From Dehalococcoidales bacterium (lineage in GTDB: Bacteria > Chloroflexota > Dehalococcoidia > Dehalococcoidales > UBA2162), in contig JAFGCW010000039.1 in assembly GCA_016932435.1 (NCBI GenBank), forward strand, positions 1 through 38,099: a DNA stretch of 38,099 bases, given 5' to 3'. The first letter of the stretch is position 1; each line of letters starts with the position of its first letter. Below are positions 1 through 38,099 of the stretch, piece after piece. Under the pieces are notes generated by a model. It ran no database searches. It was given only the letters and a program-made list of their open reading frames with translations, and was not told the DNA's origin. The translations under genes were made by a program, and so were the position numbers.

Positions 1-278
1 TATGCTGCCGCTTTTTTTAGTATCTCCTTCTCCATTTTCAATTGCCGGTTCTCTTCCCGAAGCCGTTTCAGTTCTTCTTTCTCTGTTTCCTGATGACCTG
101 TCCCCGGAAACGCGTTCTCTCTATCTGCCTGATACTCTTGTCTCCACCGACTTAACAATGCCGGTCGTATCCCTAAACTCCGCGCTGCCTTGGCTATCTT
201 GTATCCTTGCTTTTCTACCAGTTCGACTGCTTCTACCTTGAACTCGGCTGTATACTTCCTTCGTTTCCTTTCTCCCAT
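1..278 (-). CDS. IS3-family transposase OrfA, partial (C-terminus outside window)
   Basis: The minus strand from ATG at 278 reads MGERKRRKYTAEFKVEAVEL and continues with KIAKAARSLGI and LLSRWRQEY. That is the helix-turn-helix of IS3 OrfA proteins, which binds the element's inverted repeats. It is followed by a leucine-rich coiled coil (EKEELKRLREENRQL, then EKEILKKAAA) up to the window edge. A strong ribosome binding site GGAGG lies 4 bases before the ATG. The codons at the edge contain a run of seven A followed by G (plus-strand positions 11-18), a typical slippery site for the -1 frameshift that fuses OrfA to OrfB in this family. Only the first 92 residues are visible. Confidence 0.9.
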   Translation of the reverse strand, partial: MGERKRRKYTAEFKVEAVELVEKQGYKIAKAARSLGIRPALLSRWRQEYQADRENAFPGTGHQETEKEELKRLREENRQLKMEKEILKKAAA

Positions 279-340
279 GACACCTCCAGATTCGTTTATT
301 CTATCTCTTCTTTCGGTGTCCGTTCTATTAGACCACGGCA
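1..340 (-). mobile_element. IS3-family insertion sequence, 5' end only (rest lies left of the window)
   Basis: The element is recognised from its orfA-type transposase gene on the minus strand. Its outer end is placed at about 340 because the interrupted ATPase gene resumes there in frame: codons from 341 give PLFVQEV, the well-known continuation of the GN(P)LFVEEV motif in that family. Read on the minus strand the element would begin TGCCGTGGTCTAATAGAACG, and starting with TG fits IS3-family ends. The other terminus and any target duplication lie outside the window, so the exact edge is uncertain by a few bases. Confidence 0.75.
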
Positions 341-2347
341 CCCCTCTTTGTCCAGGAGGTGATACGTTACCTAATTGAAGAGGATCTCTTTATTAAGAAG
401 GAAGATCAACGACTGCTTATCGAGGATACAACGCTGGAGAGGAGTATTCCTGAAGGATTGAGGGATGTAATCGGAAAACGACTAACATTATTAGGTAATG
501 AGTGCAATCATTTGCTTTCAACCGCGGCTGTTATCGGGAGGGAATTCCGCCTTGAACTCCTTCAAAAAGTAGCAGGAATTACTGAGGATGAATTTATTAA
601 CAGTCTTGAAGAAGCCAAAAAGGCGGCAGTGGTGGAGGAGCGTTCAGGACTAGGTGCAGTGGTGACCTACCGCTTCACTCACGCCTTCTTCCGCCAGACA
701 CTTTACGAAGAGATGATCGCTCCCCGCCGTATACGACTTCACCAGCAGGTGGCAAGAGTACTCGAGGAGATATATGCTAATCGTCTTGCAGAACATGCTG
801 CCGAATTAGCTGAGCATTTCTCCCACACCTCAGATAAAGGTGATCTGGAAAAAGCCGTGAGATACGGGCAGATGGCGGCAAGAAGAGCATCTGACGTTTA
901 CGCCTACGGAGAAGCGGTACGACTACTGGAACAGGCAACCAAGGTCCAGGAAATCCTTGACCCGGATGATAAAGCAAAGAAATGTGAGTTGCTACTAGAT
1001 CTGCTAGAAGCTGTTTTCCGGACCGGTGATGTAAATCGTGTTATCGATACTATAGCTCCGGCTACGTTTTCCCTTGCAGAAGAACTGAAAGACGAAGCAA
1101 GAGCCGTCAGTGTATGCGTGTGGACTCTATTATCTGTTTTCGTGAGAGATGGCAATAATTTAGATCCTCAAATTACAGAGTGGGGAAACCGAGCAAATAA
1201 ATATGCTAAACCTGACACTCCTGAACGCGTCTACGCTGATACAATTATAGCTATTTCAAAGATGAATTCATCCGATCTACTTATTCAGCGAGAAGGACAG
1301 AAACTCCTTTTAGGAGCCGTTGATATAGCTAAGAAAATTGGTGATAATAATGCACTTTGGTATGCTGCAGGAAGTTTTCTATCTAGTAGTGCAGCGCCAC
1401 AATATTCCAGTGAAATCATACAACTGGCAGAGGAAATATGGTCAAGCACTCGTACTGGATTAATGCAGAATATTCTTTTATCAGCCTTTTTCTGGTTGGG
1501 TAATGTTTTCCTTACCATGGGGCAACGGGAAAAAGCAGAGGAAGTTTGGAATGAACTAGATGAAATTTCTGAACGCACAGAGAATATAATTTGGGAAATA
1601 GCATCAACCGGGTTAAAACTCAGTCTACTCTGTATCGACGGTCGTTTTGAAGAGACATTAAATGGTGTTGATCAATTACAGGCACTAGGCGAAGAAACCG
1701 GGTTGGCTGCGTTAGCATATACGAATTATGCATACCCAATGTATAGAACTCACTATTATCTAGGTAGTCTGCCTGTAAACTTCGAAAGTGTTATAGCAAC
1801 TGTACGACCAAGAATGCCTGCAGGTAATCATATTCTCGCCAATATGCTGGCTCATAAAGGGGATGCTGATGAAGTGAAGGAAATGCTTGCCTTTAGTGTG
1901 GTGAATCGTCCATATATTGGCACCGATGAAGATATGACTAATATATGGACCGACGCTATGAACCTGGAATCAGCGTTACTAGTCGGACACAGGCAATCTG
2001 CAGAAATTCTTCTAAACAGATTTAGAGGTACAGGCGTTTGTACAACCGGATATGCATCACCCATGTGCATTTTTCGACTTATGGGAGAAGCGGCGGTTCT
2101 TCTTGAAAGATACGACGAAGCTAAAGAACACTACAAAGAAGCAATCAGAGTCTGCACCGAAATGAGATTTCGTCCTGATTTAGCGTTATCAGGACTTGGA
2201 TTAGCCGAACTTTTATTAGATCACTATCCAGATGAAAAGTTCGAAGCCCTCGAACATCTCGACTTCGCCATCAAAGAATTCCGCGAGATGAAGATGCAGC
2301 CTTCCTTGGAGAGGGCTTTAAGACGGAATGATATACTGAAAGCGTAA
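341..2347 (+). pseudogene. AAA-ATPase/TPR signalling protein, 5' part removed by the IS insertion
   Basis: The reading frame is open from 341 and encodes about 669 residues. It begins abruptly inside the conserved PLFVQEVIRYLIEE segment that in AAA_16/predicted-ATPase proteins (often fused to adenylate cyclase or LuxR-type domains) follows the P-loop region. A winged-helix-like segment follows (residues ~30-120, containing LRDVIGKRL and VTYRFTHAFFRQTLYEEM). From about residue 140 there is a long alpha-helical TPR-like array with repeats such as AVRYGQMAARRASDVYAYGEA and YDEAKEHYKEAIRVC. The Walker A/B half and any N-terminal output domain are missing, so this is a fragment split by the IS element. 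A GTG at 359 could start a 662-residue product but has no family support as a native start. The ATPase function is presumably lost. Confidence 0.8.
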
Positions 2348-2488
2348 TATCCACAAAAGTGAGATACTTTTATATTTTGAGATTAACTATTCAATCTTGT
2401 TTAGTATTTAGTGATTAGGATTCAGGACTCTACGCTTCATCTTGACTTAACCGTCGCTAATGCGTACACTATTCTCAGGAGAGAAAAG

Positions 2489-2725
2489 ATGCCGATTTAC
2501 GAGTATGTATGCTCAAGCTGCGACACGAAGTTCGAAAAGATCCGCTCGATGAGTAAAGCGAACGATAGTGCCGAATGCCCTCACTGCAACCATAAAGCCG
2601 AACGGGCACTGTCCACCTTCGCCTGCTTCTCATCCGATGAAAGCGGAATGACTACGGCCGTAGCCGGTGGAGGAAGTTCCTGCGCCAGCTGCGCTTCCGG
2701 GAACTGCGCCACCTGCGCCAGTTAG
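2489..2725 (+). CDS. FmdB-family zinc-ribbon protein
   Basis: This 78-residue protein begins MPIYEYVCSSCDTKFE and has a second CPHC pair, the CxxC...CxxC zinc ribbon of the FmdB regulatory-protein family. The tail is rich in Gly, Ser and Cys (GGGSSCASCASGNC), as is common in this family. I place the start at 2489 because the upstream in-frame residues do not resemble the family and AGGAGA precedes this ATG by about 6 bases. The exact function is not established; the name comes from a putative regulator of formamidase or formylmethanofuran dehydrogenase expression. It lies 13 bases before the DUF763 gene and is probably co-transcribed with it. Confidence 0.85.
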   Translation: MPIYEYVCSSCDTKFEKIRSMSKANDSAECPHCNHKAERALSTFACFSSDESGMTTAVAGGGSSCASCASGNCATCAS

Positions 2726-2738
2726 CCTGAGTCAACTG

Positions 2739-3836
2739 ATGCCCGGTCCCGCGAGAACAGGAATCGCCAACCTCCCTCTCCACGGGGGTAAAGCGCCGAA
2801 GTGGCTTTTCCAGCGCATGGTCAAGCTTGCCCACGAGATTACTATCGCCATTGTCACCGATTACGGCCCCGAAGAAATGCTCAACCGTTTATCACATCCC
2901 TACTGGTTCCAGGCCTTCGGCTGTATTCTTGGTTTCGACTGGCATTCGAGTGGTGTTACCACAACCCTGTGTGGCGCCCTCAAGGAAGGAATCCGGGGAA
3001 TGGAACGCGACCTGGGATTATTTGTCGCCGGAGGTAAAGGCGCCACCTCACGAAAGACTCCATCAGAATTGATGAATTGGGGTGATATTATTTCCATTAA
3101 TCCCAATCCTCTTATCTACGCCAGCCGTATGTCTGCCAAGGTCGACAGTGCCGCCGTACAGGACGGATACCAGATATACCATCACTCATTCATATTCACC
3201 AAAAACGGCTCCTGGGCTGTCGTCCAGCAGGGAATGAATGAGTCGGCACGCTATGCCCGACGCTATCACTGGCTGGGCAAAGAAGTAACCGATTTCGTCA
3301 ACGAACCCCATTCCGCAATACTCTCGGAAAGCAGGGGCAAAGCCCTGAACCTGGTCGCAAGCGAAAGCAGTCCTGCCAGAAGTACCATCGCCGAAGTAGT
3401 ATCGAACCAGAAACCTGAGGAAATACTGCTGGACTTGAAAAAAATAAAGACGTTGAGTCTTCCGGCACGGCACGATATCCGGACGGAAGACCTGCACCCG
3501 GACAGTCTGAAAAAGATAATTCTGAGTACTTACGAGCGTCAGCCGGGTAATTTTAAAGAGTTACTAGGCCTGCCCGGGGTAGGAGCGAAGACGATCCGCG
3601 CCCTGAGCCTGATATCCGAGCTTGTACATGGCGTAGCTCCAAGTTACCGCGACCCCGCCCGGTACAGCTTTGCCCACGGCGGAAAGGACGGCATACCCTA
3701 TCCGGTCGACCGCGAGACATACGACAGGTCGATCGAACTGCTGAGAAAAGCGATAAGTAAAAGTAAGATTGCGCCGGGCGAGAAAAGAAACGCCGAAAAC
3801 AGACTTGGCAGGCTGATAAGAGAAGGAAATGGCTGA
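2739..3836 (+). CDS. DUF763 family protein
   Basis: This 365-residue protein opens with MPGPARTGIANLPLHGGKAP, the signature N-terminus of DUF763 proteins found in archaea and some anaerobic or thermophilic bacteria. The middle has the conserved YWFQAFGCILGFDWHSSGVT stretch. The C-terminal part carries a helix-hairpin-helix-like element, LLGLPGVGAKTIRALSLISE (residues ~275-295), which suggests nucleic-acid binding, although no activity is established. The longer in-frame extension back to 2667 overlaps the fmdB-like gene and is Pro/Ala-rich low complexity, so I chose the ATG at 2739. It overlaps the following rlmB-type gene by 8 bases, which indicates an operon. Confidence 0.88.
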   Translation: MPGPARTGIANLPLHGGKAPKWLFQRMVKLAHEITIAIVTDYGPEEMLNRLSHPYWFQAFGCILGFDWHSSGVTTTLCGALKEGIRGMERDLGLFVAGGKGATSRKTPSELMNWGDIISINPNPLIYASRMSAKVDSAAVQDGYQIYHHSFIFTKNGSWAVVQQGMNESARYARRYHWLGKEVTDFVNEPHSAILSESRGKALNLVASESSPARSTIAEVVSNQKPEEILLDLKKIKTLSLPARHDIRTEDLHPDSLKKIILSTYERQPGNFKELLGLPGVGAKTIRALSLISELVHGVAPSYRDPARYSFAHGGKDGIPYPVDRETYDRSIELLRKAISKSKIAPGEKRNAENRLGRLIREGNG

Positions 3837-4563
3837 GATAATAGAAGGCAAGAATCCGGTACTGGAAGCCTTGAGAGCGGGTCGCCCGGTCAATAAAATC
3901 ATGCTGGCCAAAGGCCTTAAAAGTGATTCCGCTGTATCTGAAATCCTGGACATAGCCAGGAACAAAAAGATACCGGTTGAGTATGCCGAACGACATATTC
4001 TCGACCGGCAAAGTGTAAAGGGCAGCAGCCGTGGAATTATTGCTTTTACTGCTTCGCATGAGTATGCAACCCTGGATGAACTGCTGGAGATACCGGGAAA
4101 GACCGGTGAACCGGCACTGTTCTGCCTGCTGGACGGGATCGAGGATCCGGTAAACCTGGGTGCCATCCTGAGAACAGCCGGGGCAACGGGAGTTCACGGC
4201 ATTATTGTCAGGTCACGCCGCGCCGCGGGACTAACCTCAGCCGTTGGCCGAACATCGGCGGGAGCGATCGAGTACGTACCCGTCGTGAGGGTAGCGAACA
4301 TTTCACAGGCAATAGAAACACTGAAAAAGAAAGGCATCTGGGTTACCGGTATTGAAATGACCGGCGAGGTTGATTACGCGAGTGTCGACTTCACGTTGCC
4401 TTCGGCTATCGTTATCGGCAGTGAAGGGAAGGGACTGTCCCCGCTTGTCAGGAAACACTGTGATATTTTAGCCCGTATCCCGATGAAGGGAGAAATCAGT
4501 TCTCTCAATGCGTCCGTTGCCGCCGCACTCGTCATGCACTGGGCGTTCCGTCAGAGAATGTAG
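3829..4563 (+). CDS. rlmB: TrmH/SpoU-family rRNA 2'-O-methyltransferase (RlmB type)
   Basis: This 244-residue protein has the two-part layout of RlmB, which methylates the ribose of a conserved guanosine of 23S rRNA using SAM. The N-terminal RNA-binding substrate domain (MAEIIEGKNPVLEALRAG, residues 1-75) resembles L30e. The C-terminal SPOUT knot has LLDGIEDPVNLGAILRTAGA, then IVIGSEGKGLSPLVRKHCD and IPMKGEISSLNASVAAAL, the three classic SpoU motifs including the motif-1 Asn-Arg and the knot. The length is typical. Its start lies inside the end of the DUF763 gene. A palindromic repeat begins 45 bases after the stop. Another TrmH-family specificity is possible, but RlmB fits best. Confidence 0.88.
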   Translation: MAEIIEGKNPVLEALRAGRPVNKIMLAKGLKSDSAVSEILDIARNKKIPVEYAERHILDRQSVKGSSRGIIAFTASHEYATLDELLEIPGKTGEPALFCLLDGIEDPVNLGAILRTAGATGVHGIIVRSRRAAGLTSAVGRTSAGAIEYVPVVRVANISQAIETLKKKGIWVTGIEMTGEVDYASVDFTLPSAIVIGSEGKGLSPLVRKHCDILARIPMKGEISSLNASVAAALVMHWAFRQRM

Positions 4564-4608
4564 TAAACACCGGATCAGCTGTTATCCTGGGCACGACGAA
4601 CAACAAGC

Positions 4609-4708
4609 TGTCATTCTGAGCATAGCGAAGAATCTCCTTTCTTAATCAGACGGGATTCTTCGGTCATCCCGATTCTCTACGCTCATCGGCACTCTCTCAG
4701 AATGACAC
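4609..4708. repeat. MITE-like palindromic repeat, TGTCATTCTGAG family, copy 1
   Basis: The unit begins TGTCATTCTGAG (4609) and ends CTCAGAATGACA (4697-4708), so its ends are perfect 12-base inverted repeats. Internally it carries GAAGAATC and GATTCTTC as a second inverted pair. A related unit with the same ends lies at 37791-37892. It sits between the rlmB-type gene and the convergent lipoprotein gene and has no coding capacity. Confidence 0.8.
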
Positions 4709-4761
4709 AGCACTCTGTTATCGTAGTAACGATAATTTGATAACTGCGAGGTTCTCCGGTA

Positions 4762-5556
4762 TCAGTCTTTATGTTTTATGGTAGAAGCGCCGGAAATCTC
4801 GGTGTCCCCCAGGGTTGGATTCCCAACGAAATATAGCCTTGATGCGCCGCTGACCTCAATATCGAGCATCTTATTCACGTATACCGTAGCCTCGCTGGCA
4901 CCGCTTAGAGTAACATCGACGTTTCCTACTCGGAATTTCTCGAGACTTGCCCTGCTGGCGCCGGACACCTCGATTTCCATATCATTCGCCACACCGGATA
5001 ATTCCATGCTGCTGGCACCGGATATTGTAAAATCTGCTTTCCCGGCGGTCAGGTTTCCTGATAGCTTACTGGCTCCGGAAACATCAATATTAGTATCGCC
5101 TGCAACAATATTAGATAATTTCAGGGTTGTCGCACCGGACACATCCAACCTGAGTGGGGATGCCGACCGAAATCCTGTTACCGTTCCCTTGCTTGCGCCT
5201 GATATTTCCAGCCCGTGCAGGGAAGCCATGGATATCTCGGCTTTCAACACTCTCTTACCCAGCGTGAAATCGGTAAATATATGTCGAGGACTTAAAATTA
5301 TTTTGAGTTTTGATCCTATTTGCGAAACTTCTATATAATCGAAAAGATCCTCATCGGCGCTGATAACAACGCTGTACGTGCTGGACTGTATTATGTCAAC
5401 TTCAAAGGCACTGCTTATATCCACAGAAGTGAAATTCGTGAAATCTTTCTTCTCGGTAATAACTTCACCGGAACCGATCGTCCCATTACATCCCGGTAAC
5501 ACCGGGACAGCAGCCAGAGTCAGGACTAAAATAACCGAAATCAGGCCCTTTTTCAT
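4762..5556 (-). CDS. GIN-domain (DUF2807) lipoprotein with SGAS repeats
   Basis: This 264-residue protein has a lipoprotein signal: a charged MKK start, a hydrophobic core and the lipobox LPGC with the acylated Cys at residue 23. The mature part begins with the GSGEVITEKKDFTNFTSVDI motif of the 'head GIN' domain (PF10988), a putative extracellular adhesin-like beta fold. From about residue 120 it contains at least seven SGAS or SGAT units spaced roughly 20 residues apart, as expected for rungs of a beta-solenoid. AGGAG precedes the ATG. It is likely anchored to the outer face of the membrane; its ligand is unknown. Confidence 0.87.
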   Translation of the reverse strand: MKKGLISVILVLTLAAVPVLPGCNGTIGSGEVITEKKDFTNFTSVDISSAFEVDIIQSSTYSVVISADEDLFDYIEVSQIGSKLKIILSPRHIFTDFTLGKRVLKAEISMASLHGLEISGASKGTVTGFRSASPLRLDVSGATTLKLSNIVAGDTNIDVSGASKLSGNLTAGKADFTISGASSMELSGVANDMEIEVSGASRASLEKFRVGNVDVTLSGASEATVYVNKMLDIEVSGASRLYFVGNPTLGDTEISGASTIKHKD

Positions 5557-5609
5557 GATTTTCTCCTGTACGGCAGAATATTGCCGAACGATTACTTGTA
5601 TTATGACAC

Positions 5610-6302
5610 TTACCCGTGAAAATGCAAGCCCTTTTTGGTGAAATATAAGTAACTTCCGGTTACCACTCCAAGAAGCACTGCCGCGACTGCTATCCCCAGC
5701 ACACAGAAAAGTGTAGCGTCATACCAGAAATCCCCCGGGAAGAGTTTCAGCATATACCCCTCTGCCGACCAGAAATCGTTGGTAAAAGCTATCAGGTGGA
5801 ACTGGTGAAAAAGCGTATCGAAATTCCACAGCGAACCCAGCCATAATGCCAGTATTAGCACCAGGGTAACACCGCTGCCGATCAACAGGTTTTGTACGAT
5901 CAGTCCCCCACCCCTCTTCTTATACAGGCACGCGCCGACGTATACGAGTACATAGGAAAGTGTTCCCGCTAACACCCCGTAATCCAGCCTGACAAGACCT
6001 TTGACGTCCTTCATATGGATGGATTCCTCGCGGGTAAACAATTCGAACTCAACACCGTCTTTTTCTACAGTCAGATCGATATATTCCTCTCCCGAGTTGA
6101 AATACGAGATAAGAGTTTCGGCCGATTTCACCAGTTCAGTCCGGGCAAGACCGGTAGTCGAAATAACGTCGTACTTATCGAAACCATATTCGTACAGTGA
6201 TACCGAATTGAACGCGATTCCTATGGCAGCCGTAAGAAGCAGAAAAGGTATGCAGAGTATGAATATCGCCCTGGTCACGATAGTCGCAATCTTAAGCTTC
6301 AT
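5610..6302 (-). CDS. DUF1461/TIGR01906 integral membrane protein
   Basis: This 230-residue protein has a membrane helix at residues ~10-32. An extracytoplasmic segment follows that includes SAETLISYFNSGEEYI and REESIHMKDVKGLV, the hallmarks of the TIGR01906 family. Three more membrane helices follow (around residues 108-125, 135-155 and 195-220). The role of the family is unknown. The ribosome binding site is weak (GGATAAG before ATG). It precedes the lipoprotein gene on the same strand by about 50 bases, so the two could be co-transcribed. Confidence 0.8.
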   Translation of the reverse strand: MKLKIATIVTRAIFILCIPFLLLTAAIGIAFNSVSLYEYGFDKYDVISTTGLARTELVKSAETLISYFNSGEEYIDLTVEKDGVEFELFTREESIHMKDVKGLVRLDYGVLAGTLSYVLVYVGACLYKKRGGGLIVQNLLIGSGVTLVLILALWLGSLWNFDTLFHQFHLIAFTNDFWSAEGYMLKLFPGDFWYDATLFCVLGIAVAAVLLGVVTGSYLYFTKKGLHFHG

Positions 6303-6392
6303 CTTATCCGGGATTTTACACCGTCCGAAGCGGAATTAACAGTTTTTCCAATGAAGATTGTTGTATAATGAGCAAACAGAAAAGGAAATGCA

Positions 6393-7028
6393 ATGGCCAA
6401 TCCGCAACTATCATATGAAGTAGAAATCCGATTCCATTTTGATAGTCATATTCAAGCCTGTGAGAAGTTACCCTTCCTCGAAGAATCTCTGCAAACGGTA
6501 GACTGGTGGGATACCGGTATGTACGGACTCGACCTTTTCAATACAGACCATATGTTGAGAATAGGCGATCTGGTATACGAGGATAACCATACAAAGCGTT
6601 ACCTGGGATGGAAAGGTCCGGATATCGGCGATTTTGCCAACATCCGCAGCGAAATCGATGAAGATGTCACCGATGGCGTTGAAAACAGCGTCGTACTGGC
6701 GAAAATAGGCGGCGACCAGACATACCTGACTTCGGATGGTATCATCGATGAGCTGAACAGACTGGGATACAAAGAATTCATGTCTTTTTCCGGTAAAAAT
6801 ACCCTCGGTCGATACGGACCTCTGGATATTGGGGTAAAACTTATGTCCTGCTCTCAGCTCAAATATCCGCTGATGGTAGAGATCGAGAAGATAGCATCCA
6901 CCGAAGAAGAGGCAAGACAGTGTGAAAAGCAACTCTATGAAATAGGTAGCGAATTGAATCTCCTGGACCGGCTGATAAAAGAAGAACCTACTCACCTGCT
7001 TTACGAATCTATCTATGGCAAACAATAA
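6393..7028 (+). CDS. CYTH-like domain protein
   Basis: This 211-residue protein starts MANPQLSYEVEIRFHF, and the EVEIR stretch resembles the ExExK-type signature of CYTH (CyaB/thiamine triphosphatase) proteins that bind organic phosphates. Alternating charged beta-strand motifs follow (RYLGWKGPD, IRSEIDED, MVEIEKIAS), consistent with a triphosphate tunnel fold. The usual Lys of the first motif is Arg here, and I cannot identify a substrate. AGGAAATGCA gives a good ribosome binding site, and a TATAAT -10 element lies at 6364-6369. The 3' end overlaps the next gene by 14 bases, so both are probably made together. Confidence 0.6.
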   Translation: MANPQLSYEVEIRFHFDSHIQACEKLPFLEESLQTVDWWDTGMYGLDLFNTDHMLRIGDLVYEDNHTKRYLGWKGPDIGDFANIRSEIDEDVTDGVENSVVLAKIGGDQTYLTSDGIIDELNRLGYKEFMSFSGKNTLGRYGPLDIGVKLMSCSQLKYPLMVEIEKIASTEEEARQCEKQLYEIGSELNLLDRLIKEEPTHLLYESIYGKQ

Positions 7029-7566
7029 GAGGATACACATATTCGGAGCTTCGGGTTCGGGAACGACAACGCTGGCGAAATGTCTGTCCGAACGTATGGA
7101 TATTCCTCACCTGGATACCGACGATTATTTCTGGGAAAAAACGGATATCCCTCACACTGAAATCCGGCAACTGGAAAAGCGTATCGGACTGTTGAAAACC
7201 GATCTTGAGAAATACCCGGAGTGGGTACTGTCCGGCTCTCTCTGCGGATGGGGTGATTTTGCCATTCCGATGTTCAGCTTCGCGGTATTCCTCTGGATAC
7301 CTGAAGAACTGCGGCTATCACGGTTGAAACAAAGGGAAGTAGAACGTTTCGGTCAGGAAGCACTGGCACCCGGCGGCTGGTTTCATGAAAACCACACCGG
7401 CTTTATCGAATGGGCGGCGCAGTATGATACCGCCGGAATGGAAATGAGAAGCAGGGCCCTTCACGAAGAATGGATGAAAACACTGCCCTGCCGCCTTGTC
7501 AGATTCGAACAGCCGCTGAGCGCTGAAATAATGGCAGCCCAGATCGTAGAATATCTGAAAAGTTAA
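7015..7566 (+). CDS. P-loop nucleoside/shikimate-kinase-like protein
   Basis: This 183-residue protein begins with a beta-strand and Walker A motif, IHIFGASGSGTTTLAKCLSE (GASGSGTT, residues ~10-18), followed by the substrate-site segment HLDTDDYFWEK typical of AAA_18/adenylate-kinase-like small-molecule kinases. A lid-like region (residues ~103-125, rich in Arg and Lys: RLKQREVERFG) follows. The phosphate acceptor cannot be deduced. The start overlaps the CYTH-like gene by 14 bases with no clear ribosome binding site, so translation is probably coupled. A tandem CYTH protein and P-loop kinase suggests a shared phosphorylated metabolite, which is inference. Confidence 0.75.
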   Translation: MANNKRIHIFGASGSGTTTLAKCLSERMDIPHLDTDDYFWEKTDIPHTEIRQLEKRIGLLKTDLEKYPEWVLSGSLCGWGDFAIPMFSFAVFLWIPEELRLSRLKQREVERFGQEALAPGGWFHENHTGFIEWAAQYDTAGMEMRSRALHEEWMKTLPCRLVRFEQPLSAEIMAAQIVEYLKS

Positions 7567-7617
7567 GTAAACACAAAGAGTCAAAAGTCGAGAAATATCA
7601 TGGTGTTTTTGTCTTCA

Positions 7618-8913
7618 CTATCCTGTACCGGATGAAAAGCGTTTCAAAAGATAGTGGACAATAACACTGACAACAAGTAGCGACACACCGAATACTGCTG
7701 CACGCCAGCCGAGTCCGATGGCCAGCCAGGCTGAAGCAATACACCCGACCAGGGGCAACACTATGTCGCGCGTAATATGTTTGAACTTACTTTCAGCATG
7801 TTCGTTTGCGAAAATTTTCACCGCACTGGCATTAACCCCGATAAATGCCAGCAGCGTGGCGAAATTGGTAAATTCAGCTACATCCTGGATATTTCTGATC
7901 AAGGTAAAAATGGCAGCAAAAATCCCAACAATAATTATCGTTATCCAGGGAGTACGACGGTGTTTACCGATAGTGCACAATTTCATCGGTAATACGCCTG
8001 CACAGCCCATCCCCCACATAGCCCGTGAAGCGGCAAACAGCAGTAATAAAACCGTGTTTGCCGTTGATGCCAGCGCAATGTAAGTCAACAATATGTCCGC
8101 CTTTTCGCCCAGCGCTACCGAGGCTACCTCAGCCAGCGGAGCTCCGGATTGACTGAGATCATTCCACCCCAGGACACTCACCGCCGATATGGCAACAAGC
8201 ATGTAGAAAACTGTGCTGATACCAAGCGACAGCATCATAGCTTTGGGCAGATCACGTTCAGGATTTCTCATTTCTTCGGATAAATTTGCCATCCCTTCAA
8301 AACCAAGATAGGCAAAAAATACCAGCGAAGCCGCTCCAAAAACGCCGGTTATTCCAAGAGGCATTTCCAGGATGTCCACATTACCCAATGATGGAATACC
8401 GATGGCGATGATTATTATAAGCCCGGCTGCTTCAACAAGGGTGAGAATCCCTGCAAGAATCGCTGATTCCCCGACTCCTACGAACACGATGATCGAGCAT
8501 ATAACGACTAATCCGATCGCCCCGGGTAGATAGGGAATTTGAAAGATATATTCTAAGTACCCCGCAAATCCAAGCGCCACTGCGGCAGATGAAATGATAG
8601 TAGCCCAGAGAACAAGCCATCCTGCCAGGAACCCCGGCATTCGTCCGAATGCCAGATTCAGAAATTGGAATTCGGGAGCGTTCTTTGGTCGAAGACGACA
8701 AAGCCTCGCGTAGGATAATCCGGTGAAACCGGCTACTACTGCCGAGATTAGAAAGGAAAGCCATGCGGCGTTTCCAGCCTGTTTTGACGCGACTCCAACC
8801 AGGACATATATACCGGCACCAAGGATCACTCCTGTTCCTACCAGGGTAGCCGAAATCAGCCCGAGTCTACGAGCCAGACCTGTTTCAGGACCTTCCACTT
8901 TCCCGTCACTCAA
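7618..8913 (-). CDS. APC-family amino acid permease
   Basis: This 431-residue protein has about 12 hydrophobic helices. The first contains ATLVGTGVILGAGIYVLVG, the unwound glycine-rich TM1 motif of the amino acid-polyamine-organocation family. TM6 contains ASLVFFAYLGFEGMANLSEE, which includes the family's conserved FFAYxGFE motif. It probably imports or exchanges an amino acid across the cytoplasmic membrane. The reading frame starts at a TTG with no strong ribosome binding site, so the start could be a little downstream (a GTG lies 15 bases further in). It converges with the kinase gene, leaving 51 bases between them. Confidence 0.9.
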   Translation of the reverse strand: MSDGKVEGPETGLARRLGLISATLVGTGVILGAGIYVLVGVASKQAGNAAWLSFLISAVVAGFTGLSYARLCRLRPKNAPEFQFLNLAFGRMPGFLAGWLVLWATIISSAAVALGFAGYLEYIFQIPYLPGAIGLVVICSIIVFVGVGESAILAGILTLVEAAGLIIIIAIGIPSLGNVDILEMPLGITGVFGAASLVFFAYLGFEGMANLSEEMRNPERDLPKAMMLSLGISTVFYMLVAISAVSVLGWNDLSQSGAPLAEVASVALGEKADILLTYIALASTANTVLLLLFAASRAMWGMGCAGVLPMKLCTIGKHRRTPWITIIIVGIFAAIFTLIRNIQDVAEFTNFATLLAFIGVNASAVKIFANEHAESKFKHITRDIVLPLVGCIASAWLAIGLGWRAAVFGVSLLVVSVIVHYLLKRFSSGTG

Positions 8914-9156
8914 TTCAAGTAAGTCTCGAATTCATGCCACAATTTTACAGTATTAAGTTAAATATGTGAACCTTACAATCATTTAAAGTTTCGGATAGTA
9001 AGCGTTGAGCCCGGACGACCGGTTTCATGATAAGCCTACCACGTATTTAAATACCTCAAGCATTACCAGGGGTAAAAATGTCCGGAATCAACAGTATGGA
9101 TGATATCTAACGAATATGTTCCCTCTTAAAATAGCCGTTTTCCAACCTCTATCTGT

Positions 9157-9185
9157 ATGACATTTTTCCGGGTCGCTGTTATAAT
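9157..9185 (+). promoter_or_regulatory. Sigma-70 promoter of dnaE
   Basis: ATGACA at 9157-9162 (one mismatch to TTGACA) is followed after exactly 17 bases by a perfect TATAAT at 9180-9185. A TGn extension immediately precedes the -10 hexamer. Transcription would start near 9192, leaving a leader of about 25 bases before the dnaE ATG at 9217. The intergenic stretch 8914-9156 shows nothing else I can name. Confidence 0.75.
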
Positions 9186-9216
9186 TATCCCATGCAAATT
9201 CTCGCCGCGAAGAACT

Positions 9217-12200
9217 ATGTTTAGCCATCTCCATGTTCATACCGAATACAGTCTGCTTGACGGGATGTGTCAGATTGACCAGCTTGTCAAACGCGCGAAA
9301 GAAATGGGTATGGACAGCCTGGCAATCACAGACCATGGCGTGATGTACGGTGCCGTACAGTTCTATAACGCAGCCGTGGCAGCAGGCATCAAACCGATTA
9401 TCGGCTGTGAAACGTACGTCGCTCTGGGAAGCCGGACCAGCCGCACCAGCGCAGATAAGCAGAGCTACCACCTCGTGTTGCTGGCTAAAAACCTTACCGG
9501 TTATCGCAATCTTATTCAGCTTATTACGAAAGCCAACCTCGAAGGATTCTATTACCGGCCCCGCATCGACAAGGAACTTCTGGCAAAACACAGCGAAGGA
9601 CTTATCGGTCTCTCGGCTTGCCTTGGCGGCGAACTTCCTTCCCTGATAGCACAGAACCGGCTGGAGGAAGCCCGGCAGTCAGCCCGTTGGTATAAGGATA
9701 ACCTTGAGAATTTCTACCTTGAGATACAGCGACAGCCGATTGCCGAACTCGAACGCGTTAACCAGGAATTGATCGCCATCGGCAAAGAACTTGATATTCC
9801 GCTGGTAGCTACCAATGACGTCCATTACATCAACCAGGAAGACGCTTCGGCGCACGACATCCTGCTGTGCATCGGTACCAACACGACCATCCATGATGAA
9901 AAAAGAATGAAGATGGAAGGTGATTTCCTGTACCTGAAAAGTCCTGAAGAGATGGCTGAGATGTACAGGGATCTCCCGGAAGCTCTGGAAAACACAGAAC
10001 GAATCGTTGATATGTGCGATCTGAAACTCGAATTCGATCGCCTTCTTCTCCCGGAAATTACCATCCCGGACGGAAAGACTCCCGACCAGTACCTGGCCGA
10101 CCTGTGCGAGGAAGGTCTGAAACAGTACTATCCGAATCCCACACCAGAGATACGGGAACGGCTGAGCCACGAATTGAAAGTTATCGAGCAGACCCGGTTC
10201 GCCAATTACATTCTCGTTGTATGGGATATCATCTCCTTTGTCAGGGAAAATGGGATTCTCTTCGGCGTCAGGGGCAGCGCCGCTTCAAGCATCGTACTCC
10301 GCTGTCTTGGTATTACCGAACTGGATCCCGTCGAGATGGAATTGGTATTCGAACGATTCCTCAACGAAGAACGAATCGAAATGCCGGATATCGATCTTGA
10401 TTTCCAGGACGACCGCCGCGAAGAGGTTATTGCTTATGTAACCCGGAAATACGGACAGGACCATGTCGCCCAGATAATTACCTTCGGTACCCTCGGAGCG
10501 CGGGCTGCTCTGAGAGACGTGGGCAGAGCACTCGGTATGCCGTATGCCGAGGTAGACAGAGTCGCCAAACTCGTTCCGTTCGCCCCGCATATGACGCTTC
10601 AGAAAGCGATGGAAGAGAACCCGGAGCTGAAAAGTATTTACCACCAGGATAAAATAGTCCATGAACTGATAGATTCCGCCCGGCGGCTCGAGGGCACGGC
10701 GCGTCACGCCAGCACTCATGCAGCCGGTGTTGTTATATCCAGGGAACCTTTGACCGGATATGTACCCCTGCAGAGAGCCACCAGGGCTGAAGATGATGCC
10801 ACGGTTATGACCCAGTACAGTATGGACGAGATCGCCCAGATAGGACTTCTGAAAATGGACTTCCTCGGACTGGCTAACCTTTCAATACTGGGTAAAGCAA
10901 TAGAAACCATAAAAGAAAGCCAGGATATCGACATCGACCTGCCCAATATCCCCAAGGATGATCCGAAAGCATTCGAGCTTATTGCTTCCGGTGAGACCGC
11001 CGGTATATTCCAGTTGGAAGGTGCCGGTATGAAAAAGACAGGGATGCAACTAAAGCCAAACACTTTCAGTGACATAGCCGTGATAGTCGCCCTCTTCCGA
11101 CCCGGACCGATGGCTCATATCCCTACCTATATCAACGCAAAGAACGGCAAGGAAAAAATCCGGTATCCTCATCCGGCTCTTGCTGAAATACTCAAGGAAA
11201 CTTACGGAGTCCTCGTCTACCAGGAACAGGTACTCTTCATCGTTCAGGCTATAGCCGATTACACTCTCGGGAAAGCCGATGTTTTCCGCAAGGCTATGGG
11301 TAAGAAGATCGCCGAAAAGATGCGGCAGGAAAAGAAGAATTTCATGGAAGGAGCTATAAACAAAGGCTTCACCGAGCAGGATGCCGAAGACATATTCGCC
11401 CTCATAGAACCCTTTTCCGGTTATGCTTTTAACAAAGCTCATGCTTTCAGCTATGCACTTATCGCCTACCAGACCGCTTACCTGAAAGCAAACTATCCCG
11501 TGGAATATATCTGCGCTTTCCTCACATCAAACGCCGGTCAAACAGAGAAAGTCATCAACGCAGTAGCGGAATGCCGCAGGCTGAAGATCGAATTGAAGCC
11601 GCCCGATATTCAGTACAGTAAAGACCGCTTTTCAATCGAAAAGGATGAAGCAGGTAAACCACTCATAAGATTCGGATTGACAAGTATAAAAAATGTCGGG
11701 CTCGGCGCGATTGAATCAATAATTACCGAGCGAGAAGAGAACGGACCTTTCAGGTCGATCGAGGAGTTCTGCCGTCGTTGCGACCTTCACGGTATAAACC
11801 GCAGGACGATGGAAAGTCTTATCAAGGCAGGAGCTTTCGACTCACTGGGTGAGAGAGGAACACTACTTCACAATATCAACGATATACTGTCTTTGGCTCA
11901 GCGAGAGCAGCGTCTCCGGGAAACCGGACAGACTACCATGTTCGACCTTTTCGGCGATACCACAGCCATACCGCTGCCGGACCTTGAAATGGAGGCCGCC
12001 GGAGTAAGTGACCGGGAAATGGCTGCCTGGGAAAAAGAACTGATGGGAGTGCCTTTCTCCAGGAAACTGGTAGACCCCAAAGAGTATGATCCCGATGCTA
12101 CCTACTGCGCCGAGATAGACACCGAGATGGACGGAGAAAACATCATCATAATCGGAGAAGTAGCCAGTGTAACCCACCTGATTACCCGGAAAGACTCGAA

Positions 12201-12732
12201 GCCGTTCGTAAAAGCCATGGTAGATGATGTCAGCGGCGGGGTTGAAATAGTGGTATGGCCACGTGATTTCGAAAGTACCCGTGACCTGTGGCAGGAAGGC
12301 AACTTTCTCCGCATCGATGTCAAGGTCAGGCTAAGAGACGAAGAAATACAGCTCAGCGCAAATAGTGCCGATTACTTCCAGATGACTCCGGTTCAAAAGA
12401 AGAAAATCGATTCGGATAGTACTGAAGATAATAATCCGGAAACCGAAGAAGTACCTGAAGAAGAGACGATTAATGCCGCCTGCAAGGTAATAATCGATAT
12501 AAAACCGACAGAAGATACCGAGAGTGATACCATTAAACTGCTTAAGATCAGAGAAGTCGTTGAGGATTATTCAGGTGAAGACGAAGTTATCCTTCGCCTC
12601 GAGAACGGTACTAAGATAGATGTGGTAAGACTCCAGCACACTACCGGTTACTGCGACGAATTATTCCGCCAGTTGACTGAAATAATTGGTGAAGAAGGAG
12701 TTAGAGTGGAGACCGGGGGTACTAATTCTTGA
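9217..12732 (+). CDS. dnaE: DNA polymerase III subunit alpha
   Basis: This 1171-residue replicative polymerase opens with the PHP domain (MFSHLHVHTEYSLLDG, then SLAITDHGVMYGA; residues 1-~270). The family C polymerase core has the catalytic PDIDLDF motif with Asp393 and Asp395, and KMDFLGL with Asp548. A helix-hairpin-helix (residues ~800-900) and an OB-fold (around residues 970-1060) follow. The C-terminal tail is acidic, then ends in a small alpha/beta segment. It synthesises the chromosome as part of the Pol III holoenzyme. I reject the in-frame ATG at 9157 because it forms part of the -35 element. The stop overlaps the start of the methyltransferase gene by 4 bases (TTGA). Confidence 0.97.
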   Translation: MFSHLHVHTEYSLLDGMCQIDQLVKRAKEMGMDSLAITDHGVMYGAVQFYNAAVAAGIKPIIGCETYVALGSRTSRTSADKQSYHLVLLAKNLTGYRNLIQLITKANLEGFYYRPRIDKELLAKHSEGLIGLSACLGGELPSLIAQNRLEEARQSARWYKDNLENFYLEIQRQPIAELERVNQELIAIGKELDIPLVATNDVHYINQEDASAHDILLCIGTNTTIHDEKRMKMEGDFLYLKSPEEMAEMYRDLPEALENTERIVDMCDLKLEFDRLLLPEITIPDGKTPDQYLADLCEEGLKQYYPNPTPEIRERLSHELKVIEQTRFANYILVVWDIISFVRENGILFGVRGSAASSIVLRCLGITELDPVEMELVFERFLNEERIEMPDIDLDFQDDRREEVIAYVTRKYGQDHVAQIITFGTLGARAALRDVGRALGMPYAEVDRVAKLVPFAPHMTLQKAMEENPELKSIYHQDKIVHELIDSARRLEGTARHASTHAAGVVISREPLTGYVPLQRATRAEDDATVMTQYSMDEIAQIGLLKMDFLGLANLSILGKAIETIKESQDIDIDLPNIPKDDPKAFELIASGETAGIFQLEGAGMKKTGMQLKPNTFSDIAVIVALFRPGPMAHIPTYINAKNGKEKIRYPHPALAEILKETYGVLVYQEQVLFIVQAIADYTLGKADVFRKAMGKKIAEKMRQEKKNFMEGAINKGFTEQDAEDIFALIEPFSGYAFNKAHAFSYALIAYQTAYLKANYPVEYICAFLTSNAGQTEKVINAVAECRRLKIELKPPDIQYSKDRFSIEKDEAGKPLIRFGLTSIKNVGLGAIESIITEREENGPFRSIEEFCRRCDLHGINRRTMESLIKAGAFDSLGERGTLLHNINDILSLAQREQRLRETGQTTMFDLFGDTTAIPLPDLEMEAAGVSDREMAAWEKELMGVPFSRKLVDPKEYDPDATYCAEIDTEMDGENIIIIGEVASVTHLITRKDSKPFVKAMVDDVSGGVEIVVWPRDFESTRDLWQEGNFLRIDVKVRLRDEEIQLSANSADYFQMTPVQKKKIDSDSTEDNNPETEEVPEEETINAACKVIIDIKPTEDTESDTIKLLKIREVVEDYSGEDEVILRLENGTKIDVVRLQHTTGYCDELFRQLTEIIGEEGVRVETGGTNS

Positions 12733-13343
12733 CAAAGAAGCCGTTCTGGGAAGAGAGTTACAAGAGACCGGGAAGACTCGATACCTTCGGTGGCGGAAAG
12801 CCAAGCCAGGAAGTAGTAACGGTAGCCGCCGGAATGCAACCGGGACTGCGGGCACTTGACCTGGGCTGCGGTGAAGGACGGAACGCACTATATCTCGCAA
12901 GCCTCGGCTTTATCATGTCGGCGTCTGATATATCCGAACCAGGTATCGAAAAGCTGGATTCTGTCGCCACTGAAATGAACCTGCACGTCGATTCGTCAGT
13001 CTGTGATATGAGAGAATATGAATTTCCACATGATTTCGATCTCATAGTCTGCCAGGGATGCCTTCACCTGATCAAGAAAGAAGAATGGAAGCAGGTTATC
13101 TCCCGTATGAAAGAACACACAGTGTCAGGCGGATATCACAATATCGGAGTATTCACCGATGAAGCACCTGAACCCGAAGACCAGAGAGGTATGATGATCG
13201 GACTCTTCAAAGAAGGCGAACTATTTACTTATTACGAAGACTGGGAGATCATCGATACAAACACCTACAAATTCGAACACGAACACCCGGACGGGCCCAG
13301 ACATGTCCATGCCGGCAACAGCATCACCGCCCGAAAGCCATGA
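12729..13343 (+). CDS. SAM-dependent methyltransferase (TehB-like)
   Basis: This 204-residue class I methyltransferase has motif I LRALDLGCGEGRNALYLAS (residues ~37-55), the acidic end of beta-2 in SASDIS, and DLIVCQGCLHLI as motif IV. The overall pattern resembles TehB and thiopurine methyltransferases, which methylate chalcogen oxyanions or small thiols, but the substrate is not certain. Translation starts at TTG in the 4-base overlap with the dnaE stop codon, an arrangement that implies translational coupling to dnaE. The N-terminal MTKKPFWEESYKRPG fits the family start. A palindromic repeat follows 5 bases after its stop. Confidence 0.82.
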   Translation: MTKKPFWEESYKRPGRLDTFGGGKPSQEVVTVAAGMQPGLRALDLGCGEGRNALYLASLGFIMSASDISEPGIEKLDSVATEMNLHVDSSVCDMREYEFPHDFDLIVCQGCLHLIKKEEWKQVISRMKEHTVSGGYHNIGVFTDEAPEPEDQRGMMIGLFKEGELFTYYEDWEIIDTNTYKFEHEHPDGPRHVHAGNSITARKP

Positions 13344-13348
13344 TCAGT

Positions 13349-13430
13349 GTAGGGTGGGTGCAGCGAAGCGTAACCCACCTTTAATCTATCTGTGGGTTAC
13401 GTCCGTTTAGGCGGATTTCACCCACCCTAC
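13349..13430. repeat. MITE-like palindrome, GTAGGGTGGGT family
   Basis: The left end GTAGGGTGGGTG (13349) and the right end CACCCACCCTAC (up to 13430) are inverted repeats. Inside, GTAACCCACC and GTGGGTTAC form a second inverted pair. The unit is about 82 bases, sits between the convergent methyltransferase and QueG-like genes, and would fold into a long hairpin in RNA. It could act as a bidirectional terminator. Confidence 0.8.
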
Positions 13431-13450
13431 TTGAATTTACTAGCCAGCTA

Positions 13451-14155
13451 TTATACCTTGTCCAGATACCTCTGAGTCCATGGACAGGCAGCGATGCACA
13501 TTCCGCAGATATTGTCAGTTATTCCTTCGCGCTTGCGCTGCCATCTCTGTGCAACTTCACGGCATTTAAATGGATCGTATAACAGGTCACGTGATGTACC
13601 AATTTCCCACTCCAGACCGGTCACAGCGTTTCCGGGACATATATCGACACAGGCACGACAGTCTCCGCAATCAGAATCATTCTTCGGAGTACCTGCCGGT
13701 AATTCGGCATCGGTAAGTACGCTGGTAATTCGGACGGCTGAGCCATATTCGGACGTTATCAACAGGGCGCATTTACCTATCCAGCCAAGACCGGCCCGGG
13801 TAGCAATCGTCTTATGAGGAAGCCGAGTTGAGAGGGTGTCCCGGTCTATTCCGGTATTCGTAGCGGAAAACGATTCCGCTTTATATCCTTTTTCTTCGAG
13901 AAAACCGGCTGCTTTTTCACCCAGTAAACCCAGCAATTCATTAGCTCTCCGGTATTCCTCTAGATATTCCCGGTCAGGACCGTTGATTATTTTCCTGATA
14001 ATTTCAGGATCTAACGCAACAGCAATAGAAATACCGTACGGGAAATCACTTCGCACTCCAGCAGGGAGACTCCGAAGGTCAGCAAAACCAACAACATCCG
14101 CCCCTATCGATTTCAGAAAAGACCGTATTCTCTCTGCCAGTTCGTAATTACCCAT
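13451..14155 (-). CDS. QueG-like double 4Fe-4S protein
   Basis: This 234-residue protein has the N-terminal domain of epoxyqueuosine-reductase-like proteins (IGADVVGFADL, then GLGWIGKCALLITSEYGSAV). Two ferredoxin cysteine clusters follow, CGDCRACVDICPG and CGMCIAACPW, for two 4Fe-4S centres. QueG reduces epoxyqueuosine in tRNA, but this protein lacks QueG's C-terminal HEAT extension and may be a paralog with another cobalamin- or FeS-dependent redox role. I chose the ATG at 14155 over that at 14188 because GAGG lies 5 bases upstream of it, while the longer start has none and follows a TATACT box (14192-14197). Confidence 0.8.
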   Translation of the reverse strand: MGNYELAERIRSFLKSIGADVVGFADLRSLPAGVRSDFPYGISIAVALDPEIIRKIINGPDREYLEEYRRANELLGLLGEKAAGFLEEKGYKAESFSATNTGIDRDTLSTRLPHKTIATRAGLGWIGKCALLITSEYGSAVRITSVLTDAELPAGTPKNDSDCGDCRACVDICPGNAVTGLEWEIGTSRDLLYDPFKCREVAQRWQRKREGITDNICGMCIAACPWTQRYLDKV

Positions 14156-14215
14156 TTTATCCTCGTCGATGCAGTACGTGTTGTTCAAATCAGTATAGCA
14201 TAGCTGAATGTATGG

Positions 14216-14235
14216 ATTCCCGCCTTCGCGGGAAT
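14216..14235. repeat. Palindromic ATTCCCGC-GCGGGAAT element
   Basis: A perfect 8-bp inverted repeat with a CTTC core occupies these 20 bases. It is one of several short palindromes in the gene-free stretch 14156-14660. That stretch otherwise holds AAACCCTCT/AGAGGGTTT arms at 14461-14490, another palindrome at 14575-14593, and no convincing gene. Confidence 0.7.
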
Positions 14236-14574
14236 GACGGTGAGTAATTACTGGTCATTACGGTTAACGCGAAGTAATCCATTACCTTGATACGGATTAC
14301 CACGTCGTTCCGCCGCAGGCATCCTCCTTGTAATGAGAAAAAGGTGTACCATTGATAGCCGTTAAACCTAAATTTCCTTCCCGCGACCCCTTGCCCACTC
14401 ATACAACCGTTCTACGGCTTTAATAATTAATCCTTGCCTGTTACGAATTCTATTTCCGAGAAACCCTCTTTCCATTTGGAGAGAGGGTTTACTCGTAACT
14501 GGGAGAGAGGAAAATAGAAAACTTAAATAGCAAAGTATATACATGGAAATTCATCCTGAACAGAAATCCTCTGG

Positions 14575-14593
14575 ATCCCGTGTCAAGCACGGG
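14575..14593. repeat. Palindromic TCCCGTG-CACGGGA element
   Basis: Seven-base arms TCCCGTG and CACGGGA surround TCAAG. Elements of this general form are widespread dispersed palindromes in bacterial genomes. It lies about 70 bases upstream of the EamA gene, ahead of that gene's TATAGT box (14644-14649). Confidence 0.6.
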
Positions 14594-14660
14594 ATGGTAA
14601 GAAAATCTCCGAAATAACCCTCGCATTCATCACAACTAAAGTTGTATAGTATTCTCAATC

Positions 14661-15536
14661 ATGAAACGGCAGTATTCAGTCCTTGCGATCGGAGTCATCT
14701 CCGTATCGTTCGCCGCAATTTTCATCCGGCTGGCCGATGCGCCTTTTCTGGTTATTGCTGCCTATCGTATGTGCCTGGCCGCCCTGGTTCTCGCACCGTT
14801 CGCGGTAAAACTTGCCGGCGATGAAATACGCCGGATATCAGGCAAGAACCTGGCGATGATGCTGCTTGCCGGAGGATTCCTGGCGCTTCATTTCGGTCTC
14901 TGGATAGCATCACTAAGTCATACCTCGGTTGCCACATCGGTAGTGCTTGTCACCGCTACTCCTATCTTCGTTGCCGTCGCTTCGTACCTCTTGTTCAAGG
15001 AGAAACTTACCGTTACGATAGTCCTGGGTATAGTGATCTCTATCGGAGGTTCAGTGCTTATCGGCTACGGCAACTGGAGTATCGGAACAAGTTCGTTGCT
15101 TGGGGCAGGCCTGGCGCTGGCAGGAGCTCTTGCCATGGCAGGATACCTGCTGACCGGTCGCAGGCTGCGAAGAACAACGGGACTCCTGAGTTACTCGTTC
15201 GTTACCTATAGTTCGGCGGCAATTCTGCTACTGATTACTTCTCTTGTCTCCGGGAATAAACTGACCGGCTATTCGGGAAATACGTACCTGATGTTCGTTC
15301 TCCTGGCAATAATACCACAGCTACTGGGGCATTCTTCTCTCAACTGGTCTCTCAGATTCATACCGGCAACTATGGTAACTATCGCCGTACTCGGTGAACC
15401 GATAATAGCGACCATACTGGCTATTTTTTTTCTAAATGAATCACCGGCTCTCACCGAAATCATCGGGGGTTTTTTGATATTGGGAGGGATTTTTATCGCT
15501 TTCAGGGGTAACAAAATGCCCACAATACAACTTTAA
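14661..15536 (+). CDS. EamA/DMT-superfamily transporter
   Basis: This 291-residue protein has ten predicted membrane helices in two five-helix halves, the layout of drug/metabolite exporters. The first half includes ISVSFAAIFIRLADAPFLVI (TM1) and the EamA-type VATSVVLVTATPIFVAVASY (TM4). The second half ends in EPIIATILAIFFLNESPALT and GGFLILGGIFIAF. The substrate cannot be told from sequence. A TATAGT -10 element (14644-14649) lies 11 bases upstream of the ATG with no clear ribosome binding site, so the mRNA may be almost leaderless. Confidence 0.88.
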   Translation: MKRQYSVLAIGVISVSFAAIFIRLADAPFLVIAAYRMCLAALVLAPFAVKLAGDEIRRISGKNLAMMLLAGGFLALHFGLWIASLSHTSVATSVVLVTATPIFVAVASYLLFKEKLTVTIVLGIVISIGGSVLIGYGNWSIGTSSLLGAGLALAGALAMAGYLLTGRRLRRTTGLLSYSFVTYSSAAILLLITSLVSGNKLTGYSGNTYLMFVLLAIIPQLLGHSSLNWSLRFIPATMVTIAVLGEPIIATILAIFFLNESPALTEIIGGFLILGGIFIAFRGNKMPTIQL

Positions 15537-15583
15537 CCAATATTAAAGACATTTCATTATTATCGTGCTAGAATACATCAGTG

Positions 15584-16411
15584 ATGAATGATAGTAATGA
15601 TAATACCGGCAAAACAAATACGACCGGGCACAGGAAAAGACTTCGGGAGAAATTCATAAAGTCGGGTATCGCCGGATTCCATGATTACGAGATAATCGAA
15701 CTGCTGCTCAGCCTTGGAACGCCGCGCCGCGACTGCAAACAGCAGGCCAAGGAAGCTATCAGGAAATTCAAGACCCTGAGAGGAGTCCTCGAAGCCCCGA
15801 CTGAGGAATTACAAAAGATCAGTGGTATCGGATTTCATAATGCCTTTGGCATCAGGCTTGTCCAGGAAGTAGCCAGGGAGTTTCTCAAGGAAAGACTTAT
15901 CGAGAAGCCGGTATACACATCAGCTGATGAAGTATTCGACTACCTATACCACTCGATGCGTGATCTGAAGAAAGAGGTGTTCAAGGTAGTCTACCTTAAC
16001 AGCCAGAACCAGATAATCGAGACCGAAGACCTGTTTCACGGCACCGTCAACAGCAGCGCTGTTTCACCGCGTGAAGTAGTAGAGAGCACTCTGAAACACA
16101 ATGCTGTTTCCCTCATTTTCGCCCACAATCACCCTTCCGGCAATCCCGAACCGAGTAACAGTGATAAAGAACTAACCCGCGACCTTATTTACGCGGCGAA
16201 TACCGTCCAGGTAAAGGTGCTCGATCATATAATAATCGGGAATAACCGGTATTACAGCTTTGCCGGCCGCGGACTTATCGAAGAATATGAAATGGAATAC
16301 CATGGACTGAAATTGAGTGCAACTCATAAGGTGAGTCAGGATAAAAAACGTAGGAATATCTCTTCATCAGAACTTCCGTGGAGTGAACAGCCGGTTAACG
16401 ACTCCACCTGA
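15584..16411 (+). CDS. radC: RadC family JAMM-domain protein
   Basis: This 275-residue protein has the N-terminal helix-hairpin-helix region (residues ~12-80, with LRGVLEAPTEELQKISGIG). A JAB/MPN domain follows with the metal-site motif AHNHPSGNPEPSNSD (first His near residue 181) and a preceding catalytic Glu-containing strand. RadC's biochemical role remains unsettled despite its historical link to DNA repair. The product is longer than typical RadC (about 220) by a basic, polar tail. GTG-ATG at 15581 offers two starts, and TAGAAT at 15569-15574 lies so close that the transcript may be leaderless. Confidence 0.9.
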   Translation: MNDSNDNTGKTNTTGHRKRLREKFIKSGIAGFHDYEIIELLLSLGTPRRDCKQQAKEAIRKFKTLRGVLEAPTEELQKISGIGFHNAFGIRLVQEVAREFLKERLIEKPVYTSADEVFDYLYHSMRDLKKEVFKVVYLNSQNQIIETEDLFHGTVNSSAVSPREVVESTLKHNAVSLIFAHNHPSGNPEPSNSDKELTRDLIYAANTVQVKVLDHIIIGNNRYYSFAGRGLIEEYEMEYHGLKLSATHKVSQDKKRRNISSSELPWSEQPVNDST

Positions 16412-16478
16412 GAAATTCTTGTTTCTATGTAGTTAATTCATTCCCTTTGTTATTCTGAAGATTTCATTGACCGAAGCA

Positions 16479-17300
16479 CTATTGAAAATGTGATGATATC
16501 AGTTCAATATCTTCTTCTGAAAGTCGCCAGTTCGTCGCCTCAGCGTTCTGCTCCAGGTGTTTGGGATTGACTGCCTTTGGAATGGCAACCACATTATCAT
16601 AAGAAATAAGCCAGTTGATTGCTACCTGGGCGGCGGTTTTACCGTACTTTTCGCCTGTTTTCAATAAAAAGTCATCATTCACCAGCTTCCCTCTGGAAAG
16701 AGGCCAATAAGCCATTACCGTTACATTATTCTCTACACAGTAAGGTAGCGTCTCTTTTTCTATATCTCGGTCAAGCAGGCTATAAGGAAGCTGGTTCACG
16801 ATTATTTTATTATCTTTGAGACAGCTAATGGCTTCCTTCATCTGGTCGACATTAAAATTACTGACACCGATGAACTTTACCATTCTGCGCCCGACCAACC
16901 ACTCCATCGCTGACATTGTTTCCTTTAAAGGTACATCTGGATTAGGATGATGAACCAGGTATAAATCAAGGCAATCAATACCCAGTCTTCCCAGACTTCT
17001 TTCCGCAGCCTTGATAACTTCGTCATACTGTAAATGATCAGGCCATACCTTGGAGACAATGAACAGACTCTCACGGGAAAACGATCGTATAGCTTCACCA
17101 ACAAGTTCTTCGGCATGACCGTCAGCATACTTTTCAGCAGTATCGATGAGCGTCATACCCAGTTCGATACCTTTTTTTATTGCCTGGATACCTTCGCTGT
17201 CTTTCGATTTATCCGGTGTAAGGCCACCGCCGATTTCCCAGGTGCCGATACCTACTGCCGGTACTTCTATACCGGTGTTTCCGATTTTTTTATAATTCAT
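16479..17300 (-). CDS. Aldo/keto reductase (AKR5-like)
   Basis: This 273-residue NAD(P)H-dependent reductase shows the catalytic tetrad positions of the family: LIDTAEKYADG (Asp and Tyr), IVSKVW (Lys) and YLVHHPNPD (His). The C-terminal VAIPKAVNPKHLEQN is the cofactor-binding signature. A (beta/alpha)8 barrel and reduction of a carbonyl to an alcohol are expected. It is third in a minus-strand operon with an enolase-superfamily protein and a second aldo/keto reductase. The start has AGGAGG upstream and only 15 bases separate it from the preceding gene's stop, so co-translation is likely. The true substrate is probably a sugar acid or a related keto acid, by inference from the operon. Confidence 0.9.
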   Translation of the reverse strand: MNYKKIGNTGIEVPAVGIGTWEIGGGLTPDKSKDSEGIQAIKKGIELGMTLIDTAEKYADGHAEELVGEAIRSFSRESLFIVSKVWPDHLQYDEVIKAAERSLGRLGIDCLDLYLVHHPNPDVPLKETMSAMEWLVGRRMVKFIGVSNFNVDQMKEAISCLKDNKIIVNQLPYSLLDRDIEKETLPYCVENNVTVMAYWPLSRGKLVNDDFLLKTGEKYGKTAAQVAINWLISYDNVVAIPKAVNPKHLEQNAEATNWRLSEEDIELISSHFQ

Positions 17301-17315
17301 CCTCCCTCCTCCTTT

Positions 17316-18182
17316 TTATCTGCCTATTGCTTCCCTCGGAGATGAGATTGGTTGGTATTGCTTTACTTCATCCACAGCAGCGGTTTGTTCTTCTACTGTC
17401 ATCATTGTGAATCGTTCGGCTGCTTCAATCAGCATAGGCCACAGTTTTACATCACTCGACATAGGGCAGGTCGTCACGCCTTGACTGAGAGTGTAGGCTA
17501 AACTCCGGTCGATATCTGTCTGCACATCAAATGGCTCGTACCAGGTACTGTAAGGTCGGTCTTTTGAAGGCCATACACGCTTCGATATCGATTTAATTGC
17601 TAACATCCCGACATCTTTTTCTTTCGCCAGATCGAGTAATGGTCGGAAATCAATATCCGGATTAAAATGAGCGGCGTGTACTCTACTTAAGGGAAATAAT
17701 ACTGTATCGAAATCAAAGCGTTTTAATGCTTCAACGTACACATTAGGTCTATGCCCCGTGATTCCGATATATTTGAGAAGGCCCTGTTGTTTAGCCTCTA
17801 TCACAGCTTCCAGGGCACCCCCGGGATTCAGTATCGTGTCAAGGGTATCCAGGTCATCGACCCCGTGGAACTGAAAAAGGTCGAAACTGCTTACTTGAAG
17901 CCTGTCCAGGGATCGCTTTATGCTTTCCCAGGCTCCTGCCTTGTCTCGTTCTGTTGTCTTGCACCCAAGGAAGAAATCATTTCGATGTTTCGGCATCCAG
18001 GGGCCGATACGTAGTTCGGCATCACCATAGGTCGGGGCGACATCGATGTGGTTAATTCCATGTTCCATTACCATGGTTATTGCGGCATCAGCTTCATCCT
18101 GGGTAACCGTTCCCAGTGCCGCACCACCTAGAGTAAGAACACTGCTCATATGTCCGGTCTTGCCAAGACGTCTCTTTTCCAT
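17316..18182 (-). CDS. Aldo/keto reductase
   Basis: This 288-residue protein opens MEKRRLGKTGHMSSVLTLGG and has the tetrad motifs HIDVAPTYGDAE (Asp, Tyr), FFLGCKTTERD (Lys) and FDLFQFHGVDDLD (His). It thus belongs to the aldo/keto reductase superfamily but to a subfamily distinct from its downstream neighbour. AAGGAG precedes the ATG by 6 bases. It lies between the enolase-superfamily gene (44 bases upstream) and the second reductase (15 bases downstream). The physiological direction could be oxidation of an alcohol. Confidence 0.88.
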   Translation of the reverse strand: MEKRRLGKTGHMSSVLTLGGAALGTVTQDEADAAITMVMEHGINHIDVAPTYGDAELRIGPWMPKHRNDFFLGCKTTERDKAGAWESIKRSLDRLQVSSFDLFQFHGVDDLDTLDTILNPGGALEAVIEAKQQGLLKYIGITGHRPNVYVEALKRFDFDTVLFPLSRVHAAHFNPDIDFRPLLDLAKEKDVGMLAIKSISKRVWPSKDRPYSTWYEPFDVQTDIDRSLAYTLSQGVTTCPMSSDVKLWPMLIEAAERFTMMTVEEQTAAVDEVKQYQPISSPREAIGR

Positions 18183-18226
18183 AATTCACTCCTTTTATTC
18201 AGGTACTGAAGACAAGACTTATGTCC

Positions 18227-19402
18227 TTACCCTCCTATAGTAACCGGAGAAAGCCCCTTGCTGATGAATTTGGGAACAGCTTTTTCATTAAGTTCCAGCC
18301 CTATTCCCGGACCGTCGGGAGGATAGCAATATCCGTCTTTATATCCCAGCGGTTTTACCACGATATCCTCTCTTTCGAGTGAGCCGGTAGTATCGAAGGT
18401 ACCATGATAAAACATCGGGAAAAGATTGGCATGTGCCAGCCTTCCATACCATTCATCCGAAGCCAGCCACTGTGCCTGTGCGGCAGCTTCGAAAGGACCG
18501 TTCATGGATCCGCAGTACACGCCCAGGTTTGCGGCTTTGGCAATATAACCCCACTTTACGGCTTCAGAGATACCGCCGGCCCAGACGACCTTCGTACCTA
18601 CCATATCGCAGGCATCCTGCCTGATACACTCCACGAGGAAGGGAACTTTTACACTGGATTCATGGGCGCAAATGGGTATCGATTGAGAACTTCGAAGACG
18701 GGCCATACCCGCGATATCCCACCAGACAAGAGGTTGCTCGAATTTATACAGGTTGTATTTCTCCAACCGGCGACAATACTCTAATGCCGTCGTATAGTCC
18801 AGCGAACCATTCGCATCGATACAGAAATGAATATCTTCGTTATCGCCGATTGCCGCCCTTGTTTCTTTTACGTTTTCAATATCTTTGGAAAAACTGCTTC
18901 CCCAGCTCCCGCCTACTTTTAGGCAGAACGTCATGCAGCCATTTTCTACGGCTTTTACAGCTACGGCGGCTACTTCCTTAGCCGAAGGATTCCCGACATC
19001 GGAAATTACGTAGTCGACCTGTAACTTCTCAGAACGCTTACCACCAAGAAGCTGGTAAATAGGCTGGTTATGTGCCTTCCCTACTATGTCCCACAGAGCG
19101 AAGTCGATCAGAGCTACACAACCCGGGTAGGAGAGACCAACATTGGTATGAATAAACCTCTCCAGCCTGGCAAGAATTTTCTCTTTATCAAAAGGATCGG
19201 CACCGATAAGCATCGGTTCCCAGGTCTTGATGATAGACATCACCAGTTCCTGACCGCCACCTCCGGGATATTCACCTCCGTCCGCTATCCCGACTATACC
19301 TTCATCCGTATGCATCTTAATCAGGACCACATTATTCTGCCTGGTACTCGGAGCCGGACGAGGGAGACTAGCGGGTATCAGTTCGATCTTGGTTATTTTC
19401 AT
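18227..19402 (-). CDS. Enolase-superfamily enzyme (mandelate racemase/muconate lactonizing type)
   Basis: This 391-residue protein has an N-terminal capping domain and a C-terminal barrel. The metal ligands are seen at Asp196 (CIDANG), Glu222 (KFEQPL) and Glu248 (AHESS). Lys162 and Lys271 (GTKVVWAGG) sit where the acid/base pair of the muconate lactonizing group lies. The usual K-x-K of strand 2 has Cys in place of the first Lys. Such enzymes abstract a proton alpha to a carboxylate (dehydratase, racemase or cycloisomerase). I chose the start at 19402 because GGAGGAGAAG sits just upstream. It heads an operon with two aldo/keto reductases, so it may be a sugar-acid dehydratase. It has a close paralog at 34995-36146. 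Confidence 0.85.
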   Translation of the reverse strand: MKITKIELIPASLPRPAPSTRQNNVVLIKMHTDEGIVGIADGGEYPGGGGQELVMSIIKTWEPMLIGADPFDKEKILARLERFIHTNVGLSYPGCVALIDFALWDIVGKAHNQPIYQLLGGKRSEKLQVDYVISDVGNPSAKEVAAVAVKAVENGCMTFCLKVGGSWGSSFSKDIENVKETRAAIGDNEDIHFCIDANGSLDYTTALEYCRRLEKYNLYKFEQPLVWWDIAGMARLRSSQSIPICAHESSVKVPFLVECIRQDACDMVGTKVVWAGGISEAVKWGYIAKAANLGVYCGSMNGPFEAAAQAQWLASDEWYGRLAHANLFPMFYHGTFDTTGSLEREDIVVKPLGYKDGYCYPPDGPGIGLELNEKAVPKFISKGLSPVTIGG

Positions 19403-19631
19403 TCTCTTCTCCTCCATAAAAAATAATGGTGACACATCTTATCATTTTCGGGTATTTACGTAAACAAATTCTACTCAAGTAGCAAAATCACGGTAAATCT
19501 GTAGTTAGAGAAAGTGATGAAGAATCTTCTCTCGCTCCGAAACAAAGCTGTACTATACTGAGTAATACGTATAAACAGAACCAATATATATATAAAAGTG
19601 GGTTCGGTTCAGGTTATTTCAACTTGGTTTG

Positions 19632-20303
19632 TTATTCAAGTATGTCGCCGCTGACAAAGTCTATCTCGTTTAAAGGATAGATAATCCCCGAAGCGATATT
19701 ACTGATATGAGAATTGATCCGTTTGAAGTACCTTGACAGCATCGCAGTTACCACCGCTTCATTTGCCGATACTTCCTGTTCAAAAAGTTCATGCAATATC
19801 TTGTCGCAGTCGCGTTTTATAGGTGTATACTTCCTGAGTATTTCATTGGCAAGTTTTTCATCAGAATTTTTAAAGGCGTTCCTCAATACAGGGAAATTAT
19901 CCCCAATCTTTTTCTGAGTGGGAATAAGCCTGTTATAGAACTTGATATCTTTAATGGTCCCCTTGTACAATATCCCGGCTTCAAATATATTCTTGGAATA
20001 ATCTCCTATTCTCTCAGCATCTTTAATAAGACTCATTAGCACAAGACTTCCGGAGATATCACGTCTGGATTGGAAAGAAAGATGTTCGAAAAGTAGCCTG
20101 CGAATTTCTTTCTCCTGATTATTTACTTCTATATCCTTATTATAAAAATATTGCGGGATTTGATTGATATTCGCTTCTGTAGTAATGACTCTCCAGGCTT
20201 CGTTATATAGATATTCATCTGTGCTTATCATATCGAGAAATAGGTTGATAGACTTATTTATAAGCGGTGGACCCTGAAACATATTTAATATTCCTATATT
20301 CAT
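19632..20303 (-). CDS. PhoU-like phosphate-signalling protein
   Basis: This 223-residue all-helical protein has the PhoU pattern of heptad-rich bundles with SLIKDAERIGDYSKNIFEA (residues ~90-110), which matches the DNIERIGDHAxNI type of PhoU signature, here slightly altered. PhoU-like domains act with phosphate transporters. It starts 33 bases after the Na/Pi symporter gene ends on the same strand, with AGGGGT as ribosome binding site, which supports a functional pair. It is a free-standing PhoU rather than a fused cytoplasmic tail. The 180-base gap before it (19436-19631) shows nothing I can name. Confidence 0.8.
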   Translation of the reverse strand: MNIGILNMFQGPPLINKSINLFLDMISTDEYLYNEAWRVITTEANINQIPQYFYNKDIEVNNQEKEIRRLLFEHLSFQSRRDISGSLVLMSLIKDAERIGDYSKNIFEAGILYKGTIKDIKFYNRLIPTQKKIGDNFPVLRNAFKNSDEKLANEILRKYTPIKRDCDKILHELFEQEVSANEAVVTAMLSRYFKRINSHISNIASGIIYPLNEIDFVSGDILE

Positions 20304-20336
20304 AGCATACCCCTAGACTGTTACAGATACTCGTTG

Positions 20337-21473
20337 TTATCTTGTCAGAAATATCAGTCCCAACGGAACCAGATAAAACCCGCATATACAAAAAATAACC
20401 GCCAAAATTTTTGACTCGGATGCGAGTTCTCCGAACTTCGTTGCGCAATAGATAGGTATTTTTCGTAATGGTAAAAATATTATTATACCATATATATTGA
20501 ACACAAGGTGAGATAAAGCGACAGTCAGACCGATAGTACCGACCACGACTCCTGAGTCAGCACTTAGCGTAACGAGAGATGCCAGAAGAGCAGTAATAGT
20601 AGTTCCTATATTGGCACCCAGCGTAAATGGGTATGCCCGGTTCAGATCAAGGAAACCAGCTGCAACCATTCCCACCACCATTGAAACGGTTACCGCACTA
20701 CTCTGGACTGCAGCTGTCAATAACATACCGAGTGTAAATGCTGTAAAGGTATTTCTGAAGAGGAATCTGTCCAGTACTTTCTCTGTCGTATTCACAACAA
20801 GAGATCGCATTATTTTTACAAGATATACCAGGGAAAAAACAACGATCAGTATGGCTATTATCAGTAGTATTATACCGGCTGGAATATCTGCTACCCCGAA
20901 CGTATCCAGCAGAAGATTTTGGAAGAATTTCGTTGTCGGTTCAATGATAAATTTTACGGGGCTGGTAAAAGCAATCCCTCCAACGTTTTGAAATATTTCC
21001 GTCAGGAATAGTGCTGATTTTTCGATAATATGAAAGAAAATTTCCAGAGGGAAAAACACAAGGATAGTAAACACATTGAAAAAGTCATGCATCGTTGCAG
21101 CCGTAAAAGCTCGCTTAAAGTCTTCTTTCCTGGTAACAAACGTAAACGATACCAATAGACTGGTAATCGTTGAACCCATATTTGCACCGATTACCATGGG
21201 AATGGCTGATTCTAGAGGAAGTACGCCACTGCCAGCCAGTCCGACAATGAGAGAAGTAGTCGCAGATGAGCTTTGAACAAGACTTGTAACCAGGATGCCT
21301 GTAAAAAGACCGCAAAAAGGATTTGAGTAGAAACTTACGAGTTGTTCGGCAAAACCACTTCCAAAGAGTCCGAAAGAAATACTTATAAATTTTATACCGA
21401 CAAGGAATATATATAATAAAGGGAAGATTAAAATGATTTTAACGGAACGATGATGTTTCAGGCTAACAGACAA
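20337..21473 (-). CDS. Na/Pi cotransporter family protein
   Basis: This protein of about 378 residues has the inverted repeats of the PF02690 family. The first half carries QSSSATTSLIVGLAGSG, then GANMGSTIT, and the second half carries QSSAVTVSMVVGMVAAG, then GANIGTTIT. These QSS motifs form the Na+/phosphate binding site. Around ten hydrophobic segments are expected. Its PhoU-like partner follows. The frame also allows a TTG at 21491, but a TATACT box (21494-21499) abuts that codon. The TTG at 21473 has GGAGAAGG 5 bases before it, so I prefer 21473. Confidence 0.88.
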   Translation of the reverse strand: MSVSLKHHRSVKIILIFPLLYIFLVGIKFISISFGLFGSGFAEQLVSFYSNPFCGLFTGILVTSLVQSSSATTSLIVGLAGSGVLPLESAIPMVIGANMGSTITSLLVSFTFVTRKEDFKRAFTAATMHDFFNVFTILVFFPLEIFFHIIEKSALFLTEIFQNVGGIAFTSPVKFIIEPTTKFFQNLLLDTFGVADIPAGIILLIIAILIVVFSLVYLVKIMRSLVVNTTEKVLDRFLFRNTFTAFTLGMLLTAAVQSSAVTVSMVVGMVAAGFLDLNRAYPFTLGANIGTTITALLASLVTLSADSGVVVGTIGLTVALSHLVFNIYGIIIFLPLRKIPIYCATKFGELASESKILAVIFCICGFYLVPLGLIFLTR

Positions 21474-21541
21474 CCGAGCCTTCTCCGCCAAATAGTATAA
21501 AAATAGACATATGGAAGTATTGTAGTAATTAAAGGAGAGTT

Positions 21542-21637
21542 ATGCAAGTTATCACTAGTGTACTAATATTGATTTATTTAGCTGGTCTTTACTACTATGA
21601 CTACCTTATATTTGATTCTATATTTAGTAATCTCTGA
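21542..21637 (+). CDS. Predicted 31-residue single-pass membrane peptide
   Basis: The ATG at 21542 is preceded by a near-perfect ribosome binding site, AAAGGAGAG, 3-5 bases upstream. The frame encodes 31 residues, starting MQVITSVLILIYLAGLYYYD and ending with a TGA at 21635. Residues 3-24 form a continuous hydrophobic helix rich in aromatic residues, so it would be a membrane peptide. It is divergent from the Na/Pi symporter gene 69 bases away. No homologue is recognised; small membrane proteins of this size often accompany transporters (KdpF is an example), but no role can be assigned. Confidence 0.5.
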   Translation: MQVITSVLILIYLAGLYYYDYLIFDSIFSNL

Positions 21638-21772
21638 CGCTAGAGAGTTCATGGTATTGTGACTTGGACTAGACTCGGACTCCGTCTGAAACGATGGTAT
21701 GTTTTACTGAATCATACACAAAAAAGATGGGTAAATACTCGCTGCATACATTATTTCTAACCGTGGCGTAAA

Positions 21773-21890
21773 ATTAACCTGTGAATACCTGAGTCTCTTC
21801 AAGTGTCACAACGGTAAGAGTTGAAAGAATCAGGCACGGTCTTTATAGTAGTAAAATAAACAGGTTAATCGATAAAAGAAGGAGTTAACC
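21773..21890 (+). promoter_or_regulatory. Switch-like structured leader of the C_GCAxxG_C_C gene
   Basis: ATTAACCTGT (21773-21782) is perfectly complementary to ACAGGTTAAT (21860-21869), closing a domain that holds inner arms CCTGA/TCAGG (21788-21792 with 21830-21834) and CTCTT/AAGAG (21795-21799 with 21816-21820). The same GGTTAA (21863-21868) can instead pair with TTAACC at 21885-21890, directly before the start codon, leaving the ribosome binding site GAAGGAG (21878-21884) in the loop. ACCGTG (21760-21765) can also pair with CACGGT (21835-21840). This is the plan of a translational riboswitch, but I recognise no known class. Confidence 0.4.
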
Positions 21891-21891
21891 C

Positions 21892-22392
21892 ATGTCCAGT
21901 GACATTGCACAGAAAGCCTATAACCTCGGGAAAGAATATGAAAAGACTTATAAAGGCTGCAGTCAATGTGTAGTCGCGGCTTTGCAGGATGCTTTTAACA
22001 TGCCAAACGACGATGTTTTCAAAGCAGCGACAGGTTTAGCTGCCGGTTGCGGTGCATCTACCGATGGTAACTGTGGAGCGTACTCGGGCGGGATTATGTT
22101 TTTAAGTATGCTTAGCGGCAGAGAAAGAGATGATTTCAAGGACCCTTCAGGTAAAGTGTTTGTAAATTTTCAGCTGGTGAATAAATTGCGTGAAATGTTT
22201 ATCCGGGAGTACGGATCGGTAATATGTCGAAATATACAGACGAAAATATTCGGCAGACCTTACTACCTTGTTGATCCTGACGAGTTTGAAAAATTTGAAA
22301 AAGCCGGCGCTCATGAAATTCACTGTCTGGAAGTAGTAGGGAAAGGAGCCAGATGGACTGCCGATCTGATTATTACGGAAGGCTTGGTGTAA
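21892..22392 (+). CDS. C_GCAxxG_C_C family protein
   Basis: This 166-residue protein matches the family named for its conserved residues: GCSQCVVAAL at residues ~24-33, AAGCGASTDGNCGAYSGG in the middle, GSVICRNIQ, and HCLEVVGKGARWTADLI at the C-terminus. The spaced cysteines could bind a metal or iron-sulfur cluster, or act in redox chemistry, in anaerobes; its function is not established. GAAGGAG lies about 7 bases before the ATG. The gene faces the isochorismatase operon tail-to-tail with 7 bases between stops. A possible regulatory RNA precedes it. Confidence 0.88.
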   Translation: MSSDIAQKAYNLGKEYEKTYKGCSQCVVAALQDAFNMPNDDVFKAATGLAAGCGASTDGNCGAYSGGIMFLSMLSGRERDDFKDPSGKVFVNFQLVNKLREMFIREYGSVICRNIQTKIFGRPYYLVDPDEFEKFEKAGAHEIHCLEVVGKGARWTADLIITEGLV

Positions 22393-22399
22393 ACCATTT

Positions 22400-23068
22400 T
22401 CAGATCTTCAGGGCTTTTAGCACTTGATCGCTGGTCGTTACCCAACCAAAGATTTCTTTAATGTTATCTATACTGGATTGCTGACGGGTAGGATCGGAAG
22501 CCGCGCATGCATCGGAAACAAGGACAGGCAGATACTGAAGCTGACTGGCTTCCCGTAATGAAGTCTCGACGCAAATGTTGGTAGCTACCCCGGTAAAGAT
22601 CAGATATCTTATATCATAAGTCCTTAACATCATGTCCAGTTCGGTTCCGGAGAAGGCGCCAAACCTGCGTTTTACTATTACTATCTCGTCTTCGCGTGGC
22701 TTCAGTTCATCGATGATCTCAGTTCCCCAGGTACCCTCCAGTATCGAACCATTACGGACTTCAGGATTTTTCAACCTTTCAGGAGTTAAGCTGAACCGTG
22801 ACATGGGTCCAATTTCTTTCATATCCGCGGTAATCCTGTGAACAGCATAGATAACTTTAATACCTCTATCCCTCGCAACCCTGATGATATTCCGGTTTGG
22901 TACTATTGTTTTAGCGATGTATTCCATGTCTTTACCCGAAAGATCGAACATGCCGCCTTTATTCACGAAAGCGTTTTGCATGTCGATAACCAGGACAGCA
23001 GTTCTTTGCAGGTCTATCTCTATCGGTTCCGGTTCAGCCTGGATGACAACCTTCAACTTATCTCCCAT
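22400..23068 (-). CDS. Isochorismatase-like cysteine hydrolase
   Basis: This 222-residue protein has the family's triad: Asp29 in VLVIDMQNAF, the Lys in IVKRRFGAFSG and the Cys in FTGVATNICVETSLREA. Members hydrolyse amides, N-carbamoyl groups or the vinyl ether of isochorismate. I chose the ATG at 23068 (MGDKLKVV) because AAGGAA lies about 7 bases upstream, whereas the ATG at 23083 has no ribosome binding site. It is last in a minus-strand operon with VOC, UGSC selenoprotein and SRPBCC genes, and may cleave an intermediate made by them. Confidence 0.87.
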   Translation of the reverse strand: MGDKLKVVIQAEPEPIEIDLQRTAVLVIDMQNAFVNKGGMFDLSGKDMEYIAKTIVPNRNIIRVARDRGIKVIYAVHRITADMKEIGPMSRFSLTPERLKNPEVRNGSILEGTWGTEIIDELKPREDEIVIVKRRFGAFSGTELDMMLRTYDIRYLIFTGVATNICVETSLREASQLQYLPVLVSDACAASDPTRQQSSIDNIKEIFGWVTTSDQVLKALKI

Positions 23069-23124
23069 TGTAAATTCCTTCATAAACTACACCCGAAACA
23101 ATGGTGTGTTTAATTAACAGATAG

Positions 23125-23565
23125 TCATTTCTCAACTTCATGTTTTAAGTTTGATAGCATCTTTTCTAGTAAACGATTAGAGGTAATTTTTCGGATTAGT
23201 CCTGCAAATTTGCCAATAAAGCCAAAAGGAAGTGTGACTTCCTCAAAACAGGTAATACAGCTTCCCGATGGGATAGTCTCTATGGTATATCTCTGAGTGT
23301 AGCTCTTAACCAAATTACCTGAAGTCAATTTAAAAGCTACACTCCTGTTCGGCACCCATTCAGTTACAACAAAGTGTAATTTCATTATCTGACCGACAGC
23401 CTTTTCTTCAAAGTAGAAAGTGGTCTGTAGCCCGCCGCGCTGCAGACCGGTATATCTAATTGTATTAATAGGCGTACACCATTTCACTATGTTTTCAGGT
23501 TCAACTAAAAATGGCCAGATTTTCTCGGCTGTTGCTTTAATATCTAAAGATCGTTGAAGTTTCAT
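23125..23565 (-). CDS. SRPBCC (START/Bet v1-like) domain protein
   Basis: This 146-residue protein starts MKLQRSLDIKATAEKIWPFL, the typical N-terminal strand-helix of SRPBCC proteins, which bind hydrophobic ligands in a deep cavity. Later motifs (TVDLPFGFIGKF-like region FEEVTLPFGFIGKFAGLIRK near the C-terminus and the preceding antiparallel strands) agree with polyketide-cyclase or ligand-binding members. No catalytic residues stand out. It lies between the UGSC and isochorismatase genes on the same strand, so it might carry or process their substrate. Confidence 0.75.
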   Translation of the reverse strand: MKLQRSLDIKATAEKIWPFLVEPENIVKWCTPINTIRYTGLQRGGLQTTFYFEEKAVGQIMKLHFVVTEWVPNRSVAFKLTSGNLVKSYTQRYTIETIPSGSCITCFEEVTLPFGFIGKFAGLIRKITSNRLLEKMLSNLKHEVEK

Positions 23566-23620
23566 TCCAAATCCTAAAAATATGGATCAAATATATCGAA
23601 AAAACACAGGTAAATAAGAA

Positions 23621-25369
23621 TCAACGCCAGACATCTACGCCATATGCAGGATCCGCATTGGGAGTCCGGCCATTGACCCAGTGCGATGTCTCTTCACCGC
23701 CGCCGGAAACGATTATGCAGTTCTGATATGGATCGTCTACAGCCGGCACCATGTAATCATCCGGCAACTCTTTCCAGGGCTTGCCGGACAGTTTTTCTAC
23801 TCCCCGCCAGCCGCCCGTCCGGAAATCGGGCGAGGCGTGTTTCCTGTACTCGCTGAACGGCATGAAACTGGACTTATAAAGCCACTGATAAACCTCATCC
23901 TTGGACTTGAAACCGGCTTCATAGAGGTGCTGCGCCATCTCGGGGAGAATAATGAAATTGTAACCACCTTCCTTGCCTGCCCATAAAGACGGTACCTGGT
24001 ACTCCAGCCAGTTATGTCCGCCGGGAATCCCTTCTACACCAAGGCGTTTTGCCATACCGCCGCTGCCGCTTTTTTGAAGCGTCCGGTACCTGCCGGGACT
24101 GAACTCGGTGCTGCTGAAGGTTAATGAACCGGGAGGTCCTCCCCTCATACCCAGTACATACACAATGCTTTCATCCTTCTTGAAATCGTACTCTTCATTC
24201 ACACCTTTCCATCCCGGCGGGAGAGCATCGATATTCTCCGGAAAGCAGTTAAAAAGAGGATTACCCATGATACCGCAGCTGGTAACCTTCGGGATATTCC
24301 CTCCCAGGTTTATCCACATAAGTTCGGCAGCGCGACCGATACTCCGGTTGGCTTGATTGCCCGGTCCCAGCATGCCGACATCGAAGTTCATTCCTATCTC
24401 TTTGGCGATAGGGCCACTCACACAGAATCCCAGGCTGCCGCGCCCGTCACCTCCACCACCTCCTGCTTCGGCAATCGCCAGCAGTACCGGCATATATTCC
24501 GGTCTGCACCCCGCCATTACACCGTTGATTGCTACCTTTTCAACGGTAGCGGTGCGTTTCATAGGTTCGAAGCGAACCGGTGTACCTTTCTTACCTCCTA
24601 CTCCCATCTCTCTCGGTGTATGGTCGGACTGAAGCGTTATCACTTCATCCGGCTTATGGCTGGTGCCCTTCAGCATTGCCTTCACCCTCTCCTCGGTAGG
24701 TATCCTTATCGCCATGCCGTCCGTATAAAGAGAAATCCAGGCATCCCCGAGTACGGGGACGCTTACTGCGCGTTCATAGAATACTTCGGCTTCATCCAGA
24801 GTTCCCTCAAAAAGGACTCTCTTATCAGGTACCTCCCACCTGCCGCCTTCCTGTTCTTCCGCCGTCGGTGGTCTTACCAGGGCATCCATCAACGGTTTAA
24901 TGATCTGGGTCGCGTCTTCAACTCCGTTCGCTATACGCGAGCAGTATACTGTTCGAACGTGGGGGATACCGAGAAGCAGAGCTCCCTGCTTAAGGCATTC
25001 ATTCTGGTCTTCGAATACAATAACGACAGTCGGTTTTCCTGCTTTTTCAAATCTCTCCGCAAAGGGCAACTGCCCTTTTATCGCACCGTGTCAGAAGGCC
25101 ACTCCCTGTATCAGAGCATCGGAAGCATTGAATTCCTCATCAGGTATCGGTGGGCCTGACTCCCTGAAGATCCAGGTAACCTTGGGGTAATTATCCCTCA
25201 GTATCTTCTCCAGGGGTGTGAGAAATTCCTGTTCGACATTGACCATCATATTGAACATGATTGTTTTTCCATCAAGCCGGTCAAGGCGGGGCGCCAGCGG
25301 ATACAGGTCGACCGGGTCCTGGATTCCGACCGGGTTCAAACATTTGTATATCCTGTCCTTCGTTGTCAT
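23621..25369 (-). CDS. UGSC-family selenoprotein (in-frame UGA read as Sec at residue 93)
   Basis: The frame runs from ATG 25369 (AAGGAG upstream) to a TGA at 25091-25093 and continues without shift to 23621. It yields 582 residues if the TGA is read as selenocysteine. Residues ~30-180 match the UGSC domain. SDALIQGVAF precedes the TGA, and HGAIKGQLPFAERFEKAG and KPTVVI follow, lining up with the family pattern DAVVxGVGD-U-GSC...HDAxELEKxG-PTVVI at the same spacing. Here the family's GSC is replaced by HGA, so the resolving Cys is missing. Residues ~190-582 form a larger domain with Gly-rich loops (AIAEAGGGGGDGRGSLGF) and CxxC-poor chemistry that I cannot name. A hairpin just 3' of the TGA looks like a SECIS. 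Sec presumably sits at the active site. The alternative is a disrupted gene. Confidence 0.82.
25061..25078 (-). promoter_or_regulatory. Predicted bacterial SECIS hairpin
   Basis: On the mRNA strand, immediately downstream of the in-frame UGA at 25091-25093, AAAGGGC and GCCCUUU form a perfect 7-bp stem capped by AGUU. The loop lies about 20 bases after the UGA. A GU in a small apical loop at this distance is the known arrangement of the SelB-binding hairpin of E. coli fdhF. A lower helix UGC/GCG below a four-base bulge is also possible. All of this lies inside the coding sequence. Confidence 0.72.
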
Positions 25370-25418
25370 TGTTACTCCTTATGATAAGAGTAGTGTAAAT
25401 GCTTAAGAAATAATCGAA

Positions 25419-25871
25419 TTACTTCTTTCTCCCACCGAGTTCGGTAATCATACCACCAACTTTATCAGTATCGAAGTATGCCCACTTAACCCCTTCGATG
25501 CCCCCGGTCTGTATGACGTTGAAGCCAGCCTGCTCCATCTCTGCGATTTCCTTATCGATGTCTTCAACGTTATAGCACACGTGATGAATCCCTTCGCCTT
25601 TTTCTTCGAGGAACTCATCGTATATCGATCTGCCCTTTAAAGGTTGTATTAATTCTATATCCAGTCCGCCCATTCCCCCCCTGCACATTCTCAGGTCCAT
25701 GTCGTAGTCGGAAGCTTCACCATGGACGGTTCGTTCTGTTAACGGCATTCCTTCAGGGCCGCCAATCATAGGCGGGAAAGGCCCGACTCCTAGAGACTCG
25801 AAGTGTTTTATCGCTTTATCCATGTCCTTGACTACAAGGCAAACGTGACCGAATTTCCAGTCTGATTGCAT
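25419..25871 (-). CDS. VOC-family (glyoxalase/methylmalonyl-CoA epimerase-like) protein
   Basis: This 150-residue protein has two beta-alpha-beta-beta-beta modules: FGHVCLVVKDMDKAIKHFES (residues ~7-26, His ligand) and GIHHVCYNVEDIDKEIAEME (His ligand, second half), with ELIQPLKG carrying a metal Glu. This layout fits a methylmalonyl-CoA epimerase-like or glyoxalase-like metal enzyme, but members vary widely. AGGAGGT is an ideal ribosome binding site. It heads the minus-strand operon, 50 bases before the selenoprotein gene. Confidence 0.85.
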   Translation of the reverse strand: MQSDWKFGHVCLVVKDMDKAIKHFESLGVGPFPPMIGGPEGMPLTERTVHGEASDYDMDLRMCRGGMGGLDIELIQPLKGRSIYDEFLEEKGEGIHHVCYNVEDIDKEIAEMEQAGFNVIQTGGIEGVKWAYFDTDKVGGMITELGGRKK

Positions 25872-26033
25872 TTGATTACCTCCTGTTTTTTGTTTTGTGA
25901 GTCGTTATTGTACCACTTTCACAGGTATTTATCAGCTTTATGGTATTGCATAAAATATACCAGGTTAATCCACCGAAGCATTGGCGTAAACGGATCATTG
26001 AGAAATCGTGAAAATATCAGGCAGGCAGATTAC

Positions 26034-26109
26034 AAATCCCTCTTTATTCTCCCTTTACAAAGGGAGATGGCTAAAATAGTGCCTTATAAGTAATCAATGA
26101 GAGGGATTT
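26034..26109. repeat. Degenerate MITE-like inverted repeat in the 25872-26285 intergenic region
   Basis: The outer arms AAATCCCTC (26034-26042) and GAGGGATTT (26101-26109) are complementary. Inside, CTCCCTTT/AAAGGGAG forms another short palindrome at 26050-26067. The unit lies between the divergent VOC and dehydratase genes. Confidence 0.55.
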
Positions 26110-26180
26110 TAGTTTCATTGATAGATTTTTCAACATGTTAAAGCGAGTAAAAATTCAATCCCTCGATTAAACTTAAAGTA

Positions 26181-26211
26181 TTGTTATCCTTAAAACTAAA
26201 CATGGTATAAT
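26181..26211 (+). promoter_or_regulatory. Promoter of the dehydratase/reductase operon
   Basis: TATAAT at 26206-26211 is preceded by an extended -10 (TGG before it) and by TTGTTA at 26181-26186, 19 bases away. Transcription would start near 26218, giving a leader of about 68 bases before the GTG start at 26286. A small hairpin CTGAC/GTCAG (26231-26245) lies in that leader. Confidence 0.6.
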
Positions 26212-26285
26212 CAATCTTGCAAAATACAATCTGACGTAATGTCAGCACGGTAGAGCTAAATAATCTCAATGGGAGTATTCATCCG

Positions 26286-27668
26286 GTGACAACTGAAAAA
26301 AATGTTATAGGACCAAGTGCCGAAAGACCTCTGAACAGACTCAAGACAATGTATGAATTACGGGCATATGTCGATTCGATGTATGAAGGCGGACGGGAAG
26401 CTGAAGACGAAGGAAGACCGGTAGCCTGGTGCATGCTTTCCATTCCCACGCAAATACTGACCGCAATGGGTATCGAGGCTGTTTTTCCGGAGAATTACGG
26501 CACTATATGCGCATCGGCGGGGGCTGCCGCACCATTTCTAGACCGTGCCGAGTCCGAAGGTTTTCCGAGTCATATGTGCGGCTACTGCCGCAATGGACTC
26601 GGCTATGCTGCCAGAATGGCAGACCTGGATGGGAAAATACCACCGGAAGCGCCCGGAGGCGGAATGAGTAAACCTACGTTACTGGTAGGTTCGGGAGCAG
26701 TCTGTGACGCACGGTACAAGTTCTTCCAGGCTCTCGGGCGTTACCTGGATGTTCCCGTATATATAATAGAAGCTCCTGCAGCCGGGCAAAGAGAGTCTTT
26801 GAAGGAAGGTGCCTACGAACGTACCGTACAGTTTCTTATCGAGGAATATAAGCAATTTGTTGCCTTTCTTGAAAAATTCCTCGGAAAGAAAATGGACTGG
26901 GATAAGATAGGTGAGACTCAGAGCACCCAGGAACTGGACAAGGTTTGGTGGGATATCAACCAGCTTCGCAGGGAACGACCGTGTCCTATGAATTCCAGGG
27001 ACTTCTGGAGTTCAATGTCAGGCGTTCTTTACAAAGCCGGAGATACCGATGAAATGACCATTTTATACAAGAAAATGTATGAAGAGGTAAAGGACAGGGT
27101 AGACAGGAAGATTGCCGGGATTAACAGGGAAGAAAAATACAGGCTGACATTCCAGGGACTCCCGCCCTGGCACAGCCTGGGATTTTTCGACCAGTTAGCG
27201 GACAGGGGCTGGAATTTTGTACACGAAAGCAGCTATCATCCTGCCAGGCCGGTGGATATCGATGTGAGTCAAATCAACGATCCTATGGAGCGTTACGTAC
27301 GATCAAATTCAAGAAGCCTGGCGTCAATCATAGATCGCGATTTCGAACCGGAGGAAGCAGCCGAAATAAAAGCAGAGATAATACAGCATGGCTATTCACA
27401 CCGCCTGGCGGCGAAGAACGTCAGAGAGTTCCGGTGTGACGGCGCTTTTCTCCACCCGATGCTTACCTGTCGTGCCTTTACCGCACCTCTCTTCCTTTAC
27501 CAGAAACAAATAATGGACGTGTACAAGGTACCTTCACTCATCCTTGAAGGAGATATCGTCGACCTGACTCTCTTCGATCCTGTCGCGGGTCTTAAGAAGG
27601 CAGAAGCGTTCGAGGAAATCATGGACTATTATAAAGAAGTCAGGAAAAAAGAGGGGCTGGAATGGTAG
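26286..27668 (+). CDS. 2-hydroxyacyl-CoA dehydratase family subunit (HgdB/BcrB-like)
   Basis: This 460-residue protein belongs to PF06050. Cysteines likely to ligate the FeS cluster occur in GTICASAGAA, MCGYCRNGLG and HPMLTCRAF. The C-terminal LILEGDIVDLTLFDP and the following helix are typical of the family. Partners are the subunit encoded 30 bases downstream and the two activases after that. Such pairs either dehydrate 2-hydroxyacyl-CoA via ketyl radicals or, with two ASKHA subunits, reduce aromatic CoA thioesters. The reading frame begins at GTG, with GGGAG about 10 bases upstream. Confidence 0.85.
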   Translation: MTTEKNVIGPSAERPLNRLKTMYELRAYVDSMYEGGREAEDEGRPVAWCMLSIPTQILTAMGIEAVFPENYGTICASAGAAAPFLDRAESEGFPSHMCGYCRNGLGYAARMADLDGKIPPEAPGGGMSKPTLLVGSGAVCDARYKFFQALGRYLDVPVYIIEAPAAGQRESLKEGAYERTVQFLIEEYKQFVAFLEKFLGKKMDWDKIGETQSTQELDKVWWDINQLRRERPCPMNSRDFWSSMSGVLYKAGDTDEMTILYKKMYEEVKDRVDRKIAGINREEKYRLTFQGLPPWHSLGFFDQLADRGWNFVHESSYHPARPVDIDVSQINDPMERYVRSNSRSLASIIDRDFEPEEAAEIKAEIIQHGYSHRLAAKNVREFRCDGAFLHPMLTCRAFTAPLFLYQKQIMDVYKVPSLILEGDIVDLTLFDPVAGLKKAEAFEEIMDYYKEVRKKEGLEW

Positions 27669-27698
27669 AAAACCGGAGATAATTAAAGGGAGTGTTCA

Positions 27699-28871
27699 AT
27701 GGCCCGAGTAACAGACACAGGATTGAGTAGAGTTAAAGAGATCTGCCTGAACAGGTCTCAAAGAGTAAAAGAACTGAAGGAAGAAGGAAAACCGGTAATC
27801 GGATATCTCTGTATTTATCCGGTCCTGGAGATGATAACAGCCTTCGATATGATCCCTTACCGGATATTCGGGGATATGGATGAACCGATTACCGATGCGG
27901 ATGATTATATGCCTGCAATCGTGTGCCCCTTTCTTCGCAGTATCCTGGACCTGGGACTGAAAGGCAGATATGATTTTCTGGATGGAGTAGTAATGGCACA
28001 TATCTGTGATGTCGGCGCCAGGACAGCTCATTTATGGGATGTCGCTGTAAAGACGCCGTATTCCCACTTCATTGACATACCTCATACCAACCGTGAAAAT
28101 TCACAGGAGCGACTTAAGGAATTGCTGGTTGATTTTCAACAATCCCTCGAATCCTTTACCGGAAGGGAAATGTCCGTTGATAAACTGAGAGAATCCATAG
28201 AAAAACATAATGAGCAGCGAAAACTGGTGCGGGAACTGTACAACCTGAAAAAGCCGGATCCACCCCTGATATCAGGTACGGAGACTCTCCAGGTAATGAA
28301 GGCATTGATGAGTCTTCCCGTTGATGAAGGAAACGCTTTATTGCAGGAAGTATTGACCGAGATAAGAAAACGCAAAAATCCAGTACCGGAGAAACCAGCC
28401 AGGCTGCTGGTCTGGGGTCCGGTGATCGACGATGTGGCTTTTATCGAGATGATAGAAAGCCTTGATGCCAGTGTAGTCATGGATGATACCTGTGTGGGCA
28501 GTCGGGTCTTCTTTCCCGATGTTCCCCTCACTGATGATCCTCTGGACGGACTGGCATATCACTACCTGGAGAACCTTAAATGTCCCCGTACATTGCGCGA
28601 CTCAAATGTGAACGGTACTACGATAGGCTATAACGCCGACCTGGAAACAAGATTCGGCTATATCGGCGATTTTGCCGGAGAATGGAATGTCAACGGAGTG
28701 ATCCTCCAGGCTTTACGATATTGTGACAGCCATGGCTACGAAGTACCCCAGATTAAGGATTATCTTGATAGTATAGGATTACCGAATATATACATTGAGC
28801 ATGATTACAGCAAGGCCGCTCTCGGTCCCTTAATGACCAGAATTCAGGCCTTTACCGAGATTATTGGCTAG
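27699..28871 (+). CDS. 2-hydroxyacyl-CoA dehydratase family subunit (HgdB/BcrC-like)
   Basis: This 390-residue protein shares the fold of its upstream neighbour. GYLCIYPVLEMITAFDMIPY, AIVCPFLRSILD, MAHICDVGARTAHLW and DDTCVGSRVFFPD carry the likely cluster cysteines. It is shorter than the first subunit, as expected for the smaller of a heterodimeric pair such as BcrC/BcrB or HgdA/HgdB. GGGAG 6 bases before the ATG drives translation. The catalytic cluster, and possibly an aromatic or hydroxyacyl-CoA substrate, would be held between the two subunits. The order dehydratase pair, activase, activase matches the bcrCBAD type of cluster. Confidence 0.85.
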   Translation: MARVTDTGLSRVKEICLNRSQRVKELKEEGKPVIGYLCIYPVLEMITAFDMIPYRIFGDMDEPITDADDYMPAIVCPFLRSILDLGLKGRYDFLDGVVMAHICDVGARTAHLWDVAVKTPYSHFIDIPHTNRENSQERLKELLVDFQQSLESFTGREMSVDKLRESIEKHNEQRKLVRELYNLKKPDPPLISGTETLQVMKALMSLPVDEGNALLQEVLTEIRKRKNPVPEKPARLLVWGPVIDDVAFIEMIESLDASVVMDDTCVGSRVFFPDVPLTDDPLDGLAYHYLENLKCPRTLRDSNVNGTTIGYNADLETRFGYIGDFAGEWNVNGVILQALRYCDSHGYEVPQIKDYLDSIGLPNIYIEHDYSKAALGPLMTRIQAFTEIIG

Positions 28872-28892
28872 AGCCGGAAGAGAGGGAGAGTT

Positions 28893-29747
28893 ATTCACTA
28901 TTTTGCCGGGATCGACTTAGGTTCTACCATGACCAAATTAGTGGTTATTGATGAAGAAGAGAAGATCCGTGCCAGCGTAATACGTCATACCGGGGCTGAG
29001 CACCGGCGCTTAGCCAACCAGGTAATGGAGGACGCACTCGAGCAGGCCGGGCTGGCTATCGATGAAATAACATACGTGATAGCAACAGGTTACGGGAGGA
29101 TCAATGTCCCCTTTGCCGACCGTCAGATTACGGAGCTTACCTGTCACACCAGGGGTGTATCGCATATTTTACCAACAGTCAGACTGGCTATCGATATCGG
29201 CGGACAGGATTCCAAGGGTTTAAAGATAAAAGACGGAAAACTGACCGATTTTGTGATGAATGACAGGTGCGCGGCAGGTACCGGCAGGTTCCTGGAGGTG
29301 TTTTCTTCTACCCTCGGTCTCAAAATAGAAGACCTGGGAGATATATCCTTAAAATCGACTCATAAAGTCTCCATCAGCAGTACCTGCACAATTTTTGCCC
29401 GGCAGGAAGTAATAGCACATATATCCGCAGGAGCACCGATAGAAGATATTGTCGCCGGACTCCATGACGCGGTGGCAGGTCGAGTATCCAGGATGGTACA
29501 AAAATTAAAGGTAGAGCCGGATATAGTATTCACCGGGGGAGTAGCGAAAAACGCCGGTGTTGTCAGGGCGCTGGAAGAAAACCTGGGATATAAGGTTTTC
29601 GTTCCTGAAGAACCGTTACTAACCGGTGCGGCGGGGGCGGCTCTACTGGCTAAAGATTTAACCGTGAAAGCGCTGGCTGAAGGTAAACCTGTCAGGACTG
29701 GAAAGAGACAACTGGGAGAAGCCACTTTTTTTTATGAGGGAAGGTAA
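28893..29747 (+). CDS. Acyl-CoA dehydratase/BCR activase (ASKHA ATPase), likely AUU start
   Basis: This 284-residue protein activates its dehydratase by ATP-driven electron transfer from a homodimer 4Fe-4S centre. The phosphate-binding motif FAGIDLGSTMTKLVV, the GGQDSK motif in LAIDIGGQDSKGLKI, and the cluster ligands in NDRCAAGTG and SSTCTIFARQE are all intact. The N-terminal residues before the first ATG (28929) are clearly conserved, but no ATG, GTG or TTG lies in frame behind the stop at 28869. The sole good start is ATT at 28893, 4 bases after GGGAG. A mutated or misread start codon is the alternative. AUU would give low expression, fitting an activase that is needed in small amounts. 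Confidence 0.8.
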   Translation: MHYFAGIDLGSTMTKLVVIDEEEKIRASVIRHTGAEHRRLANQVMEDALEQAGLAIDEITYVIATGYGRINVPFADRQITELTCHTRGVSHILPTVRLAIDIGGQDSKGLKIKDGKLTDFVMNDRCAAGTGRFLEVFSSTLGLKIEDLGDISLKSTHKVSISSTCTIFARQEVIAHISAGAPIEDIVAGLHDAVAGRVSRMVQKLKVEPDIVFTGGVAKNAGVVRALEENLGYKVFVPEEPLLTGAAGAALLAKDLTVKALAEGKPVRTGKRQLGEATFFYEGR

Positions 29748-29748
29748 A

Positions 29749-30534
29749 ATGACCTCGTTTATGGGCATCGATATAGGCTCGTGTACCAGTAAAGGTGTTA
29801 TTACTGAAAACGGAACACTTTCTGTTTATCATATTCTGCAATCCGGCATTAACTACAGGCAGGCAGCCCAAACGTTAAGGGACGAACTCCTGAAGAAGGC
29901 GAACCTTACACAGGAGGAAATAACCGCTACGGTAACGACAGGGCATGGCGGTGACGATATTCCTTTCGGTGACCGGCAGATAGCGGATATGCGTTGCTGT
30001 GCCAGAGGAATAAACCGCATCTTCCCGGCAGTGAGGACGGTTATTGATGTCCAGGCACAATTCACCCAGATAATCAAAATCAGCGAAAAAGGCCAGGTAG
30101 TCAATTTCGTGGTCAGTGAAAAATGTGCAGCCGGAAGCGGCAGCTTTCTTGATATCGTTGCAAATGTCCTCCAGATAGAACTCGATGAAGTAGGTCCCCT
30201 GTCACTCAAATCCGAAAGTCCCGTCGCCTTTACCACCGGATGCGCCGTTTTCGGCGAATCGGAAGCTGTCTCGAGAGTGGCCGAAGGTGCATTAAAGGAA
30301 GATATTCTGGCCGGTATCCACAAGGCGCTGGCTGAAAAGATATCATCCCTTGTTGACAGAGTCGGCATGGAGGAACAGTGTGTTATCAGTGGCGGCGGCG
30401 GTCTGAATATCGGGCTGATAAGCAAGATCCAGGAAAGTCTTGGGATCTCTTTACTGGTACCTCCGCAGCCCCAGATTGTAAACGCCTACGGTGCGGCGAT
30501 AATAGCCGAAGAAGAATTTAACAAAGGAGGATGA
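29749..30534 (+). CDS. Second ASKHA activase-like subunit (degenerate nucleotide site)
   Basis: This 261-residue protein begins MTSFMGIDIGSCTSKGVI, keeping the first phosphate motif, and keeps the cluster cysteines in SEKCAAGSGSF and TTGCAVFGESEAVS. However, the GGQDSK signature of the first activase is replaced by DVQAQFTQIIKI, so the second nucleotide-binding element is degenerate. ATP hydrolysis may be weakened or replaced by a structural role, like the paired, unequal ASKHA subunits of benzoyl-CoA reductases. AAGG lies just before ATG 29749, one base after the preceding stop. Confidence 0.8.
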   Translation: MTSFMGIDIGSCTSKGVITENGTLSVYHILQSGINYRQAAQTLRDELLKKANLTQEEITATVTTGHGGDDIPFGDRQIADMRCCARGINRIFPAVRTVIDVQAQFTQIIKISEKGQVVNFVVSEKCAAGSGSFLDIVANVLQIELDEVGPLSLKSESPVAFTTGCAVFGESEAVSRVAEGALKEDILAGIHKALAEKISSLVDRVGMEEQCVISGGGGLNIGLISKIQESLGISLLVPPQPQIVNAYGAAIIAEEEFNKGG

Positions 30535-30539
30535 TGAAC

Positions 30540-31742
30540 ATGTCAGGCATCCTTGAAGGTATAAAAGTACTGTCCATGGGACAGATTGTAGCCATACCGG
30601 CGGCAAGTTCAACCATGGCTGACTGGGGAGCTGATGTTATCAAACTCGAAGCTCTAACCGGCGAAATGCACCGGGGACTGAAAAGAGCCCAGAGTATCGA
30701 TACCGGTAAAATCAACTGGGTTATGCAGGTGTTGAACCGCAATAAGCGAGCAATGGCAATAGACCTGACTAAGGAGTCGGCTAGAGAGATAGTCTACAAA
30801 CTGATCGAGAAAACGGACGTTTTCATGTCCAACTATAAACGTAGCTCGGTAAAAAACCTGAAACTGGACTATGATACTCTTCGGAAGATAAATCCCGGGC
30901 TTATCTACGCATTCGTAAGCGGTTACGGAGCAATGGGACCGGATAGAGATGAAAGAGGCTATGATTTCACAGCAGGATGGGCCCGTTCGGGGATGATGCA
31001 CCTGATAGGTGAACCGGGCACTCCTCCGGCACCTCAGCGTGTCGGTATGATAGACAGCATGGCCGGAGCTCAAATTGTCAGCGGTGTCTGCGCTGCCCTC
31101 CTGAACAGGGAAAAGACGGGTAAAGGCCAGGAAGTAGAAGTTTCCCTGTATCATACTGCCGTATGGAGCCTTGCCGTGGATATACAGGGTGCCCTCGGAG
31201 GCAATGAACCTGTCAAACATGATCGCGCCAAAGCGCAGAACCCGGTATGGAACAGCTACCGTACAAAGGACAACCGGTGGTTCTGGCTGGCGATGCTTCA
31301 GCCTGATCCCGCCTGGCCCGGATTCTGCAAGGCAATAGAAAGACCGGAACTGGAAAACGATCCGCGTTTCTGCGACATGGAGACTCGCAAGGATAATTGT
31401 GAAGCACTGATACAAATTATCGATGAAGTCCTTGCTACCAGGACCATGGCTGAATGGGAACAGCGATTCAGGGAGAACAACTGCATATACGGGCGAGTGC
31501 AGACTCCCATGGAAGTTATCGCCGACCCGCAAGCTCAGGCAAACGATTTCTATGTCGATGTCGAACACCCTAATGCCGGACCTATCAAACTGCTTTCAAC
31601 ACCGGTAAAATTCAGCGACAATCCAGCTTCTATACGCGCTACCTGCCCCGAACTCGGCCAGCACAACGAAGAGATTATCCTTGAACTGGGATACACCTGG
31701 AACGACATCGCACAGTTAAAAGAACAGGGCGTTATTCTGTAA
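30540..31742 (+). CDS. Family III CoA-transferase (CaiB/BaiF)
   Basis: This 400-residue protein begins MSGILEGIKVLSMGQIVAIP and has LADWGADVIKLE-like (MADWGADVIKLEAL), the CaiB signature. The catalytic Asp is Asp172 in GMIDSMAGAQ, in line with Asp169 of formyl-CoA transferase. It moves CoA between a carboxylic acid and an acyl-CoA without ATP. AAGGAGG lies 9 bases before ATG 30540, so I prefer that to the two ATGs at 30531 and 30534. As the last gene of the dehydratase operon, it would load the acid substrate with CoA. Confidence 0.92.
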   Translation: MSGILEGIKVLSMGQIVAIPAASSTMADWGADVIKLEALTGEMHRGLKRAQSIDTGKINWVMQVLNRNKRAMAIDLTKESAREIVYKLIEKTDVFMSNYKRSSVKNLKLDYDTLRKINPGLIYAFVSGYGAMGPDRDERGYDFTAGWARSGMMHLIGEPGTPPAPQRVGMIDSMAGAQIVSGVCAALLNREKTGKGQEVEVSLYHTAVWSLAVDIQGALGGNEPVKHDRAKAQNPVWNSYRTKDNRWFWLAMLQPDPAWPGFCKAIERPELENDPRFCDMETRKDNCEALIQIIDEVLATRTMAEWEQRFRENNCIYGRVQTPMEVIADPQAQANDFYVDVEHPNAGPIKLLSTPVKFSDNPASIRATCPELGQHNEEIILELGYTWNDIAQLKEQGVIL

Positions 31743-31917
31743 TACGGAATTTTCTCCTATTGATGAGAGTATCAACATATAATCGTAGCTTTTGGTATAT
31801 TTCCAGTTCCCTCTCGCTTGATGGGAGAGGGTTAGGGTGAACTGACTATGTCGGTGCGATAACGCCTGACTTCCAAAGACGATACCAGTTGCGACCTGCA
31901 TATCAAACAAGTAAAGG

Positions 31918-34422
31918 TTATTCTCTGGTAAATCTGATTTGCAGGTAGGCTTCGTCATCCCAGCTATACGTTGCAGTTCGGTAATTACTGTAGTTGACCA
32001 CGTAATCACCAACATTCTCATCGGAGATATCGACAGCAAAGCGGTCAGGCATCGGATCTTCCCAGAATGGAAGATCGGCAATCTCCATCTCCGTCCACTG
32101 GTTTTCTCCACCATCGGCTTCGAATTCATCCCGTATTATAAGTTGTTCGAGGATGGTGCCGTCTGGTGAAACATGACCGGTCACACTGCCCTTATGCCCG
32201 TAACTGTCCCATTCCATATGGAAGTCAACACCATTCCAGAAAACTTCAACGTCTTTGATCTGCGGAGAAAATGTATTGATAACAGAGCGCCCGTCTTTAA
32301 GGATACTGCTGACGGAAAGGGAGATATGGAATTTCTTCATCTGGTTGATGTCGTTCAAGTAGTTCTTACCGGATTCTTCAGGGGCAACGACGCTGATTTC
32401 AAAACTTGCGGACTGTATAGGTTTACCGGATGTATCGGTATCGTAAAGGTCGACCCAGACCAGCCAGTTGCCCGTATCTGAGAAAGCCCAGGCTGCCTCA
32501 TTGGTGAAGGGGATTTCCAGGCTGCCTTCATTAGCAAAACCCCAAACATACAAAGGATTATCAGGCAAACCGCCCGGCGTGGTAGTTTTGGCGATAAAGC
32601 TATATTCCTGTCCCTGTACCAGCGGCTGACCGGTGCCGGTGATATCCGGTCCCCTAACCTCGATTTCCAGTGGGACGCTTTCCGCAGTAATGACAGCCTT
32701 AACCTCATCCTCTCCGATAAGATTGGCCAGCGAGCCCTGTCCTTCATAAAGTCTAGCGGTCACTAGATAGGTACCGACCTCTGGAAACGTAATACTGAGT
32801 TTTTCGCTCTCGGTTGTTTGATATATGGGTTTATAGCCTATTGTTTCTTTCTTTAACACTTCCCAACCCCAGTGATAACCCGGTTTCATGTTTGTAGTTT
32901 GAGCCGTAAAGCTGGCTGTATCACCGGGTTTCCCGGTAAATTCTGCCGGTAAAATGGTTACCTGTTCATTACCCAGGATTACTTCCGCCATCCAGGGCGA
33001 AACCTTGATAGCCGTTTTCAGTACCTGAAACATATCGGCAAGTTCTTCCGGTTTCAGACCAAGCGAAGTAATGACACCACTGTATTGTTCCTTGTATTTT
33101 TCGAACTGGCTAGCCAGGTCGCCTGTCAGGATGCTGGCTGAGCCGTGAAGGATGGCGACCCTCGGTGTATCGTTATCAAGTTTGGTTGCTTTCAGTTCAA
33201 AACCGGTCAGTTGCCCTTCGCTTGTAGCCATATCTATAATATGTCCTTGAGCGTAAGTCGCAGCCAGCTCGGTTGCCTGCACCATGATGGCATTAGCATC
33301 GGGATAGAGATCCCGACCGACACCGGTTTCGTTGGGACTCAACAATCTTGCGGTATAAACAACCGGTATATTATTTATAACCTGCGACTTGGCACCGGGT
33401 GTATAACCGGGAGGTGCCAGTACCAATGCCATGTTAATGGGGATCGAATCATCAAGGCCATTCAATTTCACAGAGGTTACAACCGGGAAATTTTGTGGAT
33501 TCGCTGAGGTGGTTGCCGTACGCATACGAACGGCAAAATGATTACCGAATGCAAATGCACTGATTATCTTTTTAACCATGGTCGGGATCTCTATCTTGAG
33601 AGGATTCTTCGTGTCCTTTTCCACCCACCCGATTTTTTTACCAATATTCACGAAGAATTCTGCTGTACTGGCGACTGGTTTTGATGACAAGGTAGACTCG
33701 ATTTTGGTAATAAGCCCCAAAATATTAGCCGCGGTCTGCTGGATTTCAGCCGCATAAGCTTTCTTCATGAACGGAGTAGTGACGATTGCATCCGCTTCCG
33801 GTTTACCGATGAGAACATCACCAAGCATGAGAACAGCAGCCATAGGGCTTATCTGTGTCTCAGTGGATATGTCTGGAGGTAATGCAGGAGGTTCCATACT
33901 CGGGCCGGAAGCCAGCAGAATACCGAGTTGGCTATCGGGATCGTCAGAGTGAGCAAAACTCCAGTCAACGTATGTCTGGAGATCCGGCAGGAAGTCTTCC
34001 GTTGTGATAATTTCACCCGTCTCGACCAGCACAACCCCAACTTCAGCCAGGTAGTCCACTACGTTACCAACAGTGTTATAACGACCGTCGTCCACAAAAC
34101 TGGCAAACGCGGTGATGTCATCGGGTGTAAGACTCACAGCATCCTCAGCAACATTATCATTCAGCTGGTTGCCCTTTTCGTCGAGCAGGCCAAGCGAATA
34201 ACCTTGATTTACTATCTTATTGATCGCTTCAACCCGTTCTTCAATGGAATTAGTCTGGACAATGCCGCTGACAAGCCGGGCTGTTTTACTTTGGTCGATA
34301 CCATCAGATCCGAGGGTATCGTCCGATGATGAACTGCAGGAAAGGAGAGGAAATGATGAAACTGATAAACACACTATTATCAGCATGGTAATGAGTAAGG
34401 TATGTTTACCAGCTTTTTCCAT
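31918..34422 (-). CDS. Large lipoprotein with PKD-like domains, function unknown
   Basis: This 834-residue protein has a signal peptide ending in the lipobox LLSC (Cys29), so it is anchored in the membrane and faces out. Two PKD-like beta-sandwiches occupy about residues 500-580 (TASFTAQTTNMKPGYHWGWE, then GTYLVTARLYE) and 585-680 (YVWGFANEG, then FSDTGNWLVWVDLYDTD). The first 480 residues are mainly helical or mixed and match no family I know. The C-terminal ~150 residues have beta motifs (VEVFWNGVDFHMEWDSYGHK). AAGGAG lies just before the ATG. The 174-base gap upstream of 31918 holds a CCCTCTCGCTTGATGGGAGAGGG hairpin-like element (31803-31825). Confidence 0.6.
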   Translation of the reverse strand: MEKAGKHTLLITMLIIVCLSVSSFPLLSCSSSSDDTLGSDGIDQSKTARLVSGIVQTNSIEERVEAINKIVNQGYSLGLLDEKGNQLNDNVAEDAVSLTPDDITAFASFVDDGRYNTVGNVVDYLAEVGVVLVETGEIITTEDFLPDLQTYVDWSFAHSDDPDSQLGILLASGPSMEPPALPPDISTETQISPMAAVLMLGDVLIGKPEADAIVTTPFMKKAYAAEIQQTAANILGLITKIESTLSSKPVASTAEFFVNIGKKIGWVEKDTKNPLKIEIPTMVKKIISAFAFGNHFAVRMRTATTSANPQNFPVVTSVKLNGLDDSIPINMALVLAPPGYTPGAKSQVINNIPVVYTARLLSPNETGVGRDLYPDANAIMVQATELAATYAQGHIIDMATSEGQLTGFELKATKLDNDTPRVAILHGSASILTGDLASQFEKYKEQYSGVITSLGLKPEELADMFQVLKTAIKVSPWMAEVILGNEQVTILPAEFTGKPGDTASFTAQTTNMKPGYHWGWEVLKKETIGYKPIYQTTESEKLSITFPEVGTYLVTARLYEGQGSLANLIGEDEVKAVITAESVPLEIEVRGPDITGTGQPLVQGQEYSFIAKTTTPGGLPDNPLYVWGFANEGSLEIPFTNEAAWAFSDTGNWLVWVDLYDTDTSGKPIQSASFEISVVAPEESGKNYLNDINQMKKFHISLSVSSILKDGRSVINTFSPQIKDVEVFWNGVDFHMEWDSYGHKGSVTGHVSPDGTILEQLIIRDEFEADGGENQWTEMEIADLPFWEDPMPDRFAVDISDENVGDYVVNYSNYRTATYSWDDEAYLQIRFTRE

Positions 34423-34542
34423 CTTTCTCCTTTGATGTAATATGACTCTACATTATACATTATAGTTTCGGATTTCGAAAAGGTTTGTGAAGAATGAATG
34501 GAGGATGGATTTATGTTGTACAATATAATCGAAGGTGAAATC

Positions 34543-34570
34543 AAAGTGGGAGTAATAATACTCCCACTTT
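34543..34570 (-). terminator. Stem-loop downstream of the URO-D remnant
   Basis: AAAGTGGGAGTA and TACTCCCACTTT form a perfect 12-bp stem with an ATAA loop. It lies about 27 bases after the stop codon of the URO-D gene remnant and probably is that gene's old transcription terminator. No strong U-tract follows on the minus strand, so the call is tentative. A second inverted repeat AAGGGCAGAG/CTCTGCCCTT (34798-34826) follows with no T-run. Confidence 0.45.
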
Positions 34571-34596
34571 TACTAATTAATTCGATGTACAGATTA

Positions 34597-34740
34597 TCAA
34601 TACACGCCGTACTTTTTGACCGTCTCAACCATGGTTTTAACATTCTCCGGCTTAGCATAATCCATAGCCGAATTAGGAAATATAACGAGACCGCCATTCT
34701 TCCCTATGTCTTTTATGAGTTTCTTACTTTGTTTCTTCAC
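34597..34740 (-). pseudogene. C-terminal remnant of a uroporphyrinogen decarboxylase-family gene
   Basis: On the minus strand this segment reads KKLIKDIGKNGGLVIFPNSA, then MDYAKPENVKTMVETVKKYG and VY before a TGA at 34597. This is almost identical to the last 46 residues of the intact URO-D protein at 36316-37644. No upstream part of the gene is present: similarity ends near 34740. It sits directly downstream of the second enolase gene, as a duplicate of the URO-D/enolase arrangement reduced to its tail. Confidence 0.85.
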
Positions 34741-34994
34741 TGAGTGATGTCATCGTTTTCTTGTGAAAAGTTTTTTCGCCTTGTCGACTAACAAGTCAAG
34801 GGCAGAGTTTATAAAGCTCTGCCCTTTGAGTTCTTTGCGTATCATCACAACGACGTTTACTTGGCTTATAATGATGATAATTCTTTCTTTTCCCGGGTTA
34901 CTCCAAAATATTATTTTCGCTTTAAAGGTTGTACTTATGTTCGTTATCCGTGTACCGATTATCGGGTCACTGTGGTACTGGTACCCTTTGGTTT

Positions 34995-36146
34995 CTACTC
35001 TACGGTAACGATACTCTTACCTTCGGTCAGGTACTTGGGTACAGCTTCTTCGTTTAACTCCAACCCAAGTCCCGGTCCATCAGGCGGGTAGAAGTAACCG
35101 TCTTTGTACACCATCGGGTTCTTGATGATGTCAACGTCGACAGGTTTAGTTGTATCAAGGGTACCATACATCATCAAGGGGTAATAATTAGCGTGTGCCT
35201 GCTTGCTATAGGCGATATCCGTGCAGAGCCAGTGTGCCTGGGCGGCTGCCTCCCAAGGTCCGTTCATGGCACCGCAATATATCCCCAGATTAGATTCCTT
35301 GGCAATGGCTCCCCACTTCAATCCTTCTGTAATGCCGCCGGCCGACACCAGTTTGGTACCCAGGATATCGACAGCTTTCATTTTAATACACTCTACCAGT
35401 CCGGTAACAAGAACGCTGGATTCATGGGAACAGATCGGTGTCTTCAGAGCATTGCGCAGCGCTGCCAAACCTTCGATGTCCGATGTGACCACCGGCTGTT
35501 CATACTTAAACATGTTGAAGTCATCTACTGCCCGACCAAGCTGCAGCGCCTCATAGTAATCCAGACCGGCATTAGCGTCATAAGCTACCTCGGCTTTATC
35601 CCCGAATTTTTTCGTTATCGCCTGTATGACAGCCACATCTGCGTCCAGTGAGCGGTTTCCTCCGAATCCTGTTGACTTTATGCCCAGACAGGTAACGCCG
35701 CCGGCTACCAGTTCTTCCGATAGCGCCAGCGCTTTTTCTACACCATCGGGCGAAGAATCAGGAACAACATAGTATTCAAAACGGAGTTTGTCGACAGCTT
35801 TACCTCCCAGAAGTTGGTATACCGGCTGGTTCAATATTTTGCCAACTAGGTCCCACAGCGCAAAGTCAAGGGTAGCGACTGCAGCCGGGTATGAAGGACC
35901 CCATATCGAGTGAATAAACATGCTTAACCTGGACATGATCACGCCCCTGTCCAGGGGATTGGCGCCGATAAGGAATGGCGCCCAGGTTTTTATCATGTCA
36001 GTAACGATATCCTGGTTCACGCCGCCACCATCGCCTATTCCGGTGATACCTTCGTCGGTATGTACCTTCACCAGAAGTATACTGTTTTTCCTGCCGCGGC
36101 TACTGGGTAGACTAAGAGGTACACATTCTATTTGGGTTATTTTCAT
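34995..36146 (-). CDS. Enolase-superfamily enzyme, paralog of 18227-19402
   Basis: This 383-residue paralog shares the order of all active-site elements: Lys157 in LGIKSTG, metal ligands Asp190 (AYDANAG), Glu216 (KYEQPV) and Glu242 (SHESS), and Lys265 in GTKLVSAGG. As in the paralog, the first Lys of strand 2's K-x-K is lost (Gly here). The C-terminal GYFYPPDGPGLGLELNEEAV closes the capping domain. AAGGAGAAA gives a good ribosome binding site. It lies 169 bases after the URO-D gene's stop on the same strand and may be co-transcribed with it. Confidence 0.85.
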   Translation of the reverse strand: MKITQIECVPLSLPSSRGRKNSILLVKVHTDEGITGIGDGGGVNQDIVTDMIKTWAPFLIGANPLDRGVIMSRLSMFIHSIWGPSYPAAVATLDFALWDLVGKILNQPVYQLLGGKAVDKLRFEYYVVPDSSPDGVEKALALSEELVAGGVTCLGIKSTGFGGNRSLDADVAVIQAITKKFGDKAEVAYDANAGLDYYEALQLGRAVDDFNMFKYEQPVVTSDIEGLAALRNALKTPICSHESSVLVTGLVECIKMKAVDILGTKLVSAGGITEGLKWGAIAKESNLGIYCGAMNGPWEAAAQAHWLCTDIAYSKQAHANYYPLMMYGTLDTTKPVDVDIIKNPMVYKDGYFYPPDGPGLGLELNEEAVPKYLTEGKSIVTVE

Positions 36147-36315
36147 TTTCTCCTTTTCCTCCTTTGTATTTTTGATCGGGTAACTCTAACTCATGATATA
36201 GCTGTTTTTTGGGGAAAGGTCAAATAAGGTTAAAGATATCAATCTACCGCTGTCTTCTACTATAAAAACTGGAATTCATCTCTAACTTACTTATTCTGAT
36301 TTATTGCTAGCGTTA

Positions 36316-37644
36316 TTAATAAACCCCGTACTTTTTAATCGTCTCCACCATCACTTTGACATTCTCCGGTTTAGCGTAATCCATTGCTGAATTAGGAAAT
36401 GCGACGAGACCGCCGTTTTTACCTATATCTTTTATCAGCTTCTTGCAGTGCTCCTCTATATCCTGGGTCGAACCTGCCTGGAGTAACGTGGGAGGAACGC
36501 CGCCCTGGATGCACAGGTGATCGCCCAGCACTTCTTTAGCCCTGTAAATGTCAGTGTTTTCAGTCCAGAAGGTAACTTTCCCCTTCGGAAGTTCAAGAAG
36601 GTATTCAAGGCGATCATCCCAGATACCCTCGAAGACAGGAGCCACAATGTAGCCAAGCTCAACGGCTTTAATAATAGCCTTCTTGAGACCGGGCCAGTAG
36701 AACTTTTCAAACTGTTCCTTCGACATGAAACCATCCGAGCCCCTGTGGAGTGCCATGAAAAGTCGCGGAGGATTACCGTCTGCATCAGGCACAGCCGGTG
36801 CAGCCTCGGCGAACTGCCATTCCTGGATTGTTTCACACAACTCAAGCAATTTATCAGGGCAACGATACATATCCAGCATGGCGCCGCGCATACCTCTCAG
36901 CATATCCGAAATAACATCGAACGGAGCTCCGCCGGTACCCCTGCCGAATCCGAACTGCGACGGATAACCTAGTTGAGTATCTATGGCACCTATACCCATC
37001 ATCATCTTCATTGATTTTTCCTGTTCGTCATTAGCCTTGATAATCTTCTCGCCCAGCGCTCTGAATTCCGGACTCGCCAGAAGTCCCAGGATTCCTCCCA
37101 GGCCCCCGCGAATCAAGTTCCGAAGCGGCGGAAGTTTTTCGAGAGGTTCCAGGGAACCGTATAAACGCGGCAGAAAATGCCTGACGGCAAAATCGGAGGG
37201 ATCGGAGAGAAAGAGGTCATATTCCTCCGGCTTCATATATTCACCCTCGACGAACTGGTACGGCACATCATCGGGAAGGTTGCCGCCCGGCCACCGCTGG
37301 GTACGTGTGTCGAGGAGTTCGTTTATAACTCCTGAATGTCCCATGAGCATCATGCCGCTTATATCGGGATCGAATTCAACGACCGTATCGATGCAGGCTT
37401 CCCAGTAGGCGAATTGGTCATAATACTCGGTTGACAGCGGTATACCGGCATTCCGGCAGGCAAAGACACCGGTTTGTATACCTACGGGAATGCGATCCGG
37501 TGTTTTCAGCAAGACGGTGTCATATAAACGTTTTTTCCTTTCGGCATGAAGCTGTTCTACAGACATACCGTGTTTCTGTTCGATTTCATCTTTATACCTG
37601 TTAATTTTTTCTCGAAGTTTTACAGGGACGATGTCATTTGTCAT
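36316..37644 (-). CDS. Uroporphyrinogen decarboxylase (URO-D) family protein
   Basis: This 442-residue barrel protein begins MTNDIVPVKLREKINRYKDE, with a helical N-terminus longer than that of true HemE, then TPDRIPVGIQTG, where heme-pathway URO-D enzymes have the substrate-binding Arg motif. Later strands include FMALHRGSDGFMSKEQFEKF, VAPVFEGIWDDRLEYL and DHLCIQGGVPPTLLQAGS. The family includes corrinoid-dependent methyltransferases (MtaA/CmuA) and related anaerobic proteins; a C1-transfer role is likelier than heme synthesis here. A C-terminal duplicate is left as a remnant at 34597-34740. AAGGAG precedes the ATG. Confidence 0.8.
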   Translation of the reverse strand: MTNDIVPVKLREKINRYKDEIEQKHGMSVEQLHAERKKRLYDTVLLKTPDRIPVGIQTGVFACRNAGIPLSTEYYDQFAYWEACIDTVVEFDPDISGMMLMGHSGVINELLDTRTQRWPGGNLPDDVPYQFVEGEYMKPEEYDLFLSDPSDFAVRHFLPRLYGSLEPLEKLPPLRNLIRGGLGGILGLLASPEFRALGEKIIKANDEQEKSMKMMMGIGAIDTQLGYPSQFGFGRGTGGAPFDVISDMLRGMRGAMLDMYRCPDKLLELCETIQEWQFAEAAPAVPDADGNPPRLFMALHRGSDGFMSKEQFEKFYWPGLKKAIIKAVELGYIVAPVFEGIWDDRLEYLLELPKGKVTFWTENTDIYRAKEVLGDHLCIQGGVPPTLLQAGSTQDIEEHCKKLIKDIGKNGGLVAFPNSAMDYAKPENVKVMVETIKKYGVY

Positions 37645-37790
37645 TCTGGTTTTCTCCTTGATGTTATTGAATTTCTTAATGATATACCCAAACGATGCTA
37701 AATAGCCAAATTCAACACCTGGCAGACCAACACTAATATCTGATTGTAATAAACAATCATTATTAATAAATTCAAAGGCTATTCGAAAAT

Positions 37791-37892
37791 TGTCATTCTG
37801 AGGAGTGACGATTTATCGGAACGATCGAAGAATCCCCTGACCGTATCGGATGAGATCCTTCGTCCCGACTCCGTCGGGAACTCAGGATGACA
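37791..37892. repeat. MITE-like palindromic repeat, TGTCATTCTGAG family, copy 2
   Basis: It shares the ends TGTCATTCTGAG (37791) and CTCAGGATGACA (to 37892) with the unit at 4609-4708, one base differing in the right arm. It also shares an internal GAAGAATC. It lies in the 37645-38086 gene-free stretch, which shows no other gene apart from the promoter signals at its right end. Confidence 0.78.
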
Positions 37893-38060
37893 TTTTTTCG
37901 TTTTCCGACATCCTCTTTACGGAAAGTACCACCAGTCAAACTCGGTAGCCGTATTCGAAGGCTCCGGGTCGTAGTCCGTCGTTCTTTCCGGCGGCGTAAC
38001 ATAGAGATAGAATGACCTTCCCCCTGAAAACAGCTACACCATGACTTAGAGTTTCTCGGT

Positions 38061-38066
38061 TATAAT
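38061..38066 (+). promoter_or_regulatory. -10 element of the gene at the right edge
   Basis: TATAAT (38061-38066) lies 20 bases before the next ATG, with GAGGAGG as ribosome binding site between them. The -35 region is not clear. Confidence 0.4.
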
Positions 38067-38086
38067 AAACCAACCGAGGAGGACTC

Positions 38087-38099
38087 ATGAAAGCCAGGA
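38087..38099 (+). CDS. Start of a further gene, partial
   Basis: Only ATG AAA GCC AGG and one base (MKAR) are visible. The start is credible because GAGGAGG lies 4 bases upstream and a TATAAT box precedes it. Nothing can be said about function. Confidence 0.5.

Follow-up and report, generated by a model that had tools for sequence, protein, structure and literature searches.

Two gene pieces separated by an in-frame UGA in a Dehalococcoidales bacterium are one two-domain, UGSC-type selenoprotein with a probable reductive catabolic role

Does the UGA codon that separates two open reading frames on the minus strand of this locus end a gene, or does it encode a selenocysteine (Sec) within one? 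The window, i.e., the whole 38,099-nucleotide stretch that was analysed, carries here a frame that opens with an ATG at 25369, runs for 92 codons to a TGA at 25093-25091 and continues for 489 codons to a second TGA at 23623-23621. An earlier note on this DNA had described two open frames in one frame, separated only by the first TGA, and this is confirmed, with no frameshift, insertion or deletion required to join them; it was also right that ordinary ORF calling splits the gene into a 92-aa and a 482-aa piece. The features concerned are the following.

23621..25369, minus strand: selenoprotein gene of 582 residues with Sec at residue 93; ordinary annotation cuts the gene at the UGA
25091..25093, minus strand: in-frame UGA (Sec codon, residue 93), in the same aligned column in 54/54 close family members; Cys in the homologue P0012
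25375..25380, minus strand: Shine-Dalgarno-like AAGGAG that precedes the ATG and ends 5 nt upstream of it

Three frames in the window can be read through a TGA with at least 70 codons before it and at least 120 after it, the present gene included; the other two lie antisense to a 1191-aa ORF at 9157-12732. UGA is an ordinary stop in the genome of the window, since it terminates seven of the 22 window genes checked, the selenoprotein gene among them. No tRNA genes were found in the window.

The close-family set comprises 54 members that cover the site, drawn from three genomes (G001, G003 and G004) and the window, of which 52 are full-length at 45-100% identity (window included) and two are partial. 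All of them carry exactly one in-frame TGA, in the same aligned column and with no other inside the match. Outside the fetched set were fragments lacking the site, along with a piece from G003 with an internal TAA; the latter (G003:C33:32363-32659) is a fragment of a relative that matches query residues 4-100 and is perhaps a decayed copy. Synteny links the window to contig G001:C65 (loci L001 and L079) of a Dehalococcoidia MAG, isolate W403. The nucleotide identity of the long blocks is 80-88%, and the orthologue in L079 shares 93% protein identity and keeps the UGA. Against this orthologue, dN/dS amounts to 0.053 for the whole gene, 0.088 before the UGA (codons 1-92) and 0.046 after it (codons 94-582), and both parts are under purifying selection.

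The earlier note had suggested looking for homologues with Cys at the Sec position and for other homologous genes that contain the UGA. Both exist: the close members above, the window included, account for the latter, while the former is represented by P0012, a continuous full-length homologue of 56% identity with Cys at the Sec site. In a protein search with the window protein, which gave 1522 hits, 119 of the 120 listed have a length of 419-503 aa, and so were called from after the UGA. A search with the N-terminal part alone returned two hits and missed P0012; since both hits are 482-aa pieces, it gave no independent Cys forms. Viral contigs yielded 308 pattern stretches and no relatives.

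A real stop at this UGA, with 92-aa and 482-aa proteins made separately, or a pseudogene, would be in keeping with the use of UGA as a terminator of other genes in the window, with the presence of the 482-aa form in databases and with an AAGGG run that ends 3 nt ahead of the TTG start of the 482-aa ORF. This run is all that precedes the TTG, and it doubles as part of a hairpin stem. We nevertheless consider such a stop very improbable, given that the UGA, with no second in-frame TGA, is found in each of the 54 close members that extend over the site, that selection is purifying on both sides of it, that P0012 is continuous and that the sister genome G001 has Sec genes. Even less credible, to the point of being negligible, is an altered code in which UGA is decoded as Trp or another amino acid. 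Beyond the open frame nothing speaks for it; other genes of the window use UGA as a normal stop, those of the 116 aligned rows with a residue in this column that lack the UGA show Cys, Ser or Leu and never Trp, and a tRNA-Sec with a UCA anticodon is found in four of five genomes. We conclude from the sequence that the two apparent pieces of a broken gene are one real, mis-annotated selenoprotein gene. The earlier proposal of a UGSC-like selenoprotein read through its UGA is thus supported by the Cys homologue, by the invariant UGA and by the Sec machinery of the sister genome.

In G001, this machinery consists of a tRNA-Sec that scores 68.2 bits (cut-off 47) with the anticodon UCA, SelA and SelB on one contig, both over their cut-offs, and SelD, also over its cut-off. 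The SelD gene (L052, G001:C145) itself has one in-frame TGA. Among 14 control genomes, the same cut-offs were passed by five for tRNA-Sec, two for SelB, one for SelA and two for SelD. The four further genomes considered here (G003, G004, G039 and G040) all have SelB over cut-off, and three of them have a tRNA-Sec over cut-off with the anticodon UCA; in G039, none of the 150 candidates scored (of 734) passed as tRNA-Sec and the best candidate is a tRNA-Ser. G004 has two tRNA-Sec matches of equal score, 75.3 bits (L187; G004:C84:15909-16000). The genes that the earlier note had named as a check on Sec decoding are therefore all present in the sister genome, from which close relative we infer the machinery of the window's own organism.

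Downstream of the UGA lies a possible signal for this decoding.

25061..25078, minus strand: candidate bacterial SECIS hairpin with a 7-bp stem, AAAGGGC/GCCCTTT, and the loop AGTT

The loop is 23-26 nt from the U of the UGA, and its letters at this site are AGTT in 52 of the 54 close genes and AGGC in two. Folding was assessed in a set of 74 genes (54 close and 20 distant), four without a UGA having been dropped. For the segment at nt 10-42 from the UGA, it lay below the mean of synonymously recoded controls in 48/54 close and 19/20 distant genes, against 13/54 and 8/20 for a control segment at nt 28-66. In 45/54 close and 17/20 distant genes, an apical loop with a G among its first three letters lies 15-38 nt from the UGA, a count without a chance control. 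In 51/54 close genes, nt 19 is paired with nt 30, a third codon position (A-T 30, G-C 18, G-T 3). On the tree, nt 19 differs in five independent pairs; in these, nt 30 changes the same way in a mean of 4.6 and in the opposite sense in 0.0. Conversely, eight pairs differ at nt 30, and nt 19 changes the same way in five of them and shows no difference in three. In both directions, this covariation has a median p of 0.0625. No consensus structure emerged from RNAalifold for the 54 close segments, which are free of gaps, stem pairs filled 244/324 cells in register 0 and nearly as many (235/324) when the partner was slid by -3, and Rfam gave no match in the window.

To which family does the joined protein belong? 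Its N-terminal part carries the Sec.

24845..25369, minus strand: N-terminal Sec domain (residues 1-175), UGSC-homologous, with a Rossmann-like α/β model

Against Pfam UGSC, whose curated cut-off is 25 bits, the joined translation falls slightly short with a score of 22.6 bits over residues 11-143. The 92-aa piece on its own reaches 11.7 bits (E 0.29), and the 482-aa piece has no Pfam match at E up to 1. In an alignment (A1) of 27 rows, made up of 26 relatives and P0012, all 27 rows were matched at E up to 5 by PF24696 (best 1e-41) and 26 by NF041046, the window protein being the single unmatched row. When the clade of the window protein, termed UxxA, was compared with distant UGSC-type rows by hhalign, a probability of 100 was obtained (E 4e-44, 176 columns). 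This upholds the homology that the earlier note had drawn from the residues around the TGA, which were said to follow the UGSC pattern with the TGA at U, and places the Sec in the same column.

In the model of the Sec domain, the Sec would lie just ahead of helix 94-109, and the best structural matches of the model are Rossmann-like. The Trx-like fold guessed at in 2008 may still apply, although the predicted fold is Rossmann-like and Trx is absent among the structural matches listed. Matches to Dsb proteins were discounted: the best PDB sequence match, a Dsb protein (residues 24-136, E 0.25), is too weak to be of use, as is a match of DsbE to one of the 27 A1 rows (E 0.18).

A more distant relationship leads to the reductases of amino acid catabolism. 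With hhalign, the whole UGSC set aligned to PrdB-like proteins at 91% over 49 columns with the Sec columns aligned, and the distant UGSC rows alone gave 88.8%, the UxxA clade alone only 38%, and 21 controls at most 1.6%. TIGR04483 matched three of the 27 A1 rows at E up to 5 (best 0.0033), and GrdH and GrdF matched one row each (E 0.034 and 0.18, respectively); the window protein itself has no PrdB/GrdB-family profile match at E up to 1. We regard the Sec domain as remotely homologous to PrdB of D-proline reductase, a kinship that falls short of a family-level profile match and that looks new. In the phylum, 57 of 251 genomes also encode PrdB-like proteins, none of which passes the PrdB cut-off (L137-L156), and the 20 that were read have mostly UPLC, UPMC or UGLC-type motifs, and some have Cys.

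The larger part of the protein follows the Sec domain.

23624..24838, minus strand: C-terminal domain (residues 178-582), of no named family; a separate gene elsewhere

This domain has a confident model, but no solved structural counterpart was found for it. In 15 stretches of G039 (about 254 kb), picked as rich in hits, 42 fused Sec domains were found together with ten ORFs that contain only the N-terminal part and 11 that contain only the C-terminal part. For nine of the ten N-only ORFs, the same strand carries a C-only ORF at a distance of 36-307 bp, from which it follows that both parts probably act together; the remaining one is short and lies where its stretch ends. The earlier note had seen in the fusion a probable new selenoprotein architecture, which does not hold: fused forms are common in the genomes searched, and the available part of the 2008 GOS survey by Zhang and Gladyshev reports UGSC fused to a conserved domain, 'Unknown_1' (PMC2398784). 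In that account, too, a UGSC domain is joined to a conserved domain of unknown function, which may or may not correspond to the present C-terminal domain. The fused architecture is therefore not new as such. What looks new is a C-terminal domain for which no solved counterpart was found and which can also stand alone as a gene next to short UGSC genes.

The motif itself sets the window protein apart. After the U, the close family has [HSPT][GNQD][AT], and of the 52 aligned UxxA members, 51 carry Ala at +3 and one carries Thr. Since the second Cys at +3 is missing, the window protein is filed with a UxxA sister clade of the UGSC family and not as a canonical member; HGA in place of GSC after the U, correctly noticed before, marks this whole clade and is not a single oddity. 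The fetched stretches contain 78 relatives, of which 75 entered the tree after three short pieces were dropped. The 53 UxxA rows form one starred branch with a support of 100, adjoined by two UWGA proteins (97), and UxxC and Sec-less forms lie elsewhere in a tree whose long branches, the program warns, may join falsely. A thiol in the C-terminal domain is of interest here.

24506..24508, minus strand: Cys288 of the MAGC motif, candidate partner thiol of Sec93

Cys288 is present in 52/52 aligned UxxA members, in both UWGA proteins and in P0012. Position 288 is Cys in three, Ala in 12 and Gly in two of 17 distant UxxC rows, and Ala in four and Cys in one of five rows without Sec or Cys at the site. 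It is also Cys in 37 of the 38 UxxC fused rows of G039, so that the presence of Cys288 is not tied to the loss of the +3 Cys; nor is its count in the UxxA clade independent, because the clade is one lineage. The pattern fits a partner thiol in the C-terminal domain without proving it. On contig G001:C41 (L095:5983-11442), tandem Sec-less UGSC-type paralogues carry LDTN and, twice, SGAA in place of the motif, and all have Ala at 288.

The number of such genes varies widely between genomes. The window protein finds 40 matches in G001, of which 17 are full-length and contain a single TGA, 16 in G003 and 25 in G004, while eight of the 12 genomes of that family that were searched have none. Across the class, six of 294 genomes match at E up to 1e-30, with at most four candidates scored per genome. 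PF24696 matches number 46 in G040 and 150 in G039 (150 of its 208 candidates scored), both of the same class, and nearly all those listed have one TGA, two having none and three having two. G039 is a 5.0-Mb genome of this class (loci L158-L185 in part, L195-L209). In some relatives, the number of such genes, which databases list as fragments, thus appears to range from dozens to more than a hundred per genome. In the tree, members of G001, G003 and G004 interleave, with 10 to 13 label changes each, yet are more clustered than in shuffles; the radiation is therefore old, with later duplication.

Might these copy numbers come from mixed bins and not from real expansions? The genomes are drafts in many contigs with no stated quality, G039 has the tRNA-Sec result given above, and the 2026 review, in its available part, raises co-assembly for its own record MAG (PMC13188914). 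We think mixing doubtful as an explanation, since within each genome all pairs of the compared rows stay at or below 90% identity (32 rows in G001, where the highest is 89%, 12 in G003, 23 in G004 and 39 in G039), which speaks against strain mixing; in addition, several members share one contig, and the members of three genomes interleave. Taking the expansion as real, its scale appears new: 150 UGSC-domain matches in one genome compare with a largest bacterial selenoproteome of 63, that of a Methylomirabilota MAG, in the accessible part of the review (PMC13188914). The text of that review makes no mention of Chloroflexota, Chloroflexi or Dehalococcoid, and the available parts of PMC13188914, PMC9312934 and PMC2398784 contain no description of this expansion. 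Nor was it apparent from the listings of openly accessible papers on UGSC or on selenoproteins of Dehalococcoidia, Chloroflexota, SAR202 and Methylomirabilota.

The neighbourhood of the gene bears on what its product may do.

25419..25871, minus strand: glyoxalase/VOC family gene (PF13669), directly upstream, in a block that is also alignable in L079
23125..23565, minus strand: SRPBCC/Polyketide_cyc2 gene, downstream
26286..31742, plus strand: divergent catabolic cluster with two HGD-D dehydratase-type subunits, two BcrAD ATPases and a class III CoA-transferase

URO-D, SDR and CoA-transferase genes recur near members of the family. In G004, which has 35 SBP_bac_5 matches in all, a gene for an SBP_bac_5 solute-binding lipoprotein lies directly upstream on the same strand in 14 of 23 close members (L099-L115); this arrangement is seen in none of 18 close members in G001, in none of 12 in G003 and not in the window. 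From such catabolic and transport neighbours, it follows that the protein may be a catabolic enzyme whose copies differ in substrate. Elsewhere in the window, positions 16396-22429 have no alignable match in the sister contig L079 and hold ORFs that by appearance resemble aldo-keto reductases and an enolase-superfamily gene; a second enolase-superfamily gene, at 34995-36146, is MR_MLE. At the window edge, an ORF at 3-341 is similar in pattern to a small transposase subunit.

While comparison shows the unity of the gene, its family, the pairing of its domains and, through a close relative, its Sec decoding, its function is a matter of interpretation. In our judgement, the gene probably encodes a two-domain selenoenzyme, a UGSC-homologous Sec domain with its partner domain, that has a reductive catabolic role, and the protein is probably cytosolic. 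We tentatively propose the following mechanism. The C-terminal domain would bind a catabolic substrate, and the Sec selenolate at the start of the helix could attack the substrate or a leaving group and so bring about a reductive cleavage, modelled on that of the Sec subunits of D-proline and glycine reductase. The selenium adduct would then be resolved by a thiol, possibly the +3 Cys in UxxC relatives and, in the UxxA clade, either Cys288 of the C-terminal domain or an external thiol. Duplication of the Sec domain and C-terminal domain pair could have given rise to enzymes for many substrates.

A thiol or peroxide oxidoreductase, with a protective redox role in place of catabolic C-X cleavage, is an unlikely but serious competitor. 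Most selenoprotein families of the GOS survey, in its available part, are homologues of thiol oxidoreductases or Trx-like (PMC2398784), the UxxC relatives retain a second Cys, and the best PDB match of the profile, at a non-significant E of 0.25, is the Dsb protein mentioned above. The UxxA clade, in contrast, has Ala or Thr at +3, and the predicted Sec domain finds its best structural matches among Rossmann-like folds, with Trx folds still possible. Moreover, a large C-terminal domain, dozens of diverged paralogues per genome and catabolic and transport neighbours suit substrate diversity better than protection. The kinship with PrdB and GrdB and the loss of the +3 Cys together favour nucleophilic reductive cleavage by Sec over dithiol exchange, and a reductive catabolic role is the one that we retain.

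A bolder reading, which we find possible but on balance do not quite favour, is that a Sec domain akin to PrdB and GrdB and a C-terminal domain of new fold, fused or adjacent, make up a new class of reductive catabolic selenoenzyme. This class would represent the largest expansion of a single selenoprotein family known, in Dehalococcoidia with more than 100 Sec genes in one bacterium, and in one clade the partner thiol would have moved from the Sec motif to the C-terminal domain. As the family is listed in databases mostly as post-UGA pieces, a large enzyme family of uncultured Dehalococcoidia is easily missed. Should these copy numbers prove right, a single genome of this kind surpasses the maximum that the 2026 review gives for a bacterial selenoproteome (63), and selenium may be central to the metabolism of these bacteria. 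The fused and separate forms of the pair and the link to PrdB render the chemistry testable, and the scale of the family, its unmatched C-terminal domain and that same link deserve the attention of specialists.

Compared with known systems, the protein displays a mixture of shared and distinct features. With the UGSC family (PF24696/NF041046) it shares a homologous Sec domain and the column of the Sec, whereas it differs in being UxxA and not UxxC, in scoring below the Pfam cut-off and in its fusion to a C-terminal domain of ~400 residues. The active site of formate dehydrogenase FdhF is U-H-G, and the same letters occur in the motif of the window protein; we take this as coincidence, because the His is not kept in the UxxA clade, where the residue after U is H in 24, S in 24, P in three and T in one of 52 members. 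A further parallel is with PrdB and GrdB, the Sec subunits of D-proline and glycine reductase, which have a pyruvoyl subunit as partner. Here as there, the proteins are remotely homologous at the Sec site and the Sec part would work with a partner, which is pyruvoyl-bearing in their case and in ours a C-terminal domain of no named family. Absent from the UxxA clade of the window protein, the UxxC motif that PrdB and GrdB carry, according to the available part of the 2026 review (PMC13188914), is found again in its UGSC relatives.
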